Assembly: GCF_001411495.1 (NCBI RefSeq)
Contig: NZ_CP012983.1
Span: 1 to 64,000 of the forward strand
Reading direction: 5' to 3'
From: Burkholderia cepacia ATCC 25416
Lineage (GTDB): Bacteria > Pseudomonadota > Gammaproteobacteria > Burkholderiales > Burkholderiaceae
Length of the DNA stretch: 64,000 nt
The translations under genes were made by a program, and so were the position numbers. The notes beneath the pieces were generated by a model. It was not told the DNA's origin and ran no database searches. It worked only from the letters and a program-made list of their open reading frames with translations. Shown here one piece after another: positions 1-64,000 of the stretch (within the stretch, counting starts at the first letter, position 1; each line of letters begins with the position of its first letter).

Positions 1-658
1 GATGCCCTCGTCCTGCTCGAAGCGCGAGCAGGTGTCGACGCATACGCGCTCGCCCGGCCCCAGGTGCGTGAGCCCGACGATCTCGATTTCCTCGAGCTGC
101 AGATCCTCGACCGTGTCGCTGCAGATCGACACGAGCTGCGTGGCCTGCCCGACCTGCGTCGGCGTGAGCAGCACGCCTTCGGGGCCGCGCTGCAGCACGT
201 TCAGCGTCACTTCGGCATCCTCCAGGTCGGCGACGACGGTGATCAGCTCGCCCGCCGCGCGATCGGCGGCCGCCAGCAGGATCTCGAGCGGGATCTTGCT
301 CGGGTCCTGCAGGAAATTCGACGAGCAGCCACGGCGTGGACACCGACAGCTCGCACGCGCGCGTGAGCGTCGCCTCGCCCGTCACTTCGATGAACACGCC
401 GAGCTCGACGCCGTCCGGCACCGCGAAATCGACCGGCAGTCCGTCCTTCACGAGGACGATCTGCACCTGCTCGAGCAGCGCGGCATCGGCCGGATGCCGA
501 TCGACGACTGCGACCTTGCACGGCGCTCGGCGGCAGCCGCCGGCCTGCTCCGCATCCTTCACGACGAATGCGGACACGCCGACATGCAGCGCTTCCTCGG
601 TGATCTCGTCCGCGAGCTCGCCGATGTTGCGCAGGTCAATCCAGGAAAGCTTCTTCAA
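1..658 (-). pseudogene. 3-dehydroquinate synthase II-like protein (GriH-type), frameshifted and cut by the window edge
   Basis: The protein starts at a TTG (658) behind a clear AAGGAGA ribosome site and reads KKLSWIDLRNIGELADEI, the usual N-terminus of archaeal-type 3-dehydroquinate synthase II. Further on it has the family signature GERVCVDTCSRFEQDEG near the window edge. Family members cyclise a ketose-derived chain, either to dehydroquinate or, as GriH does, to 3-amino-4-hydroxybenzoate. The frame breaks at 314-316, where three A residues (plus strand) stand where two would keep one frame: upstream reads ...PWLLVEF, downstream resumes LQDPSKIPLEILL one base out of phase. Both halves are otherwise well conserved, so this is either a recent mutation or a sequencing error. 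The gene lies 48 bp downstream of a paralogue on the same strand. Confidence 0.72.
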
Positions 659-706
659 GGCCAATCTCCTTCGAAGGGGATAAAGCAGGTGAATGACAGG
701 GTGAAA

Positions 707-1771
707 CTAGCGACTGACGGCAACGGCCGAACGCGACGCGGCGGCCCGCATCCGGCAATCCACCCAGCCGGCACCCGGCTCGTAGCCGGCCAGCCGGACG
801 CCGGGCGCGACATCGGCGAGCCCGACGGCCGTGCCGCCGTCGGTCCGGAACCGCACCGCGCGGTCGCCGCGCAGCACGACACGCGTGCTCGTGCCGGATG
901 CGCTGCGCGTGTGCAACGCGACGAGCGGCGCGGATTCGATCCGCACGCGGCCGACCACGATCGCGCGCGTGTCGCCCGCCGCGCCGACCGTCAGGATCCG
1001 CTCGCCCGAACGCAGCAGCGAAAGCTGGCGCGCGCGGTCGCCGCCGCAGAACACGAACGATTCGGCCGAGCCCGCGTCGATGCCGAACACGAGCGGCCGG
1101 CCCGGCGGGTGCGCGGCGCCGGCCGCGACGACGAGCAGCATGCTGGTCGCGCTCGCGCCGGCCAGCACGCACTCTTCGCCGTCGAGCTGCGAACAGCCGT
1201 CGATCACCGCATGCAGCCCGACGCCGAGCGGCTCGACGCGCTGCACCTCGAATGCCTTCAGCTTCAGCGGCTCGCGCGAGCGCAGCTCGCCGCACGCGGC
1301 CAGCACGCCGCGCAACGCGGCCGCATCGCGCGGTGCGAACGCGATGTCGACCGGCGACTGCGCATGCTTGCGCGCGAGGTAAGCCGCGCCGTGCGGATCG
1401 GCGAGCGACACGACGATGCGGCACGCGGCGTCGCGGACACCCTCGAGCAGGCGCTCGAGCGGCATCGTGGTCGCGAGCGCGTAGTCGAGCAGGACGAGCG
1501 CGTGCCGCGCGATCGCGGCGCGCGCGGCATCGAAATCGGCCGCGCCGTCGATCCTCACGTGAACGCCCGCGAGCGGCGCATGCGCATCGTCGACCAGCGT
1601 CGCGACGCCCGCCGTCGAAACGGTCAATAGCGCCGCCGCGCCGGCCGCGCACGTATCGCGACCGGCCTCGGCCACCACGACGCGGCGCGCGCCGGCCCTC
1701 GCCGCGTCGGCCGCGACGGCGCCTGCCTGCGCGCCGAGCGCGCGCAGGTCGATCCACGGATAGCGATGCAT
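707..1771 (-). CDS. Divergent 3-dehydroquinate synthase II family protein
   Basis: The product has 354 residues, with the ATG behind GAGGG. The N-terminus MHRYPWIDLRALGAQAG matches the start of the neighbouring DHQ-synthase-II-like gene, and the C-terminal half keeps the family outline (KAFEVQRVEPLGVG..., then GDTRAIVVGRVRIESAPL). The canonical VCVDTCS motif reads HAVIDGCSQLDGEECV here, and the following GSYSRG-type loop is GASATS, so the active-site region has changed. It sits between the canonical copy and the aldolase gene in one minus-strand run. It may have a different cyclisation activity or act as a partner of the canonical enzyme. Family membership is fairly certain; the reaction is inference. 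Confidence 0.75.
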   Translation of the reverse strand: MHRYPWIDLRALGAQAGAVAADAARAGARRVVVAEAGRDTCAAGAAALLTVSTAGVATLVDDAHAPLAGVHVRIDGAADFDAARAAIARHALVLLDYALATTMPLERLLEGVRDAACRIVVSLADPHGAAYLARKHAQSPVDIAFAPRDAAALRGVLAACGELRSREPLKLKAFEVQRVEPLGVGLHAVIDGCSQLDGEECVLAGASATSMLLVVAAGAAHPPGRPLVFGIDAGSAESFVFCGGDRARQLSLLRSGERILTVGAAGDTRAIVVGRVRIESAPLVALHTRSASGTSTRVVLRGDRAVRFRTDGGTAVGLADVAPGVRLAGYEPGAGWVDCRMRAAASRSAVAVSR

Positions 1772-1823
1772 GGAAACCCTCGATGGTCGAAAAAGACCGG
1801 GTACGACGGCCCGGCGCAGCGAA

Positions 1824-2624
1824 TCAGGCGGCCAGGTGCGCGGCGCGCCGCTCGACGCCGTGCACCGCGTCCGACAGGCGGCGGATCAGCGGGGCGGCCT
1901 TCGGCGCGGCGAACACGTTGCGGCCGGCCGCGATGCCGAGCGCGCCCGCGTTCATCACCCGCGACGTGAACGCGACGAACTCGTCTTCGGGCAGCTTCGC
2001 GCCGCCCGCGACCAGCACCGGCAGCGACGAACCGGCGATGATGTCGGCCATGCTCGCGGCGTCGCCGCTGTACGGCAGCTTGACGATGTCGGCGCCGAGA
2101 TCCGCCGCGACGTTCGCCGCATGGGCGATCAGTTCGGCCTGCGGACGATCGCCGAGGCCGGGGCCGCGCGGATAGATCATCGCGAGCAGCGGCAGCGACC
2201 AGCGCGCGCATTCGGTCGCGATGCGGCTCAGGTCGAGCAGCTGCTGGGATTCCGTTTTCGAGCCGAGATTCACGTGCACGCTGACCGCGTCCGCGCCGCT
2301 CGCCAGCGCGTCCTCGACGCTCGCGAACAGCGTCTTCGCGTTCGCGTCCTCCGCGTAGCGCGTGCAACCGTTCAGGTGCACGACGAGCGCGAGATCGCTC
2401 AGCACGTCGGGCGCCAGGAAGCGCGCGCGGCCCCGATGCACGACGATCGCGTCGCCGCCGTGCGCGGCGATGTCGCCAACCAGTTGCCGCAACTGCTGCG
2501 GATGGGCGATCGGCCCGTCCGCGAGCGAATGATCGAGCGGCACCATCAGACACTTGCCCGACGCGGCACGCACCACCCGCCGCATCCTGAGCGCCTTGCC
2601 AGAAACCGATAGAAGAGCGTTCAT
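1824..2624 (-). CDS. Class I aldolase, 2-amino-3,7-dideoxyheptulosonate synthase/GriI-like
   Basis: The product has 266 residues, starting at the ATG at 2624 behind GAGGAA. It has the DeoC/LacD-type class I aldolase pattern: MVPLDHSLADGP near residue 25, HLNGCTRYAEDAN, SVHVNLGSKTESQ, LPLLAMIYPRGPG, and the likely Schiff-base lysine in ADIVKLPYSGD followed by LPVLVAGGAKLPEDEF. Relatives are archaeal ADH synthase and GriI, which joins aspartate semialdehyde to a C3 phosphate on the way to 3-amino-4-hydroxybenzoate. Pairing with DHQ-synthase-II genes is the diagnostic context of both pathways. It is the first gene of the minus-strand operon and diverges from the luciferase-like gene. Confidence 0.85.
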   Translation of the reverse strand: MNALLSVSGKALRMRRVVRAASGKCLMVPLDHSLADGPIAHPQQLRQLVGDIAAHGGDAIVVHRGRARFLAPDVLSDLALVVHLNGCTRYAEDANAKTLFASVEDALASGADAVSVHVNLGSKTESQQLLDLSRIATECARWSLPLLAMIYPRGPGLGDRPQAELIAHAANVAADLGADIVKLPYSGDAASMADIIAGSSLPVLVAGGAKLPEDEFVAFTSRVMNAGALGIAAGRNVFAAPKAAPLIRRLSDAVHGVERRAAHLAA

Positions 2625-2752
2625 CCGTGATTCCTCGCCAGAAATGGAAAGGCCGGCCCGTTCGACTTCAGCCTGCCCCCGGGGTGCCCGCTTGCGGGCG
2701 GAACTGGAGCGACAACCGAGCAACGCTTGCAGCAAATCTTGCGACGTGTAAG

Positions 2753-2798
2753 ACTTGCATAGACCCAATCATCCTATGATTGGATCATCCTTGCAAGT
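2753..2798. promoter_or_regulatory. Divergent promoter region with nested inverted repeats
   Basis: The 273-bp gap between the divergent aldolase and luciferase-like genes contains the perfect palindrome CCAATCATCCTATGATTGG (8-bp arms, 3-bp centre, 2765-2783). It is nested inside a second inverted repeat, ACTTGCA (2753-2759) and TGCAAGT (2792-2798). The position suggests an operator controlling both arms of the cluster. The bound protein is unknown; the LysR regulator at 6013 is the nearest candidate. Confidence 0.55.
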
Positions 2799-2897
2799 GC
2801 CTTGCGAGCGATCCCGTTTCCCGACCGGGGGACGCATTCGTCGCGGCATCGCTTCCCCTTTGCAGACAACGGCAGCACATCAACCTGTGAGGTGTCT

Positions 2898-3956
2898 ATG
2901 AAGTTCGGCGTGTCCTTCCTGCCCGATACCGGCCCGGCCGACCGCCCGGCGGCCGACTATTACGCCCAGGCGCTGAAGCTCAGCGCGCTGTCCGAGCGGC
3001 TCGGCTACACGTACGTAAAGATGACCGAGCACTACCTGAAGCCGTACGGCGGCTACAGCCCGTCGCCGCTGATGTTCCTCGCGGCCGTGGCCGCGCAGAC
3101 GAAGTCGATCCGCCTGATGACGGGCGGCATCCAGGCGTCGTTCCATCATCCGATCCAGCTCGCGGCCGAAGCCGCGCAGCTCGACGCGATCTCGAACGGG
3201 CGGCTCGAGCTGGGCTTCGCGCGCGCCTTCCTGCCGTACGAATTCGATGCATTCGGCATCGATCTCGACTCGAGCAAGACGCGCTTCCAGCAGACGATCG
3301 ACGCGACGGTGCGGCTTCTCGCCGAGGAATCGGCCAGCGAGGACACCCCGTTCTTCCGCTACCGCGACGCGCAATCGCTGCCGCGCCCGACGCAGCAGCC
3401 GCGCCCGCCGGTGTGGGTCGCGGCGCTGCTCACGCCGTCCAGCTTCGAGTGGATCGGCGAACGCGGCTTCAACCTGCTGATGGCCGCGCCGCCGCGCAAG
3501 GCCGCGCTCGCGAAGACACAGGAGATGGTGGCGCTCTATCGCGACACGTTCGAGCGCCATCACGGCCACACCGGCCGCAAGCCGCAGGTCGCGATCAGCA
3601 TCCCGCTGATGATCGGCACGTCGGACGCGCATGCGCTGGCACTCGCGGAGCCGCGCCTGCGCCATCACTGGCGCAATTTCGCGGAAGCGGCGAAGTCGTG
3701 GGAGCAGGTGCAGTCGCCGGCCTACCAGGGCTACAACGAAGCGATGAAGAACAAGATGGGCGGCATGGACACGGCCGACCTCGACGCAACCGCCGTGCTC
3801 GGCACGCCCGACACCGTGCGCCAGCGCATTCGCGCGCTCGAGGCCGACCTCGGCCTCGACGCGATCCTGTGGCACATCGACTACGGCGCGCAGCCGTACG
3901 AACTGATGAGCAACAACCTGGAGGTGTTCGCCCGCGACGTGCTGCCGGGACTATGA
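2898..3956 (+). CDS. Luciferase-like (LLM class) flavin-dependent monooxygenase
   Basis: The product has 352 residues, starting at the ATG at 2898 (MKFGVSFLPD) behind a GAGGTG ribosome site; an upstream in-frame ATG at 2802 has no such support. It shows the bacterial luciferase-like TIM-barrel pattern: N-terminal KFGVSFLP, ERLGYTYVKMTEHY, an SPLMFLAAVAAQTKSIRLMTGG strand-helix, DAISNGRLELGFARAF, then RPPVWVAALLTPSSFEWIGERGFNLL. Such enzymes use reduced flavin supplied by a partner reductase, here probably the gene at 5290. It opens the plus-strand arm of the cluster, 4 bp before the next gene. The substrate is unknown; an aminohydroxybenzoate derivative is the contextual guess. Confidence 0.85.
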   Translation: MKFGVSFLPDTGPADRPAADYYAQALKLSALSERLGYTYVKMTEHYLKPYGGYSPSPLMFLAAVAAQTKSIRLMTGGIQASFHHPIQLAAEAAQLDAISNGRLELGFARAFLPYEFDAFGIDLDSSKTRFQQTIDATVRLLAEESASEDTPFFRYRDAQSLPRPTQQPRPPVWVAALLTPSSFEWIGERGFNLLMAAPPRKAALAKTQEMVALYRDTFERHHGHTGRKPQVAISIPLMIGTSDAHALALAEPRLRHHWRNFAEAAKSWEQVQSPAYQGYNEAMKNKMGGMDTADLDATAVLGTPDTVRQRIRALEADLGLDAILWHIDYGAQPYELMSNNLEVFARDVLPGL

Positions 3957-3960
3957 CGCC

Positions 3961-5223
3961 ATGCCGATTCCTTCCGGATCCACCACGGGCTCGCCCATGA
4001 CACCGTCCCTGTCACTCGACACGATCGTCGTCGGCGCCGGCATCGGCGGCCTCGCCGCCGCGCTCGCGCTGCGGCGCGCCGGCCATCGGGTCACCGTCCT
4101 CGAGCAGAGCCGGGCGTTTCGGGAAGTCGGCGCCGGGCTGCAGGTCGTGCCGAACGCGACGCGCGCGCTGCGTACGCTCGGCGTGCTCGACCGGCAGCGG
4201 CTGGCCGCCGTCGCCCCGATCGCGACGATCCGCCGCCGCTGGCAGGACGGCAGCCTGCTCGGTTCCTTCCCGCTCGGCGACGATGTCGAAGCCGAGTTCA
4301 ACGCGCCGTACTGGAACGCGCATCGCGCCGACCTGCATGCCGCGCTGCTCGATGCCGTGCGCGACCCGTACACGGCCGGCCCGCCGGTCCCCGTCCTCGG
4401 CGGCATCGCGGTGCGCGGCCTCGACGCATACGGGCCGGACGGCGCGACGCTCGTCGATGCGGCGGGCACGCGCTGGCGCGCGGATCTCGTCGTCGCGGCC
4501 GACGGCATTCATTCGACGCTGCGCCACGCGCTGCTCGGCGACGACGCGCCGCACTACAGCGGCGACGACGCGTATCGCGCACTGATCGACGCCGATGCGA
4601 TCGACCCGCGCTCGCCCGTGTTCGAGATCGTCCGGGAACCGCAGGTGACGATCTGGCTCGGGCCCGGCCGGCACGCGATCCATTACTGGGTGCGCGACCG
4701 CCGGCTGCTGAACCTCGTCGTGATCGTGCCGGGCGACGGCAGCACGCGCGAATCGTGGAGCAGCAAGGGCGACCGCGCGACGCTCGAGGCCGAGCTCGCC
4801 GGCTGGGATCCGCGCCTCGTCGGGCTGATCCGCTGCGCGTCGGACCTGAGCCGCTGGTCGCTGCACGACCGGCAGCCGCTCACGCGCTGGGTGTGGGACA
4901 GCGTGTGCCTGCTCGGCGACGCATGCCACCCGATGCTGCCGTACCAGTCGCAAGGCGCCGCGCAGGCGCTCGAGGACGCGGTCGTGCTCGGCCGGTGCGT
5001 GACCGGGCTCGCGTCGAAGGACGCGCTCGGCGCCGCGCTGGTCGAATACCAGCGCCTGCGGATCGACCGCAGCGCGCGGATCCAGCTTGCATCGGCCGGC
5101 AACGGCGGCGTGTTCCACCTGCCCGACGGCCCCGAACAGCAGGCGCGCGACGCCGAGCTCAAGTCGCGCCGCGCCGACTTCAAGTCCTATCACTGGACCT
5201 GGGCCGACGCGTACCAGCTTTGA
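3961..5223 (+). CDS. FAD-dependent aromatic monooxygenase, salicylate hydroxylase-like
   Basis: The product has 420 residues if started at 3961, only 4 bp after the previous stop; the ATG at 3997 (MTPSLSLDTIVVGAG) is an equally good start. It is a class A flavoprotein hydroxylase: dinucleotide motif VVGAGIGGLAAALALRRAG, the DG motif DLVVAADGIHSTLR near residue 180, and the second FAD motif CLLGDACHPMLPYQSQGAAQALEDA near residue 320. Members hydroxylate phenolic acids with NAD(P)H and oxygen, sometimes with decarboxylation. In this cluster it could tailor the ring made by the aldolase and DHQ-synthase-II pair. The substrate is inferred, not shown. Confidence 0.85.
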   Translation: MPIPSGSTTGSPMTPSLSLDTIVVGAGIGGLAAALALRRAGHRVTVLEQSRAFREVGAGLQVVPNATRALRTLGVLDRQRLAAVAPIATIRRRWQDGSLLGSFPLGDDVEAEFNAPYWNAHRADLHAALLDAVRDPYTAGPPVPVLGGIAVRGLDAYGPDGATLVDAAGTRWRADLVVAADGIHSTLRHALLGDDAPHYSGDDAYRALIDADAIDPRSPVFEIVREPQVTIWLGPGRHAIHYWVRDRRLLNLVVIVPGDGSTRESWSSKGDRATLEAELAGWDPRLVGLIRCASDLSRWSLHDRQPLTRWVWDSVCLLGDACHPMLPYQSQGAAQALEDAVVLGRCVTGLASKDALGAALVEYQRLRIDRSARIQLASAGNGGVFHLPDGPEQQARDAELKSRRADFKSYHWTWADAYQL

Positions 5224-5228
5224 CGCCC

Positions 5229-5268
5229 GCCCCGGTGCCGCGCGGCGCGACCCGCGCGGCACCGGGGC
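5229..5268 (+). other. Very stable intercistronic hairpin
   Basis: A perfect 16-bp GC-rich stem (5229-5244 with 5253-5268, beginning GCCCCGGTGCCGCGCG) with an 8-base loop lies in the 66-bp gap between the FAD monooxygenase and the flavin reductase. There is no T tract, so it is more likely an mRNA-stabilising or processing hairpin than a simple intrinsic terminator. Confidence 0.6.
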
Positions 5269-5289
5269 TCCTCGCGACAGGACCGCATC

Positions 5290-5814
5290 ATGACGAACAC
5301 CGTGGACATTGCGCAGCAACTGAAACAGGCGATGCGCGGCGTGGCCGCCACCGTCACGATCGTGACGACCGGCGGCGACGGCGCCGCCGCCGCACCGTGC
5401 GCGCTGACCGCCAGCTCGTTCACGTCGGTCGCGCTCGATCCGCCGACCGTGCTGGTGTGCATCAACCGGCGCGCGAGCATTCACGCGTCGATCACCGGCC
5501 GCCGGCGCTTCTGCGTGAACGCGCTGCGAAGCTGCCACGTGCCGCTCGCGCTCGCGTGCAGCACGACGGGCTCCGACGCGCGTTTCGCGCACGACGCATG
5601 GCGTACCGACGCGGCAACAGGTCTGCCCTATCTCGAGAACGCGCAGACATCGTTCTTCTGCGACACGCTCGAACAGGTCGAGGTCGGCTCGCATTCGATT
5701 CTGGTCGGGCGGGTCACGCGCGTCGCGATGTCCGCCGACGTGAACCCGCTGATGTACGTGAACGGCGCGTTCGCCGCCGTCCGCTCGCTGCCGTCCGATG
5801 CCGGCGGCGGGTAA
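5290..5814 (+). CDS. Flavin reductase family protein (FMN-binding split barrel)
   Basis: The product has 174 residues. It has the short flavin reductase (HpaC-like) fold: RGVAATVTIVTTGG, then CALTASSFTSVALDPPTVLVCINRRASIHASI, FCVNALR, and a C-terminal VEVGSHSILVGRVTRV strand with the conserved histidine. Such enzymes reduce free FMN or FAD with NAD(P)H and pass it to a separate oxygenase. The luciferase-like protein at 2898 needs reduced flavin, so the two are likely partners. It is separated from the FAD monooxygenase by a strong hairpin, which could set its relative expression. Confidence 0.88.
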   Translation: MTNTVDIAQQLKQAMRGVAATVTIVTTGGDGAAAAPCALTASSFTSVALDPPTVLVCINRRASIHASITGRRRFCVNALRSCHVPLALACSTTGSDARFAHDAWRTDAATGLPYLENAQTSFFCDTLEQVEVGSHSILVGRVTRVAMSADVNPLMYVNGAFAAVRSLPSDAGGG

Positions 5815-6012
5815 CGGGCGCACGTGCCGTTGTTTCGAGCATTCGTTCGCGGGGTTCGCACCGGGCCCGTTTGCTCGAGGCAACACGCCCCCCACCGATG
5901 CGTGCGTCACGCGTGATGCCGCACGCAATCGTTGCGTGCGCTGCAGTCACGCTGCGCGCGCACATCACGCACTACCATTGCGCCGCATGCACGCGATGAA
6001 ACGGAGAAGCCG

Positions 6013-6936
6013 ATGGCACCCGACCTGAACCTGCTGATTTCGCTCGATGCGCTGCTCGAAGAGGGCAGCGTCGTCGGCGCCGCACGCCGCATGAACCTCA
6101 GCCCGCCCGCGATGAGCCGCACGCTCGCGCGCATCCGCGAAACGGTCGGCGACCCGATCTTCGTGCAGGCCGGCCGCAAGATGGTGCCGACGCCGCGTGC
6201 GCTCGAACTGCGCGGCGTCGTCCGCGAAACCGTGGAGCGCGCATCGCAGTTGCTCGCGCCGTCCGCGGAAATCGATCTCGGCACCCTCGACAAGCAGTTC
6301 AACGTGCGTGCGAACGACGTCTTCGTCGGCCTGCACAGCAGCCGGCTGCTCGAGGAGATGGCGCGCGGGATGCCGCGCGCGATGCTGCGCTTCATGCCCG
6401 AGGAAGACGACATCGACGACGACGCATTGCGCAGCGGCCGCATCGACCTCTTCATCAGCGCGTCGCGCCGCCTGGGGCCGGAGATTCGCGTGCAGCCGCT
6501 GTTCACGACGACCTTCGTCGGCCTCGCTCGCCACGACCACCCGATCTTCGACGACGACATCACGCCCGAGCGCTTCGCGCGCTGGCCGCATATCGGCGTC
6601 TCGCGGCGCGGCAAGTCGGCGGGGCCGATCGACGACGCGCTCGCCGCACGCGGGCTCGCGCGCCACGTGCTGCTCGTCGTGCCGACGCCGTATGCGGCGA
6701 TCTTCGCGCTGCAGGCGTCGGACCTGATCCTGCCGCTGCCCGAGCATCTCGCGCGCGGCGCGGTGCGGGCCGGGCTCGGCGTGCGCACGTTCGAACTGCC
6801 GGTGCCGCTCGAAACCGTGCTGATCACGCAGGCGTGGCATCCGCGCTTCCAGAGCGACCCTGCGCACCAGTGGTTGCGGCGTGTCGTGCGCGGGCTGTGC
6901 ACCGGCCAGCCGGCGCTGCGTGCGGCGCATGCATGA
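6013..6936 (+). CDS. LysR family transcriptional regulator
   Basis: The product has 308 residues, starting at the ATG at 6013 behind CGGAGAAG. The N-terminal winged helix reads LNLLISLDALLEEGSVVGAARRMNLSPPAMSRTLARIRETVGDPIFVQAGRKMVPTPRA, followed by a periplasmic-binding-like effector domain. The DPIFVQAGR pattern resembles the NodD/NahR/SyrM branch, which often senses aromatic compounds. It lies between the aromatic biosynthesis arm and the FUSC efflux operon, on the same strand as both, about 100 bp before the pump. It is the obvious candidate regulator of either or both; which one is not decided by the sequence. Confidence 0.9.
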   Translation: MAPDLNLLISLDALLEEGSVVGAARRMNLSPPAMSRTLARIRETVGDPIFVQAGRKMVPTPRALELRGVVRETVERASQLLAPSAEIDLGTLDKQFNVRANDVFVGLHSSRLLEEMARGMPRAMLRFMPEEDDIDDDALRSGRIDLFISASRRLGPEIRVQPLFTTTFVGLARHDHPIFDDDITPERFARWPHIGVSRRGKSAGPIDDALAARGLARHVLLVVPTPYAAIFALQASDLILPLPEHLARGAVRAGLGVRTFELPVPLETVLITQAWHPRFQSDPAHQWLRRVVRGLCTGQPALRAAHA

Positions 6937-7036
6937 CGGATGCGTTGCACGCACTCGTCGAGTGCAAAGACGTCACTGTTCGGCATGCATGGCGCGACCG
7001 TAGACTGGCTTCGTCCTTTCTCATGGAGCGACTGCA

Positions 7037-9139
7037 GTGCATGACGCAGCAGATCAGACGCGCGCCGTCGCGGCGCCGCCCCGCCGCCTGACTCGCGCGG
7101 CCGCGGCGCTGATCGCGCGCATCGACATCTTCACGCCGCGCGGCGCGTATGTCGCGCGCTCGGTCATCGCCGCCGCGCTCGCGCTCGGCGTCGCGTACCT
7201 GCTCGAACTGGAAACGCCGTATTCGGCCGCGTCGACGGTGCTGCTCGTGATCAATCCCGTCCAGGGCGCGGTGATCGGCAAGGGCGTGTGGCGCGTGGTC
7301 GGCACGATCGCGGGGATGGTCGTCGCGTTCGTGCTGATGGGCTGCTTCGCGCAGCAGCCGCTGCTGTTCATCCTCGGCTTCGCGTTCTGGCTCGGCGTCT
7401 GCGTCGCGGGCATGACGCTGCTGCGGCACTTCCGCGCGTCGGGCACCGTCGTGGCCGGCTACACGATCGGCCTGGCGACCTACGGCGCGATGCAACATCC
7501 CGAGCTGACCTTCGAACACGTGATCGGGCGCGGCTCGACGGTCGCGATCGGCGTGCTGTGCCTGAGCCTCGTGTCGATGCTGCTCGGCACGCGCGACGTG
7601 CACGCGAAACTCGACGCGCTGGTGACGCGCGTCACCGCCGACGTCGCGCGGGTCATCGCCGCGCAGCGCAACGGCCTCGCGGCGGCACCGGCCGACGACA
7701 AGCGGCACGCGCTGTTCGCCGGCATCTACGGCATCGACGATCTGCTCGCGCTCGGCAAGGCCGAATCGGAGGATCTCGCGCAACGCGCGGCCGCCGTGCG
7801 GCACGGGATGGCATCGCTGTTCGGCGCGCTCGCGGGCGGCATGCCGCCGCTGCCGGCCGACAGCCCCGGCGCGCGCGCGGTCGCATCGCTTCAGCCGCGT
7901 CTCGCGGCCGCGTGGCAGGCCGCCGCCGACGCATTGGGCGACGGCCCCGGCGGCGCGACGCACGCGCATGCGCTGCTCGGCGACGCGCGCGAACGCCTGC
8001 GCGACGCCCTCGACGGCATCGCGCTCGGCGATCCGCGCGACGATGCGGCGTTGCTGATCGCCGGCGAGCGGCTGATCGAACAGATCGACGACTACCGCGC
8101 GGCGCTCGACGGGCTCGTCGAATTGCAGCGCCCGCGCCCGGGCTACCGGCCCGCGCGGGTGCGCTTTCACCGCGACACGGGCGCGGCCCTGCGCAACGGC
8201 GTGCGCGCCGCGTGCGCGATCGTGATCTCGGGCGCATTCTGGCTCGCGACCGGCTGGAACCAGGGCGACATGATGCTGCTCGTCGTCGCGCCGTACTGCG
8301 CGCTGCTCGCGACCGCCGGCAACCCGGCCGCCGGCGCGCAGGCGTTCATCAAGGGCACGGTGCTCGCCGTGCCGGCCGCGTTCGTGTGCGCGTTCGGCAT
8401 CCTGCCGCGCATCGAAGGCTTTCCGCTGCTCGTCGTCGCGCTCGCGCTGTTCTGGATGCCCGGCATCTACGCGACGAGCGTGCCGAAGACCGCGCTCGCG
8501 GGGCTCGCCTATCTCGTCGCGTTCAACACGCTGACCGGCGCGACCAATCCGTTCCGCCCCGACGTCGCGCTGTTCCTGAACCAGTCGGTCGCGTGGGTGC
8601 TCGCCACGTTCCTCACGCTGCTCACGTTCCGGTTGATCCTGCCGGGCAACCTGGCCACCGACGCCACGCGGCTGCGCCGCACGATCCGCGACGACACGCT
8701 CGCGCTCGTGGCCGGCCGGCGCGTCACGGCGGCGGGCTGGCAGCAGCGCCAGCAGCACCGCATCGCGCAGCTCGGCGCGCTGCTCGCCGGCCAGCCGGTC
8801 GCGATGACGCAGGCGAGCATCGAGGCGCTCGCGGCGCTGCACGTCGGCAAGGAGCTGCTGCGGATCCGCCGCGGCGCCGCGCGCGACGGCTTGCCCGACC
8901 CCGCGCGACGATGCGTGCGGGCGGGGCTCGCGGGCCTCGCGCGGCACGCGGCCGCCCCGCCGCGCGCGGCCCGGCATGCACGGCGCGCCGCGCACGCGCT
9001 GGCCGGCCTCGCCGCCGCGCAGCCGGGCACCACCGAACTGAAGTGGCTGATGGCCGCGTTCGCCGACGTCTACGTGCTGCTGCACACGTACGCCGCCTAT
9101 TTCACCGCCGTTCCGGAGCGCGCCCGCGATGCTCAGTGA
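7037..9139 (+). CDS. FUSC family inner-membrane efflux protein (AaeB-like)
   Basis: The product has 700 residues, starting at a GTG (7037) with GGAG 8 bases upstream. It has the duplicated FUSC/AaeB architecture: an N-terminal membrane block (about residues 35-180, including AASTVLLVINPVQGAVIGKGVWRVVGTIAG), a soluble middle, a second membrane block (about 385-540, including MMLLVVAPYCALLATAGNP and FWMPGIYATSVPKTALAGLAYLVAF) and a soluble tail. E. coli AaeB exports p-hydroxybenzoate and related acids with AaeA. Its reading frame overlaps the DUF1656 gene by 11 bp. With the next three genes it forms a complete tripartite pump. Confidence 0.9.
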   Translation: MHDAADQTRAVAAPPRRLTRAAAALIARIDIFTPRGAYVARSVIAAALALGVAYLLELETPYSAASTVLLVINPVQGAVIGKGVWRVVGTIAGMVVAFVLMGCFAQQPLLFILGFAFWLGVCVAGMTLLRHFRASGTVVAGYTIGLATYGAMQHPELTFEHVIGRGSTVAIGVLCLSLVSMLLGTRDVHAKLDALVTRVTADVARVIAAQRNGLAAAPADDKRHALFAGIYGIDDLLALGKAESEDLAQRAAAVRHGMASLFGALAGGMPPLPADSPGARAVASLQPRLAAAWQAAADALGDGPGGATHAHALLGDARERLRDALDGIALGDPRDDAALLIAGERLIEQIDDYRAALDGLVELQRPRPGYRPARVRFHRDTGAALRNGVRAACAIVISGAFWLATGWNQGDMMLLVVAPYCALLATAGNPAAGAQAFIKGTVLAVPAAFVCAFGILPRIEGFPLLVVALALFWMPGIYATSVPKTALAGLAYLVAFNTLTGATNPFRPDVALFLNQSVAWVLATFLTLLTFRLILPGNLATDATRLRRTIRDDTLALVAGRRVTAAGWQQRQQHRIAQLGALLAGQPVAMTQASIEALAALHVGKELLRIRRGAARDGLPDPARRCVRAGLAGLARHAAAPPRAARHARRAAHALAGLAAAQPGTTELKWLMAAFADVYVLLHTYAAYFTAVPERARDAQ

Positions 9140-9323
9140 ATTCCCGCTGGCCGGCATCTACCTGCCGCCCTTTTTCGTCTATGCGTGCGCGACCGTGCCG
9201 CTCTATCTGGCCGTGCGCGCGCTGCTCGCAAGGCTCGGCGTGCTGCGCCGCGTGTGGCATCCGGCGCTGTTCGAGTTCGCGATTTCGCTCGTGCTGGTCG
9301 CCACGCTGATCCTCTATTTCTAG
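9129..9323 (+). CDS. DUF1656 small membrane protein (AaeX-like)
   Basis: The product has 64 residues, with two membrane segments (LAGIYLPPFFVYACATVPLYL and LFEFAISLVLVATLILYF) joined by a basic loop. This is the DUF1656/AaeX pattern that accompanies FUSC pumps. It overlaps the FUSC gene by 11 bp and is followed after 24 bp by the membrane fusion protein, so the genes are translationally linked. Its biochemical role in the pump is not known for the family. Confidence 0.88.
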   Translation: MLSEFPLAGIYLPPFFVYACATVPLYLAVRALLARLGVLRRVWHPALFEFAISLVLVATLILYF

Positions 9324-9347
9324 CCTCCCGTCGGAACGTATCGCGTC

Positions 9348-10262
9348 ATGTCGCTCAAACCCCTCACCCGCTCCCTGCTGACGCTCGCCACCGTGGCCGT
9401 GGCGATCGTGCTGGTCGCCGCGCTCTGGCATGCATACGTCCTCGCGCCGTGGACGCGCGACGCGCGTGTCAGCGCGCACGTCGTGCGGATCGCGCCCGAA
9501 GTGTCGGGCACCGTCGTCGAAGTCGCGGTGGTCGACAACCAGCGCGTCGCGAAAGGCGACGTGCTGTACCGGATCGATCCGCAGCGCTTCGCGCTGGCGG
9601 TGGAACAGGCCGAGGCGCAGGTCGCCGCGACCGCCGAGTCGATGCGCCAGAAGCGCGACGAAGCGCAGCGGCGCACCGGCCTCGACGATCTCGTGCCGCG
9701 GGAGGACATCCAGCGCTCGAGCCGCGCGGTGGCGATCGCGCAGGCCGAGCACCGCAAGGCGCTGGCCGCGCTCGACGTCGCGAAGCTCGACCTCGAACGC
9801 ACGACGCTGCGCTCGCCGGTCGACGGTTACGTGACGCAGCTGCGCCTGCGTCACGGCGACTACGCGGTCGAAGGCAAGCCCGGCATCTCGGTGCTCGACG
9901 CGCACAGCTTCTGGATCACCGGCTATTTCGAGGAGACCAAGCTGCGCCGCGTCGCGACGGGTGCACCCGCGACGATCCGGCTGATGGGCTTCGATCCGCT
10001 GCTGAGCGGGCACGTGACGAGCATCGGCCGCGGCATCGCCGACGAAAACGGCACGCTCGACGAACTCGGCCTGCCGGCCGTCAACCCGACCTTCAGCTGG
10101 GTGCGGCTCGCGCAGCGCATTCCGGTGCGCATCGAGATCGACCGGGTGCCGGCCGGCGTGCTGCTGGCGGCCGGCATGACGTGCAGCGTCGAAGTCGGCG
10201 AACGCGGGCGCGAGCGCACGCCGCGCGGCCGGCTCGCGTCGTGGCTGCACGCGTGGATGTGA
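9348..10262 (+). CDS. HlyD family membrane fusion protein (AaeA-like)
   Basis: The product has 304 residues. A single N-terminal membrane anchor (about residues 10-30, LLTLATVAVAIVLVAALW) is followed by APWTRDARVSAHVVRIAPEVSGTVVEV, a biotinyl-lipoyl half-motif typical of EmrA/AaeA proteins. A coiled-coil hairpin follows, then the second lipoyl half (LDLERTTLRSPVDGYVTQLRLRHGDY) and a beta-barrel domain. It links the FUSC inner-membrane protein to the outer-membrane channel encoded next. Confidence 0.9.
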   Translation: MSLKPLTRSLLTLATVAVAIVLVAALWHAYVLAPWTRDARVSAHVVRIAPEVSGTVVEVAVVDNQRVAKGDVLYRIDPQRFALAVEQAEAQVAATAESMRQKRDEAQRRTGLDDLVPREDIQRSSRAVAIAQAEHRKALAALDVAKLDLERTTLRSPVDGYVTQLRLRHGDYAVEGKPGISVLDAHSFWITGYFEETKLRRVATGAPATIRLMGFDPLLSGHVTSIGRGIADENGTLDELGLPAVNPTFSWVRLAQRIPVRIEIDRVPAGVLLAAGMTCSVEVGERGRERTPRGRLASWLHAWM

Positions 10263-10273
10263 CGGAGGCGACG

Positions 10274-11749
10274 ATGCGATGCCCGTTCCCTCCGGTGCGC
10301 GCGACGTGCCGCGTGCGCGCCTTCGTCGCGGCCTGCGCGTGCGCGCTCGCCGCGTGCACGACGGTCGGCCCCGATTACGTGGCGCCGCAGCCCGCGCACC
10401 CGCCCGGCTGGAGCGCGCCGCGCGACACGGTGACGGCCGACCCCGCGCAGTTGCAGGACTGGTGGCGCGCGTTCGGCGATGCGCAGCTCGATGCGCTGGT
10501 CGAGCAGGCGATCGCGCACAACCAGGATCTCGCGATCGCGCGCCAGCGCTTGCTGCAGGCGCGCGCCGAACGCGACCAGATCGCGAGCCGACTCGGCCCG
10601 ACCGTCACCGCGGGCGGGAACGCCGATGCGCTGCGCTCGTCGCGCGCGCTCGAATGGCCGCCCGGGATCGGCCAGTCGCGCACCTACCGGCTCGGCTTCG
10701 ATGCGTCGTGGGAACTCGACCTGTTCGGCGGCACGCGACGCGCGGTCGAATCCGCCGATGCGCAGATCGACGCGCTCGACGACGATCGCCACGCGATCCT
10801 CGTGAGCCTGCTGGCCGAGCTTGCATCCGATTACGCGGAACTGCGCGCGACCCAGGAGCGGCTGCGGATCGCAACGGACAACGTCGCGAGCCTCGACGCC
10901 ACGCGGCAGCTGACCGAGCGCTCGAACCGGCGCGGCCTCGGCACGTCGTTCGCGGTCGCGCAGGCGCGTGCCGAACTGCAGCTCGCGCAGGCGGCGGTGC
11001 CGCCGCTGCAACAGGACGTCGCGCGCCTCGCCCACGCGATCGGCGTGCTCGTCGGCGGTTTTCCGGAAACGCTGCGCGACTCGCTGAGCGCGCCCGGCGC
11101 GACCCTGCCGGTCGCGCCAGCGCTGCCCGTCACGCTGCCGTCGGACGTGATCCGCGAGCGCCCCGACATTCGCGCCGCCGAACGGCGGCTGGCCGCCGCG
11201 ACCGCCCAGATCGGCGTCGCGCGCGCCGAGCAGTTTCCGCATTTCGCGATTCCGCTGAGCCTCGGCACGACGGCGAGCCTCGTGCAGGACCTGTTCTCGG
11301 GCGCGAGCGTCGCATGGTCGGTCGCGCTCGACGGCACGCAGACGCTGTACGACGGCGGCCGCGCGAAAGCCGGCGTCGACGCCGCGCGCGCGGCCGCCGA
11401 GGCGGCCCGGCTCGCCTACGAGCAGCGCATCCGCGGCGCGTTTCGCGATGTCGAGGACGCGCTGGTGGCGATCGGCGCCGCGCGCGACCAGCAAGCCATG
11501 CTCGCCGCGGCAGTCGACAGCAGCCAGGATGCGCAGTCGCGCGCGACGCGGCTGTATCGCAACGGCCTCGGCGAATACCTGTCGGTGCTCACGGCGCAGC
11601 GCGCGACGTACCGCGCCCGCGATGCGCTCGCGCTCAGCCGGCTCGCCCAGGTGCAGGGCGCGATCGCGCTCTACAAGTCGCTCGGCGTCGGCTGGCGCGC
11701 CGCGCCGCCGGTCGCGCAGGCCGCCGCGGCGCAAGCGAGCGCGCATTGA
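10274..11749 (+). CDS. NodT/OprM-type outer-membrane efflux lipoprotein
   Basis: The product has 491 residues, starting at the ATG at 10274, 11 bp after the fusion protein. A signal peptide ends in the lipobox CALAACTTVGPDYVAP, and two outer-membrane efflux repeats follow (QARAERDQIASRLGPTV..., then IRERPDIRAAERRLAAATAQIGVARAEQFPHF). The C-terminus ends in the usual QGAIALYKSLGVGW. It supplies the trans-periplasmic exit duct of the FUSC pump and completes the operon that starts at 7037. Confidence 0.9.
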   Translation: MRCPFPPVRATCRVRAFVAACACALAACTTVGPDYVAPQPAHPPGWSAPRDTVTADPAQLQDWWRAFGDAQLDALVEQAIAHNQDLAIARQRLLQARAERDQIASRLGPTVTAGGNADALRSSRALEWPPGIGQSRTYRLGFDASWELDLFGGTRRAVESADAQIDALDDDRHAILVSLLAELASDYAELRATQERLRIATDNVASLDATRQLTERSNRRGLGTSFAVAQARAELQLAQAAVPPLQQDVARLAHAIGVLVGGFPETLRDSLSAPGATLPVAPALPVTLPSDVIRERPDIRAAERRLAAATAQIGVARAEQFPHFAIPLSLGTTASLVQDLFSGASVAWSVALDGTQTLYDGGRAKAGVDAARAAAEAARLAYEQRIRGAFRDVEDALVAIGAARDQQAMLAAAVDSSQDAQSRATRLYRNGLGEYLSVLTAQRATYRARDALALSRLAQVQGAIALYKSLGVGWRAAPPVAQAAAAQASAH

Positions 11750-11806
11750 ATGCCCACGCACGGCCACCCGACGCTTCGGCGTCGCTCATCCAACGGAGAA
11801 CCCTCG

Positions 11807-12247
11807 ATGTCCGCTCTCAATCCGAATGATTTCGCGTTACACGACATCCATCTCTTTCCGGTCTGCGTGTTTCGCCCCGAACACGCGACACCGGGCTACG
11901 CACCGCGCTGGGAAGGCGAGATCGACACGCTGATGCGCCACGGCGAACCGTTCGTGATCGTCTACGTCGAGCTCGACACCGACGAGAGCCACGACGACCG
12001 CAAGCATCGCGCGGTCTGGCTCAAGCAGAACAAGGTCGAGCTGGGCGCCGTCTGCAAGGCGCTCGTCAGCGTCGAACCCGATCCCGACCGGCGCGCGGAA
12101 GTGGCCGCGCAGGGCGAGGTCGCCGTCAAGGCATTCGGGATTCCGCATCACGCGGTGGCGTCGTTCGGGCAGGCCGTCTCGCTCGCCGCCCGGCTCACGC
12201 GGCAGCATTCGGGCAACGACGCGCTGCAAACCGGACAACAGGCATGA
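11807..12247 (+). CDS. Conserved hypothetical protein
   Basis: The product has 146 residues, starting at 11807 behind CGGAGAA. It is soluble, with no signal peptide. It is acidic in the middle (FVIVYVELDTDESHDDRKHRAVWLK), followed by a helical tail (VAVKAFGIPHHAVASFGQAVSLAARL). It follows the pump operon after 57 bp on the same strand, so it may be co-transcribed. The family is not recognised, and no catalytic motif is evident. Confidence 0.65.
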   Translation: MSALNPNDFALHDIHLFPVCVFRPEHATPGYAPRWEGEIDTLMRHGEPFVIVYVELDTDESHDDRKHRAVWLKQNKVELGAVCKALVSVEPDPDRRAEVAAQGEVAVKAFGIPHHAVASFGQAVSLAARLTRQHSGNDALQTGQQA

Positions 12248-12299
12248 CGGGGCCGGCACGCCGGGCCACGTCGAATCCGCCACCGACACGAGGGCCGGC

Positions 12300-13049
12300 A
12301 TGCGCTATCCCGCCCTGACGATCACGAGCTCGCACACGCTGGCGTCATGTCCGTCGCGGCTGCCCGATCCGGGCGAGATCCTGTTGTGGCGACTGCGCGG
12401 CGAATGGCAGCTCATCACCAGCGAGCAAGGCCATCTCTGCCTGTCGAAGACGGAACTGCGGCGTGCCAGGATGCATCCGAACCGCGCGCACGGCCGCCGC
12501 TTCGCGATCGGCCGGTCGGCGCTGCGCGCGATCCTGGGGACGCTGGCCGGCCGCGCCGCCGACGAGCTCACGCTGATCGAGCGCGAGGCCGACCATATCG
12601 CGATCGCGGGCTGCGACTCGCTGGACGGGCTCGACATCGTGGTCGGCCACGCCGGCATCTGGATCGTGATCGCGATCGCCCGTGGCCCGATCGGGCTGGG
12701 CATGGCGCAAGCCGGCACGTACGCCGGTCCGGCATCGCGCGACCAGCTTCGGCTGGACAGCCTCTCGAATGCATGCGGAAGCGGACACGGCGCGACGCTC
12801 GCGTCGCTGGCGCCGTTTGCGGGACCTTTCCGCGAGGTCGATACGCCGCATGCGGGCCGCTGGCGCCTGCTCGACATCCCGCTCCCCGGCCTGGTCTGCG
12901 CGGCAACCGTTGCCGCGCGCCAGATGGACAAGATCCATGCGGTGGGCTGGCGCGGCGAACGCAAGGACTGGCTGGCCGACCGCGATCGCCACCTGCGGGC
13001 CGCGACGTCGAGCGGCACAGCGGCCTGCATCGCGGCCGAGACCGGATAA
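12300..13049 (+). CDS. 4'-phosphopantetheinyl transferase-like protein, apparently degenerate
   Basis: The product has 249 residues. The N-terminal half resembles Sfp-type phosphopantetheinyl transferases (LSKTELRRARMHPNRAHGRRFAIGRSALRAILGTLAGR). The central Mg-binding segment, normally like VGVDIE, reads ARGPIGLGMAQAG, and no WxxKEA motif follows. The catalytic acidic residues therefore seem to be missing, which predicts an inactive or repurposed protein. It sits between the unknown gene at 11807 and the RND operon, all on one strand. The assignment rests on the N-terminal resemblance only. Confidence 0.5.
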   Translation: MRYPALTITSSHTLASCPSRLPDPGEILLWRLRGEWQLITSEQGHLCLSKTELRRARMHPNRAHGRRFAIGRSALRAILGTLAGRAADELTLIEREADHIAIAGCDSLDGLDIVVGHAGIWIVIAIARGPIGLGMAQAGTYAGPASRDQLRLDSLSNACGSGHGATLASLAPFAGPFREVDTPHAGRWRLLDIPLPGLVCAATVAARQMDKIHAVGWRGERKDWLADRDRHLRAATSSGTAACIAAETG

Positions 13050-13107
13050 ACCGGCGCAGCAATCCTCGCGGCGCATGCTTGCGCGCCGGCCGCTGTCGGC
13101 ATCGATG

Positions 13108-13153
13108 ATGGGATGCCGTTCATGGGAACGCGCGAAGGTTCCCGGTTATGGGA
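13108..13153. repeat. Triple ATGGGA repeat, copy A
   Basis: Three ATGGGA boxes (13108, 13122, 13148) are joined by CGCGCGAAG and CCGGTTATGGGA sequences. A close copy with almost the same spacing lies at 24133-24178. This copy is upstream of the RND operon, in the 274-bp gap after the phosphopantetheinyl-transferase-like gene. Confidence 0.6.
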
Positions 13154-13220
13154 GCACGCGCTCCGGATGTAAAGCGCCGACACCGCCGCCGCATCGCCGT
13201 TCCGCGATTCTTTCGCCGCC

Positions 13221-13279
13221 TCCATCAAACCTCCATCTTTCCGCACAAAAAACTCCATCGGGCACACGCACACTGCGAA
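13221..13279 (+). promoter_or_regulatory. Triple TCCATC promoter box upstream of the RND operon
   Basis: TCCATC occurs at 13221, 13232 and 13253 (steps of 11 and 21 bp, so on one face of the helix), with CCGCACAA between the second and third, and CACACTGCGAA at 13269-13279. The same arrangement, with the same 48-bp distance from first box to CACACTGCGAA, occurs upstream of the pqi operon at 20458. Direct repeats phased this way are typical of OmpR/PhoB-family binding sites. The adjacent response regulator at 19206 is the likely binder. Confidence 0.65.
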
Positions 13280-13323
13280 CCGAAAATGCGGGCCATCGGG
13301 TGCCTGCGTCCCATGGAGTCCAC

Positions 13324-14481
13324 ATGAAGAATCAGAAACGAGCCTGCTACGGCGCCGTGTGCGCGCTGGTGGCAGCGATGCTGGCGGGCTGCGGGCCCTC
13401 CGAACAGCAGGCCGCCGCGCCGGCCATCCCGGTTGCGGCAATGACGCTCGCGGCCGCGCCCCTCGACCTGACCGAAGACCTGCCCGGCCGCGTCGCGGCG
13501 CACCGGATCGCCGAGATCCGGCCGCAGGTCAGCGGCATCGTGCAGCGACGGCTGTTCGAACAGGGCTCGGAAGTGCGCGCGGGCGAGCCGCTGTTCCAGA
13601 TCAACCCGGCGCCGTTCAAGGCCGACATGGACACGGCCGCAGCGGCCCTGCAACGTGCGCAAGCCGCGCTAGAACGGGCCAAGGTGCAGACCACCCGCCT
13701 CAAGCCGCTGGTGGAAGCCGACGCGATCAGCCGGCAGGTCTACGACGACTCGGTGTCGCAACGCGACCAGGCTGCCGCCGACGTCGCGCAGGCCCGCGCG
13801 ACGCTCGCGCGCCGCCAGCTCGACCTGAAATTCGCGACCGTCGAGGCGCCGATCACGGGCCGCATCGACCAGGCTCTCGTGACCGAGGGTGCACTCGTCG
13901 CGAGCAGCGACAGCCAGCCGATGGCACGCATCCAGCAGATCGACCAGGTTTATGTGGACGTCCGCCAGCCGGCCGCGTCGCTCGATTCGCTGCGCGGCGC
14001 GCTCGCCGGGCAGCCGGACACCGCGGGCAACGGCCTGCCGGTCGACGTGCTGCGCGACGACGACTCGCGCTACGACGTGAAGGGCCGCATGCTGTTCTCG
14101 GGCGTCAACGTCGATCCGGGTACCGGTGACGTGCTGCTGCGCGTGCTGGTCGACAACCCGAAGCGCGAGCTGCTGCCGGGCATGTACGTGCGTGCCCGCA
14201 TCCCGCGCGCGCACTACGCCGACGCGCTGACCGTGCCGCAACAGGCGATCGTCCGCGCCGGCGGCAAACCGCAGGTCTGGGTGATCGACGCGAAGAACCA
14301 GGCACACCTGAAGGCCGTCGAGGTGGGCGAGCTGACGAACCGCAGCTATCGGATCAAGTCGGGGCTGCAGGCGGGCCAGAAGATCGCCATCGAAGGCATG
14401 GAGCGCCTGAGCGATGGTGCGCCCGTGACGGCGACCGCCTGGAAGGCGCCTGAAGCGGTCAAGACCGCTTCGTCGCACTGA
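13324..14481 (+). CDS. RND efflux periplasmic adaptor (membrane fusion) lipoprotein
   Basis: The product has 385 residues, with the ATG behind GGAG. A lipoprotein signal ends at LVAAMLAGCGPSEQ. The AcrA/MexA order follows: barrel-sandwich half AAHRIAEIRPQVSGIVQRRLFEQGSEVRAGEPLFQINP, a coiled-coil hairpin (about residues 95-155), the second lipoyl half FATVEAPITGRIDQALVTEGALV, a beta-barrel and a membrane-proximal domain. It couples the RND transporter encoded 20 bp downstream to the outer-membrane channel. Transcription probably starts from the TCCATC-box promoter just upstream. Confidence 0.93.
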   Translation: MKNQKRACYGAVCALVAAMLAGCGPSEQQAAAPAIPVAAMTLAAAPLDLTEDLPGRVAAHRIAEIRPQVSGIVQRRLFEQGSEVRAGEPLFQINPAPFKADMDTAAAALQRAQAALERAKVQTTRLKPLVEADAISRQVYDDSVSQRDQAAADVAQARATLARRQLDLKFATVEAPITGRIDQALVTEGALVASSDSQPMARIQQIDQVYVDVRQPAASLDSLRGALAGQPDTAGNGLPVDVLRDDDSRYDVKGRMLFSGVNVDPGTGDVLLRVLVDNPKRELLPGMYVRARIPRAHYADALTVPQQAIVRAGGKPQVWVIDAKNQAHLKAVEVGELTNRSYRIKSGLQAGQKIAIEGMERLSDGAPVTATAWKAPEAVKTASSH

Positions 14482-14501
14482 GTCACGGGGAGCATCCAGT
14501 C

Positions 14502-17500
14502 ATGTCCCAATTCTTCATCCGGCGCCCGGTCTTCGCGTGGGTGATCGCCCTCTTCATCATCCTGCTGGGCCTGATCGCCATCCCCGAACTGCCGGTTGCG
14601 CGCTATCCGTCGGTCGCGCCGCCGACCGTCACCATTACCGCCACCTACCCGGGCGCCACGCCGCAGACGATGACCGACAGCGTGCTGAGCCTCATCGAGC
14701 GCGAGCTGTCCGGCGTCCGCAACCTGCTGTACTTCGAATCGGCGTCGGATACGTCCGGCCAGGCGAAGATCACCGCGACCTTCAAGCCCGGCACCGATTC
14801 GGCGATGGCGCAGGTCGAGGTGCAGAACAAGCTCAAGTCGGTCGAGCCGCGCCTGCCGCCCGTCGTGCGGCAAAACGGCGTGATCGTCGAGTCTGCCTCC
14901 ACCGGCTTCCTGTTGTTCGTCGGCCTGAAGTCGGACAGCGGCCGCTACGACGAAAACGCGCTGGCCGACTACATGGCGCGCAACGTCGTCGAGGACCTGC
15001 GCCGTGTCGAAGGCGTCGGCAAGGTGCAGCTGTTCGGCTCCGAACAGGCGATGCGCATCTGGGTCGATCCGCAGAAGCTGATCACCTACGGCCTGTCGAT
15101 GAACGACCTGACGACGGCCGTCGCCCAGCAGAACGTGCAGATCGCCCCGGGCAGCCTCGGTGCGGCACCCGCGCTGCCGGGCCAGCGCGTGACGGTACCG
15201 CTCACCGCGCAAGGCCAGCTCACGTCGCCCGAGCAGTTCGCGAAGATCGTGCTGCGCGCGAACGCGAACGGCTCGAAGGTCGTGCTCGGCGACGTCGCGC
15301 GGGTCGAACTCGGCCCGCAGTCGTTCACCTTCGTCAACAGCGAGAACGGCAAACCCGCGACCTTCGCCGGCGTGCAGCTGGCGCCGGGCGCCAACGCGGT
15401 GAAGACCGCCGAGGCCGTGCGCGAGCAACTGGACATGATCGCCAAGACGATGCCGTCCGGCATGACCTACTCGATCCCGTTCGATACCGCGCCGTTCGTG
15501 AAGATCTCGATCGAGAAGGTGATTCACACGCTGATCGAAGCGATGGTGCTCGTGTTCCTGGTGATGTACCTGTTCCTGCAGAACGTGCGCTACACGCTGA
15601 TCCCGGCGATCGTCGCGCCGGTGGCGATGCTCGGCACCTTCACGGTCATGCTGATGACGGGCTTCTCGATCAACGTGCTGACGATGTTCGGCATGGTGCT
15701 CGCGATCGGCATCATCGTCGACGATGCGATCGTCGTCGTGGAGAACGTCGAACGCCTGATGGTGGAAGAAGGCCTGTCGCCGAAGGACGCGACGATCAAG
15801 GCGATGAAGGAAATCACCGGCGCGATCATCGGCATCACGCTGGTGCTGACGGCCGTGTTCCTGCCGATGGCGATGTCGAGCGGTTCGGTCGGCGTGATCT
15901 ATCAGCAGTTCACGATGTCGATGGCCGTGTCGATCATGTTCTCGGCCCTGCTCGCGCTGACGCTGACGCCGGCCCTGTGCGCGACGATGCTCAAGCCGGT
16001 CGAGCATGGCCACCACGAGAAGCGCGGCTTCTTCGGCTGGTTCAACCGCCGCTTCGACCGCATGACGAGCTGGTACGAAACGCGCGTCGGCAAGCTGGTC
16101 GGCCGCACGGGCCGCGTGATGCTGCTGTTCGTCGCGATCTCCACCGCGCTGGTGTTCGGCTTCCGCATGCTGCCGTCGTCGTTCCTGCCCGAGGAAGACC
16201 AGGGCTACTTCATGACCGGCTTCCTGCTCCCGTCGGATTCGACCGTCGAGCGCACGGGCGACGTGGTCAAGACCCTCGAGAAGCATCTCGCGTCGCGTCC
16301 GGGCATCGAGTCGAGCATCTCCATCATCGGCTACGGCTTCTCGGGCCTCGGCTCCAACGCGGCGCTGAACTACGCGGTGCTCAAGGACTGGGACAAGCGC
16401 GACGGGGCAAACGCAATGGACGAAGCGATGCGCGCGCAGGCCGCGATGGGCGGCGTGACGGAAGGCACGGTCATGAGCCTGTTGCCGCCGGCGATCGACG
16501 GGCTGGGCACCAGCTCGGGCTTCACGATGCGCCTGCAGGATCGCGCGAACCAGGGCTACGCGGCACTCAAGGCGGCTGAAGCCAAGCTGCTCGAACTGGC
16601 CGCGCAAAGCAAGGTGGTGACCGGCGTCTATCCGGACAGCCTGCCGGCCGGCACGAGCGTGAAGCTGGACATCGACCGCGACAAGGCCGAAGCGCTCGGC
16701 GTGTCGTTCACGACCATCAGCGACACGCTGTCGGCCGCGATGGGTTCGACCTACGTGAACGACTTCCCGAACGCGGGCCGCATGCAGCAGGTGATCATCC
16801 AGGCGGATGCGCCGGCCCGCATGCAGATCGAGAACGTGATGAAGCTCTACGTGCGCAACGCGACCGGCGGCATGGTGCCGCTGTCCGAAGTGGTGCGTCC
16901 GGTCTGGTCGGAAACCCCGCTGCAGCTGGTGCGCTTCCAGGGTTACCCGTCCGCACGGATCTCCGGCGGCTCGGCCCCCGGCTACTCCAGCGGCGCGGCG
17001 ATGGCCGAGATGGAGCATCTGGCCGCGCAGTTGCCGCCGGGCTTCACGGTCGCGTGGACCGGCCAGTCGCTGCAGGAGCGTGAGTCGGCTTCGCAGGCGC
17101 CGATGCTGATGGCGCTGTCGATGGTCGTCGTGTTCCTGGTGCTCGCGGCGCTCTACGAGAGCTGGGCGATTCCGCTGTCGGTGATGCTGGTGGTGCCGCT
17201 CGGCCTGATCGGCGCGCTCGCCGCGGTGATGTTGCGCGGGATGCCGAACGACGTGTTCTTCAAGGTCGGGATGATCACCGTGATCGGCCTGTCGGCGAAG
17301 AACGCGATCCTGATCGTGGAAGTCGCGAAGCAGTTGCGCGAGGAAGGCATGGGGCTGATCGAGTCGGCCGTGCAGGCATCCAAGCTGCGGCTGCGCCCGA
17401 TCCTGATGACCTCGCTCGCGTTCGGCCTCGGCGTCGTGCCACTGATGATCGCGACCGGCGCCAGCGCCGAGACGCAGCACGCGATCGGCACCGGCGTGTT

Positions 17501-17645
17501 CGGCGGCATGGTGACCGCCACCGTGCTGGCCATTTTCTTCGTTCCGGTCTTCTTCGTGTTCGTGATGAGCATCCAGGAACGCATCTCGGCATGGCGCGCA
17601 TCCGGCAAGAAGCCCGCCACCGTGACCCACGAACAAGAAGGTTGA
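14502..17645 (+). CDS. RND multidrug efflux transporter, HAE1/AcrB family
   Basis: The product has 1047 residues, the usual length of AcrB/MexB proteins. The N-terminus MSQFFIRRPVFAWVIALFIILLGL is standard. The proton-relay aspartates lie in MVLAIGIIVDDAIVVVENVER, and the relay lysine is in GLSAKNAILIVEVAKQ near the C-terminus. Two large periplasmic loops and twelve membrane segments are in the expected places. It should act as a proton-driven trimeric pump for hydrophobic or amphiphilic compounds. It follows the adaptor by 20 bp and precedes the channel gene by 4 bp. Confidence 0.96.
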   Translation: MSQFFIRRPVFAWVIALFIILLGLIAIPELPVARYPSVAPPTVTITATYPGATPQTMTDSVLSLIERELSGVRNLLYFESASDTSGQAKITATFKPGTDSAMAQVEVQNKLKSVEPRLPPVVRQNGVIVESASTGFLLFVGLKSDSGRYDENALADYMARNVVEDLRRVEGVGKVQLFGSEQAMRIWVDPQKLITYGLSMNDLTTAVAQQNVQIAPGSLGAAPALPGQRVTVPLTAQGQLTSPEQFAKIVLRANANGSKVVLGDVARVELGPQSFTFVNSENGKPATFAGVQLAPGANAVKTAEAVREQLDMIAKTMPSGMTYSIPFDTAPFVKISIEKVIHTLIEAMVLVFLVMYLFLQNVRYTLIPAIVAPVAMLGTFTVMLMTGFSINVLTMFGMVLAIGIIVDDAIVVVENVERLMVEEGLSPKDATIKAMKEITGAIIGITLVLTAVFLPMAMSSGSVGVIYQQFTMSMAVSIMFSALLALTLTPALCATMLKPVEHGHHEKRGFFGWFNRRFDRMTSWYETRVGKLVGRTGRVMLLFVAISTALVFGFRMLPSSFLPEEDQGYFMTGFLLPSDSTVERTGDVVKTLEKHLASRPGIESSISIIGYGFSGLGSNAALNYAVLKDWDKRDGANAMDEAMRAQAAMGGVTEGTVMSLLPPAIDGLGTSSGFTMRLQDRANQGYAALKAAEAKLLELAAQSKVVTGVYPDSLPAGTSVKLDIDRDKAEALGVSFTTISDTLSAAMGSTYVNDFPNAGRMQQVIIQADAPARMQIENVMKLYVRNATGGMVPLSEVVRPVWSETPLQLVRFQGYPSARISGGSAPGYSSGAAMAEMEHLAAQLPPGFTVAWTGQSLQERESASQAPMLMALSMVVVFLVLAALYESWAIPLSVMLVVPLGLIGALAAVMLRGMPNDVFFKVGMITVIGLSAKNAILIVEVAKQLREEGMGLIESAVQASKLRLRPILMTSLAFGLGVVPLMIATGASAETQHAIGTGVFGGMVTATVLAIFFVPVFFVFVMSIQERISAWRASGKKPATVTHEQEG

Positions 17646-17649
17646 TGCC

Positions 17650-19092
17650 ATGCGATTGCTCATTCTTACCGCGGCCGTGTCCGCCGCCCTCGCGCTGTCG
17701 GCATGCTCGATGGCCCCGACGCTGGTCAGGCCCGCGATGCCGGTGCCGACCGCCTACACGACCGCTGCCGCGGCCGACCAGCACGCGAACGCGGCCGATC
17801 TCGGCTGGCGCACGATGTTCGGCGACCGCCGCCTGCAGCGCCTGATCGAGCTCGCGCTCGACAACAACCGCGACCTGCGCCTGGCCGCGCTGAACGTGCA
17901 GGCCGCCGAAGCGCAGTACGGCATCCAGCGTTCCGCGCGCCTGCCGTCGATCGGCGCTGGCGCGAGCTTCACGCGCCAGCGCACGCCGGCCGACTCGCAA
18001 TCGAACCCGCCGATCTTCGAGACGACGCAGAACCAGTACGGCGTGAACGTCGGCGTCAGCGCGTTCGAGATCGACCTGTTCGGTCGCGTGAAGTCGCTGT
18101 CCGATGCGGCGTTCGCGCGTTACCTCGCGACCGACCACGGCCGCCGCGCGGTGCAGATCGCGCTCGTCGGCTCCGTGGCCAACGCGTATTTCGCGGAGCG
18201 TCTCGCGCAGGAACAGCGCGCGTTGTCCGAGCGCACGCTGAACGACTGGCGCCAGTCGCTCGACCTCGCACGCCGGCTCAAGCTCGCGGATCAGGCGAGC
18301 GGCGTCGACATCGCGCAGGCCGAAGGCCAGGTCGCGAGCGCCAGCGCCGATCTCGAAGCGCGCTCGCGCGCCGTCGAGCAGGCAGGCAACGCGCTGCGGC
18401 TGCTGGTCGGCACCGACCTGCCGAAGAACCTGCCCGACCCGCTGTCGCTGGAACGCCAGCCGGTGATGACGCAACTGCCGGCCGGCCTGCCGTCGGAATT
18501 GCTGTACCGCCGGCCGGACATCCAGCAGGCCGAGCAGAACCTCGTCGCCGCCAACGCCGACATCGGCGCGGCGCGCGCGGCGTTCTTCCCGCGCCTGTCG
18601 CTGACGTCGTCGATCGGTTTCCTGAGCCCGGGGCTGGGCAGCCTGTTCGCCGGCGGCCAGAACGTGTGGAGCTTCGCACCGCAGGTCACGTTGCCGATCT
18701 TCCAGGGCGGCCGGCTGCGTTCCGAACTGAATCTCGCGGAAGTGCGCAAGTCCAGCGCGGTCGTCGAATACGAACGCGCGATCCAGACCGCGTTCCGCGA
18801 AGTGGCCGACGGCCTCGCCGGGCGCGAGACGTTCAGCCGCCAGATCGACGCGCAGGCCAGGGTCGTCAAGAGCGCCGAGCGCCGTACCGATCTCGTGAAC
18901 CTGCGCTATCGCGCCGGCATCGAGGATCGGCTGGAACTGCTCGACTCGCAGCGCCAGCTGTATGCCGCGCGCCAGGCCCTGCTGGATCTGCGCAACGCCG
19001 AACTGGGCAACGCGGTCGCGCTCTACAAGGCGCTCGGTGGCGGCCTGGTCGACACCGATGTGCCTCCCGCCAACAACGTGGCGAACAACTGA
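17650..19092 (+). CDS. RND efflux outer-membrane channel lipoprotein, OprM/NodT family
   Basis: The product has 480 residues. The signal peptide ends in the lipobox AALALSACSMAPTL. The outer-membrane-factor repeats include LALDNNRDLRLAALNVQAAEAQYGIQRSARLPSI and LLYRRPDIQQAEQNLVAANADIGAARAAFFPRLSLTSSIG, and the C-terminus ends LYKALGGGLVDTD. It begins 4 bp after the transporter stop and completes the tripartite pump. A 113-bp gap separates it from the response regulator. Confidence 0.94.
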   Translation: MRLLILTAAVSAALALSACSMAPTLVRPAMPVPTAYTTAAAADQHANAADLGWRTMFGDRRLQRLIELALDNNRDLRLAALNVQAAEAQYGIQRSARLPSIGAGASFTRQRTPADSQSNPPIFETTQNQYGVNVGVSAFEIDLFGRVKSLSDAAFARYLATDHGRRAVQIALVGSVANAYFAERLAQEQRALSERTLNDWRQSLDLARRLKLADQASGVDIAQAEGQVASASADLEARSRAVEQAGNALRLLVGTDLPKNLPDPLSLERQPVMTQLPAGLPSELLYRRPDIQQAEQNLVAANADIGAARAAFFPRLSLTSSIGFLSPGLGSLFAGGQNVWSFAPQVTLPIFQGGRLRSELNLAEVRKSSAVVEYERAIQTAFREVADGLAGRETFSRQIDAQARVVKSAERRTDLVNLRYRAGIEDRLELLDSQRQLYAARQALLDLRNAELGNAVALYKALGGGLVDTDVPPANNVANN

Positions 19093-19205
19093 GCAACGCG
19101 TCGTCGCCGATCCGTTCGCGACGACCGAACGCACGGTGAAGTCCGGCGGCGCACGTGCCGCGCCGCCGGCCCGCCTGCAGGTCACGTTCACTTTCAGTGA
19201 TACCG

Positions 19206-19895
19206 ATGAACCCTCTGATACTCATTGCCGAAGACGATCCGGAGATCGCCGACATACTCGATGCCTACCTGGCTCACGACGGCTTTCGCACCTATCGCGT
19301 CGGTCACGGCCAGGCCGTGCTCGACGTGCAGCGCGTGCTGAAACCCGACCTGATCCTGCTCGACGTCAGGATGCCGAACAAGGACGGCTGGGAAGTCCTG
19401 GTCGAACTGCGCCGCCGCGGCGACACGCCGATCGTCATCATCACGGCGCTCGACCGCGAAATCGATCGCTTGCAGGGCCTGCGCTTCGGCGCGGACGACT
19501 ACATCACGAAGCCGTTCAACCCGGCCGAGGTGGTCGCGCGCATCCGGGCGATCCTGCGCCGTCTGGAAACCGCCGCCGCGGGACGCTTCATCAAGGTCGG
19601 CAACCTCGAAATCGATACGCAAAGCTATCTGACCACGGTCCGCACGGACAGCGGGGAAACCAGCATCGCGCTGACGCTGACCGAATTCCGGCTGCTTGCC
19701 CACCTGGCCGGCTCGCCGAACCGCGTGTTCACGCGCAGCGAACTGATCGACGCCTGCCTCGCCGACGTCGATGCGCTGGAACGCACCGTCGACAGCCATA
19801 TCAGCCGGTTGCGCAAGAAGCTCGAATGCGCGGGTGCGTCCGGGATGCCGGAGGTGATGCGCGGCGTCGGCTATCGGCTGCGAAGCAGCCAGTGA
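19206..19895 (+). CDS. OmpR/BaeR-like response regulator, no adjacent kinase
   Basis: The product has 229 residues; the ATG at 19206 gives a standard N-terminus (MNPLILIAEDDPEIADILDAYL). The receiver domain has the acidic pair EDD, the phosphoacceptor in DLILLDVRMPNKDG, and the lysine in DDYITKPFNPAEV. The C-terminal winged helix ends TVDSHISRLRKKLECAGA...GVGYRLRSS. No histidine kinase gene is adjacent; instead the stop codon overlaps an 86-residue membrane protein. Position and box similarity suggest that it controls the RND and pqi operons through the TCCATC boxes. Confidence 0.93.
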   Translation: MNPLILIAEDDPEIADILDAYLAHDGFRTYRVGHGQAVLDVQRVLKPDLILLDVRMPNKDGWEVLVELRRRGDTPIVIITALDREIDRLQGLRFGADDYITKPFNPAEVVARIRAILRRLETAAAGRFIKVGNLEIDTQSYLTTVRTDSGETSIALTLTEFRLLAHLAGSPNRVFTRSELIDACLADVDALERTVDSHISRLRKKLECAGASGMPEVMRGVGYRLRSSQ

Positions 19896-20152
19896 GCACG
19901 CATCATCGATCGAGGCTGCGTGTCGCGCGAATCGTCGGGCTCCTGACGGTTGCTGTCGTGCTGACGGTCGCGACCGGATGGTTCGTCGTCTACGGCCTGA
20001 TCCTCGTCGTTTCGTCTCCCGCGACCGACAACCCGATCGCGCTCGTGATCCGGGAGACGCCGAGCTATCCGGTGCTCGCCGCCGTGCTGCTGGCCGGGCT
20101 GGTCGCGACGGTCGTCGACCTCGTCAAGCTGGCGCGCAGGACGCGTTCGTAA
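19892..20152 (+). CDS. Small two-helix membrane protein overlapping the response regulator
   Basis: The product has 86 residues, starting at a GTG that overlaps the regulator stop (GTGA). After a basic N-terminus (STHHRSRLRVAR) there are two membrane segments, IVGLLTVAVVLTVATGWFVVYGLILVV and YPVLAAVLLAGLVATVVDLV, with a short loop SSPATDNPIALVIRETPS between them and a basic tail. No known family is recognised. It occupies the place where a sensor kinase gene would be expected, and the 4-bp overlap implies coupled translation. A signalling role is speculation. Confidence 0.6.
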   Translation: MSTHHRSRLRVARIVGLLTVAVVLTVATGWFVVYGLILVVSSPATDNPIALVIRETPSYPVLAAVLLAGLVATVVDLVKLARRTRS

Positions 20153-20457
20153 CCCGCCGCGCCGCATTCGCCGCCCTCGTGAAACGACCTCGCCTGAACC
20201 TCCGCTACGCGCAGCAGATCGGGTTGCGTCATGCACGTCTCGACGAGCATGCGGGGGCAACGGCTTCGCGTCGTTCGTCGCGCCCGCTTCGATGGCGGAC
20301 ATCGTGCCCGGCGCTGCTGCCCATTCGATTCGTCGAAAGGCCGGCGAATGATGGCGCTCCCGTCGAACCCCGGCTCGCCGTTGCCGTAACGGATCGTACG
20401 CGCGCGGAAAGCCGCCCCGGCAAGGCCGCGCGGCGGCCTGCGCGTTTCGATAGCGGC

Positions 20458-20516
20458 TCCATCGTTTCTCCATCGAACCGCACAACAACGTCCATCGACG
20501 CCACACACACTGCGAA
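20458..20516 (+). promoter_or_regulatory. Triple TCCATC promoter box upstream of the pqi operon
   Basis: TCCATC occurs at 20458, 20469 and 20491 (steps of 11 and 22 bp), CCGCACAA lies between the second and third, and CACACTGCGAA at 20506-20516. This nearly duplicates the promoter box of the RND operon. It lies 39 bp before the ATG at 20556 chosen for the pqiA N-half. The rest of the 403-bp gap from 20153 shows no gene or clear structure. Confidence 0.65.
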
Positions 20517-20555
20517 GCAAGTCATCGAATCCGCATGCGCGAGCCACCCGAACAC

Positions 20556-21182
20556 ATGGACACGTTTCCGACCCTGATCGCCTGCGAGCATTGCGACAGC
20601 GTCTACCGACGCCGCGCGCTGGCGCCTCACGAGGTCGCGCGTTGCGAACGGTGTTCCGCGGTGCTGTTTCGATCGAGCTGGCTCGATATCGACCGGTGGC
20701 TCGCGCTGGCGGTCGCGGCCGGCGTGGTCTTCACGATCGCCAACCTCTGCCCGATCATGCGGATCGGCGTGCAGGGGCTGCACAGCGAAGCCACGCTGTG
20801 GCAATCCGCGCTCGCGCTGGCCCACGGCTTCGCCGCGCCGATCGCGATTCCGACGGCCTTCGCCATCGTCGTGGTGCCGTTCCTGCAGATCGCGACGCTG
20901 ATCTGGTTGCTGGCCTTTGCCCGTGTGGGGCGTCGCGCGCCCGCGTTCGGCCCGCTGATGCGGCTGCTCGTCGCGCTGCGGCCATGGAGCATGATCGAGG
21001 TCGGATTGCTCGGCATCCTCATCGCGATCATCAAGCTGTCCAGCCTCATGCAGATCATTCCCGGCGCCGGCCTGTGGGCCACGGCCGTGCTGATGGTGCT
21101 GATCCCGCTGATCGCGGGGCACGACGCACGCCAGCTATGGGACCGGGTCGTGCCGGTGGAACCCGCCGGAGGCCGCCCGTGA
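20556..21182 (+). CDS. pqiA: Paraquat-inducible protein A, N-terminal-half homologue
   Basis: The product has 208 residues from the ATG at 20556 (MDTFPTLIACEHCDSVYRRR); an in-frame ATG at 20535 would add seven residues. A zinc-ribbon-like segment with CEHCD and CERCS precedes four membrane segments, including IDRWLALAVAAGVVFTIANLCPIM, where the NLxPIM-type motif is characteristic of PqiA. E. coli PqiA has two such halves in one protein; here the halves are separate genes overlapping by 4 bp. PqiA is the inner-membrane partner of the PqiB lipid-transport tunnel. Confidence 0.85.
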   Translation: MDTFPTLIACEHCDSVYRRRALAPHEVARCERCSAVLFRSSWLDIDRWLALAVAAGVVFTIANLCPIMRIGVQGLHSEATLWQSALALAHGFAAPIAIPTAFAIVVVPFLQIATLIWLLAFARVGRRAPAFGPLMRLLVALRPWSMIEVGLLGILIAIIKLSSLMQIIPGAGLWATAVLMVLIPLIAGHDARQLWDRVVPVEPAGGRP

Positions 21183-21826
21183 GCCTGCCCGTACGCGCCG
21201 GTCAGCTGGGCATGGTCGGGTGCCATGCGTGCGGCCTCGTCTGCCGCGCGCACGCATCCGCCACAACCGACACCCATCCGCACGCCGCCGAAACGGCACG
21301 CTGCCCGCGGTGCGGGTCCGCGCTGCACGCGCGTCGTCCGGACAGCATCGTGCGTGCGTGGGCGCTGCTGATCGCCAGCCTGATCTTCTACATCCCGGCC
21401 AACCTGTTGCCGGTGATGCGCACCACGCTGCTCGGCAGCCACAGCGAATCGACGATCCTCAGCGGCGTCGTGGTGTTCTGGAAAGCCGGCTCGTACGGCA
21501 TCGCGTCGGTGATCTTCATCGCGAGTGTCGTCGTGCCGTGTACGAAGCTCCTCGCGATCGCCATGCTACTCGTCACGACCGGCCGGCGCAGCGTGTCGGC
21601 CATGCGCGAGCGGGCCGTGCTGTACCGCGCGGTCGAGCTGGTCGGCTACTGGTCGATGCTGGACGTGCTGGTCGTCGCGATCATCTGTGCGCTGGTGAAG
21701 TTCGGTCCGCTGTCCGAGATCGAACCGCGCGCCGGCATTTTGTTTTTCGGCATGGTCGTCATCCTCACGATGCTGTCCGCGATGAGTTTTGACCCACGCC
21801 TCATTTGGGACGCCGAAGAAGCATGA
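21179..21826 (+). CDS. pqiA: Paraquat-inducible protein A, C-terminal-half homologue
   Basis: The product has 215 residues, starting at a GTG that overlaps the previous stop (GTGA). It has a four-cysteine ribbon (GCHACGLVC and CPRCGSAL), then the PqiA membrane domain with FYIPANLLPVMRTTLLG and DVLVVAIICALVKFG. It ends MSFDPRLIWD, the usual PqiA C-terminus. Its stop overlaps the pqiB start (ATGA). It presumably assembles with the N-half product to make a full PqiA. Confidence 0.86.
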   Translation: MSLPVRAGQLGMVGCHACGLVCRAHASATTDTHPHAAETARCPRCGSALHARRPDSIVRAWALLIASLIFYIPANLLPVMRTTLLGSHSESTILSGVVVFWKAGSYGIASVIFIASVVVPCTKLLAIAMLLVTTGRRSVSAMRERAVLYRAVELVGYWSMLDVLVVAIICALVKFGPLSEIEPRAGILFFGMVVILTMLSAMSFDPRLIWDAEEA

Positions 21827-23493
21827 ATCCTGCATCCGGCCCGCAAGGCCTCGAACCCCACGACCCGCCCGTGTCACGCAACCGCATGCGGCTTTCGCTC
21901 GTCTGGCTCGCGCCGCTCGTCGCGGCGCTGATCGGCCTGTCGATGGTGATCCACGCGTGGTTGTCCGTCGGACCGGAAATCACGATCGCGTTCAACACCG
22001 CGCAAGGCCTCGAGGCCGGCAAGACGCCCGTCAAGTACAAGGACGTCGTGATCGGCACCGTGACCGCCATTTCGCTGAGCGACGACAGTTCACACGTGGT
22101 CGCGACGGTTTCGTTCGTGAAGAATGCGCGCAACCTCATTCGCGACGACACGCGCTTCTGGGTCGTGCGGCCCCGCGTCGGCATGAGCGGCGTATCGGGC
22201 ATCGATACGCTGTTCTCCGGCGCGTACATCGGCATGGACACGGGCCGCTCCGACAAGGCGCGCAAAGCCTACACCGGGCTCGAAACGCCGCCGACCGTCA
22301 TCAACGGCACGCCGGGGACGAGCTTCGCGTTGCGGGCCGCCGATCTCGGCTCGCTCGATATCGGCTCGCCGGTCTACTACCGCCATCTGATGGTGGGCCA
22401 CGTCGCGTCGTACAAGCTCGACATGCACAGTCGCGACATGAACCTGCAGGTGTTCATCGACGCGCCGTACGACCGGCTGGTGACGACCGATACGCGCTTC
22501 TGGAACGCGAGCGGCATGGATCTTTCGCTCGACGCGAACGGCCTGAAGCTGAAAACCCAGTCGGTCGCGACGATCGTGGGCGGCGGCATCGCGTTCGCGA
22601 CACCGGAAGACGGCGGCACGACGGCCGCCCCTGCCGGCAAGCTGTTTACGCTCGCCGTCGACGAAGCCGCCGCGATGGCCGCGCCGGACGGCCCGTCCCA
22701 GCTCATCCGGCTGCGTTTCGAACAGCCGCTGCGCGGACTCGCGGTCGGGGCGCCGGTGGAATTCTCCGGCATCGAAATGGGCACGGTCGTCTCGACCCGG
22801 CTCGACTTCGACCGTGCGTCCCGGCGCTTCCAGTCCATCGTCATGGTCAAGGTCTATCCGTACCGGCTCGGGCCCGTCGTCGAGAAACTGCAGAAGACCG
22901 ACGGCAACGGCAATCCGCGCGCGGCCCAGTTTCTCGCGGGCCTGGTCGAGCACGGGCTCCGGGCGGAGACGCGTACCGGCAACCTGCTGACCGGGCAGCT
23001 CTACATCTCGTTCGATTTCGTGAAGAACGCGCCGAAGGTGCCGTTCGATGCCAATGCGACGCCGCTGACCATTCCCACCGTCACGAGCACGTTCGACAAG
23101 CTGCCGGAGCAGATCGCCGACATCGTCGAGAAGATCAACAAGATGCCGCTGGAATCGATCGGCAAGCACGTCGATTCGAGCCTGACGAACCTGGACGCGA
23201 CGCTCAGGCAAGTGAACGGCCAGCTGCTGCCGTCGACGACGCGCACGCTCGACCAGGCGAACCAGACGTTCGGCGCGTTGCGCCAGGGTATCGCCGAGGA
23301 CGGTCCGCTTCAGGAAAACCTGGCGAACACGCTGACCGAAGTCCAGCGTACCGCGCGATCGCTGCGCACGCTGACGGACATGCTGGGCCGCCGTCCCGAA
23401 TCGCTGCTCCGGGGAACCGGGGCCGATCATGCACCGCTCGCGCCGGCCGACACTTCAACCCCGCCTGTCCAGCAGGAGCCACGACAACCATGA
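21823..23493 (+). CDS. pqiB: PqiB-type MCE-domain intermembrane lipid transport protein
   Basis: The product has 556 residues. One N-terminal membrane anchor (LSLVWLAPLVAALIGLSMVIHAWL) is followed by three MCE repeats beginning GPEITIAFNTAQGLEAGKTPVKYKDVVIGTV, then GSPVYYRHLMVGHVASYKLD and RGLAVGAPVEFSGIEMGTVVSTRLDFD. The C-terminal helical region is predicted to form the long tunnel needle. PqiB bridges the periplasm and moves lipids between the two membranes. It overlaps both neighbours by 4 bp (ATGA), which indicates tight co-translation. Confidence 0.92.
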   Translation: MNPASGPQGLEPHDPPVSRNRMRLSLVWLAPLVAALIGLSMVIHAWLSVGPEITIAFNTAQGLEAGKTPVKYKDVVIGTVTAISLSDDSSHVVATVSFVKNARNLIRDDTRFWVVRPRVGMSGVSGIDTLFSGAYIGMDTGRSDKARKAYTGLETPPTVINGTPGTSFALRAADLGSLDIGSPVYYRHLMVGHVASYKLDMHSRDMNLQVFIDAPYDRLVTTDTRFWNASGMDLSLDANGLKLKTQSVATIVGGGIAFATPEDGGTTAAPAGKLFTLAVDEAAAMAAPDGPSQLIRLRFEQPLRGLAVGAPVEFSGIEMGTVVSTRLDFDRASRRFQSIVMVKVYPYRLGPVVEKLQKTDGNGNPRAAQFLAGLVEHGLRAETRTGNLLTGQLYISFDFVKNAPKVPFDANATPLTIPTVTSTFDKLPEQIADIVEKINKMPLESIGKHVDSSLTNLDATLRQVNGQLLPSTTRTLDQANQTFGALRQGIAEDGPLQENLANTLTEVQRTARSLRTLTDMLGRRPESLLRGTGADHAPLAPADTSTPPVQQEPRQP

Positions 23494-24119
23494 GCTTCCC
23501 GATTCGCGCCAGGACGATCGCCCTGGGCGCCGGTGCCGTCATCGCGCTGACCGCGTGCGCGTCGAACCCGGTGCATTACTACACGCTCGTCTCGCCGGCC
23601 ACGTCCGCGACGGCGACGGCCGCGCGCGGCACCGCGCCGCTCGCGATCAACGTGTTGCCGGTCGGCATCCCCACCCAGCTCGACCAGCAGCAGATGGTCG
23701 TTCGCAGCGGCGCGGGCACCGCGGTGATACTCGACAACGAACGCTGGATCGCCCCGCTCGGCGACGAGCTGCGCGCGGCGCTTTCGTCGGCGCTCGTCGA
23801 GCAGCTGGGCGCGCGCAACGTCACCGGCCTGCCGCGCCCGTCAAACCAGACCGTCATGAGCATCCGCACGCAGGTGCGCCGCTTCGATGCGTGGCCCGGG
23901 AGCCGGGCCCAGTTCGAAGCCGACTGGGTCGTCGGCGTGCAGCAGGACATGCCGGGCCCGCGCATTTCGTGCAGCACGCGGCTCGACGAGGCCGCCCCTG
24001 GAAGTCATGCCGACATGGTGCGCGTGCAGCAGCGCATGATCGGGCAGTTCGCCGCCCGGATTGCGAGCACCGTGCGCAGCTTCGGCAGCGGGCGCCCCGC
24101 CTGTCCCGCCGATTCGTAA
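23490..24119 (+). CDS. pqiC: PqiC-type outer-membrane lipoprotein
   Basis: The product has 209 residues. A lipoprotein signal ends at VIALTACASNPVHYYTL, and the YYTL segment after the cysteine is typical of the PqiC/YmbA family. The body contains VVRSGAGTAVILDNERWIAPLGDELRAALSSALVEQLGA, also family-like. It anchors the PqiB needle at the outer membrane. It is the last gene of the pqi operon; repeat copy B follows after 13 bp. Confidence 0.88.
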   Translation: MSFPIRARTIALGAGAVIALTACASNPVHYYTLVSPATSATATAARGTAPLAINVLPVGIPTQLDQQQMVVRSGAGTAVILDNERWIAPLGDELRAALSSALVEQLGARNVTGLPRPSNQTVMSIRTQVRRFDAWPGSRAQFEADWVVGVQQDMPGPRISCSTRLDEAAPGSHADMVRVQQRMIGQFAARIASTVRSFGSGRPACPADS

Positions 24120-24132
24120 ATCATCCCGCCGA

Positions 24133-24184
24133 TGGGAGCCATCCATGGGAGCGCGCGAAGAGAGCCGGTTATGGGAACCGGCTA
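24133..24184. repeat. Triple ATGGGA repeat, copy B, with terminal hairpin
   Basis: ATGGGA boxes at 24133, 24146 and 24172 repeat the layout of copy A at 13108. The last part forms a perfect 8-bp stem, AGCCGGTT/AACCGGCT (24164-24171 with 24177-24184), around ATGGG. It lies between the convergent pqiC and AraC-type genes and could terminate transcription. The two copies bracket the RND-regulator-pqi block. Confidence 0.55.
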
Positions 24185-24214
24185 CGTTGGTCCTTGAACC
24201 TTTGAAGCGATGCG

Positions 24215-25267
24215 CTATGCGCGCCGCCGGTAAGTGCCCGGCGTGCTCCCCGTCCAGTGCCGGAACGCGCGATGGAACGCGCTCGGATCGTCGAAGCCGA
24301 TGTCGGCGCCGATCGCCGCGATCGTGTCGGGCGTGTCGGTCAGCCGCTGGATCGCGATGTCGCGCCGCAGTTCGTCCTTGAGCACCTGGAACGTCGTCCC
24401 TTCGGCGGCCAGGTGGCGGCTCAACGTGCGCACCGAGCAGTGCAGGTGCTCGGCCGCCTGGTCGATCACCGGCAGGTCGGGCAACGCGGCCGACAGGTAT
24501 TGCCGCACGCGATGGCACACGAGCTGTTCGCTGAACGATTCGAAGATCCAGTCGCCGGGCGCGCGCGCGAGGAACTTGCGCAGGTTGCGCTTGCTCTGCC
24601 GGATCGGCGCATCGAGGTAGTCCGCGCTGAAGCGCATCAGCGTGCGCTCGCAGTCGAACGCCACGGAGCCGGTGAAGAAATACAGGTGGTCGACCGCATG
24701 GCGCGGCCGCGGGCACGCGAACTCGATCTGCAGCAGCGGGATCTTCTGTCCGATCAGCCAGGAGCACACGCCGTGCACGAGCTTGAGCATCAGCTCCTGG
24801 CCGAGCGCGCCGATCGGGCCGATCGCGTCGTTCGGGCGCAGCAGCACCTGCGCGACGAGGCCGTCGCGCTTCGATTCGACGAAGAAATCGTCGAGCAGGA
24901 TATGGAAGAATTGCCCGAAACGATGCTGCGCCGTTTCGAGGTTGCGCGCGTCGAGCAGGCTCAGGCACAGGTACTTCAGCGTGCCGCCGCGCAGCGGGCG
25001 CGAGAAGATGCCGGGCATCTCGTCGTCGAGGTCGATCGCGAGCGTGCGGTACAGCGTCGAGAACTGCTCCTCCGTCACGCGCGCATGCGGTTCGCCGAGC
25101 AGCTCGATCGGGATGCCGGCCCCGCGCAGGTAGCGCTCGACCACGTCGCGCTGCACGCCCGCGCTCGCGAGGAAGCCGTTGACGAGCGAGATCGGCACCG
25201 TCGCACTCGGCGAAGGCAGCGCCCGCCCGGGCCCGGGCTGGGCGGAAAGTGCATCTGAACCGGTCAT
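24215..25267 (-). CDS. AraC family regulator (OruR/ArgR-type ligand domain)
   Basis: The product has 350 residues, starting at 25267 (MTGSDALSAQ). The N-terminal part is an arabinose-binding-domain-like region of the OruR type (VNGFLASAGVQRDVVERYLRGAGIP...). The C-terminal AraC double helix-turn-helix reads LPVIDQAAEHLHCSVRTLSRHLAAEGTTFQVLKDELRRDIAIQRL, then IGFDDPSAFHRAFRHWTGSTPGTYRR. It is followed on the same strand by nothing (it faces pqiC), and it lies 101 bp downstream of the acyl-CoA ligase gene. Control of that ligase is plausible. Confidence 0.9.
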   Translation of the reverse strand: MTGSDALSAQPGPGRALPSPSATVPISLVNGFLASAGVQRDVVERYLRGAGIPIELLGEPHARVTEEQFSTLYRTLAIDLDDEMPGIFSRPLRGGTLKYLCLSLLDARNLETAQHRFGQFFHILLDDFFVESKRDGLVAQVLLRPNDAIGPIGALGQELMLKLVHGVCSWLIGQKIPLLQIEFACPRPRHAVDHLYFFTGSVAFDCERTLMRFSADYLDAPIRQSKRNLRKFLARAPGDWIFESFSEQLVCHRVRQYLSAALPDLPVIDQAAEHLHCSVRTLSRHLAAEGTTFQVLKDELRRDIAIQRLTDTPDTIAAIGADIGFDDPSAFHRAFRHWTGSTPGTYRRRA

Positions 25268-25368
25268 CGCGTCCCCGTCGGTCGAACCGCTCGCATTGTA
25301 CTTGAGCGGCCCGGGCGGGGCCTTCCGGGCCCGGGGCGCGCCGGGCCTTGCGCGGCGCGCCGACGCCA

Positions 25369-27003
25369 TCAGTCGGTACGGCTGAGTTCCCGGCGCAGGA
25401 TCTTGCCGACGGTCGACTTCGGCAGGCGGTCGACGAAGCGGATCAGCTTCGGCACCTTGTAGGCCGCGAGGCTCGCGCGGCAATGCGCGACGAGTTGTTC
25501 CTCCGAGGCGTACGCATCCTGCGCCAGCACGACGAACAGCTTGACGGCCTCGCCCGTGCGCGCGTCCGGCACGCCGATGCACGCGCATTCGGCAACGCCC
25601 GGCATGGCGGTCGCGACGGCTTCCACCTCGTTCGGGTACACGTTGAAGCCCGACACGATGATCATGTCCTTCTTGCGGTCGACGATCCGCAGGAAACCGG
25701 CTTCGTCGAACACGCCGACGTCACCCGTGCGGAAATAGCCGTCGGTCGTGAACGCGGCCGCATTCGCTTCCGGTTTCTGCCAGTAGCCGCTCATCACCTG
25801 CGGCCCCTTCACGCAGATTTCGCCGGCTTCGCCGATCGCGACTTCGCGATCCTGGTCGTCGAGCAGCTTCACGTCGGTCGACGGCAGCGGCAGGCCCGTG
25901 GTGCCCGTGAACGTGTCGATCGACTGCGGGTTGAACGACACGACCGGCGACGTTTCCGACAGCCCGTAACCCTCGCGGATGAAGTTGCCCGTCACCGCCT
26001 TCCAGCGCGACGAGATCACGTCGATCACGGCCGCGCCGCCGCCGGCCGACAGCTTCAGCCGCGACCAGTCGACTTCCGTCAGGCGCGGATGGCCGGCGAG
26101 CCCCGCATACAGCGTGTTCACGCCGACGAACACCGTCGGCCGCGCGGCCTTCAGCACGTCGATGAAGCCGTCCATGTCGCGCGGGTTCGCGACCAGCCAG
26201 TTCTGCGCGCCGATCGCGAAGTAGGACAGGAAGTTCACCGTCAGCGCGAAGATGTGATACATCGGGATCGCCGTGACGACGACCTCCTCGCCCGGCTCGC
26301 GCGCGGCCGGCACGATCGCGCCGAACTGCGCGATGTTCGCGACGAGGTTGCGGTGCGACAACGCGGCCCCCTTCGACAGGCCGGTCGTGCCGCCCGTGTA
26401 CTGCAGCAGCAGCAGGTCCGCGCCGCCGAGCGGCACCGGCTCGAACGCGAGCGATTCGCCGGCGGCGATGGCGTCGGCGAGCGGGATCGAACCGGGCGGC
26501 AGCGCGTCGCATGCACCGGCCGGCGCATCGACGACGCCGAGATCGCCGCGCCCGACGCTCAGCACGGTACGCACGCGCGTGCCGGCGACCACCTCGGCGA
26601 ACGTGCCCATCGACCCGCCGCACACCAAGGCGACTTCGACGCCTGCGTCGTTGAGCTGATGCTCGAGCTCGCGCGCCGTGTAGAGCGGGTTCACGTTGAC
26701 CTGGATCGCGCCGATCTTCGCGACCGCGACGAACGCGACCGGAAACGCGAGCACGTTGGGCAGCATCACGGCCACGCGATCGCCCTTGCGCACGCCCACG
26801 ACCTGCTGCAGATAAGCGGCCAGCGCCGTCGACAGGCGGTCGACGTCGGCATAGGTGAGCGTGCGGCCGTACGAATGGAACGCCGGACGATCGGCGAAAC
26901 GGTGCATCGCGTCGTCCAGCAGCGCGCTTACGGAAGGATGGCGATCGGGATCGATCTCGGCGGGGATCGAGCCATACGACCCGGTCCAGTGTCTCTTCGT
27001 CAT
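25369..27003 (-). CDS. Long-chain fatty acid-CoA ligase (AMP-forming)
   Basis: The product has 544 residues, with an ATG start. It has the adenylate-forming enzyme motifs: phosphate loop LLQYTGGTTGLSKGAALSHRN near residue 195, GYGLSETSPVVSFNP, the TGD motif in YFRTGDVGVFDEAGFLRIVDRKKDMIIVSGFNVYPNEVE, and the C-terminal lysine in RLPKSTVGKILRRELS. It activates fatty acids with ATP and CoA for degradation or incorporation. It is transcribed toward the AraC-type regulator gene and diverges from the HAD phosphatase. The exact chain length cannot be read from the sequence. Confidence 0.92.
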   Translation of the reverse strand: MTKRHWTGSYGSIPAEIDPDRHPSVSALLDDAMHRFADRPAFHSYGRTLTYADVDRLSTALAAYLQQVVGVRKGDRVAVMLPNVLAFPVAFVAVAKIGAIQVNVNPLYTARELEHQLNDAGVEVALVCGGSMGTFAEVVAGTRVRTVLSVGRGDLGVVDAPAGACDALPPGSIPLADAIAAGESLAFEPVPLGGADLLLLQYTGGTTGLSKGAALSHRNLVANIAQFGAIVPAAREPGEEVVVTAIPMYHIFALTVNFLSYFAIGAQNWLVANPRDMDGFIDVLKAARPTVFVGVNTLYAGLAGHPRLTEVDWSRLKLSAGGGAAVIDVISSRWKAVTGNFIREGYGLSETSPVVSFNPQSIDTFTGTTGLPLPSTDVKLLDDQDREVAIGEAGEICVKGPQVMSGYWQKPEANAAAFTTDGYFRTGDVGVFDEAGFLRIVDRKKDMIIVSGFNVYPNEVEAVATAMPGVAECACIGVPDARTGEAVKLFVVLAQDAYASEEQLVAHCRASLAAYKVPKLIRFVDRLPKSTVGKILRRELSRTD

Positions 27004-27306
27004 GTCTCACTCCACGGGGGACGGCGCGCCGGCCGCGCGCCGTTCGCACGACGGCCTGCACGCCGGAGAAGCGCGGGCCGTCGCCTGACCGGCGACTATC
27101 GCCCGTGCGGGCCGCTTTGAAAATGATCCGGGCGGCCGAAAAGATGATCGAAACGGACACGCGGGCGGGCGCGCTTGTCCAGACAACTTCGCCGGCCGGC
27201 GCAGGAAACCGCTTATTCCCCGGCACGAATTGCAAAGCAGCAAGCGGCATGGCACGGCCGGGCGCCCTTCTTCATAATCGACGCCTGTCATTCCGCTGTC
27301 GAAACC

Positions 27307-28095
27307 ATGCAGCCGCTTTCCCTGGCCCCCGCCGACACCTTCTCGTCCGTCCGCTTCCTGCTGACCGACATGGACGAGACCCTGACCCATCACGGCCGCC
27401 TGTCCGCCCGCACCTACACGGCGCTCGAACGCCTGCAGGCGGGCGGCATCCGCGTGATCCCGGTGACGGCCGCGCCGGCGGGCTGGTGCGACCAGATGGC
27501 GCGCATGTGGCCGGTCGACGGCGTGATTGCCGAGAACGGCGGCCTTTTCATCCGGCGCGGCCCGGACGGGCACGGCGTCGAACGCCGTTACTGGCATGCG
27601 GACGATGCGCTCGCCGGCGCGCGCGACGCACTCCGGCGCATCGCGCGGCAGGTCGAGGCGGCCGTCCCCGCCGCCCGCCCCGCGGACGACCAGGATTTCA
27701 GGCTGACGTCGCTCGCGTACGCCCGCACCGGCGGCGACCACGACGACAGGGTCCGCGACGCGCTGGTCGAGGCCGGCGCGGACGCGACCATCAACAACCT
27801 GTGGATCATCGGGTGGGTCGGCGGGTACGACAAGCTGTCGATGTCGCTGCGCGTGCTGTCGGACACGTTCGGCGTCGATGCGGGCGCCGGCGCGGCGCGC
27901 GATTGTGTCGCCTATTCCGGCGACTCCACCAACGATGCGCCGATGTTCGGCTACTTCACGCACACGGCCGGCATGAGCACCGTGGTCGAGTATCTGCAGC
28001 AGTTGCCCGCGTTGCCGCGCTGGATCACGCAGGGCCCGGGCGGCAGCGGGTTCGTGGAGTTCGCCGACGCGATCCTGCGCACGCGCGCGGACTAG
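27307..28095 (+). CDS. HAD-superfamily hydrolase (Cof/trehalose-phosphatase type)
   Basis: The product has 262 residues from the ATG at 27307. Motif I, LLTDMDETLTHHG, supplies the two catalytic aspartates, VIPVTAAPAG is the motif II position, and GDSTNDAPMF is motif IV. A cap domain lies between, as in Cof-type sugar phosphatases. The substrate is unknown. The gap to the divergent acyl-CoA ligase is 303 bp with no recognisable element. Its TAG stop lies inside the end of the palindromic element at 28092, so the original C-terminus may have been altered by the insertion. Confidence 0.85.
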   Translation: MQPLSLAPADTFSSVRFLLTDMDETLTHHGRLSARTYTALERLQAGGIRVIPVTAAPAGWCDQMARMWPVDGVIAENGGLFIRRGPDGHGVERRYWHADDALAGARDALRRIARQVEAAVPAARPADDQDFRLTSLAYARTGGDHDDRVRDALVEAGADATINNLWIIGWVGGYDKLSMSLRVLSDTFGVDAGAGAARDCVAYSGDSTNDAPMFGYFTHTAGMSTVVEYLQQLPALPRWITQGPGGSGFVEFADAILRTRAD

Positions 28096-28384
28096 GGCCT
28101 GTTCACGCTAATAACGGGCTTGCGAACGTGCCTTTCCGCTCGCAGTGCAAGGAGTAAGGAGCGCCGTTTGGCCGTGCCAAACAAGCGACGCACGACGCCG
28201 CAATGTGGGCGGAAAGGCACGTTCCCCTGTTTAGAAAAATTCGTTCGTGGGGCTGGCCCCCAGAAGGGCCGATCGCCGCGTCATGCTCCTCGCGAATACG
28301 TCGAGTATTCGCTTCGTCGCAATCCTTGCGCTCGGCCCTTCTGGGGGCCAGCGCAAGCCCGTTATTAGCGTGAACAGGCCCTAG
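28092..28384. mobile_element. MITE-like palindromic element with 33-bp terminal inverted repeats
   Basis: The element is 293 bp long, bounded by perfect 33-bp inverted repeats (28092-28124 and 28352-28384) that begin CTAGGGCCTGTTCACG. The outermost CTAG is self-complementary and may be the target duplication. Inside are two further inverted pairs: AACGTGCCTTTCCGC with GCGGAAAGGCACGTT, and GGCCCCCAGAAGGGCC-like arms near 28254 and 28336. The whole element can fold into a long compound hairpin. It has no transposase, so it would depend on one in trans. It supplies the stop codon of the upstream HAD gene. Confidence 0.75.
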
Positions 28385-28523
28385 CGGGGCTGACCGCGCT
28401 CGCGCATCGACTGTCGCGAGATCCTGTCGCGTGATCGTCAGGGTGAACCCTGTGGCGCATGGGACCGATCCCGAGCAGAATTGCGTGCCGTAAACGATAT
28501 CGATTCGGACGCAGGATGTTCCC

Positions 28524-29627
28524 ATGCCGCGCAGTGTGCCCTTGAACCCGACGACCGCCCGCGCAGCCCGCCTGCCGGACCTCGAGCCGGCCCACGCGTT
28601 GCGTCAGCAGCGCTTCACGCCGGCCAAGCTGGCCGTGCTGCTCGACGTGGCCGCACAAGCCGGCATCGACCCGGTCGCGGTGCTCGACGGTACCGGCCTC
28701 ACGCCGGCCGCCGTCGCGGACCCGTTCACGCTCACGTCGCCGCTGCAGTTCCTCACGGCCGCGCGCAATGCCATCGGCCGCTACGACGGCTCCGATCTCG
28801 GCGTGCGCGTCGGCCACCGGCTGCACGTGTCGAGCTACGGGATGTACGGCTACGCGATGCTGTGCTCGGAATCGCTCGCGCACGCGTTCGAATCGGCCGT
28901 CAAATATCACCGGCTCGCGAACGGCATGCTCGCGATCCGCTGGGTCGAACAGGGCGATACCGCGTCGTGGCTGTTTCCCGACCGGCACGAAGTCGCGCTG
29001 CCCGATCTCGACGAGCCGCTGTACCGTTTCCTGATCGACATGCAGTTCGCGCTGCACGTGACGATCATCAAGGACGTGATGGGTGCGTGGTGCGTGCCGG
29101 CGCGCGCGCAGTTCGCACAGCCGCAGCCGGCGCACGCGGCGCTGCTGGGCAATGCGCTCGAATGCCCGATCGCGTTCGACCAGCCGCATCACGTGCTCAG
29201 CTATCCGGCCGCGTGGCTCGCGCGCGCGCCGCAGCTCGCGAATCCGATTACTGCCGCGCAGGTGTCGTCGCACTGCGCGAGCCTGCTCGACGAATTGCGC
29301 AGCCAGGCCGGCGTCACGCGGCGCGTGTACCAGGAACTCACCCGCACGCCGGGACAATTCCCCGATATCGATGCGATCGCGGCGATCCTCTGCATCACGT
29401 CGCGCACGCTGCGCCGCAAGCTCGAAGCCGAAGGCACCTCGTACAGCGAACTGCTGGCGAGCGTGCGCAAGGCGCTCGCGATCGACTATCTCAGCACGAC
29501 CACGCTCAGCACCGAGGACATCGCATCGACGCTCGGCTTCAGCGATGCGGTGGGTTTCCGCCATGCGTTCAAGCGCTGGACCGGCATGACGCCGAGCGAC
29601 GTGCGGCGCAACAAGCGCGGCGGCTGA
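28524..29627 (+). CDS. AraC family regulator (OruR-like)
   Basis: The product has 367 residues. The long N-terminal ligand domain (FTPAKLAVLLDVAAQAGIDPVAVLDGTGLTPAAVADPFTLTS...) is of the arabinose-binding OruR type. The C-terminal AraC domain reads FPDIDAIAAILCITSRTLRRKLEAEGTSYSELLASVRKALAIDYLS, then TLGFSDAVGFRHAFKRWTGMTPSDVRR. It is convergent with the kinase gene at 29647. Its target is not evident; the closest upstream sequence is the palindromic element. Confidence 0.9.
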   Translation: MPRSVPLNPTTARAARLPDLEPAHALRQQRFTPAKLAVLLDVAAQAGIDPVAVLDGTGLTPAAVADPFTLTSPLQFLTAARNAIGRYDGSDLGVRVGHRLHVSSYGMYGYAMLCSESLAHAFESAVKYHRLANGMLAIRWVEQGDTASWLFPDRHEVALPDLDEPLYRFLIDMQFALHVTIIKDVMGAWCVPARAQFAQPQPAHAALLGNALECPIAFDQPHHVLSYPAAWLARAPQLANPITAAQVSSHCASLLDELRSQAGVTRRVYQELTRTPGQFPDIDAIAAILCITSRTLRRKLEAEGTSYSELLASVRKALAIDYLSTTTLSTEDIASTLGFSDAVGFRHAFKRWTGMTPSDVRRNKRGG

Positions 29628-29646
29628 GCGCGAGCAGTGACCGCGC

Positions 29647-31155
29647 TCAGCGCCCGTCGCCGGTCGCGGGCGCGGCCACCGCCAGTGCGAACTCGAACAC
29701 CGCCCCCCGCCCGGGCCGGTCGACCAGCCGGATACTGCTGCCGTTGAGCGCCAGCATCCGGTGCACGATCAGCAGCCCGAGCCCGCCGCTCGTCACCGCG
29801 CCGCCGCTCATCGGCCGCTGCGGCCGCTGGAACAACCCTTCGCGCCGCGCCGCCGGAATCCCTTCCCCGGTATCGGCCACGGTCACGAGCACGCGGTCGC
29901 CGCGCGGCTCCAGCGCGACCTCGACCTCGCCATGCGCAGGCGTATGCCGCAGCGCGTTGTCGAGCAGGTTGGTCAGCACGCGCTCGATCATCCCGAGATC
30001 GGCCGACACGACCGGTACCCGCGCCGGAATCCGCGCATGCAGCGCGACGCCGCGCGCCTGCGCGGTCAGCTCGAACTTCTGGAACACGTCCTGCACGAGA
30101 TCGACGAGCGAAAACGGCTCGCGCTCGGCCTGCACGCCGCCCGATTCGAGGCGTGCCAGCTCGAACAGCGCCTGCGCGAGCCGCCCGACCTTCGCGCTCT
30201 GTGCGAGTGCGATCGACAGGTAGCGACGCCGTTCGGTGTCGGCGAGCGTGTCGGCCTTCAGCGACAGCGTTTCCAGGTAGCCGTGCAGCGACGTGAGCGG
30301 CGTGCGCAGGTCGTGCGAGATGTTCGTGATCAGCTCGCGCCGCTGCTGGTCCTGGTGCGTCAGCGCGCGCCACTGGTCGCCGATCCGGTCGGCCATCTGC
30401 GCGAACGCGGACTCGAGCACGACGATGTCGTCGCCGCGCCGGCCCGGCCGCGAGCGCGGCACCGGCGGCTGCGTGTCGGGCGTGCCGTTCGCGTCGAAGC
30501 GGCGCATCGCGTCCGTCAGCCGGCGCAGCGGGCGCGTGATGAAGCTGAACGCGGTGAGGCCCGCGAGCAGGCCGAGCAGCGCGACGAGCGCCATCGACCA
30601 CAGCGTCGTGCGCAGCACGTTGCCGGCGTCCACGCGCGCGGCCAGCCGGTCGTGCGCCTCGCCGAGCAGCACCACGTAGATGTAGCCCGACGGCGGCTGC
30701 CCCGCGCGTTGCAGCGGCGCGGCGCTGAAGACCTTGCGTGCGTCGGGGCTGCGCGGGTCGTCGCCGAGGATCGGCAGCGGCTCGCCCGCGATGAAGCGCT
30801 GCACGGGGGCGAGATCGACGCGGTCGCGCTTCACGTGGCCGGGCGGCGCATCGTCGCCCTTGATGCGCCCCGCGTTGTCGAGCAGATAGACCTCGACGCT
30901 CGGGTTCACGCCCATCAGCTGGCCGAACAGCGTGCGCACGGCGTCCGGGCGCAGCCCGTTCGCGTCCATCAGCGGCGCGCTGTGGGTCACGCTGTTGACG
31001 ATATTGGCGGCCAGGTCACGCGACAGCCCCTGCACGACTTCCTGTTCGCGCATGTCGTTCGCGCGGATCTGCAGCCACGCCGATGCGCCCGAGCACGCGA
31101 GCAGCAGCACCGAGAACACGAGCGACAGCCGCTGGGTGAGGGTGAGCTTCATCAT
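29647..31155 (-). CDS. Sensor histidine kinase
   Basis: The product has 502 residues, starting at 31155 and overlapping the regulator stop by 4 bp. An N-terminal membrane segment (LSLVFSVLLLACSGASAWL), a periplasmic sensor domain of about 160 residues, a second membrane segment (LWSMALVALLGLLAGLTAFSFI) and a HAMP region precede the H-box RRELITNISHDLRTPLTSLHGYL. The N-box NLLDNALRHT and G-boxes DTGEGIP and GGLGLLIVHRML complete the kinase. It should phosphorylate the regulator encoded just upstream. The signal is unknown. Confidence 0.93.
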   Translation of the reverse strand: MMKLTLTQRLSLVFSVLLLACSGASAWLQIRANDMREQEVVQGLSRDLAANIVNSVTHSAPLMDANGLRPDAVRTLFGQLMGVNPSVEVYLLDNAGRIKGDDAPPGHVKRDRVDLAPVQRFIAGEPLPILGDDPRSPDARKVFSAAPLQRAGQPPSGYIYVVLLGEAHDRLAARVDAGNVLRTTLWSMALVALLGLLAGLTAFSFITRPLRRLTDAMRRFDANGTPDTQPPVPRSRPGRRGDDIVVLESAFAQMADRIGDQWRALTHQDQQRRELITNISHDLRTPLTSLHGYLETLSLKADTLADTERRRYLSIALAQSAKVGRLAQALFELARLESGGVQAEREPFSLVDLVQDVFQKFELTAQARGVALHARIPARVPVVSADLGMIERVLTNLLDNALRHTPAHGEVEVALEPRGDRVLVTVADTGEGIPAARREGLFQRPQRPMSGGAVTSGGLGLLIVHRMLALNGSSIRLVDRPGRGAVFEFALAVAAPATGDGR

Positions 31156-31871
31156 CCGTCCCGCTGGCCCGGCGCGGCGAGCTTGTAGCCGCGGCCCCAC
31201 ACGGTGAGGATCCGCACGGGCTCCGCCGGATCGGCCTCGATCTTCGCGCGCAGCCGGTTGATGTGGGTGTTGACCGTGTGTTCGTAGCCTTCGTGCTGGT
31301 AACCCCACACGGCATTGAGCAGGTCCATCCGCGAGAACACCTTGCCCGGGTGCCGCGCGAAGAAATACAGCAGGTCGAATTCGCGCGGCGTGAGGTCGAT
31401 GCGCGCGCCGTCCACGCTCGCTTCGCGCGCGATCGGGTCGATCGCCAGCCCCGCGACGTCGAGCGTACCCGCATCGATCCGCGAATCGCGCGCGAGCGCA
31501 TCGACGCGGCGCAGCAGCGCCTTCACACGCGCGACGAGTTCGAGCACCGAGAACGGCTTGGCCAGATAGTCGTCGGCGCCGAGCTCGAGGCCGAGGATCC
31601 GGTGCACCTCGCTCGAGCGCGCGCTCGTGATGATGATCGGCGTATAGCGCGTCATCGCCCGCGCGCGCCGGCAGATCTCCAGGCCGTCGACGCCCGGCAG
31701 CATCAGGTCGAGGATCAGCGCATCCCAGCCGCCCTGCTCGAGCAGGCGCAGCCCTTCGGCGCCGTCCGCGCTGTGCACGACCTCGTAGCGCTCGTCGCGC
31801 AGGTGCAGGCTGAGCACGTCGGCGATGTCGGCGTCGTCCTCGACGATCAGGATGCGTTTCGGTTGGTCCAT
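31152..31871 (-). CDS. OmpR family response regulator
   Basis: The product has 239 residues, starting at 31871 (MDQPKRILIVEDDADIADVL). The phosphoacceptor is in DALILDLMLPGVDG, and the lysine in DDYLAKPFSVLELVARV. The C-terminal winged helix includes LTPREFDLLYFFARHPGKVFSRMDLLNAVWGYQHEGYEHTVNTHINRLRAKIE. It precedes its kinase with an ATGA overlap. The 402-bp gap upstream (31872-32273) holds its promoter region and no gene that I could support. Confidence 0.94.
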   Translation of the reverse strand: MDQPKRILIVEDDADIADVLSLHLRDERYEVVHSADGAEGLRLLEQGGWDALILDLMLPGVDGLEICRRARAMTRYTPIIITSARSSEVHRILGLELGADDYLAKPFSVLELVARVKALLRRVDALARDSRIDAGTLDVAGLAIDPIAREASVDGARIDLTPREFDLLYFFARHPGKVFSRMDLLNAVWGYQHEGYEHTVNTHINRLRAKIEADPAEPVRILTVWGRGYKLAAPGQRDG

Positions 31872-32273
31872 GGCGGCGGATGGCGGCACGTCGGTGCCAA
31901 GGTCGGGTATCGGTTCGGGCCGGCCCCGGGCCCGGGCCGGCTGGCCGGGTTACCGGGGAGCGAATCGCGGCAATGCGCCGCGCTGCCGCCATTGTGCAAA
32001 ATTTTGCGGGAGGGAGGGATCACATTTCGTTTATCTTTGCATCGTGTCCACCCCTTGAGCCAATGCTGGTGTGGCTTTCCAATCCGGCCCCATGAAACGG
32101 AACCTGCGCCGTTCCGTCCGGACGCAAGCTGGACACTCGGGCTCGGATCTGTCGAGCGATGGCGGCGCGCCCCGGATTGCCGATCCGAATCCGCGCTGCA
32201 CGCTGTGTGAGTGGCGCCTCCGACATTCAGTGCCGCCGACCGGCACGCGCGGCGGGGGGCCGACAGCAAACGC

Positions 32274-32876
32274 CTAACCCGGACGGCTACGCGTTTGACG
32301 CGTACTCCCGGTTGCGACCGTCGACTCATTCAGCAATACCTTCGCCGCCTCCCACGCCCGTGCGGCGGCACGTGGATCTCCGATCGCACGCGCATCCGCT
32401 GTCGCCCCGCTCAGCAACATCACATACACGCCCGCCAGCTGATGTGCCCGGCGACGCGGAATGATCTCGGACAGCAATCGCTCCATGATGGCCAACAGGT
32501 CGTCCCGGTAGCGCACCGCGACGTCGGTCACCTTGGGACAGGTCGCGCCGAACTCGGCCAGCGCACGCTCGAACAGGCAGCCCGCAAATTCGGGGCTGCG
32601 AAACCAGACACCGTACCAGTCGAAGATCCCCTTCAGGCGCTCAGTGGCATCCGCCATGGGTTCGAGCTTGGCGGCAATGCTGTCCATGATGAAGGTGTAG
32701 CGCTGCTCCAGCACCGCCTTGATCAGATCGTCCTTGCTCGCGAAGTGATGGTAGAGCGTCATGCGAGCCACGTCCGCCTCGGCGATGATCCAGTCGATAC
32801 CGACCGGATGAAAGCCATGGCGGGAAAACAACTCACCGGCCTTGTCCACCACCTGCTGGCGTTTGCTCGCGCGCAT
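32274..32876 (-). CDS. TetR/AcrR family transcriptional regulator
   Basis: The product has 200 residues. The N-terminal helix-turn-helix reads RQQVVDKAGELFSRHGFHPVGIDWIIAEADVARMTLYHHFASKDDLIKAVL, followed by a helical ligand domain with FAGCLFERALAEFG. No obvious target gene lies beside it; both neighbours are on the same strand at more than 140 bp. It may act on its own promoter or on a distant operon. Confidence 0.92.
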   Translation of the reverse strand: MRASKRQQVVDKAGELFSRHGFHPVGIDWIIAEADVARMTLYHHFASKDDLIKAVLEQRYTFIMDSIAAKLEPMADATERLKGIFDWYGVWFRSPEFAGCLFERALAEFGATCPKVTDVAVRYRDDLLAIMERLLSEIIPRRRAHQLAGVYVMLLSGATADARAIGDPRAAARAWEAAKVLLNESTVATGSTRQTRSRPG

Positions 32877-33025
32877 GCATGCTTCTCCTGACTACGGGGC
32901 GGCATCTTAGCACCACCGTCAGCACCGATTCTTCAGGTTGCAGGGCAAGCGTTGCAGGCTGCCGGTACGACCACGCCTTGCAGGGCGTCAAACACGTGGC
33001 CGCCATGCCCCTGCTCGCGGCAGTC

Positions 33026-33886
33026 TCAGCAAGGCACCCGGCCGCCGTTCATCATGCACCATCGCTGCGTCTCCTGTTGCGGGGCCGCATACGGTAGTCC
33101 GGTTCTCGGATCGATGTGATCGTACTGACCCGTCGGGTGTCGAGCCCGCCACGCGGCCTGCTCGGCATACTGCTGTTCGATCGCGGCATGCTCTCGTGCC
33201 AGATCCGCCTTCTGCGCATCGTCCAGTTTCTTCGTCATGGCCACGAGCCGTGCGAACTTCGGATCGCGAACATCCTGCAGGGGCGGAAACGGTGGCGTAG
33301 GCGGCATGATGAGCACCGGGCCGGTGTATTTCGGTATCGGGAACCGGGACGGCCGGCCGAAGTTCGCCGCCATATCCATCTCCCACATCGCAGCGCCCAT
33401 TCCAAGCACATGCTCGTAGTCGCGATTGACGACCGCCAGCGTGACCGGCCCCGACGGCGCCGGCAATGGCTGCAGGACAGGCGGAAGCGTCTGTCGAGCC
33501 TCGGGATAGATGGTACGGACATACGTGATTGCAGCGACGGAGTACTGCTGGAGGACCGCCTCGTACGCGTCCAGTATCTGCGCTCGCCCATAGCCGCCAG
33601 GATTCTCGAACATCGGCTTGTAAGCCAACACCTTCTGGCTATACAACGCATTCGCATTTCGCTGCTCTGCGGCAAGCCGTTGCTGAGGATCCGTCGGCGC
33701 AGACGCCGACAGGGGCGCACACCCCGAAAACACGCTGGCGGCCAGCAATAACCCGACTGTCGCGCCAAGAGCCGTCCGGCGTCGACGCGGGATGCGGGCG
33801 AGCGCCTGGTTGACCAAGGCGAACAAAACGGGGGGTTTCCTGAATACGCTTGTCTGCATGGCACGGCGTCCGAAAGGCTTGGTCAT
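33026..33886 (-). CDS. Putative lipoprotein of unknown function
   Basis: The product has 286 residues from the ATG at 33886. The start is uncertain: an in-frame ATG overlaps the previous stop at 33973 (TGATG), a GTG at 33949 has GAGG five bases upstream, and another ATG is at 33859. A basic stretch RIPRRRRTALG precedes the hydrophobic segment and lipobox AASVFSGCAPLSAS. The mature part is proline-rich (PPVLQPLPAPSGPVTLAVVNRDYE; IMPPTPPFPPLQDVRDPKFARLVAMTKK) and ends RWCMMNGGRVPC. The family is not recognised. It is probably in one unit with the gene at 33973. Confidence 0.65.
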   Translation of the reverse strand: MTKPFGRRAMQTSVFRKPPVLFALVNQALARIPRRRRTALGATVGLLLAASVFSGCAPLSASAPTDPQQRLAAEQRNANALYSQKVLAYKPMFENPGGYGRAQILDAYEAVLQQYSVAAITYVRTIYPEARQTLPPVLQPLPAPSGPVTLAVVNRDYEHVLGMGAAMWEMDMAANFGRPSRFPIPKYTGPVLIMPPTPPFPPLQDVRDPKFARLVAMTKKLDDAQKADLAREHAAIEQQYAEQAAWRARHPTGQYDHIDPRTGLPYAAPQQETQRWCMMNGGRVPC

Positions 33887-33972
33887 CTTTGGCCCGGTGC
33901 CGATCGCAACTGCGAACGCGATGCGTCGCAGTACAGATTGAATCGGCACCAAGCCCTCATTGGGGGGGAACA

Positions 33973-34344
33973 TCAATCCAGCGCACATCGCACGACGATG
34001 CCCCGATCGACGAGCGACTTCAGCAACCCCGTGTATGTCGGACATGCCCGGGAAGCATTGAGTGCGAGCACGTCGTCGATTTCCGCGCTGTCATTGCGCA
34101 CGCATGCGTACTGCCGCGCAGTGGACGGTTGCAGCGAAGCAAACGCGCCGCACACATGCACGAATGCAACAATCTCCTCGAACATTCTCGTATTGATGTC
34201 GATGGCGACCATCATGTCGGAGCCATATCCGCATTCCGAATCCACTTTCGCCGCATAGGCCCGCAGGTCGTACGCGGGCAACCAGGGCGGATGCAATCCG
34301 TCGAGGCTCCGGGCGATTTCATCGATACCGGCTTTCAGCGTCAT
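33973..34344 (-). CDS. Hypothetical protein
   Basis: The product has 123 residues from the ATG at 34344 behind GCAGGA. It is soluble and acidic (VDSECGYGSDMMVAIDINTRMFEEIVAFVHVCGAF), ending VDRGIVVRCALD. No signal peptide or recognised domain is seen. Its stop overlaps a possible start of the lipoprotein gene (TGATG), which suggests coupling. Coding is supported by the ribosome site, the overlap and sensible composition only. Confidence 0.55.
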   Translation of the reverse strand: MTLKAGIDEIARSLDGLHPPWLPAYDLRAYAAKVDSECGYGSDMMVAIDINTRMFEEIVAFVHVCGAFASLQPSTARQYACVRNDSAEIDDVLALNASRACPTYTGLLKSLVDRGIVVRCALD

Positions 34345-34440
34345 GGTGAAATCCTGCCTGTACCGGATTCGGCGTCGCCTCCTGCCGGGCAACAGGTGCC
34401 TGTCTTTACGGATCGGGAAGCAAGATATGACGAATGTATA

Positions 34441-34462
34441 CTAGTCGATCTACTTTGACTAG
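34441..34462. promoter_or_regulatory. Small inverted repeat in a divergent intergenic region
   Basis: CTAGTC (34441-34446) and GACTAG (34457-34462) form a 6-bp inverted repeat in an unusually AT-rich stretch of the 335-bp gap between the divergent genes at 34344 and 34680. It could be an operator or part of a promoter. Nothing else was recognised in this gap. Confidence 0.35.
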
Positions 34463-34679
34463 AATCCCGAATGTCGAAGCGGAAACAGCCGGTGCATGCG
34501 CAACGGTCTCCGCTTTATTGCCTTTGAATATATTTTCCGATCCTGATATTCGGGAAGCGGAAGCGCTTCATAAAAACGTTACCCGGCGACGCATTCCCTC
34601 TCGCGATGCCGGCAACAGGCAAACACAAACGCACCGTACCTCGTAGCCCGCTTCCACGACCTCTACGGATTTCTCCGCC

Positions 34680-35546
34680 ATGCCGCGCGCCTCCTTTCCG
34701 CCTCGTTTCGCCGCATCGTTCGCATCGAGCTGCCTGTATGGCGCCGGCCTGATGCTCGGCCTTGCGCTCACCGTGCCGGCCGCCGCACAAACGACCGTAT
34801 CCGCGCCACGCGTCGTGTCCGAGTTGAAGGACATCCGCATGAAGCCGCTCGCGAATCTACCCATGGCTGGTAGCGCCAACGATCGCGGAGACTGCTCGCA
34901 ACTGGTCATCCAGCCGAAATCGGCAGCGGCCAGGCTGGTGGCAGCGCAAGGCTGGGCCGTCATGTCGGACATGCCGCTGGGACCCTACCGCGCGATCAGC
35001 TTCGCGGGCCAGATGGAGGCAGCGACCAGCGGCACCTGCAGCATCACGCAAGGCAACGTGGCCGTGTTCGAGAACGGCAGGCTGATCGCGCTGGCCTATG
35101 GGAAATCGGCGGAAGATACCGCCATCGGCAGACTGGCCCCGCTAGAGAGCGGCGCCGTGCGCATCTGGGATGGCGACATCGCCCCCTCGCCCGCCGGCGA
35201 CCTGCACGTCGACCGCGACGGCACGCTGCGCCTGTCCAGGGTGGCCGACGAAGACGCCGTATGCCAAGGCCGCGCGAAGGTGCCCAACGTCTACAACATG
35301 CCGATCGACAAGGCCCGCAAGGCACTGATCGCCAACGGGTGGAATCCGGTGCGAGGCGGCGCCAGCGGAGAGCCGCGGCAGTCCGCCCTGGTCAGGCGCG
35401 GCATTGTCGAGACCGAGTCCTGCGCGGGCACCGGGCTCGCCTTTTGCGACTTCGGCTACACGGGCCCTGCCGGCAAGTTGACCTTGACCACCGTAGGCGA
35501 AGGCGCCCTCCCGTCCGTCACGGACTACGACGTCAAGTGCCGCTGA
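34680..35546 (+). CDS. Secreted protein with PASTA-like segment, unknown function
   Basis: The product has 288 residues. A signal peptide (LMLGLALTVPAAAQTTVSAP) is followed by a region with paired cysteines (GDCSQLV, GTCSITQ), then a short PASTA-like unit, AKVPNVYNMPIDKARKALIANGWNPV. The end contains CDFGYTGPAGKLTLTTVGEG. The YTGPAG-LT motif recurs in the protein encoded at 36511. It begins a run of four genes for exported proteins on the plus strand, which face the opposite way to the lipoprotein pair upstream. No function can be assigned. Confidence 0.7.
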   Translation: MPRASFPPRFAASFASSCLYGAGLMLGLALTVPAAAQTTVSAPRVVSELKDIRMKPLANLPMAGSANDRGDCSQLVIQPKSAAARLVAAQGWAVMSDMPLGPYRAISFAGQMEAATSGTCSITQGNVAVFENGRLIALAYGKSAEDTAIGRLAPLESGAVRIWDGDIAPSPAGDLHVDRDGTLRLSRVADEDAVCQGRAKVPNVYNMPIDKARKALIANGWNPVRGGASGEPRQSALVRRGIVETESCAGTGLAFCDFGYTGPAGKLTLTTVGEGALPSVTDYDVKCR

Positions 35547-35602
35547 TCTCCCATCGCCCGCCGCGCTGCCCGGCCGCGCCCTCCATGAATGCGGAGCGCC
35601 TC

Positions 35603-36370
35603 ATGCAACGTCTGCACATGCGAACCTCGGCCAAAGTCTTGCGTGCGCTGTCCGCTTGCGCGCTGCTGGTCGGCCTGAACGCGTGCGAGCGCGCGACGCC
35701 GTCCGTCCGCCCGATGACAGCACCTGCGTCCGCCGCATCCCGGCCTGCCCCCCATGAGCCGGCAATGGCCGCGGATTTGCCGCTGCAGGCGCTGTTGGGC
35801 GTGTTCGGCGGGGTGAAGCCGGCGACCTGGCCAGCGTTCGACAGCGTCACCGGCGTGCACTGGGACGACGCCGGGCCGCTCGTCAATCCGGACACGAACG
35901 CCCGCGAGGCCACGCGCTACCGTGGCGGCAGCCTGCTGCTCGCGGGTTTTGGCGAGGTGGACATGCCGGACGGCAAGGTCGGCGAGAGCGCCGGCGTCAA
36001 AAAAGACAACGAAGGCCACGTCGGCGTCGTACTCAACGGCAATGCGACCGCCGTCCTGTCGATCGTGCTGCGGAAGTTCTACCCGAACGACGACACGCAG
36101 GACATTCTGCTGCGCCAGTTCGGCAGAGGCGCCGCGGTCAAGCGCATCGCCGGCAGCTGCGCGCGGGACTACGGCACCACCGCACCCAACACGCAAAAGA
36201 ACGTGTTCTACCGGGTCAGTATCGCCAACGCGGCCGTACCGGTGTTTGCCGAAACCTACGTCGACGAAGATGGCGGCAATCACGGCCCCGGGGCAACCAC
36301 CTTCGTGTTCTACCGCAACAGGCCGGACCAACGTATCACGAGCATGCGGTGCAAGCGCGTCGACGCCTGA
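35603..36370 (+). CDS. Putative lipoprotein, unknown function
   Basis: The product has 255 residues from the ATG at 35603, which has GGAG six bases upstream; the ATG at 35585 is an alternative. The lipobox is ALLVGLNACERATPS. The mature domain carries YRGGSLLLAGFGEVDMPDG, VLNGNATAVLSIVLRKFYPNDDTQDILLRQFG and two cysteines (SCARDYGTTAPNTQ and SMRCKRVDA). The family is not recognised. It lies 56 bp after the previous exported protein and 140 bp before the next, so an operon is likely. Confidence 0.68.
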   Translation: MQRLHMRTSAKVLRALSACALLVGLNACERATPSVRPMTAPASAASRPAPHEPAMAADLPLQALLGVFGGVKPATWPAFDSVTGVHWDDAGPLVNPDTNAREATRYRGGSLLLAGFGEVDMPDGKVGESAGVKKDNEGHVGVVLNGNATAVLSIVLRKFYPNDDTQDILLRQFGRGAAVKRIAGSCARDYGTTAPNTQKNVFYRVSIANAAVPVFAETYVDEDGGNHGPGATTFVFYRNRPDQRITSMRCKRVDA

Positions 36371-36510
36371 GCCAGCGCGCCTCGACATCGCGCCGCTCGC
36401 ATGCGCCGAGCATGACGACACCTGCCCGCGGCCGCAACGGCAGCCGAAACCGCGAGGCGTCGAGCGCTCGACCGCACACCTGAACTGCTGATCGACTGGA
36501 GGACATCGAC

Positions 36511-38415
36511 GTGACGCCATCACTACACGGGAAACGCAGCACCATGCGTTCCGCACGCCTGCGCCTGGCCTTCGCCGGGCTGATGCTGGGTCTCGGCTGG
36601 CACCACGCCGCGGCTGCGGCCGGTTGCGAGGCCAATTTCAGGCGTGAAGCCGACACCGGCACCGGCACACGCTTCTCGACCTTCTCCACGGTGCCGGGAC
36701 TGGACGCACGCAACGCCATCGCGCAACTCAAGCAGATTGCCGCGAGCGACGGCTTCGTGATCGGCGACGAAAATTACACCGGCCCGGCGGGCCAGTTGAC
36801 CATCCAGCAAAAGCAAAGCGACCGCGCACGCGGCTTCGCCATTACGCTGACGGCCAATCAGGACACGAAAACCATTTCCGTGGCGACGACGTTGCCCCCG
36901 GGCATGCAGGCAGCACCCGAAGCCATCCGGGGCGGCATGTGCGGCATGCTCGACCGCGTCGACATGAGCCGCAACGCAGTGGGCTCAGGCGTGGCCGCCA
37001 CGGCGCCCGCGTCGTCCAGCGACGCGTTTCTCGGCGCGCCCGCCTTTACCACCTGCACCTATAACTTCCGCCCCGCTCTGGATGGCGTCACGGGCCGCCA
37101 CTACACCACCTGGTTGCCGATCAAGGCGCTGAACCCGGCCGACGCGGCCTCGCGGCTGACACAAGCCGCCACCGCGGCAAAGCTGAGCGTGACGTCGAAC
37201 GAACGATACGGCACGCTGACCGACGTCACGATCGTCCAGCCGCTCCCGGAACAGGGAGAGAAGCGCTCGTTCCCGATCCGCTTCATGCTGGAGGAGGCGC
37301 TGGGCGTGATCTCCGTGGTCGCACGACTCAACCCGAAGCAGGAGATGGACGACGAAACGCTGCGCAAGGAAATCTGCACGCTCGTCGCGGCCATGACGGC
37401 AGCACCACCGGGCGAATCGAAAGCGCCCCCGGCGCTTCCCCGCGAGCGCAAGCTGGAAAGCTGGCACACCGGCATCGACTGGCTGATCAACCGCGCCGTG
37501 GTGGCCGGCAAGTCGCTCGTGATCGTGCCCGCGATCAACCTCGACAAAAAATACACCAGCAACGAGGCGATCGACCCAAGGAAATGGGCGTTCCGTACCG
37601 ACGTGACGGCCACCACCATCTGGCAAAACAGGGCCGATGCCCATGACGTGATACGCGTGGGGCCGGACGAACCCTTCACCGAAGTGGGGCTGCACGGCTA
37701 CGTATCGACCTTCGTGGCGGGCAACGCCCAGTACTTCGTCTACATCGTCAATCCGGGCACGTACACCGTCGCCGGCAACACCTACGAAACGACCTCCGAG
37801 GCGATGTCGCAACTCGGCACCCGGCAGAAGCCGGGCAGCTCGTCGCTGGGGCTGATCGCCTTGCTGCCCAAGAAGAACACCGACTTCATCCAGTCGCAGG
37901 AATGGTTCAACGCGCAGTATCGTGACCGTGAGGTCACGAATACGTACTGCTCGTCGGTCTTCGTCCAGAGCGGCGGCTGCGCATTCTGGGCGACGGAAAA
38001 GAGCACGGTGTCGGAGATGACCGAGCCTGCGGGATGGAAGACCGTCACCCGCGAGAAATCCGTCGACGGGCTGGCAGTCTCGACCAGGCTCAAGCGCGAA
38101 TTTGCTTCGTTCAGCGTAGCGCCGGGCGAAGCCATCGTGATCGACGGCCTGTACCCTACCCCGCCCAACGCGGACTACGACAAGCAAGCCTGCGAGATCG
38201 CCGGCGGCCAGATCCAGTGCGACCTGACGCGCTACACGCTCACGCGCATCGCGGCCGACATGGCGCACGTAAGGGGGCTGGCTTCCGACCCGGGGTTCTA
38301 CCCGCGCGCCACGCGCATCCTGTCCAATGCCAGGTATCGCCCGCTCAGGCTCCTGGGCAAGCCGGGAGAACTTCGCTCGGTGTACGGCCAGGACTATTCG
38401 CTTGGCGTGCGTTAG
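36511..38415 (+). CDS. Large secreted protein with an internal duplication, unknown function
   Basis: The product has 634 residues, starting at a GTG behind GGAGGA; the ATG at 36544 is an alternative. A signal peptide ends near AAAAAGCEANF. Two related domains follow: CEANFRREADTGTGTRFSTF to GGMCGMLD (about residues 39-150), and CTYNFRPALDGVTGRHYTTW to KEICTLV (about 185-295). A unique C-terminal region of some 320 residues contains CSSVFVQSGGCAFW. The first domain shares YTGPAGQLT with the protein at 34680. This is the largest unknown of the cluster; the role is not inferable. Confidence 0.7.
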   Translation: MTPSLHGKRSTMRSARLRLAFAGLMLGLGWHHAAAAAGCEANFRREADTGTGTRFSTFSTVPGLDARNAIAQLKQIAASDGFVIGDENYTGPAGQLTIQQKQSDRARGFAITLTANQDTKTISVATTLPPGMQAAPEAIRGGMCGMLDRVDMSRNAVGSGVAATAPASSSDAFLGAPAFTTCTYNFRPALDGVTGRHYTTWLPIKALNPADAASRLTQAATAAKLSVTSNERYGTLTDVTIVQPLPEQGEKRSFPIRFMLEEALGVISVVARLNPKQEMDDETLRKEICTLVAAMTAAPPGESKAPPALPRERKLESWHTGIDWLINRAVVAGKSLVIVPAINLDKKYTSNEAIDPRKWAFRTDVTATTIWQNRADAHDVIRVGPDEPFTEVGLHGYVSTFVAGNAQYFVYIVNPGTYTVAGNTYETTSEAMSQLGTRQKPGSSSLGLIALLPKKNTDFIQSQEWFNAQYRDREVTNTYCSSVFVQSGGCAFWATEKSTVSEMTEPAGWKTVTREKSVDGLAVSTRLKREFASFSVAPGEAIVIDGLYPTPPNADYDKQACEIAGGQIQCDLTRYTLTRIAADMAHVRGLASDPGFYPRATRILSNARYRPLRLLGKPGELRSVYGQDYSLGVR

Positions 38416-38448
38416 ACGCATGCCCCGAACATCGCGCCGGACATTGCC

Positions 38449-39081
38449 ATGACCGCCAAACCGCCCATTGCCCGCAGCCTGTTCCGCACGTCGGGGGTTG
38501 TCGTGGCGGCCTTGAGTTTTTGCTTGCCCTTTGACTGCGTATACGGACAGCTCGCGGACTCGGCCGCGCCGGACCGCGCAGGCGAATCGCCCGTCGAATC
38601 CCGGGCGCCGGCGAACCTGAGCACGACGCAGGCGCTACAACGCATGCTGGCGCTGCTTCAGGACAGCAGCCAGGTGACCGACATCACGCCCGAAACGGTA
38701 CACCGCATCTTTGGCGTGCAGACCAAAGCGATCGACAAGGATCAGTTCGGCTATGGTCAACGCCTGCCGGGCAACTGGGCATTCAGTCTCCAGCGGCTGA
38801 CGATCGGTGATACCGGTACGCGTGTGGATCTGATGTTCGATCCGATTCCCGGCGCGCCGGCCTCCCCGTTGCCGGCGTGCGAGCCCGACTTCGCCCGGTT
38901 CACGGAGGCACTGGAGTCCATGGGGTTCAGTCGTCACCCTCACTATGGCGAACACGGCCGGTGGCTCTTCGATGCTTTCGAGCGTCAACGCATGCATGTC
39001 TCGGTCTACGCCATCGACGCACGCTCCGATAACGGCGAGCCACCGGGTCCGGCTTGCGTCAAGGCGGTACTGGTGCAATAG
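38449..39081 (+). CDS. Secreted protein of unknown function
   Basis: The product has 210 residues. The signal peptide region is TSGVVVAALSFCLPFDCVYGQ. The mature part has a helical segment (TTQALQRMLALLQDSSQVTDITPETVHRIFGV), then LQRLTIGDTGTRVDLMFDPIPG and two cysteines (LPACEPDF, GPACVKAVLV). It follows the large secreted protein by 33 bp and is the last member of the exported-protein run. No family is recognised. Confidence 0.65.
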   Translation: MTAKPPIARSLFRTSGVVVAALSFCLPFDCVYGQLADSAAPDRAGESPVESRAPANLSTTQALQRMLALLQDSSQVTDITPETVHRIFGVQTKAIDKDQFGYGQRLPGNWAFSLQRLTIGDTGTRVDLMFDPIPGAPASPLPACEPDFARFTEALESMGFSRHPHYGEHGRWLFDAFERQRMHVSVYAIDARSDNGEPPGPACVKAVLVQ

Positions 39082-39118
39082 CGCAAGCCGCCTGCCTTTG
39101 CGCAGGCACTGAATTGAC

Positions 39119-40228
39119 TCACACGGCGAGCTCGAAAAACGATCGCGCAACGACCTGACCGTTGACGATCAGCTCCACCTCGTGCCGGCCCGCATAGTGC
39201 CGGCGCGTCGTGAAATCACGCATCGGACGACTATGCTGCAGCGTGACGCGCTGCCCGGGTTCGAGCGTCAGCCCCTTCAGCTTGAACACCTTCGGCGACG
39301 CGTCGCCATTCTGCTTCACATACGCGATACGGTAATCGACGACGAGCCGCTGCGCGGTCTCGGCCGTCGATTGCAGCTCGCACGCGAGCGTAATCGACTC
39401 GCCGAGCGCCACCTGCGCGGGCGTCACGCCGAACGGGCCGATTTCCAGACGCGGCGCGCTGTCGGCACCCAGGATCGCGAGCGCTCGCGCATTGCCCTGC
39501 TTCACGAGGGTGCGGAGCGCATGACGGACGATCCATCGCGTATGCGGATGGTCGCCGCCCCATCGTTCGGCCCGATCGAGCACCCACACCGGATGCGTCT
39601 TCGCCACGTCGTTCAGGTGATTCGCGACCGAGCGGCGCACATAGGCGCTCGGGTCGGAGCGAAGGTTGTCGAGAATCCGCGCGGCCAGCGACGGGTCGGC
39701 CTCGATCTCGCGGAGCCGGAACGACCAGGGCAGACGCGGGCGACTTCCCTCGCTCGCCAGCCGGCGCACGGCATCGTCCGCATCGTGCGACCAGGCTTCC
39801 ATCGTCGCGAGTGCACGCGCCAGGTCGATGCGCAGGAATTCGCGCACCGCGAATTCCGACGTGCCGAACGGCGTGAAGTATTTCAGCGCGTCCATCGAAC
39901 GGTCGAACGCGTGACGTCCGTACTGCCCGACGTAATCGGGCGCGATGAGCGATACGAAACCCCGGCCCAATCGCGGCGCGGCCTCCTGCAACAACGCCAG
40001 CACGGCATCGTACCCGCCCGGCAGCGGCCGTGCGCCCGTGTCGATCGCGAGACTGGCGCGCCTGACGCGCTCCATCAACGTCAAGCCGTCGAGGCCTTCG
40101 AGCACCGTGGCCAGAAATGCCGACCGGTCGAAGGCAGGCTCGATCGAATGCAGCGCGTCGGACAGCGCATGGAATTGCCGCTTCCCCAGCGACTCCTTCA
40201 ACGGGACGGGAACTTGAGTGGTTGTCAT
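39119..40228 (-). CDS. AlkC-type DNA alkylation repair glycosylase with C-terminal Ig-like domain
   Basis: The product has 369 residues. Residues 1-260 form a HEAT-like repeat solenoid (DPSLAARILDNLRSDPSAYVRRSVANHLNDVAKTHPVWVLDRAERW, then HPHTRWIVRHALRTLVKQGNARAL), as in AlkC/AlkD. Residues from about 265 form an Ig-like beta domain (PRLEIGPFGVTPAQVALGESITLACELQ... to ARSFFEL), as known for AlkC. These enzymes excise N3-methyladenine-type lesions without base flipping. It converges with the exported-protein run and has 156 bp without features upstream. Confidence 0.88.
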   Translation of the reverse strand: MTTTQVPVPLKESLGKRQFHALSDALHSIEPAFDRSAFLATVLEGLDGLTLMERVRRASLAIDTGARPLPGGYDAVLALLQEAAPRLGRGFVSLIAPDYVGQYGRHAFDRSMDALKYFTPFGTSEFAVREFLRIDLARALATMEAWSHDADDAVRRLASEGSRPRLPWSFRLREIEADPSLAARILDNLRSDPSAYVRRSVANHLNDVAKTHPVWVLDRAERWGGDHPHTRWIVRHALRTLVKQGNARALAILGADSAPRLEIGPFGVTPAQVALGESITLACELQSTAETAQRLVVDYRIAYVKQNGDASPKVFKLKGLTLEPGQRVTLQHSRPMRDFTTRRHYAGRHEVELIVNGQVVARSFFELAV

Positions 40229-40384
40229 GACGTGGAGATCCGACGCGCGTCGCGGATCATCGGGTGCGAAAACGCACAGTATCGCCGAAGCCCCTGCCAG
40301 ATTCTGTCAGCAGACTTTAGCTGTCCGGCTTGCGCCGATGCGCGTGCAGCCGGCATGCGCGAATCGCGAGCGAGAGCACGGTAT

Positions 40385-41350
40385 TCATTCACGCGTCGGT
40401 TCTCGCCGCGGCTCAGCGGATGGATCGTCACCGAAAAGCCGGTTTCGCAACTGACCGCCGGTGAAGGCAATCGCAATCAGCGACAGATAACCGGCGACGA
40501 GCAGATGCCGCCAGTTGTCGAGCGCGGCGCGATGCGCGACCAGCGCCGCATCGGGCGCCGGTACGGCAAGACTTTCCGGCACGATCGCACGGGTCATCTG
40601 CACGAAGCCCGCCGCCGACAGCACGGGCAGCAGGACGAGCAAGGCCAGCAGCACGAACCTTGCGCGACGAAACAACGCACGCCGGCGCAGATGAAACCAC
40701 AACCCGAGACTGCCGTGCACCCACCCCGGTGCAAGCAGCGCGATCTGCAGCCCCTGCGTGCCGCTCGTGAGGAGCGACACGATGACCCGCTCGTAGTTGG
40801 GTTCGAAGCCGTAAAACGAGGTTGCTACGCGGGTCCCGACAACATGGCGGATCAACAGCATGGGCAGGCTGAGTCCCGCCCAGAGACGCAGCCATTCGGC
40901 GGGCGGCAGCGACCAGTGCCGGCGGCCGTAAATGGTGCGAATCGCCAGCGCGAAATGCAGGCCGGCCGCGCCGTACAGCACGATCGTTCCAGGCAGGCTT
41001 TGCCAGAGCCCGATCGCCAGGTGCAGCCCGCGCTCGGCGATATCGATCGACCAGATGCCGAGCGCGTGATTGATCATGTGAATCGAAATATAGAGCCACA
41101 GCAGGATGCCGGACCCGAGCTGCAGCCTCCGCGCGGTCTTGCGCATCAGGTCATGCGCCGACACCGGTCGACCGTCGTCGGGGTCGTGCGTGAGCGGTGC
41201 GTGATGCAAGGCACGATTGCTCCGTGGCGGGCGCATGCCGCCCTCCCGCAACCACGACGACCGCTGCGCCCCGCTCGCGTTCGAGGCGCCCTCGCGATCG
41301 CGCTGCGCCCGGCCCGGCGTGTCCCCGGTCTGCCTCTCCCTGTCGTGCAT
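40385..41350 (-). CDS. Diheme cytochrome b-like membrane protein (CyaC anchor-type)
   Basis: The product has 321 residues, starting at the ATG at 41350 behind AGGAGG. After a hydrophilic N-terminus of about 65 residues there are five to six membrane segments with histidines at the helix positions expected for heme: LYISIHMINHALG, GAAGLHFALAIRTIYGRRHW, MLLIRHVVGTRVA and GWVHGSLGLWFHLRRR. The pattern resembles the SdhC-like anchor that precedes the catalytic domain in CyaC-type adenylate cyclases. No cyclase domain is present here or in adjacent frames. It may be a redox or quinone sensor part, or a cyclase remnant. Confidence 0.6.
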   Translation of the reverse strand: MHDRERQTGDTPGRAQRDREGASNASGAQRSSWLREGGMRPPRSNRALHHAPLTHDPDDGRPVSAHDLMRKTARRLQLGSGILLWLYISIHMINHALGIWSIDIAERGLHLAIGLWQSLPGTIVLYGAAGLHFALAIRTIYGRRHWSLPPAEWLRLWAGLSLPMLLIRHVVGTRVATSFYGFEPNYERVIVSLLTSGTQGLQIALLAPGWVHGSLGLWFHLRRRALFRRARFVLLALLVLLPVLSAAGFVQMTRAIVPESLAVPAPDAALVAHRAALDNWRHLLVAGYLSLIAIAFTGGQLRNRLFGDDPSAEPRREPTRE

Positions 41351-41573
41351 TGGCGCCTCCTCTCGATGCCTCCAGTGCGTGATCGACATACCGGGAAACC
41401 AGCCCGTTTATTCCCGCGATGGGCGACATGCCGCGGAATGCGTCGCGCGGCTTCGGGAATAGGTACCGTGCTCGCCGGGTATACCGTGTGTGAGCGCACG
41501 ACGGAACGACGACAGCTGCACGTCGGCGCCCACCACGTCAGAGAGAGAAACGAGCCGGGTCAAGGAGACCATC

Positions 41574-41702
41574 ATGTCCAACGTTCTGTCCCACTGGATT
41601 CTGATCGGCTGCGACGCATACGACGAGTACGTGTTTGTGCCGTGGCTCGATAAATCCGTGTATCTGCGCACGGTCACGCTGCGTCGCGTCTGTCTGCTGT
41701 GA
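41574..41702 (+). CDS. Possible small protein (42 residues)
   Basis: This short reading frame starts at an ATG with AAGGAG six to nine bases upstream and encodes MSNVLSHWILIGCDAYDEYV, then FVPWLDKSVYLRTVTLRRVC. It lies alone between the divergent cytochrome-like gene and the zinc-ribbon cluster. The strong ribosome site is the main support. It could also be the remnant of a longer gene. Confidence 0.35.
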   Translation: MSNVLSHWILIGCDAYDEYVFVPWLDKSVYLRTVTLRRVCLL

Positions 41703-41980
41703 CGGCAGATGCGCATTTTCGAGCGGAATTCTTCCTGCGCCATGACGTCCGCTCCGAAGCCGCCAGGCGCTTGCTGCCGTGCTATTCAACTCTCCGTCGA
41801 CACACTTCGTCACGCGATTGGCGGATGGCAAAACCGCTTGATTTCAGTGTAATATCCGCCGCAGAAGACCATTTGTATTACCAATCCAAATAATGAAAAC
41901 AGTCCGCCGGATTCAACCTGGCGACTGAAACGGGGAAAGCTTGAACTCGCCATTCAATACCGGAACATCCGGATTCGTCG

Positions 41981-42007
41981 TGCCGTACGTGCCGTACGTG
42001 CCATACG
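41981..42007. repeat. Three tandem 9-bp repeats
   Basis: TGCCGTACG, TGCCGTACG and TGCCATACG follow each other directly, and a partial fourth unit begins at 42008. They lie inside the 523-bp gap 41703-42225, which is otherwise without a supportable gene and is locally richer in AT. It probably includes the promoter of the zinc-ribbon cluster. Confidence 0.5.
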
Positions 42008-42225
42008 TGCCGATCCACGTCGGCCGGATCTCTTCTTCTCTATGCCGCCACTTCCCGCGCGGCCGTCCCGAATTCGACTGATATCCCGCGCCGAGCGGCC
42101 CGTTCCGCGTCGCGTGCCTTCGTAGCACACGGCCGATACGCCGCCATCCCGCGATTCGGACATACGTGCGCTTGCTCGCACGGCGCCTTCACGTCGATCG
42201 ATCAAAAGAAGAGGATTACTGAATC

Positions 42226-43605
42226 ATGACTGCGTGTACCCACTGCGGCACCGATCTGCCCGTCGGGCTCAAATTCTGCAAGCAATGCGGAACACCGGTG
42301 GCGGCCACTCGTAACGAAGCGGCCGGCGCACCATGCCGGAGCTGCCATGCCGTTCTGACGCCAGGCCAGCGTTTCTGCAACAAGTGCGGAACGCCCGTCG
42401 CATCCGCGAATGACAATGGCGCAATCGAAATCGACGTGCCTGCTCCACCTGTCGAGTCCGCACCGCAACCCGCATACGCAGCCGCGGAATCGGCTCACGC
42501 GCCTGCGCACGACATCGGCGTCGAATCACCGGCGGCGAACACCGCCTCGAAAGATATCCCCCACGTCGCGAACATCGCCGATGCGGAATCGGGTCGCGCG
42601 AGCGCACCGCTGCCATCGCATGACGCCGCGGCAACCGTCACGCCCAACGCAGCGGCAGACCATCGCGGCGACACGGTCGCTGCGTCGTATGTCTCGCCCG
42701 TCGTCACCGATGGGCAGTCCGGGCCTGCGAGCGCATCGGCAAGCACCGAAGCGGCGCTCGCCGCCGACGACATGATCGCCGTCGAAACGGTTGCCGAACC
42801 TCGCGACGTACCGGACACCGATACCGCGCCGGCGCCGGATACCGAACCCATACGTCCGGTATCCGGCGTGGTGTCCCGGCCGATCGCACAGCCCGCACCG
42901 ACGAACGACGATACGTCGGCAAAACTCAAGATCATTGCGGCCGGCGTCGCGGTCGCCGTCGCCTGCGCGGGCGGCGCATTCTGGTGGCACGGCCGCCAGG
43001 CGAGCGCCCCTGCAACGCCCGAGCCGATCGCCGCATCCACGGTGCCAGACGCCCCGGCCAACGCCGCGTCGGACATCACCGGAGCGGGTACCGTCATCGC
43101 CAGCGCGGTCGTTGCGACGACGCCGGCCGACACACCGGCGTCCGCGCCGATCGATACGGCCACCGCCGCCGCAGCCGCGACCTCGCCCGCGTCGGGCCCG
43201 GCCGTCGTCACGAATGTCGCGACGGCTTCGGTGCCCGCGACGCCCCCTGCGTCGAACACGCCGCCTGCATCGGCGAACGCGCAACAGACGTCGCCGTTCG
43301 CGAAACTGCAGGACGACGCACCCGCACCGGCCGCACCCGCCGCCATTGCGGAAGCATCGCGCAACAAACCGCGCCCAGCACCGCCCGTGCACCCGTCCAC
43401 GGCGGCCAACCCCGCATCGCCCGCCGTCGACGGCCTGCTGAAACGCGCGCAGGGCGACCTGTCGCGCGGCCAGTACGACAAGGCCATTGCGACAGCGGAA
43501 AGCGTCCTTGCGATCGAGCCCGGCAACCGTCCGGCGAAGACGCTCATCGGCAAGGCGAAAGCGCGGCAGATGGATGCACTGCGCAACAACAGCACACTTG
43601 AATGA
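42226..43605 (+). CDS. Double zinc-ribbon membrane protein with long low-complexity linker
   Basis: The product has 459 residues. Two N-terminal zinc ribbons (CTHCGTDLPVGLKFCKQCG and CRSCHAVLTPGQRFCNKCG) are followed by an Ala/Pro/Thr-rich region, one membrane segment near residue 235 (IIAAGVAVAVACAGGAFWW), a second low-complexity stretch, and a C-terminal TPR-like helical pair (LLKRAQGDLSRGQYDKAIATAESVLAIEPGNRPAKTLI). The layout suggests a cytoplasmic metal-binding head and a periplasmic TPR tail. It is the first of three adjacent genes on one strand. The function is unknown. Confidence 0.78.
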   Translation: MTACTHCGTDLPVGLKFCKQCGTPVAATRNEAAGAPCRSCHAVLTPGQRFCNKCGTPVASANDNGAIEIDVPAPPVESAPQPAYAAAESAHAPAHDIGVESPAANTASKDIPHVANIADAESGRASAPLPSHDAAATVTPNAAADHRGDTVAASYVSPVVTDGQSGPASASASTEAALAADDMIAVETVAEPRDVPDTDTAPAPDTEPIRPVSGVVSRPIAQPAPTNDDTSAKLKIIAAGVAVAVACAGGAFWWHGRQASAPATPEPIAASTVPDAPANAASDITGAGTVIASAVVATTPADTPASAPIDTATAAAAATSPASGPAVVTNVATASVPATPPASNTPPASANAQQTSPFAKLQDDAPAPAAPAAIAEASRNKPRPAPPVHPSTAANPASPAVDGLLKRAQGDLSRGQYDKAIATAESVLAIEPGNRPAKTLIGKAKARQMDALRNNSTLE

Positions 43606-43624
43606 AGCGCCGGAGAACACCGAC

Positions 43625-44308
43625 ATGACAATCCAGAAAACCCTCGCCGCGGCCTGCTCGGTCACCTTGCTCGCCAGCGGCTGCGCCACCCAGAACGGCG
43701 CCGGCGGGATCTCGTCCGAATCCGTGCTGCGCTGTACGGCGCTCGGCGCCGGCGGCGCACTGGTCGGCGCGCTGATCGGCGGCACCAAGGGCGCGATCGG
43801 CGGCGCGGTGGCCGGGCTCGCCGCGTGCGCCGTGATCGAAGTGGCGACACGGCAGACGAAAACGGCAGCCGAAGTCGATCGCGATTACCGCGCAAGCAAC
43901 CGCAACAACCTGCCGCCCTACGCGAAGATCGACGCGTACAACACGGTCGTGACGCCGCGCTCCGCCGTCAAGGCCGGCGAGCCGATCAGGCTGGCCTCGC
44001 AGATTCGCGCGGTGTCTGGCACGAACGAGCCCGTCCAGGAGGTCAAGGAAGTCGTGACTGTGTATGCACCGTCGGGCGAACAGTTCAAGCGCGGCGAGAA
44101 GATCGTCAATGCGACGCCGGGCAGCGGCGAATTCGACAACAGCTTCACGCTGAAACTGCCGTCGGGCGCACCGCAAGGCACGTATACGCTGAAAAGCCAG
44201 GTCTACCTGAACGGCAAGCCGGGCTCGGTCCGGCAGTCGAGCATCCAGCTCGCGCAGGTCGACGGCGTCACCGTCGTCGCGCTGCTCGACGCCCCCGCCG
44301 CACACTGA
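43625..44308 (+). CDS. Glycine-zipper lipoprotein, unknown function
   Basis: The product has 227 residues from the ATG at 43625. The lipobox is VTLLASGCATQNG. A glycine-zipper stretch (ALGAGGALVGALIGGTKGAIGGAVAGLAACAVIEVA) follows, then a beta-rich C-terminal domain with KAGEPIRLASQIRAVSG and SGAPQGTYTLKSQVYLNGK. Glycine-zipper lipoproteins usually insert in or span the outer membrane. It lies 20 bp after the zinc-ribbon protein gene. Confidence 0.75.
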   Translation: MTIQKTLAAACSVTLLASGCATQNGAGGISSESVLRCTALGAGGALVGALIGGTKGAIGGAVAGLAACAVIEVATRQTKTAAEVDRDYRASNRNNLPPYAKIDAYNTVVTPRSAVKAGEPIRLASQIRAVSGTNEPVQEVKEVVTVYAPSGEQFKRGEKIVNATPGSGEFDNSFTLKLPSGAPQGTYTLKSQVYLNGKPGSVRQSSIQLAQVDGVTVVALLDAPAAH

Positions 44309-44337
44309 CCCGCCCGCACCTGCAAGGAGATTCAACG

Positions 44338-45519
44338 ATGTCAACGCTCGATCACGCCCCCGTGTCGGGGAAGTTCGGACTACTGCGCGCCGCCGAGGCC
44401 GTCACGAACTGGCGCGCACTCGCGATGTGCGCTTTCGCGCTCGTCGCCAGCATGCTGATGGGCATGCTCACGATCCAGGTCCTCGGTCACAGCCCCGTGC
44501 TCGGCCTGCTGTTCGTCATCGCGACCTGCGCGATCTCGCTGATCGGCTATTCCGCGGTCGGCATCGTGCTGATGCGCGATGCCCAGGGCGAGCCGGTCGG
44601 ATTCGTCGACGCGCTGCTACAGGCGACGTTCACCGTCCACCGCCTGATCGGGGTCGGCGTGCTGCTCGCCGTCGGCTGGGTGCTGTTCCTGCTCGCGCTG
44701 CTGATCGTGTTCCTGGTCTGCAAGATCCCGGGCCTCGGCCCGCTGCTCTATGCGATCGCGTATCCGCTCGCGGCGATCGTCGCGGGCGCGATCTTCGCCG
44801 GCATGTGGTACGTCGGCTATCCGCTGGCCGCGCCCGCCATCTGGCAGGGCAACTCGACGCTGCAGACCGCCGCGCGCCTGCTGCAGATCGGCCGCCGCCA
44901 GCTGCTCGGCGTGATCGTCAGGATGTTCGGGCTGCTGCTGCTCGTCGGCGTCCTGTCCGCGGTCGTACTCGGCATTCTCGGCACGGGCGCCGCGATCGCC
45001 TCGTCGATCTCGGCGGCAACCGGCACCAGCCCGCTGGGCGGCCTGATGAGCACGCTCGGCGGCCTGGGCGGCTTCGGCCGCCATGCCGGCGCGTACGGCC
45101 TCGGCGCGGATGCGGCGGAAGGCGGATTCGACTACCGCAGCATGGCCTATCTGGGCGCGTACGGCTTCGGCAACGGCCTGCTGGTCGCGATCGGCCTCGT
45201 GATCCCGTTCCTGACGTTCGTCAACGGCACGTGCCTCATCTATCTGCAGACGGTCAGCGGTGTCGATTTCTCCGCGACCGAAGAGAAACTGAGCCAGCAC
45301 GTCGCGGACGCGAAACGCCACGCCGAACAGGCACGCGAGCGCGCCGCCGATCACCTCGCGAAAGCACGCGCGTCACACGCGGCCGGCACGGCTTCGCTGC
45401 CGGCGTCGGATACGGCACCGCCCGCCACGGACGAAGCCACGGCGTGTGCGCAGTGTCACAAGCCGATGGCCGCCGACGACCTGTTCTGCGGCGAATGCGG
45501 CGCACGCCGTCACGCGTGA
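44338..45519 (+). CDS. Polytopic membrane protein with C-terminal zinc ribbon
   Basis: The product has 393 residues, with AAGGAGA before the ATG. About six membrane segments (for example LAMCAFALVASMLMGMLTIQVLG, VGVLLAVGWVLFLLALLIVFLV and LLLLVGVLSAVVLGILGTGAAIA) are followed by a basic helix (LSQHVADAKRHAEQARERAADHLAKAR) and a C-terminal zinc ribbon, CAQCHKPMAADDLFCGECG. The ribbon echoes those of the protein at 42226, so the three gene products may form a membrane complex. No known function. Confidence 0.78.
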   Translation: MSTLDHAPVSGKFGLLRAAEAVTNWRALAMCAFALVASMLMGMLTIQVLGHSPVLGLLFVIATCAISLIGYSAVGIVLMRDAQGEPVGFVDALLQATFTVHRLIGVGVLLAVGWVLFLLALLIVFLVCKIPGLGPLLYAIAYPLAAIVAGAIFAGMWYVGYPLAAPAIWQGNSTLQTAARLLQIGRRQLLGVIVRMFGLLLLVGVLSAVVLGILGTGAAIASSISAATGTSPLGGLMSTLGGLGGFGRHAGAYGLGADAAEGGFDYRSMAYLGAYGFGNGLLVAIGLVIPFLTFVNGTCLIYLQTVSGVDFSATEEKLSQHVADAKRHAEQARERAADHLAKARASHAAGTASLPASDTAPPATDEATACAQCHKPMAADDLFCGECGARRHA

Positions 45520-45534
45520 CGGCTGCATGATCGC

Positions 45535-45567
45535 GCCGGCGCCTGCTGTCGATCGGCAGGCGCCGGC
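45535..45567. terminator. Bidirectional terminator-like hairpin
   Basis: A perfect 12-bp stem (GCCGGCGCCTGC at 45535-45546 with its complement at 45556-45567) and a 9-base loop lie between the convergent genes ending at 45519 and 45607. No long T run is visible, so termination strength is uncertain. Confidence 0.55.
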
Positions 45568-45606
45568 CGGTTCAGCCGCGCGAGCCTCCCCGGCTCGTCC
45601 ACGCCG

Positions 45607-46740
45607 TCACCACGCGGCAAACACGTCCTGCGCGATCCCGAAGCCCGTGCTCATCCCGGCGCCGCTCGTCACGACGACGACACGCGTGCCGTCGTCCGGT
45701 GCTTCGATCACGCAATCGGCATCGGGCGCCGACGGATAGCTGCCGGTCCAGCGCTCGACCACATCCAGTTCCGGTACATCGAGCGTCTCGTGCAGCAGGC
45801 GCAGGATCTGCGCATCGATCTCCTGCGTTGCGAACGGCAGCGGCGCGGCGCCGTATTCATGCGAATCGCCCACCACGAGACTGCCGTCGGCGCTCTGCAC
45901 CGCGATCAGGTGGATGCCGTACCCGACGCACACGGGCTCCTCCGCGTTCAGGCGCGCACGCAACGCGCCGGCGGCCGGCAGCGCCGCGAACCCCGCGTAA
46001 CGCAGCAGGCTCAGGTCGCTCATCACCGCGGCGCGCAGCGCCAACGGGCGGCGCGGCCGCACGCGCAGCATCTGCAACTGGCACAGGCGGACCTCGTGCC
46101 GCGCGAACCAGTCGCCGTACAGGTGACGGCTGTCCGCGTTGCCGCAGACGATCACGCGCTCCGCGTGCAGCACGCCGCGCGACGTCCGGACCGTCGGCGT
46201 GCGCACCTCGTGCACCATCTCGCCGTAGCGGAACCGCACGCCGAAGCGTTCGGCCAGCCATGACGCCAGCAACCCGATCGCGGTACGCGGCTCGATGCGC
46301 AGTTCATGCGGGCTGTGCAGGACGCCCTGCGCGCCGTCCAGCCGCAGCTCGGGCGCCACGGCCGCCGCTTCGCCGGGCGTCATGACCCGGCAGCCGTCGG
46401 CCATGCCGGTCTGCATGAACGCATCGATCAGGTGCATCGCCTCGGGGCGACGCGCAATCAGGTGCAGGCCCTTGTGAAGCACGTCGATGCCGGCTTGCGG
46501 CGCCACGTCCGCCCAGACCTCGCGGCTCGCCCGCGCACGCCGCCAGCTGTGCCCGGCGTGCTGCCCGGTGACCGTGACGAAACCGAAATTGCGGATCGAC
46601 GCGCCCACGCATGCGGCGTCGCGTTCGATCACGCAGACGCGCAGCCCCTCGAGCGCCGCCGTATAGGCATGGGCGAGGCCGACGATGCCCGCGCCGACGA
46701 CGATCACGTCGTAAGCATCCGCCGCTGCGATGGCGTTCAC
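45607..46740 (-). CDS. TIGR03364-type FAD-dependent oxidoreductase
   Basis: The product has 377 residues. The N-terminal FAD motif is YDVIVVGAGIVGLAHAYTAALEGLRVCVIERD, followed by GASIRNFGFVTVTGQ, a signature of the TIGR03364 branch of DAO-type oxidases. That branch is associated with aminophosphonate (2-aminoethylphosphonate) use. The C-terminus VVVVTSGAGMSTGFGIAQDVFAAW closes the FAD site. No phosphonate gene is next to it in this window, so the substrate is inferred from the family only. Upstream lie gene remnants and its probable promoter. Confidence 0.82.
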   Translation of the reverse strand: MNAIAAADAYDVIVVGAGIVGLAHAYTAALEGLRVCVIERDAACVGASIRNFGFVTVTGQHAGHSWRRARASREVWADVAPQAGIDVLHKGLHLIARRPEAMHLIDAFMQTGMADGCRVMTPGEAAAVAPELRLDGAQGVLHSPHELRIEPRTAIGLLASWLAERFGVRFRYGEMVHEVRTPTVRTSRGVLHAERVIVCGNADSRHLYGDWFARHEVRLCQLQMLRVRPRRPLALRAAVMSDLSLLRYAGFAALPAAGALRARLNAEEPVCVGYGIHLIAVQSADGSLVVGDSHEYGAAPLPFATQEIDAQILRLLHETLDVPELDVVERWTGSYPSAPDADCVIEAPDDGTRVVVVTSGAGMSTGFGIAQDVFAAW

Positions 46741-46951
46741 GATGGCACGCTCCTTCTGTCGAGATGTGATGCACCGCCCGTTCGGAGCGTGCGTATCGGT
46801 TGCAGTGCGCCGCGTTCCTCGGGTAGATCCCCGGGACTGGCGCGCGATCCCGCACTATCGCGACGCGAGATGACATCCGCGTGAAAAAGCCACAAAACGG
46901 CATGTTTTGGCAAAATTTGCCATTGCACGACGCCGTGGAGAATCGCATCGA

Positions 46952-47101
46952 TCCGTTGGTGCGCGGCATTGCGGTGTCGTCGAAACGCATCGCACGCGCG
47001 TAGTTCGCCATCGGCACCACGGTGACCGCCGCGCCGATATGCAGACACGCATTGAAAAGCCGCGCGAGCTCGCCGAGCGTCATGCCGGGCTGCAGCGGCA
47101 A
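46952..47101 (-). pseudogene. DUF1343 (NamZ-like) gene fragment
   Basis: About 50 residues, LPLQPGMTLGELARLFNACLHIGAAVTVVPMANYARAMRFDDTAMP in pieces, match the conserved core of DUF1343 exo-muramidase-type proteins (HGMTxGELA and GADLTVVPM patterns). The rest of the roughly 400-residue protein is absent and the frame runs into unrelated sequence. It directly follows a pfkB fragment, so a deletion seems to have joined two decayed genes. Confidence 0.6.
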
Positions 47102-47105
47102 CGGG

Positions 47106-47375
47106 TTATAACCGGTGAATGTCGCCGGCCAGCACGAGATCGCGCGGCGCGGGTTGCAAGGCCTCGATGCGGGCCGCGCAGTCGCGCCACTCGGCGGCCG
47201 TGACCGACGGCCGCGGCATCAGGAAACGGTATTCACGCGCCGTCCCGGTCTCGGTCACGCACACGTTCTCGTGCGTCTCGCCGGCAATCCGCAGGCGGAC
47301 AGACGGCACGTGTTCGGCTTCGAGCCGCAGCGTCAGCACGTCGCACGTCGGCCCGCTCGCCGGACACCCCTCCGT
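47106..47375 (-). pseudogene. PfkB-family sugar kinase gene fragment
   Basis: The pieces GGVSGE (one frame) and LTLRLEAEHVPSVRLRIAG, ETHENVCVTETGTAREYRF and ALQPAPRDLVLAGDI (another frame) match the N-terminal third of 1-phosphofructokinase-type PfkB proteins (AGETRENLTV and YRFxxPGP patterns). The frame shift and the lack of the ATP-binding C-terminus show a remnant. It abuts the 3' end of the NMD3-like gene. Intact pfkB genes are commonly linked to low-oxygen loci, so this fits the region. Confidence 0.65.
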
Positions 47376-47885
47376 TCATGCGTCGTTGCGCGTCCATTGC
47401 GCGCGCAGGATGTCCTCGCCGTCGCGATAGTGGATCGCGAGATCGCCGTGATGCGCATGCAGCAACGCTTCCCCCAGCCGTCGCACCATGTGCACGCCCG
47501 TCGTGCGGACGACGAGCGTATCGGCGGATTTCTCGATTTCCATGATGCGTTCGAGCGCGTGCTCGCTCGTCTCCAGAATGGCCTGGCGCTCGAGCAGGTC
47601 GAGAATCGTCGCCCGGTGCGCGCACAGGTACACGCCGTGCAGCACCAGTTCGCCCGCCGGCAGGTTTTCCCGCATGCGCTTGCAGGCCGGGCATTCGAGC
47701 TGGCGCCGGTCGAGCGGCGCCGCGTACCACGTCCAGCGGCCCGCGTCGCAGACGGCGCCGCAGCCTTCGCAGATCCTGTCGCCCTTCGGCCGCTTCGGAT
47801 CGCGGTAACTGTCCTTCGTATGCGGCTGCATGCGCCTGTCGTGGCGCAGAGGGTGTCGGCCGGGGCCGGAATTCGAACGGTTCAT
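47376..47885 (-). CDS. NMD3-like zinc protein (ribosome-associated type)
   Basis: The product has 169 residues; GAGGAGA precedes the ATG at 47885. Two CxxC pairs, ICEGCGAVCDAGRWTW and LECPACKRMREN, form a zinc ribbon, followed by LPAGELVLHGVYLCAHRATILDLLE, HALERIMEIEK and the tail GEALLHAHHGDLAIHYRDGEDILRAQW. This matches bacterial proteins commonly annotated as NMD proteins affecting ribosome stability and mRNA decay. It is 38 bp downstream of the BON gene on the same strand, so both are probably driven by the FNR-type box at 48665. Confidence 0.78.
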   Translation of the reverse strand: MNRSNSGPGRHPLRHDRRMQPHTKDSYRDPKRPKGDRICEGCGAVCDAGRWTWYAAPLDRRQLECPACKRMRENLPAGELVLHGVYLCAHRATILDLLERQAILETSEHALERIMEIEKSADTLVVRTTGVHMVRRLGEALLHAHHGDLAIHYRDGEDILRAQWTRNDA

Positions 47886-47923
47886 GACTGCGTCTCCTCG
47901 CAGTGGACGGCACTAGCGAGCCG

Positions 47924-48571
47924 TCAGCCGACGGTGAGCCGGTCGACGACCTCCCGGACGCCTCTCACCGACCCGGCCGCACCGCACGCGGCCCGCCTTT
48001 CGGCGAGCGACGCGACCTTGCCCGTCAACGTGACGATGCCGTCGGCCGCGTCGATCGCAATTCCCGCGGATTCGCGCCGCGCGCGACGCGCAAGCGCTTC
48101 GGCGATCCGCGTGCCGACGTCCGGCACCGTGTGATCCGTGCGCACCCGGATCCGGTTCGCGACGCCGACGACGCCGATCATCCGGCTGACCATCTTTTCC
48201 GCCGCCCGGCTCTGGTATGCATGATCGACTTCACCGTCGAGCGTCACGCAACCGTGATCGACCTCGACGCGAATCTTGTGATCGCGCAGCGCCTCCTGCC
48301 AGCCGAGCGCGAACGTGATCGCGATCGCCAGTTCCTGGTCCGCGCACGCGTTCTCCTGCGGTGCAACGTTCAGTTCGAGCACGAGCGCGCGTGCATCCTC
48401 GACATGCAGCGCCGTTTTCTGCGCCTCGAGTTTCTGGGCCCAGCTGTCGACCGTGCCGCGCAACGTCACGATCCGGTCGTGTACGTCGACGTCGATCCGC
48501 CGTGCATCGACCGCCGGATTCCAGAACAGCGCCTGCTCGACATCCTGCTTGAGTGCTGCATCGGACTTCAT
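47924..48571 (-). CDS. Triple BON-domain protein
   Basis: The product has 215 residues from the ATG at 48571 (MKSDAALKQDVEQALFWNP). Three BON units follow: IDVDVHDRIVTLRGTVDSWAQKLEA, IRVEVDHGCVTLDGEVDHAYQSRAAEKMVSRMIGVVGVANRI and IAIDAADGIVTLTGKVASLAERRAACGAAGSVRGVREVVDRL. There is no signal peptide, so it is cytoplasmic, unlike OsmY. BON domains bind membranes or other macromolecules. Genes of this form are common in low-oxygen stress loci. An FNR-type box lies 93 bp upstream. Confidence 0.9.
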   Translation of the reverse strand: MKSDAALKQDVEQALFWNPAVDARRIDVDVHDRIVTLRGTVDSWAQKLEAQKTALHVEDARALVLELNVAPQENACADQELAIAITFALGWQEALRDHKIRVEVDHGCVTLDGEVDHAYQSRAAEKMVSRMIGVVGVANRIRVRTDHTVPDVGTRIAEALARRARRESAGIAIDAADGIVTLTGKVASLAERRAACGAAGSVRGVREVVDRLTVG

Positions 48572-48664
48572 TGCCGTCTCCTGTCGGCCCGTGCCGGTCG
48601 CGACATTCGCGATCGGCGATGGGGCCGCACCGGATTCAGCATCGCGCAAGGCGGCGCCGGCGGT

Positions 48665-48678
48665 TTGACGAGGATCAA
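48665..48678. promoter_or_regulatory. FNR-type box TTGAC-N4-ATCAA
   Basis: TTGACGAGGATCAA, a near-perfect CRP/FNR-family palindrome, lies 93 bp upstream of the BON gene start. It is one of two such boxes in the 279-bp divergent gap. Confidence 0.75.
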
Positions 48679-48733
48679 TCAACGCCGTGCTTGCGGCAGC
48701 CGCCGTCGCGCACACTCGATCCCGATTTTTCCG

Positions 48734-48747
48734 TTGACGCAGATCAA
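48734..48747. promoter_or_regulatory. FNR-type box TTGAC-N4-ATCAA
   Basis: TTGACGCAGATCAA lies 103 bp upstream of the small membrane protein gene at 48851. Together with the box at 48665 it gives each arm of the divergent region its own site. Confidence 0.75.
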
Positions 48748-48850
48748 CCGCGCGACGGGGTGCGACGCGATCATGTCCCCGGCCGCCGCGGCATTCGTGG
48801 CGGCCCGCACGCTTCATATCGTTGCGACAGCCGCTCCCCGGGAGACCGTC

Positions 48851-49039
48851 ATGAACCGCAGGCAATACCGCATCTCGCTGGCAACGCTCAGCGTATTCAT
48901 CGCGCTCGCATCGCTGGCCGGCATCATTCACGGCATGCTGTTCGACGAGCGGGTTTTCAGATACTCGATCGTCACGCTGATCCTGAGCATCCTCTCGTTC
49001 GCCGTCCTGCTGAACCTCGCCCCTGGCGACCGGCCGTGA
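48851..49039 (+). CDS. Small two-helix membrane protein, paralogue 1
   Basis: The product has 62 residues (MNRRQYRISLATLSVFIALA at the start), with two membrane segments around LATLSVFIALASLAGIIHGML and YSIVTLILSILSFAVLLNL. It is clearly related to the 68-residue protein at 55929 through the pattern LATLxVFxALASLxGxxHxML. The gene follows an FNR-type box. The family is not recognised by name; membrane location and oxygen-linked expression are the only inferences. Confidence 0.7.
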   Translation: MNRRQYRISLATLSVFIALASLAGIIHGMLFDERVFRYSIVTLILSILSFAVLLNLAPGDRP

Positions 49040-49139
49040 CGCGTGCGACCGCGTCGGGCCCGGCGCAACCCGCCGGCCCAGGGCCATGTTCCGGCGCGCC
49101 TGTCAACCGAAGCACCGCTCGAAACGCATTCCCGCCGAA

Positions 49140-49153
49140 GTGATGCAGATCAA
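49140..49153. promoter_or_regulatory. Near-match FNR-type box upstream of the ABC exporter operon
   Basis: GTGATGCAGATCAA differs from the palindrome TTGAT-N4-ATCAA at one position. It lies 95 bp upstream of the outer-membrane factor gene, the same distance range as the other boxes of the region. Confidence 0.5.
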
Positions 49154-49248
49154 GGGTAGGAGCGTCAATCGTCGGATATAAGTGAACCCGAAGCGGCGCC
49201 GCCACGAGGCGGCGCCACCCCGCGTTTCCGTATTCGCCGAGGCTTTCC

Positions 49249-50745
49249 ATGCGCGCCACCGCGCTTCCCGTCGTGTTCCGCACTGCAGCTTCCCGGTACG
49301 GGCGTTTCGTTGCGCTCGCAACGGGTATCGGCCTGCTGTCCGGATGCCTGTCGCTCGCACCGCCGGACCAGCGTCCCGCCGCGCCGATCCCCGCCGCCTT
49401 TCCGGATCCGTCGGCCGGCGCCACGCCCGCGGCCGCGCCGGTGCCCGCATGGCGGGACTACTTCGTCGATGCGCGCCTGCGGGCGCTGATCGCGCAGGCG
49501 CTGGCCAACAATCGCGACCTGCGCGCGGCCGTCGCGCGCGTCGAACAGGCCCGTGCCGTCTACGGCATCCGCAGCGCGGACCAGTGGCCGACGATCGGCG
49601 CCGGCGCGGCCTATGCGCGGTTTCGCGCACCCGGCGGGCTCCTCACGCCCACCCCGTTCATCGGCCAGGCCTACGAGGTGCGGCTGGCCGAGACGCAATG
49701 GGAGCTCGATTTCTGGGGCCGCGTGAGCAACCTGAAGGACGCGGCGCTGCAGCGCTATCTCGCGAGCGATGCGGCCCGGCGTGCCGCGACGCTGAGCGTG
49801 ATCACGTCGGTCGCCAACGCGTACCTGACGCTGTGCGAGTACGACGAGCGCATCGCGCTGACCCGCGCGACGATCGACACGCGCCGCGAGTCGCTGCGGA
49901 TTTTCCGGCTTCGCCATGCGGCCGGCGCGATCTCGCGCCTCGACCTGACGCAGGCCGAGATCCTGCTGCAGCAAGCGGAATCCCTCGGCGCCCAGTTGCA
50001 ACAGGCGCGCGCCTCGGCGGCCGATGCACTGGCCCTGCTGGTCGGTGCGCCGCCGGATCTGGCCGGCACGCCGCTCGCGCTCGACGACGCCGCCGTCGCG
50101 CCGTCGCTCGCCCCCGGCCTGCCCTCGTCGCTGCTGGCGCAGCGGCCGGACGTGATTGCGGCCGAACACGAACTGCAGGCGTCCCGCGCCAACATCGGCG
50201 CGGCGCGCGCCGCGTTCTTTCCGCGCATCGCGCTGACGAGCTCGATCGGCTCGGGCAGCAGCGCGCTGCATGAGTTGCTGACGTCCGGCACCGGCGTCTG
50301 GTCGGTGATCCCGAACGTGACGCTGCCGCTGATCGACGGCGGCCGCAACCGCTCGAATCTCGCGCTCGCGCACGCCCAGCACGACGAAGCGCTCGCGCGG
50401 TACGAGCGGACGATCCAGAGCGCGTTTCGCGACGTGTCCGACGCGCTTGCGTCCCGCTACTGGCTGGCCGACGAGGTGCGTATCGAGCGCGCCACGCTGG
50501 ATTCGCAGGCCGAACGGGCCCGCCTCGCGAAGCTGCGCTACGACAGCGGCGCGACCCGCTTCCTCGAGGTGCTCGACGCGCAGCGGGACCTGATGAACGC
50601 GGAGCAGCAATGGGTGATGACGCGTCGCGCGCTGTTGTCGAGCCGCGTCGCGCTGTACGGCGCGCTCGGCGGCGCCACGCAAGACGGCGACGCGGCCGCC
50701 GCGCGACCGACCAACGAATCGACGAATCCGGATTCCATACGATGA
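49249..50745 (+). CDS. NodT/OprM-type outer-membrane efflux lipoprotein
   Basis: The product has 498 residues. A signal peptide with lipobox GIGLLSGCLSLAPPD is followed by the two efflux repeats (LAQALANNRDLRAAVARVEQARAVYGIRSADQWPTIGAG-type, and AQRPDVIAAEHELQASRANIGAARAAFFPRIALTSSIG). It ends ALYGALGGATQDG. Its stop overlaps the HlyD gene start (ATGA). It gives the RbbA/YhhJ-type exporter a dedicated outer-membrane duct, making a complete tripartite ABC system. Confidence 0.92.
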   Translation: MRATALPVVFRTAASRYGRFVALATGIGLLSGCLSLAPPDQRPAAPIPAAFPDPSAGATPAAAPVPAWRDYFVDARLRALIAQALANNRDLRAAVARVEQARAVYGIRSADQWPTIGAGAAYARFRAPGGLLTPTPFIGQAYEVRLAETQWELDFWGRVSNLKDAALQRYLASDAARRAATLSVITSVANAYLTLCEYDERIALTRATIDTRRESLRIFRLRHAAGAISRLDLTQAEILLQQAESLGAQLQQARASAADALALLVGAPPDLAGTPLALDDAAVAPSLAPGLPSSLLAQRPDVIAAEHELQASRANIGAARAAFFPRIALTSSIGSGSSALHELLTSGTGVWSVIPNVTLPLIDGGRNRSNLALAHAQHDEALARYERTIQSAFRDVSDALASRYWLADEVRIERATLDSQAERARLAKLRYDSGATRFLEVLDAQRDLMNAEQQWVMTRRALLSSRVALYGALGGATQDGDAAAARPTNESTNPDSIR

Positions 50746-51815
50746 AAACCCTCAAGCGCCCTCTTCTGATCGGGGCAGGCGTCGCCGTGCTCGCGATCGG
50801 CATCACGTATTTCGGATGGACGCGCTGGCGTGACGGGCAGGCCGATGCCGGCCTCGTGAGCGGCAACGGCCGCATCGAGGCGACCGAGATCGACGTCGCG
50901 ACCAAGCTGCCGGGGCGCGTCACCGCGATGCTCGTCGACGAAGGCGACTTCGTGAAGGCCGGGCAGCCGCTCGCGCGCATGGACGTGGTCGTCCTGCAGG
51001 CACAGCTCGACGAGGCGCGCGCCCGGGAGGCGCAGGCCGTGAACACGGCGGCGAGCATCGACGCGCAGGTCGCGCAGCGGCGCAGCGACAAGGCGGCGGC
51101 CGAGGCCGTCGTCGTCCAGCGGGAAAGCGAACTGGATGCGGCGACGCGGCGGCTCGCGCGCTCCGAAACGCTGTCGCGCGACGGCGCGTCGTCGATGCAG
51201 GAACTCGACGACGATCGCGCGCGCGCCGGCAGCCTGCGGGCGACCGTGAATGCCGCGCGCGCGCAGGTGCAGGCAGCCCAGGCCGCGATCGATGCGACCC
51301 GGGCCCAACTGGTCGCCGCGCACTCGGCGGTGACGGCCGCGCAGGCGACCGTCGCGCGCGTGCAGGCCGACATCTCGGACAGCGACCTGACCTCGCCGCG
51401 CGACGGGCGCGTGCAGTATCGCGTGGCCGAATCGGGCGAGGTGCTGCCAGCCGGCGGCAAGGTGCTCAACGTGGTCGACCTGTCGGACGTCTACATGACG
51501 TTCTTCCTGCCCGAGACGGTCGTCGGCCGGGTGCCGCTCGGCGCCGACGTGCGGATCGTGCTCGACGCCGCGCCGGAATACGTGATTCCGGCCCGCGTGT
51601 CGTACGTGTCGAGCACCGCGCAGTTCACGCCGAAGACGGTCGAGACGGCCACCGAGCGGCAGAAGCTGATGTTCCGGGTGAAGGCGCGCATCGACCGCGA
51701 CCTGCTGCAGCGCCACCTGAAGCTCGTGAAGACCGGGCTGCCGGGTGTCGCATGGCTGAAGGTCGATCCGAACGCCGCGTGGCCCGCGCGCCTCGCGATC
51801 AAGGTGCCGCAATGA
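50742..51815 (+). CDS. HlyD family membrane fusion protein (YhiI-like)
   Basis: The product has 357 residues. An N-terminal anchor ([19 protein letters not shown]) precedes [40 protein letters not shown], the lipoyl half typical of YhiI/YbhG. A long coiled coil follows (about residues 85-205), then the second half [37 protein letters not shown]. It overlaps both neighbours by 4 bp. It links the ABC permeases to the outer-membrane factor. Confidence 0.92.
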
Positions 51816-54619
51816 AATCGGCGCTCCCGGCCGATACGGGTGCCGGCGCGACCGAAGCGCCGCCGGCACCCGCGCCGGTCGCACGGCTGTCCGGCGTCTC
51901 GCTGCGCTACGGCGACAAGGCCGCGCTCGACGACGTGACGCTCGACATCCCGGCCGGCCGCATGGTCGGGCTGATCGGCCCGGACGGGGTCGGCAAGTCG
52001 AGCCTGCTCGCGCTCGTGTCCGGCGCACGCGCGATCCAGCAGGGGCGCGTCTGGGCCCTCGGCGGCGACCTGGCGTCGCGCCGTCATCGCGCGCGCGTGT
52101 GCCGGCGCATCGCGTACATGCCGCAGGGCCTGGGCCGGAACCTCTACGCGACGCTGTCCGTCGAGGAAAACCTGCAGTTCTTCGCGCGGCTGTTCGGTCA
52201 CGATGCGGCGGAGCGGCGCCGCCGGATCGACGCGCTCACGCGCAGCACCGGCCTTCACCCGTTCCTGGATCGCCCCGCCGGCAAACTGTCCGGCGGCATG
52301 AAGCAGAAGCTCGGCCTGTGCTGCGCGCTGATCCACGATCCTGATCTGCTGATCCTCGACGAACCGACGACCGGCGTCGATCCGCTGTCGCGCGCCCAGT
52401 TCTGGGAACTGATCGCGCGCATCCGGGCCGCCCGCCCGGCGATGAGCGTGCTGGTGGCGACCGCGTACATGGACGAAGCCCGGCGCTTCGACCGGCTGAT
52501 CGCGATGGATGCCGGGCGGGTGCTGGCGACCGGCAGCCCGGACGAGCTGCTGGCCCGCACCGGGTGCGACACGCTCGAAGGCGCATTCGTCGCGTTGCTC
52601 CCGGACGCGCAGCGGCGCGGGCACGAGCCGATCCGGATCGCGCCGTTTCAGCCCGAACCCGCCGCCGGCTACGCGATCGAGGCCGACGGGCTGACGATGC
52701 GGTTCGGCGATTTCGTCGCGGTCGATCACGTGAGCCTGCAAATCCGCCGCGGCGAGATCTTCGGCTTCCTCGGCTCCAACGGCTGCGGCAAGTCGACGAC
52801 GATGAAGATGCTCACGGGCCTGTTGCCGGCCTCCGAAGGCACGGCGACGCTGTTCGGCCAGCCGGTCGCGGCCGACGACATCGACACGCGCCGGCGGGTC
52901 GGCTACATGTCGCAGGGGTTTTCGCTGTATGGCGAGCTGACCGTCCGGCAGAACCTCGTGCTGCATGCGCGCCTGTTCGGCGTGCCGGAGGCGGACGTAC
53001 CGGGGCGGATCGACGAAATGGCCGGGCGCTTCGGACTCACCGGCGTACTCGACGCGTTACCCGAAAGCCTGCCGCTCGGCATGCGGCAGCGGCTGTCGCT
53101 CGCGGTCGCGATGGTGCACAAGCCCGAACTGCTGATCCTCGACGAGCCGACGTCGGGTGTCGATCCCGTCGCGCGCGACGACTTCTGGCGGCTGATGATC
53201 GAGCTCGCCCGGCAGGATCGCGTGACGATCTTCATCTCGACGCACTTCATGAACGAAGCCGAGCGCTGCGATCGCATCTCGCTGATGCACGCGGGCCGGG
53301 TGCTCGCCAGCGCGTCGCCGGGGGAACTCGTGCGCATGCGCGGCGCCGGCACGCTCGAGGAGGCGTTCATCGCGTACCTGACCGACGCGCAGCGTGCGGA
53401 CAGCGTTCCGATGGACGCCGCGTCCGACGCGGGCTGGCTGAACGCGCCGCCCGAGGCCCCCGCCGCCCGGGCCGGCGCCGCCCGCGCGGCCGCGTGGTTC
53501 AGCCCGGCGCGTGCCGGCAGCTACCTGTGGCGGGAAGTGCTGGAGCTGCGGCGCGACCCGCTGCGCGCGACGCTGGCCCTGTTCGGGTCGCTCGTCCTGA
53601 TGTGCGTCATCAGCATCGGCATCAGTCTCGACGTCGACAACCTGACGTTCGCGGTGCTCGACCGCGACCAGTCGATCCTGAGCCAGGACTATGCGCAGAA
53701 CCTCGGCGGCTCGCGCTACTTCGTGCCGCGCGCGCCGCTCGCGGACGAGCGCGAGATCGACCGCCGCATGCGCAACGGCCAGCTGTCGCTCGCGATCGAG
53801 ATTCCGCCCGGGTTCGCGCGGGACGTCGCGCACGGCCGCCGGGTCGAGATCGGCGCGTGGATCGACGGCGCGATGCCGATGCGCGCCGAGACGATCCGCG
53901 GCTACGTCGCCGGCATGCACGAGAACTGGCTGCGCGACCAGGCGAAGCGCCGGCTCGGCGCGTCGCTCGCGCCGACCGTCGAGATCGCCGTGCGCTATCG
54001 CTACAACCCGGACGTCAAGAGCCTGCCGGCGATGATTCCGGCCATCATGCCGATGCTGCTGCTGATGCTGCCCGCGATGCTGACGGCGCTCGCCGTCGTC
54101 CGGGAACGGGAGCTCGGGTCGATCGTCAACCTGTACGTCACGCCCGTCACACGCGCGGAATTCCTGCTCGGCAAGCAGGCGCCCTACGTGATGCTCCCCA
54201 TGCTGAACTTCCTGCTGATGGTCGTGCTGGCCGACGTCGCGTTCGGCGTGCGGATCAAGGGCAGCTTCTTCACGCTCGCGGCCGCGGTGCTGGTCTTCAA
54301 CGTGGTGGCCACGGGCATCGGCCTGTTCGCGTCGACGTTCACGCGCAGCCAGATCGCCGCGATCTTCATGACGATCGTCGGCACGCTGATTCCCGTCGTG
54401 CAGTTCTCGGGGCTGCTCACGCCGCTGTCGTCGCTGGAAGGCGCCGGCAAGTGGATCGGGGCGGTCTACCCGGCCACCTACATGCTCGCGATCAGCCGCG
54501 GCGTCTACAACAAGGCGCTCGGCCTGGGCGACCTGTCGTCGCAGTTCTGGCCGCTGCTCGCGGCGGCGCCGGCCATCCTGGCCATGACCGCCGCCCTGCT
54601 GCGCAAACAGGAGCGCTGA
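51812..54619 (+). CDS. Fused double-ATPase/ABC-2 permease (RbbA/YhiH-like)
   Basis: The product has 935 residues. The first ATPase has Walker [12 protein letters not shown] near residue 57 and signature [11 protein letters not shown]. The second has [11 protein letters not shown] near residue 320, the altered signature [14 protein letters not shown] and [13 protein letters not shown]. From about residue 575 an ABC-2 permease follows ([24 protein letters not shown]... to FVTLR-type C-terminal helices). The same D-for-usual residue in the first P-loop and the same altered signature occur in RbbA. E. coli RbbA has been linked to ribosomes, but the gene order here says exporter. Confidence 0.9.
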
Positions 54620-54621
54620 CC

Positions 54622-55746
54622 ATGTCGCGCCTGCTCGTCATCTTCCGGCTCGGGGTCAAGGAGCTCTGGAGCCTCGCCCGCGACCCGATCCTGCTCGTGC
54701 TGATCGTCTACACGTTCAGCGCGTCGATCTACGTCGCGGCCACCGCGCGCCCGGAAACGCTGCACAAGGTGCCGATCGCGATCGTCGACGAAGATGCGTC
54801 GCCGCTGTCGGCGCGCATCGCGTCGGCGTTCTTCCCGCCGCAGTTCGCACCGCCGCCGATCGTCGACGCGGCCGCGGCCGATCACGGCCTCGACAACGGC
54901 GACTACACGTTCTCGCTCGACATTCCGCCGGATTTCCAGCGCGACGTGCTCGCCGGCCGTCACGCGACGATCCAGCTCAACGTCGACGCGACCCGCATGA
55001 CGCAGGCCTTTACCGGCGGCGGATACGTGCAGCAGATCGTGTCGGGCGAGATCGACGCATTCGTGCGGCGCTATCGCGGCACGGCGTCGCCGCCCGTCGA
55101 TCTCGCGATGCGGATGCGCTTCAACCCGAATCTCGACGAAGTGTGGTTCGGCGCGCTGATGGAGCTGATCAACAACGTGACGATGCTGTCGATGATCCTC
55201 ACCGGGGCCGCGCTGATCCGCGAACGCGAGCACGGCACGATCGAGCATCTGCTCGTGATGCCGGTCACCGCCGCGGAAATCATGCTCGCGAAGGTCTGGT
55301 CGATGGGGCTCGTCGTCACGGTGGCGGCCGTCGCGTCGCTGACGCTGGTCGTGGGCGGAGCGCTGCACGTGCCGATTCCGGGCTCCATCCCGCTGTTCGT
55401 GGCCGGGATGGCGCTGCACCTGTTCGCGACGACGTCGATGGGGATCTTTCTCGCGACGCTCGTGCGCAGCATGCCGCAGTTCGGGATGTTGCTCGTGCTC
55501 GTGCTGCTGCCGCTGCAACTGCTGTCAGGCGGACTGACACCGCGCGAGAGCATGCCGCTCGCCGTGCAGGACATCATGCTGGCCGCGCCGACCACGCATT
55601 TCGTCGAACTCGCGCAACGCATCCTGTACCGCGGCGCGGGACTCGATGCGGTCTGGATCCAGTTCGCCGTGCTGTTCGCGATCGGCTGCGCGCTGTTCCT
55701 GCTGTCGCTGACCCGCTTTCGCAAGACGATCGCCCAAATGGCGTAA
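54622..55746 (+). CDS. ABC-2 type permease (YhhJ-like)
   Basis: The product has 374 residues, starting 2 bp after the fused ATPase gene. One N-terminal membrane segment (LARDPILLVLIVYTFSASIYVAA), a large periplasmic domain with VPIAIVDEDASPLSARIASAFF, and five C-terminal segments including LLVMPVTAAEIMLAKVWSMGLVVTVAAVASLTLVVGG match YhhJ/YbhR permeases. It would pair with the permease half of the fused protein to make the channel. It is the last gene of the exporter operon. Confidence 0.92.
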   Translation: MSRLLVIFRLGVKELWSLARDPILLVLIVYTFSASIYVAATARPETLHKVPIAIVDEDASPLSARIASAFFPPQFAPPPIVDAAAADHGLDNGDYTFSLDIPPDFQRDVLAGRHATIQLNVDATRMTQAFTGGGYVQQIVSGEIDAFVRRYRGTASPPVDLAMRMRFNPNLDEVWFGALMELINNVTMLSMILTGAALIREREHGTIEHLLVMPVTAAEIMLAKVWSMGLVVTVAAVASLTLVVGGALHVPIPGSIPLFVAGMALHLFATTSMGIFLATLVRSMPQFGMLLVLVLLPLQLLSGGLTPRESMPLAVQDIMLAAPTTHFVELAQRILYRGAGLDAVWIQFAVLFAIGCALFLLSLTRFRKTIAQMA

Positions 55747-55794
55747 CCGGCCCGGCGGGCGGCCGGACGCGCGCGCGGCGGCCCCATTCGTCCG

Positions 55795-55808
55795 TTGATA
55801 CAGATCAA
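55795..55808 (+). promoter_or_regulatory. FNR-type box TTGAT-N4-ATCAA
   Basis: TTGATACAGATCAA is a perfect FNR consensus palindrome, 120 bp upstream of the small membrane protein gene at 55929. Confidence 0.8.
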
Positions 55809-55928
55809 CCGTGCCGGCACCCTTCACGCGATCATGACGACACGTCCTGTGATAGCCGCGGCGGCCGCGATGGCGGCAGGGCGGCATCGCGCTCACGGCG
55901 GCCGGCGGCCGCCTCGCCGGAGAACGTC

Positions 55929-56135
55929 ATGATGCGCCTGCCAAACCGGATCGTTCTTGCCACGCTCGGCGTGTTCACCGCACTCGCGTCGCTGCTGGGC
56001 GTCGAGCACGCGATGCTCGCCGGGTCGCCCGTCCTCCCGTACGCGGTCGTCGCGCTGGTGTCGGGCGTCGCTGCTTTCGTCGCACAGTTGGATTCGGCCG
56101 CCGGCGAGCGCAGGCGTTGTGCAAGGTGTCGATGA
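55929..56135 (+). CDS. Small two-helix membrane protein, paralogue 2
   Basis: The product has 68 residues (MMRLPNRIVLATLGVFTALA at the start), related to the protein at 48851. Two membrane segments around LATLGVFTALASLLGVEHAML and LPYAVVALVSGVAAFVAQL are followed by a basic, arginine- and cysteine-containing tail (GERRRCARCR). The tail overlaps the start of a gene remnant in another frame, so the C-terminus may have been changed by a deletion. It has a perfect FNR-type box upstream. Confidence 0.65.
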   Translation: MMRLPNRIVLATLGVFTALASLLGVEHAMLAGSPVLPYAVVALVSGVAAFVAQLDSAAGERRRCARCR

Positions 56136-56349
56136 CGCGAACTTCGGCGAGAGGCTGCTGATCGTCGGGCCGTCCGGCAGCGGCAAGACGACGCTGCTCG
56201 GCGTGATCCCGGGCTACGTGCAGTTGCTGGTCACCGACGTGCAATACCATCAGGCGCGCCTTGCGTGGCTGCAGGCAGTCGCGCAGCGGCTGCAGGACAC
56301 GGTCGCGTTCTACGTCGCGCTCGGCGGCGGCTGGGGTGACCCGGGCTGA
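56113..56349 (+). pseudogene. Fused remnant of an ABC ATPase and an outer-membrane factor
   Basis: The frame reads VDDANFGERLLIVGPSGSGK, then TTLLGVIPG (a Walker A region of a MacB-like ATPase), and passes directly into VQYHQARLAWLQAVAQRLQD, then TVAFYVALGGGWGDPG (the C-terminal end of a NodT-type outer-membrane factor). Everything between is gone. A deletion within a MacA/MacB/outer-membrane-factor-type locus is the simplest explanation. No start codon with a ribosome site was found. Confidence 0.65.
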
Positions 56350-56383
56350 AACGCGGCAGCGCGGTCGTCCGGAGTCGGCCCGT

Positions 56384-56830
56384 CTATGTGTGCGCCACGA
56401 TGTCCGGCCGCTGCCAGGGCGGCAACTCGGCCCAGCCGAGCGGGCCGTAGACGGTACCGCCAGCAGCCTCGATCGTCTCGACGAATTCGGCGAGTGTCGC
56501 CCCCGCCGGCACGGCCAGCTTCATCGCGTCGACGAATTCCTCGCTGCGCAGCCACGGCACCGCGCCGCCGTTGATCTGCTCGACGCTCCAGTCCTGCCCG
56601 TGCCGGCCGGCCTCGGGCGGCAGCAGGCGCGGCGCGTCGAACGCCACGCGCAGCAGCTGTGTGCGCGAATCGCTGTAAGGCGGCTGCGCGACGTCCTGAT
56701 AGGGCACGTCGGCCCAGCTTTGGCCGCATTGCAGGTCGAGCGGCAGGCACGTAAACCACGCCCAGGGCGCGCGGACGAAGCACAGCCGGTAGCCGGTCCG
56801 CGCGCCGTCCAGGTTGGCGATCAGCGTCAT
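56384..56830 (-). CDS. Hypothetical protein
   Basis: The product has 148 residues (MTLIANLDGARTGYRLCFVR at the start). It is soluble, rich in W and P (VRAPWAWFTCLPLDLQCGQSWADVPYQ), with a helical C-terminal part (EEFVDAMKLAVPAGATLAEFVETIEAAGG). No family is recognised. It diverges from the beta-CASP nuclease gene and may share the FNR-type box at 56965, 134 bp upstream of its start. Confidence 0.6.
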   Translation of the reverse strand: MTLIANLDGARTGYRLCFVRAPWAWFTCLPLDLQCGQSWADVPYQDVAQPPYSDSRTQLLRVAFDAPRLLPPEAGRHGQDWSVEQINGGAVPWLRSEEFVDAMKLAVPAGATLAEFVETIEAAGGTVYGPLGWAELPPWQRPDIVAHT

Positions 56831-56964
56831 GATGGATTCGTCCCTATCGCGTCGAAATCTCGCTGCCTATGGTGTACGGCATATCCGCGGCCCGCGCGGA
56901 GGGCGGAATCACGACATCGCCCTCGCGCATGCGACCACTATCGCGCCACCGTCCGGCCCGCGCG

Positions 56965-56978
56965 TTGATTGACGTCAA
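56965..56978. promoter_or_regulatory. FNR-type box TTGAT-N4-GTCAA
   Basis: TTGATTGACGTCAA is a near-perfect palindrome in the 286-bp divergent gap, 138 bp before the nuclease gene and 134 bp before the hypothetical gene. The rest of the gap shows no gene. Confidence 0.7.
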
Positions 56979-57116
56979 ACCGTAGCCGCAACGGCTGGAG
57001 GACGAACCTCACCTATCCCGGGCACGGATACGGCAAACCCTGATTTCCATCAATCGCTTCACGCGCATCCGCGCTGTAATCGGTTCACTGCTCCCTCGAC
57101 TCCCGGTGAGGCATCC

Positions 57117-58520
57117 ATGAAACTGACTTTTCTCGGCGCGACCGAAACCGTGACCGGCTCGAAGTACCTGCTCGAGCACGGCAACCGGCGCGTGCTGGTC
57201 GATTGCGGCCTGTTCCAGGGCACGAAGAACCTGCGGCTGCGCAACTGGAGCCCGTTGCCGCTCGCGCCCGACACGCTCGACGCGGTCGTGCTCACGCACG
57301 CGCATATCGACCATACCGGCTACCTTCCGGTACTGGTGCGCGAAGGATATCGCGGGCCCGTGTACTGCACGGCCGCCACGGCCGAACTCTGCGACATCAT
57401 GCTGCGCGACAGCGCGCGGCTGCAGGAAGAGGAAGCCGACTTCGCGAACCGCCACGGCTACTCGAAGCATCACCCCGCACAGCCGCTCTACACGCTGGAC
57501 GACGCGCAGCGCGCGCTGCAACTGCTGAAGCCCGTCGCGTTCGACGAATGCACCGCACTGGGCGGCGGCCTGGCGTTCCGTCTGCTGCCGGCCGGGCACA
57601 TCCTCGGCGCGGCGAGCGTCGTGATGCACTGGAATCACAAGGTGCTCGCGTTCTCGGGCGACCTCGGCCGCTATCACGACCCGATCATGCAGCCGCCGCT
57701 GGCGCCCGCGCATGCGGACTTCCTGGTCGTCGAATCGACGTACGGCGACCGTCTGCATCCGGAATCGGACCCCGAGAACGAACTGGCCGCGCTGTTCGAC
57801 AAGACTTTCGCGCGCGGCGGCGTCGTGGTGATGCCCTGCTTCACCGTCGGGCGCGCGCAGGAAATCCTGCACTACATCGCGCGGCTGAAGGCGTCCGGCC
57901 GCATGGCGCGCGTCCCGGTATATCTCGACAGCCCGATGGCGACGGACGTGACCGAGATCTATCGTCACCATATTCTCGAGCACCGGCTGACGCCGTCCGA
58001 AGCGAACGCGCTCGGTCACGCGGCCACGATGATCCGGTCGGTCGAGCAGTCGAAAGCGATCGCCGACCATCATGGCCCGATGGTCATCATCGCCGGCAGC
58101 GGGATGGCGACGGGCGGCCGCGTGCTGCATCACCTCAGCCGCTACGCGCCCGATGCGCGCAACACGATCGCGCTGGTCGGCTACCAGGCGGCCGGCACAC
58201 GCGGCGCGGCGCTGGCCGCGCACGAGCCGACGCTGAAGATTCACGGCGAATACGTGCGCGTGCGCGCGCAGGTCGAGTCGATCACGACGCTCTCCGCGCA
58301 TGCCGACTACGAGGAGATTCTCCGCTGGCTCGGCACGATGCAGCGCGCGCCGGTGCGGACCTTCGTCACGCACGGCGAACCCGCGGCGGCCGATGCGATG
58401 CGGCGGCGTATCGCGGAGCGACTGCACTGGCCGTGCGAGGTGCCGACTTACGCGCAGTGCGTCGATCTCGACGCGGTCGAATCGGGCGACACGCACGAGC
58501 CGGCCGCGCTTTCATCCTGA
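57117..58520 (+). CDS. MBL-fold beta-CASP ribonuclease
   Basis: The product has 467 residues. The N-terminus MKLTFLGATETVTGSKYLLE and the zinc motif LTHAHIDHTGYLP are those of YSH1/CPSF-type beta-CASP nucleases. Further ligands are in LPAGHILGAASVVM and FSGDLGRYHDPI. The beta-CASP part has VVMPCFTVGRAQEIL, IIAGSGMATGGRVLHHL and ITTLSAHADYEEILRW. Such proteins cut RNA. Homologues are common in low-oxygen loci beside PHB and stress genes, which fits the neighbourhood. An FNR-type box lies upstream. Confidence 0.93.
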   Translation: MKLTFLGATETVTGSKYLLEHGNRRVLVDCGLFQGTKNLRLRNWSPLPLAPDTLDAVVLTHAHIDHTGYLPVLVREGYRGPVYCTAATAELCDIMLRDSARLQEEEADFANRHGYSKHHPAQPLYTLDDAQRALQLLKPVAFDECTALGGGLAFRLLPAGHILGAASVVMHWNHKVLAFSGDLGRYHDPIMQPPLAPAHADFLVVESTYGDRLHPESDPENELAALFDKTFARGGVVVMPCFTVGRAQEILHYIARLKASGRMARVPVYLDSPMATDVTEIYRHHILEHRLTPSEANALGHAATMIRSVEQSKAIADHHGPMVIIAGSGMATGGRVLHHLSRYAPDARNTIALVGYQAAGTRGAALAAHEPTLKIHGEYVRVRAQVESITTLSAHADYEEILRWLGTMQRAPVRTFVTHGEPAAADAMRRRIAERLHWPCEVPTYAQCVDLDAVESGDTHEPAALSS

Positions 58521-58590
58521 CGGCGACGCCGTCGACGCCCGGGCCGGCGCGGCGGGAACCGGACATCGCGCGCCGGGTCCCGTGCTCGCG

Positions 58591-58625
58591 CGGCGCGGCG
58601 CGGCGCGGCGCGGCGCGGCGCGGCG
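58591..58625. repeat. (CGGCG)7 tandem repeat
   Basis: Seven exact copies of CGGCG, followed by CGGCT, lie in the 125-bp gap between the convergent nuclease and alcohol dehydrogenase genes. Such pentamers are prone to slippage. The repeat is outside both coding regions. Confidence 0.75.
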
Positions 58626-58645
58626 CGGCTATCGGCTATCGGCGA

Positions 58646-59686
58646 TCAACCGACTTCGATGATGACCTTCAGCGCATGGGTTTGCGCCGCGCGGCCGAAG
58701 GTGTCGTATGCGCGCTCGACGTCGTCGAGCGAGAACCGGTGCGTGATCAGGCGCGTCGGATCGAGGCGCCCGGCGCGTACGGTCTTCAGCAGCATCGGCG
58801 TGCTGACCGTGTCGACGAGCCGCGTCGTGATCGAGATATTGCGATCCCACAGCTTCTCGAGGTGCAGGTCGGCCTTGACCCCGTGCACGCCGACGTTCGC
58901 GACCACGCCGCCCGGCGCCACCAGCGAGGTGCACATCTCGAACGTCGCCGGAATGCCGACCGCCTCGATCGCGCAATCCACGCCGACGCCGTCGGTCAGC
59001 TTCATGACCTCCGCCACCGGGTCGCCGCTGCGGCCGTCGATGCAATCGGTCGCGCCGAAACGCCGCGCCACCTCGAGCCGGTTGCTGTCCGGGTCGATCA
59101 TGATGATCCGCGCGGGCGAGTAGAACTGCGCGGTCAGCAACGCCGCCAGCCCGATCGGGCCCGCGCCGACGATCGCGACCGAGCAGCCGGGCTGCACCTT
59201 GCCGTTCAGCACGCCGCATTCGAACCCGGTCGGCAGGATGTCGGACAGCATCACGAGCGCGTCCTCGTCCGCGCCCGGCGGAATCCGGTAGAGGCTCGTC
59301 TGCGCATGCGGGATGCGCACGTACTCGGCCTGCGTGCCGTCGATCCGGTTGCCGAGGATCCAGCCGCCCGTCGTGCAGTGAGAATAGAGGCCGCGCCGGC
59401 AGTACTCGCAGCGGCCGCACGACGAGATGCACGAAATGAGCACGGGGTCGCCCGGCTTCAGTGAATCGACCGCGGCGCCGACCTGCTCGACGATGCCGAC
59501 GCCCTCATGGCCGAGAATGCGGCCGGGTTCGCACGTCGGTACGTCGCCCTTGAGAATATGCAGATCGGTACCGCAGATCGTCGTGCGCGTCATGCGGACG
59601 ATCGCATCGGTGGGCGACTGCAGTTCCGGCCTGGGCCGTTCCTCGAGCGCCTTGCGCCCGGGTCCGTGGTAAACGAGTGCTTTCAT
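58646..59686 (-). CDS. Zinc-dependent alcohol dehydrogenase
   Basis: The product has 346 residues. The catalytic zinc site is in TTICGTDLHILKGDVPT and RILGHEGVGIVEQVG, and the structural zinc cysteines in CISSCGRCEYCRRGLYSHC. The NAD-binding motif is VAIVGAGPIGLAALLTAQ, with the acidic residue in MIDPDSNRLE. It resembles isopropanol- and butanediol-type medium-chain dehydrogenases. As the last gene of the PHB operon it may regenerate NAD by reducing an aldehyde or ketone under low oxygen. The substrate is unproven. Confidence 0.9.
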   Translation of the reverse strand: MKALVYHGPGRKALEERPRPELQSPTDAIVRMTRTTICGTDLHILKGDVPTCEPGRILGHEGVGIVEQVGAAVDSLKPGDPVLISCISSCGRCEYCRRGLYSHCTTGGWILGNRIDGTQAEYVRIPHAQTSLYRIPPGADEDALVMLSDILPTGFECGVLNGKVQPGCSVAIVGAGPIGLAALLTAQFYSPARIIMIDPDSNRLEVARRFGATDCIDGRSGDPVAEVMKLTDGVGVDCAIEAVGIPATFEMCTSLVAPGGVVANVGVHGVKADLHLEKLWDRNISITTRLVDTVSTPMLLKTVRAGRLDPTRLITHRFSLDDVERAYDTFGRAAQTHALKVIIEVG

Positions 59687-59727
59687 CGCGGTTCCTCCAT
59701 CGAAAGAAAGGGTTGCGGGTTCATTCA

Positions 59728-60720
59728 TCAGGACTGCAGGTGATGCCGCCCCTGCGCCAGCACCGTCGCGAGTGCGCACGAAGCGATCCGGACGGCGACG
59801 CTGTCGGCACGGCTCGTCAGCACGATCGGTACGCGTGCGCCGACGACGATGCCTGCGCTGACGGCACCCCCGAGGTATTCGAGCTGCTTCGCGAGCAGGT
59901 TGCCGGCTTCGATATCGGGAACGACCAGGATGTCGGCGCGGCCGGCTACCGGTGAATCGATCCCCTTGTCGTGCGCCGCCCGCAGCGAAATCGCGTTGTC
60001 GAACGCGAGCGGGCCGTCGACGATCGCACCCGTGAGCTGGCCGCGCTCGGCCATCTTCGCGAGCGCGGCCGCATCGAGCGTCGAGCGCATCGCCGGATTG
60101 ACGGTTTCGACCGCGCACAGCACCGCCACGCGCGGGCAGGCAACGCCCAGCGCATGTGCGACGTCGATCGCGTTCTGCGTGATGGCCGCTTTCTGCGCGA
60201 GATCCGGCGCGATGTTCACCGCCGCGTCGGTCAGGATGAACGGGCGCGGATACGCCGGCGCCTCGATCAGGAAACAGTGGGACATGCGCTTGTCGGTGCG
60301 CAGGCCCGAACCGGCCGCGACGACCGCGCCCATCAGCTCGTCCGTGTGCAGGCTGCCCTTCATCAGCGCGCCGGCGCGGCCGGCCGCCGCCAGTTCGACC
60401 GCGCGGGCCGCCGCCGCATGGCTGTGCGGCACGTCCTCGATCGTCCACTTCGAAAGATCGACACTCGCCTCGTTCGCCACGCGTTGCACCTTGGCGCGCG
60501 GCGCGACGATCAGCGGTTCGATCGCCGCCCCCAGGGGTGACGTGCGCAGCGCCGCGAGCGCAACGAGACTGGTCGCGTCACACGGATGCACGACGGCGAC
60601 GACGAGCGGCGCCGCGTTGCGCGCCCGCGCGATCAGCTCGGGTAATGCGCCGTCCGGGCGTGGCAGCAAGCCGGGCAGGCATGCGTCGTCGAGCCCCTCC
60701 GGCGGCGGGTTTTCGCTCAT
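59728..60720 (-). CDS. Phosphate acetyl/butyryltransferase family protein
   Basis: The product has 330 residues. It covers the PTA/PTB domain: LMKGSLHTDELMGAVVAAGSGLRTDKRMSHCFLIEAP, FILTDAAVNIAPDLAQKAAITQNAIDVAHALG, VDGPLAFDNAISLRAAHDKGIDSPVAGRADILVVPDIEAGN and a C-terminal VPIVLTSRADS. There is no enoyl-CoA hydratase domain. It should exchange CoA and phosphate on acyl groups, allowing acetyl- or butyryl-phosphate formation and, with a kinase, ATP without respiration. Its start overlaps the PHB synthase stop by 4 bp. A kinase gene is not in the window. Confidence 0.9.
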   Translation of the reverse strand: MSENPPPEGLDDACLPGLLPRPDGALPELIARARNAAPLVVAVVHPCDATSLVALAALRTSPLGAAIEPLIVAPRAKVQRVANEASVDLSKWTIEDVPHSHAAAARAVELAAAGRAGALMKGSLHTDELMGAVVAAGSGLRTDKRMSHCFLIEAPAYPRPFILTDAAVNIAPDLAQKAAITQNAIDVAHALGVACPRVAVLCAVETVNPAMRSTLDAAALAKMAERGQLTGAIVDGPLAFDNAISLRAAHDKGIDSPVAGRADILVVPDIEAGNLLAKQLEYLGGAVSAGIVVGARVPIVLTSRADSVAVRIASCALATVLAQGRHHLQS

Positions 60721-62537
60721 GTTTCGAGTACGTAGGTGCCGGGCGCCGCCGCAAACCCCGCGGCCGGCGTACGGGCCGGCACGTCGCCCGACGAGCGCGC
60801 GTGCAGCCAGTCGCGCCAGCAGGTCCACCACGATCCGTCGACCGCCGGCGTGTCGCGTACGAAATCGTGCCGGCTGCGGTAGGCCGCGCCGGGTTCGCGG
60901 GTCGCGCATCGATAGTGGCGCCCCGCATGGCCGGGTTCGGACACGATGCCCGCGTTGTGCCCTCCCGATGTCAGCACGAAGGTCAGCGCGTGGTGCGTGA
61001 GCAGGTGGAGCTTGTAGACGGAACGCCACGGCGACACGTGATCGCGCTCGGTGCCGACCACGAACGTCGGCACGTCGAGATCCGACAACGCGACCGGCCG
61101 CCCGTCGACGCAGTAGCGGCCGGCCGCGAGATCGTTGTCGAGAAAGAGCCGCGTCAGGTATTCCGAATGCATCCGATACGGCATGCGCGTGGTGTCCGCA
61201 TTCCACGACATCAGGTCGTTGGGCTTCGTGCGCGTGCCGAGCAGGTATTCGCTCATCATCCGCGACCAGATCAGGTCGCGCGCGTTCAGCAGTTCGAACG
61301 CGGCGGACATCTGCGCGCCGTCCAGGTAACCCTGCCGCCACATCAGCGCGTCGAGTGCGGACAGTTCGCTCGCGTCGATGAACAGGCCGAGCTCGCCGGG
61401 TTCGCTGAAATCGGTCTGGGCCGCCAGCAACGTGACGGAGCGCAGTGCGTCGTGTTGCCGCCCGTCGCGCGTGAGCGCCGCCGCGCCGATCGCCAGCAGC
61501 GTGCCGCCCAGGCAATAGCCGACCGCGTGGACCGCTTCGCCGCAGATCGACCGGGCGGCGTCGAGCGTCGCCATGCACCCGTCACGCAGATAATCGTCGA
61601 GCCCGACGTCGCGGGCCTCCGCGCCCGGGTTGCGCCACGACACCGCAAACACGGTGTAGCCCGCGTCGACCAGGAAGCGGATCAGCGAGTTGTGCGGCTG
61701 CAGATCGAGGATGTAGTACTTCATGATCCACGACGGCACGATCAGGATCGGTTCGCGTGCCACGGCGGGCGTCGTCGGGTCGTATTGCAGCAGCTCGCAC
61801 AGCGCGTTGCGCCAGACGACGCGGCCCGGCGTGATCGCCACGTCGCGTCCCGGCAGATACGTGCGCGTGTCGCGGGCCCGCGTGCCGCTCGTGCGATCGA
61901 GCAACGCGCTCGCGTCGTCCAGCCAGTTCCGGAAGCCTGCCGCGAGATTCGCGCCGCCGCTGCGCATCGTCGCGTCGAGCGCGACCGGATTGGTCGCCAG
62001 GAAGTTGCCCGGCGAGCACGCGTCCAGCCATTGACGCGCGACGAACCCGACCAGTTCCTCGTGGTGCCGTTCGACGCCCGGCACGCCGCGCGTTGCGTCG
62101 CGCCACCAGCGCTGGATCGACAGGAAACTGTCGCGATACGCGCTGAACGGCCAGCCGGCCCACGCCGGCACGGCGAAGCGCGGATCGGCCTCGCCGGCAT
62201 GCACGGCAAGGCCGCTCATGTCCGCAGCGTCGGCGTCGCCCTCACGCCGGTTTGCCGCCGGTGCAACGGCGGCCGTGCACGCCTGCGTCGCGAGCTCGAA
62301 GCACTTCCCCGGCGACACCGCCAGATGCGCGCCCCAATCGAGCATGGCCAGCGCCAGCGATACGGGTGACAGCCCGAAGGTCATCGCGGCGACGGTCGCA
62401 TGCGCTGCGCGGTTCCATTGTTCGGCAGGCGAAGTCGTTCCCGCCGGGCATTCGGCGGAACGCGACGCCTGCCCGCCCCGATCCGGCGGCGGATTCGATT
62501 CGTGCGTGAACGGTGCACGGATGACGGAGGCTGTCAT
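60717..62537 (-). CDS. phaC: Class I poly(3-hydroxybutyrate) synthase
   Basis: The product has 606 residues; the ATG at 62537 overlaps the reductase stop (ATGA). The N-terminal PhaC domain includes FLATNPVALDATMRSGGANLAAGFRNWLDD. The lipase-like box with the catalytic cysteine is VHAVGYCLGGTLLAIG, the aspartate is in VVGTERDHVSPW, and the histidine in TSGGHNAGIVSEPG. It polymerises 3-hydroxybutyryl-CoA at the granule surface. The gene lies between reductase and phosphotransacetylase, which ties polymer storage to redox balance. Confidence 0.94.
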   Translation of the reverse strand: MTASVIRAPFTHESNPPPDRGGQASRSAECPAGTTSPAEQWNRAAHATVAAMTFGLSPVSLALAMLDWGAHLAVSPGKCFELATQACTAAVAPAANRREGDADAADMSGLAVHAGEADPRFAVPAWAGWPFSAYRDSFLSIQRWWRDATRGVPGVERHHEELVGFVARQWLDACSPGNFLATNPVALDATMRSGGANLAAGFRNWLDDASALLDRTSGTRARDTRTYLPGRDVAITPGRVVWRNALCELLQYDPTTPAVAREPILIVPSWIMKYYILDLQPHNSLIRFLVDAGYTVFAVSWRNPGAEARDVGLDDYLRDGCMATLDAARSICGEAVHAVGYCLGGTLLAIGAAALTRDGRQHDALRSVTLLAAQTDFSEPGELGLFIDASELSALDALMWRQGYLDGAQMSAAFELLNARDLIWSRMMSEYLLGTRTKPNDLMSWNADTTRMPYRMHSEYLTRLFLDNDLAAGRYCVDGRPVALSDLDVPTFVVGTERDHVSPWRSVYKLHLLTHHALTFVLTSGGHNAGIVSEPGHAGRHYRCATREPGAAYRSRHDFVRDTPAVDGSWWTCWRDWLHARSSGDVPARTPAAGFAAAPGTYVLET

Positions 62538-63280
62538 TGCATGTGCATGCCGCCGTTGACATCGAATTCCGCGCCCGTCGCAAATGCGCCCGCATCGGAA
62601 CACAGGAAGCCGACGAGCGCGGCGATCTCGTCGGGGCGGCCGAGACGCCCCACCGGGATCTGCGGCAGGATCTTCGTGTCGAGCACTTCCTTCGGCACCG
62701 ATTCGAGCATCGCCGTATCCAGGTAGCCTGGCGCGACCGTGTTGACCGTCACGCCGTGACGCGCAAGCTCGAGCGCGAGCGCCTTCGTGAAGCCGTGGAT
62801 GCCGGCCTTCGCGGCCGCATAGTTCGTTTGCCCGTACGCACCTCTCGAACCGTTGACGGACCCGATGTTCACGATCCGCCCGAAGCCCGCGTCGATCATG
62901 CCGGGCACGAACGGCTTCGTCATGTTGAACATGCTGTCGAGGTTGGTGCGCAGCACCGCATCCCACATGCCCTTGGTCATCTTCACGAAGGTGGCATCGT
63001 GCGTGATGCCGGCGTTGTTGACGAGCACGTCGACGCGCCCGAATTCGGCCAGCACGCGTGCCGCGCAGTGCTGGCACGCATCGTAATCGGCAACGTCGAC
63101 CTCGTACGCATGAAACGCGCGGCCGGCGTCGCGTTCCTGCGTGAGCCACGTCGCGACGTGGTCGTTGTGTTCGGTGTGCGACACCGCCACCGTCATGCCC
63201 GCGTCGTGCAGGCAACGGCTGATCGCGGCGCCAAGGCCGCCCATTCCACCCGTGACGAACGCGACGCGCCTAGCGGACAT
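62534..63280 (-). CDS. phaB: Acetoacetyl-CoA reductase
   Basis: The product has 248 residues from the ATG at 63280 behind GGGAG; a TTG at 63301 would add seven residues. The Rossmann motif is VTGGMGGLGAAISRCLHDAG, the NNAG segment is VLVNNAGITHDATFVKMTKGMW, and the catalytic serine, tyrosine and lysine are in GSVNGSRGAYGQTNYAAAKAG. It ends GGMHMQ, as PhaB proteins do. It reduces acetoacetyl-CoA to the monomer for PhaC. It overlaps the phasin-like gene by 11 bp and phaC by 4 bp. Confidence 0.94.
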   Translation of the reverse strand: MSARRVAFVTGGMGGLGAAISRCLHDAGMTVAVSHTEHNDHVATWLTQERDAGRAFHAYEVDVADYDACQHCAARVLAEFGRVDVLVNNAGITHDATFVKMTKGMWDAVLRTNLDSMFNMTKPFVPGMIDAGFGRIVNIGSVNGSRGAYGQTNYAAAKAGIHGFTKALALELARHGVTVNTVAPGYLDTAMLESVPKEVLDTKILPQIPVGRLGRPDEIAALVGFLCSDAGAFATGAEFDVNGGMHMQ

Positions 63281-63809
63281 GATCGTGCTCCCGCGCGGCA
63301 AGGTGGTCGTCCGGCAGTCGCATGGCCACCGGCCCGCCGTCGCTCGCGCCGACGGCCTCCGTGATGCCGAGCTCGAACGCCGCCATCCAGTCGCGCCACG
63401 GCATGCTGGCCTCGTTGATCACGGCCAGCCGCCCGAGGTCGGGCAGCCAGTCGGTCTGGTAGCGCGCCAGCCCGCCGGGGCCGTATTCGCGCAGCCACGT
63501 GCGCCACGCGCCGGCACTCTCGAACTGCCCGCGCATGCAGAGCTCGGTGGCGTCCTGCCAGATCGCGACGGTGGCGACCGTGTAGTCGCGCATCGCCAGC
63601 CGGGCCGCTTCACCGAAGGCCGTCCACTCGTTCGTAGCCGTGAGCGCCTGCTGCAGGCCGCGCACGGCGTCGCGGTCCCGTTCGATGCAGCGCCCCGCGA
63701 GCGCATGCCATTCCTGCTGCCAGCCTCGGTTCAGCGCGGCCATGCGCAATGCAAGATCGCATCCCGCGCGGCAGGCGTCGTTCGGTGTCGTCAAAGCATG
63801 GGCGCTCAT
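63270..63809 (-). CDS. Phasin-like polyhydroxyalkanoate granule-associated protein
   Basis: The product has 179 residues, with GAGGGAA before the ATG at 63809. It is helical and amphipathic (LALRMAALNRGWQQEWHALAGRCIERDRDAVRGLQQALTATNEWTAF; YTVATVAIWQDATELCM), like phasins that coat PHB granules, but the sequence match is loose. It is the first gene of a five-gene operon (phasin, phaB, phaC, phosphotransacetylase, dehydrogenase) and has an FNR-type box 108 bp upstream. Position is the strongest argument for the call. Confidence 0.7.
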   Translation of the reverse strand: MSAHALTTPNDACRAGCDLALRMAALNRGWQQEWHALAGRCIERDRDAVRGLQQALTATNEWTAFGEAARLAMRDYTVATVAIWQDATELCMRGQFESAGAWRTWLREYGPGGLARYQTDWLPDLGRLAVINEASMPWRDWMAAFELGITEAVGASDGGPVAMRLPDDHLAAREHDHVR

Positions 63810-63917
63810 CGTGTTCCCTCCTTCGATCCGGTCAACGGGTTCGCATCCGCCTCGTGCCGCCTGCCGGGCATCGGCATGGCGACCGCCTCACTGTGCGGCC
63901 GCGGCGCTCGGCTGCCG

Positions 63918-63931
63918 TTGATCTGAGTCAA
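63918..63931. promoter_or_regulatory. FNR-type box TTGAT-N4-GTCAA
   Basis: TTGATCTGAGTCAA lies 108 bp upstream of the phasin-like gene that begins the PHB operon. It may also serve a divergent gene beyond the window end. Confidence 0.7.
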
Positions 63932-64000
63932 GCGCGCGGAAACCCTGCTTCGTAGACTGGATTGCACTGGCGGATCACCCGTCGATGGAGCGATTCCGAT

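What the first reader, a model, noticed from the sequence alone, without database searches (positions are those of the whole stretch)
1..11749. Possible aminohydroxybenzoate pathway next to an aromatic-acid efflux pump
A GriI-like aldolase and two GriH/DHQ-synthase-II-like genes diverge from two oxygenases and a flavin reductase. A LysR gene and a complete FUSC pump of the AaeXAB class plus outer-membrane channel follow on the same strand. The enzymes are those used to build 3-amino-4-hydroxybenzoate in grixazone-type pathways, and AaeAB exports hydroxybenzoates. Making and exporting an amino-phenolic acid in one locus would be a new metabolite system for this genus, as far as I know.
Basis: partly seen in the sequence, partly recalled or inferred. 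Interest (0 to 1): 0.72.

Follow-up and report, generated by a model that had tools for sequence, protein, structure and literature searches.

The report
Likely gene cluster for siderophore cepabactin
A block of about fourteen genes in the onion bacterium Burkholderia cepacia has the enzymes, exporter and receptor one would expect for making and using cepabactin, an iron-scavenging antibiotic known for decades whose genes, by the reviews I could read, had not been found.

Summary
The first GriH-like gene is cut by the window edge and reads broken only in this copy of an untrimmed contig overlap; the other end reads it intact. The unseen flank adds an O-methyltransferase, a GntR regulator and a hydroxamate-type TonB receptor. 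The block is syntenic in 10 of 65 Burkholderia species genomes, host included. The host's plasmid matches Burkholderia cepacia ATCC 25416 records at 99.8-100% over three samples. That type strain makes cepabactin, whose genes were unidentified in reviews seen in passages. The enzyme set fits: aspartate semialdehyde plus DHAP, minus phosphate and two waters, gives C7H7NO3. Closed through nitrogen this is 5-hydroxy-6-methylpicolinate, an isomer of 3-amino-4-hydroxybenzoate. Decarboxylative hydroxylation, O-methylation and N-hydroxylation then give cepabactin, C7H9NO3. Product and steps are inferred. Against 3-amino-4-hydroxybenzoate: the GriH-like enzyme lies outside the clade nearest the BagC/FevH model. 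Verdict: probable cepabactin cluster with a new route to a pyridine ring.

The parts
1..664 (-). DHQS1: GriH/DHQ-synthase-II-type cyclase (368 aa when intact), cut by the window edge; reads broken here, intact at the other contig end (L003:11327-12433)
   Evidence: 94-99% identical in nine further loci
707..1771 (-). DHQS2: fast-evolving, degenerate paralogue of DHQS1 (354 aa)
   Evidence: keeps 30 of 79 family-invariant residues; open frame in all 10 loci
1824..2624 (-). GriI/ADH-synthase-type aldolase (DeoC/LacD family)
2765..2783 (.). conserved palindrome CCAATCATCCTATGATTGG between the divergent operons, candidate GntR operator
   Evidence: the 14-base core is present here in 10 of 10 loci; 1 in the window against 0.02 expected; a related site lies between GntR and TonB
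2898..3956 (+). luciferase-like (LLM) flavin monooxygenase, proposed N-hydroxylase
3961..5223 (+). FAD monooxygenase, proposed decarboxylative para-hydroxylase
   Evidence: nearest solved structures are decarboxylative vanillate and 4-hydroxybenzoate 1-hydroxylases; best NCBIfam model (cut-off not met) is 3-hydroxybenzoate 6-monooxygenase
5290..5814 (+). flavin reductase, proposed reduced-flavin supplier for the LLM enzyme
6013..6936 (+). LysR-type regulator
7037..9139 (+). FUSC inner-membrane exporter
   Evidence: PF04632, 472 bits; AaeB cut-off not met
9129..9323 (+). DUF1656 small membrane protein (AaeX-like)
9348..10262 (+). HlyD-type periplasmic adaptor (AaeA-like)
10274..11749 (+). outer-membrane efflux channel (OEP family)

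Best explanation
The locus is the cepabactin gene cluster. Aldolase condenses aspartate semialdehyde with DHAP to 2-amino-4,5-dihydroxy-6-oxoheptanoate 7-phosphate. DHQS1, perhaps with DHQS2, closes the ring through nitrogen with loss of phosphate and two waters to 5-hydroxy-6-methylpicolinate. The FAD monooxygenase replaces the carboxylate, para to the hydroxyl, by oxygen, giving 5-hydroxy-6-methyl-2-pyridone. The O-methyltransferase just outside the window methylates O5 and the luciferase-like monooxygenase with its reductase hydroxylates N (order of these two unknown), giving 1-hydroxy-5-methoxy-6-methyl-2(1H)-pyridinone. The LysR/FUSC/HlyD/OMF pump exports it; the FhuA/FoxA-type TonB receptor takes back the ferric chelate; GntR and perhaps Fur regulate. 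Shown here: gene content, synteny, enzyme families, host identity by plasmid. From papers: the GriI/GriH start in Streptomyces and cepabactin production by the type strain. Inferred: every substrate and every step.
For: Host: plasmid contig C4 is 99.8-100% identical to two ATCC 25416 plasmid records over 3.7, 19.9 and 19.9 kb. Cepabactin was found in LMG 1222T and R-24575 and not in the other 12 of 14 isolates of Table 3; PMC9958762 names ATCC 25416T. Genes unidentified per PMC5681537 and PMC10826400 passages. Atom balance closes exactly. FAD monooxygenase nearest among solved proteins to decarboxylative vanillate and 4-hydroxybenzoate hydroxylases, with the pyridine enzyme 6-hydroxynicotinate 3-monooxygenase among the six at E <= 1e-50. 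O-methyltransferase. Receptor nearest to FoxA, FetA and FhuA. Block syntenic in 10 of 65 genomes; luciferase-like enzyme in the same 10 of 65 and in 10 of 398 family genomes. Within B. stagnalis a 10.9-kb indel removes enzymes and receptor and leaves the pump. Shared operator core.
Against: No gene-to-product experiment. Sequence cannot show that DHQS1 closes the ring through nitrogen rather than carbon, and six of 30 members of its clade carry the automated name AHBA synthase. DHQS2 has no assigned role. The best curated model for the FAD enzyme is 3-hydroxybenzoate 6-monooxygenase, which does not decarboxylate (279 bits, cut-off 459, not met), and its nearest solved relatives include tropone 2-monooxygenase. 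It would equally fit 3-amino-4-hydroxybenzoate, and a relative stands beside an AHBA-clade synthase in G192. N-hydroxylation by the luciferase-like enzyme is a guess; no family cut-off is met among the 25 models listed. B. cenocepacia uses cepabactin through an unidentified receptor. G057 has a 95% receptor match but no luciferase-like or DHQS2 match; its assembly is 82% complete. The Fur-like site is 13 of 19, and an equal score occurs elsewhere in L031.
Confidence: 0.75

Rival explanations
1. The locus makes 3-amino-4-hydroxybenzoate and converts it to an exported aminophenolic metabolite, for example an O-methylated, N-oxidised 2-aminohydroquinone.
For: GriI/GriH-type pair; the FAD monooxygenase fits the para arrangement of 3,4-AHBA as well; six of 30 proteins in DHQS1's clade carry the automated AHBA-synthase name; G192 pairs an AHBA-clade synthase with a related FAD monooxygenase.
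Against: DHQS1 lies outside the clade nearest the BagC/FevH model; no aminophenol oxidase or AMP ligase among the 14 block proteins scanned; a hydroxamate-type receptor is unexpected for an aminophenol; it leaves cepabactin in the same strain without genes.
Confidence: 0.14
2. The locus makes a different, undescribed N-hydroxypyridone or hydroxamate siderophore, and cepabactin genes lie elsewhere.
For: All specific product calls are inference; rival loci in the genome were not searched for.
Against: The enzyme complement is what cepabactin needs, and the host is a reported producer.
Confidence: 0.09
3. The aldolase and DHQ-synthase II provide dehydroquinate or another shikimate-type intermediate, and the neighbours are unrelated.
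For: Family names.
Against: Five DHQ-synthase-II equivalog cut-offs are not met; fixed synteny with two monooxygenases, methyltransferase and receptor.
Confidence: 0.02

Closest known systems
gri/nsp/bag/fev pathways to 3-amino-4-hydroxybenzoate (grixazone, bagremycin, ferroverdin; Streptomyces)
   Same: DhnA-type aldolase plus GriH-type cyclodehydratase; published start aspartate semialdehyde + DHAP (PMC10179220, PMC6692506 passages)
   Different: DHQS1 in another clade; extra degenerate paralogue; luciferase-like monooxygenase, O-methyltransferase and TonB receptor; no aminophenol oxidase among the 14 proteins scanned
Cepabactin (= BN-227) of Burkholderia cepacia
   Same: the producer's type strain, by plasmid identity, carries the locus; formula and substitution pattern match the enzyme set
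   Different: no gene had been linked to it in the papers seen in passages; the link here is inferred
Decarboxylative flavin hydroxylases (vanillate 1-hydroxylase, 4-hydroxybenzoate 1-hydroxylase, 6-hydroxynicotinate 3-monooxygenase)
   Same: nearest solved relatives of the FAD monooxygenase
   Different: substrate untested; tropone 2-monooxygenase is also among the nearest, and the best NCBIfam model is the non-decarboxylating 3-hydroxybenzoate 6-monooxygenase, cut-off not met
FUSC tripartite pumps: fusaric acid pump FuaABC and AaeXAB
   Same: FUSC + HlyD + DUF1656 + outer-membrane channel beside a LysR gene; fusaric acid is 5-butylpicolinic acid (PMC3517613, start of abstract in search listing), a 5-substituted picolinate like the proposed intermediate
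   Different: fails the AaeA, AaeB and AaeX cut-offs; not compared with FuaABC by sequence; cargo untested
FhuA/FoxA/FetA siderophore receptors
   Same: full-length relation, E about 1e-146 to 1e-141
   Different: ligand untested; B. cenocepacia FhuA and FeuA are not needed for cepabactin use (PMC10866019 passages)

Membership tests
Cepabactin biosynthesis (no curated definition exists; features required by the structure) | present in a reported producer | tested here: met
   plasmid contig identity with ATCC 25416 records; production in LMG 1222T (Table 3) and ATCC 25416T; that the two numbers are one strain is recalled; chromosome not compared with a named record
Cepabactin biosynthesis (no curated definition exists; features required by the structure) | enzymes for C7N backbone, decarboxylative hydroxylation, O-methylation, N-hydroxylation | tested here: inconclusive
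   families present; decarboxylation and N-hydroxylation are inferred from relatives, not activities
Cepabactin biosynthesis (no curated definition exists; features required by the structure) | loss of cepabactin on gene removal | not testable with these tools
   needs mutants and LC-MS
Cepabactin biosynthesis (no curated definition exists; features required by the structure) | absent from tested non-producing strains | tested here: inconclusive
   locus in 10 of 65 species genomes; five named, none of them B. cenocepacia, B. vietnamiensis, B. gladioli or B. glumae, but that scan is pattern-limited, may omit near records, and holds other strains
3,4-AHBA (grixazone-type) pathway | DhnA-type aldolase | tested here: met
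   NF005556 300 bits, cut-off 241; but TIGR01949 247 of 299 and BagB/FevI 250 of 500 not met
3,4-AHBA (grixazone-type) pathway | cyclase in the clade nearest the BagC/FevH model | tested here: not met
   the two reference proteins are labelled AHBA synthases, not tested here, and GriH itself was not in the trees
3,4-AHBA (grixazone-type) pathway | 3,4-AHBA as product | not testable with these tools
   isomer of the proposed picolinate, so formula alone cannot decide
AaeXAB hydroxybenzoate pump | AaeB, AaeA and AaeX curated cut-offs | tested here: not met
   102.5 of 870, 257 of 400, 29.5 of 82 bits
FUSC-type tripartite pump | FUSC protein with HlyD adaptor, DUF1656 and outer-membrane channel | tested here: met
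Canonical (archaeal-type) DHQ synthase II | equivalog cut-offs | tested here: not met
   DHQS1 representative P0005 below all five listed equivalog cut-offs, above the subfamily model NF002625
Hydroxamate-siderophore TonB receptor (FhuA/FoxA) | full-length sequence relation to the family | tested here: met
   ligand not testable here

The most novel reading that the evidence does not exclude
A DHQ-synthase-II-family enzyme, working with a degenerate paralogue, makes a pyridine ring: aspartate semialdehyde plus DHAP is closed through nitrogen to 5-hydroxy-6-methylpicolinate, a redox-neutral route to a hydroxypyridine separate from the vitamin B6, lysine and quinolinate routes, and the source of the siderophore-antibiotic cepabactin. 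The same clade in Pseudomonas, Streptomyces and other actinobacteria would mark further hydroxypicolinate or hydroxypyridone products.
Probability: 0.6. Interest if true: 0.85.

Novelty: new variant of a known kind. Interest (0 to 1): 0.77.

Why it matters
Cepabactin has been known as an antibiotic (BN-227) and siderophore for decades, yet reviews of 2017 and 2024, seen in passages, state that its genes are unknown, so producers could not be predicted from genomes. If right, the locus gives that predictor, a gene set open to mutation in the species type strain, a candidate receptor for a siderophore whose importer is unidentified, and a new way to build a pyridine from two central metabolites. 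It also warns that GriI/GriH-like pairs should not be read automatically as 3-amino-4-hydroxybenzoate pathways.

Tried and rejected
AlphaFold of DHQS2 gave no usable model (mean pLDDT 37, nine rows), so whether it keeps the fold is open. AlphaFold of DHQS1 (P0005, 34 rows) was good (87), but the 50 listed PDB matches have TM-scores of at most 0.38 to the query, mostly partial barrels; pyridoxine-phosphate synthase is among them, which I do not count as evidence. No solved structure is credibly related to DHQS1 by sequence (best E 0.55).

I first thought B. stagnalis YJ-2 might be a counter-example because its paper (PMC12195442) contains 'BN-227'. In the passages (12 of 14 places shown) the term stands in one reference title, 'cepabactin' has no occurrence, and the siderophore discussed is ornibactin. 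Only its plas1 record was seen; its other replicons were not.

The operator core, the Fur-like match and dN/dS are supporting detail only. The Fur-like site is among the two best of 8 of 10 loci, not of L037 or L039. The name scan found five of the ten loci, so its silence on other species is weak.

I considered the first gene a pseudogene and rejected this. I considered the canonical shikimate role and rejected it. A search for hydroxymethylpicolinate precursors found one unrelated paper. A search joining Burkholderia, 3-dehydroquinate synthase II and siderophore found none. Cepabactin searches.
Full report
OBSERVATION. The window is G000:C3:1-64000, the start of a 1,196,214-bp contig in an 8.6-Mb, four-contig genome. 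The gene at 1-664 reads broken. But window 1-8231 is repeated at the far end of the same contig (99.94%, no mismatch, a few one-base gaps), as in a circular replicon whose ends were not trimmed, and there the gene is intact with 368 residues. I read it as an assembly artefact.

WHAT THE WINDOW EDGE HID. Upstream on the circle lie an O-methyltransferase (L003:10227-11249, -), a GntR/FCD regulator (L003:9486-10193, +) and a TonB-dependent receptor (L003:6934-9183, -). Order: TonB(-) GntR(+) MT(-) DHQS1(-) DHQS2(-) aldolase(-) | LLM(+) FMO(+) reductase(+) LysR(+) FUSC(+) DUF1656(+) HlyD(+) channel(+).

A CONSERVED UNIT. DHQS2 matched 14 of 65 genus genomes at E <= 0.001. In 10, the host included, it is the same DHQS1-DHQS2 pair. 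The other 4 hold a lone distant homologue, 25-27% identical to DHQS2 and 39-41% to DHQS1, beside a 33-34% aldolase; no match to the monooxygenases, methyltransferase or receptor appeared in the 19.5 kb fetched around each. I fetched the nine other strong loci: all nine carry the 14 genes in the same order; in G009 the receptor frame is interrupted. The luciferase-like enzyme occurs in the same 10 of 65 genomes and in 10 of 398 family genomes at E <= 1e-60, all in this genus. The receptor occurs at 81% or more in the same ten (G009 broken) and in G057, an 82%-complete assembly without LLM or DHQS2 match; the next best is 62% in G027. Named carriers, equal in contig length to five of the ten: B. 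lata R-18110, B. paludis MSh1, B. stagnalis LMG 28156, Burkholderia sp. D-99 and sp. SRS-46. Among the 10 DHQS2 proteins found, names also include B. stabilis, B. ubonensis and sp. Bp9125; one is the window's own and two are unnamed. B. stagnalis YJ-2 is about 99% identical to LMG 28156 on both sides but lacks 10.9 kb, from inside the flavin reductase to about 0.6 kb past the receptor, while keeping LysR and the pump. The truncated reductase suggests a deletion.

REGULATION. The 14-base core ATCATCCNATSATT lies in the divergent aldolase|LLM promoter region in 10 of 10 loci, once in the 64-kb window (0.02 expected with one mismatch). A related site lies between GntR and TonB: exact core in 6 of 10 loci, 16-18 of 18 bases of the host's site in all 10. 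This suggests a GntR operator shared by receptor and enzymes (inference). A 13-of-19 match to the recalled Fur consensus lies between TonB and GntR; the window has none as good. It is among the two best sites of 8 of 10 loci, but L031 has an equal score elsewhere, so this is weak.

HOST. A GH28 polygalacturonase search put its matches on contig C4 (209,807 bp). Three samples of C4 (3.7, 19.9 and 19.9 kb) match the ATCC 25416 plasmid records NZ_CP007745 and NZ_CP034556 over their full length at 99.8-100%, as does B. cepacia NZ_CP022081; NZ_CP023519 does too, except that in the second sample the listed place covers 60% and stops at the record's end. Parts recur in other species, for example B. 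arboris at 98.9% over 98% of the second sample. The host is therefore B. cepacia, most likely the type strain or a near copy. This rests on the plasmid; the chromosome was not compared with a named record.

THE KNOWN METABOLITE WITHOUT GENES. PMC7912996 (passages, with Table 3) detected cepabactin (C7H9NO3) in B. cepacia R-24575 and LMG 1222T and not in the other 12 of 14 extracts. PMC9958762 (passages) gives the structure 1-hydroxy-5-methoxy-6-methyl-2(1H)-pyridinone, names ATCC 25416T, and reports production in 12% of 65 strains. That LMG 1222T and ATCC 25416T are the same strain is recalled. [quoted passage not shown] cenocepacia and B. vietnamiensis. PMC3383733 (passages) did not detect it in B. 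pseudomallei. [quoted passage not shown] The library holds 34 papers with the word; I opened six of them in passages and saw the other 28 only as listings, none titled on its biosynthesis. Two further searches listed none on the genes. Most subscription papers are not held.

CHEMISTRY. GriI/GriH make 3,4-AHBA from aspartate semialdehyde and DHAP by aldol condensation and cyclodehydration (PMC10179220 and PMC6692506, passages). The adduct minus phosphoric acid and two waters is C7H7NO3. Two aromatic closures have this formula: through carbon, 3,4-AHBA; through nitrogen (C2 amine onto C6 ketone, phosphate loss leaving a methyl group), 5-hydroxy-6-methylpicolinate. The second already has cepabactin's 5-oxygen, 6-methyl and ring nitrogen. 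Removing carboxylate with hydroxylation, one methylation and one N-oxidation gives C7H9NO3. Structures and mechanism are my reasoning.

ENZYMES. Aldolase: nearest solved relative MJ0400; above the PRK07226 cut-off, below TIGR01949 and BagB/FevI. FMO: solved relatives at E <= 1e-50 are decarboxylative vanillate 1-hydroxylase, 4-hydroxybenzoate decarboxylase, an unnamed FAD protein, tropone 2-monooxygenase and 6-hydroxynicotinate 3-monooxygenase (two sequences). Against this, its best NCBIfam model is 3-hydroxybenzoate 6-monooxygenase, 279 bits of 459 needed. The decarboxylating relatives act on carboxylates para to a hydroxyl (recalled), as in the proposed picolinate and also in 3,4-AHBA. Methyltransferase: PF00891 with dimerisation domain; nearest 6c5b, CalO6, DtpM, MmcR. 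LLM: nearest 7bip, then PuwE; best NCBIfam model TIGR04020, cut-off not met. Receptor: FoxA (also labelled CntO), FetA (enantio-pyochelin), FhuA (the names FetA and FhuA are partly recalled from the entry labels). Pump: PF04632; fusaric acid, the namesake substrate of the family, is 5-butylpicolinic acid (PMC3517613, listing).

DHQS1 AND DHQS2. The DHQS1 representative P0005 scores 374 bits on the BagC/FevH model, against 695 for a Streptomyces anulatus and 572 for an Allocatelliglobosispora protein named AHBA synthase; the cut-off of 750 is met by none. In quick trees of 119 of the 120 listed hits (one short hit dropped; 2253 hits in all) it lies in a 30-member clade (support 100) with P. aeruginosa (77%), metagenome and actinobacterial proteins, apart from the clade with those two (support 99 and 95). 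Six of the 30 carry the automated AHBA-synthase name, so names alone do not divide the clades. DHQS2 keeps 30 of 79 residues invariant in the 34 family members aligned and evolves faster: dN/dS 0.25-0.67 against 0.05-0.14 for DHQS1, host against six of the nine loci; the other genes measured lie at or below 0.29 except FMO against G009 at 0.60. It stays open in all 10 loci, so I think it is a retained non-catalytic or repurposed partner.

OUTSIDE BURKHOLDERIA. Judged by equal contig length (and label), DHQS1 and LLM homologues share a contig in a metagenome (48,020 bp; P0006, P0138) and in Streptomyces albus subsp. albus (130,088 bp; P0029, P0183). Two Streptomyces plasmids carry the aldolase and a single DHQS with other genes and no match to the other block proteins. 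In G192, one of five further genomes with a match among 369 of the class, aldolase, an AHBA-clade synthase (67% to the S. anulatus protein) and a related FMO adjoin: an AHBA pathway can use the same FMO type, which is the best argument for the rival.

WEIGHT. Host identity, complete enzyme set by family, receptor class and all-or-none inheritance make cepabactin the best reading (0.75). What is missing is any mutant or assay.

Noticed in passing
window 1-8231; L003:11771-20000: Contig C3 carries an untrimmed 8.2-kb end overlap with one-base gap differences, so genes near the window start may read falsely broken. C4 (209,807 bp) also exceeds the 203-204-kb plasmid records, perhaps for the same reason.
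   Followed up: partly
L037 (G009): Mosaic copy: aldolase, DHQS1 and LLM are nearly identical to the host's (dS 0.03-0.06) while MT and DHQS2 are diverged (dS 0.20, 0.30), suggesting recombination between species; its TonB receptor frame is interrupted.
   Followed up: partly
L040, L041, L042, L043: Four other Burkholderia genomes hold a different aldolase plus DHQ-synthase-II pair (33-34% and 39-41% identical) without the other block enzymes in the stretch fetched; product unknown.
   Followed up: no
L067:4152-14155 (G192): Gammaproteobacterial gene run: aldolase, AHBA-clade synthase, decarboxylative-type FAD monooxygenase, two AMP-binding proteins, MFS, nitroreductase, amidohydrolase.
   Followed up: partly
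L059:1-16107: Streptomyces sp. NBC_01431 plasmid: NRPS genes with diaminopropionate genes, a ring-hydroxylating oxygenase, the aldolase and a DHQS 61.5% identical to DHQS1; may use the same aromatic acid as an NRPS unit.
   Followed up: no
   Followed up: no
L005:12000-12437: B. stagnalis YJ-2 keeps LysR and the whole pump beside a truncated flavin reductase although the enzymes and receptor are gone at this site.
   Followed up: yes
window 11750-12247: An ORF without Pfam match follows the outer-membrane channel in the host, in all nine fetched loci and in YJ-2, so the pump operon may have one more gene.
   Followed up: no
window 14502-17645: A large RND-type efflux transporter ORF with an adaptor-like ORF before it lies further downstream; mostly beyond the stretches fetched elsewhere, with an adaptor match at the edge of L036.
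   Followed up: no
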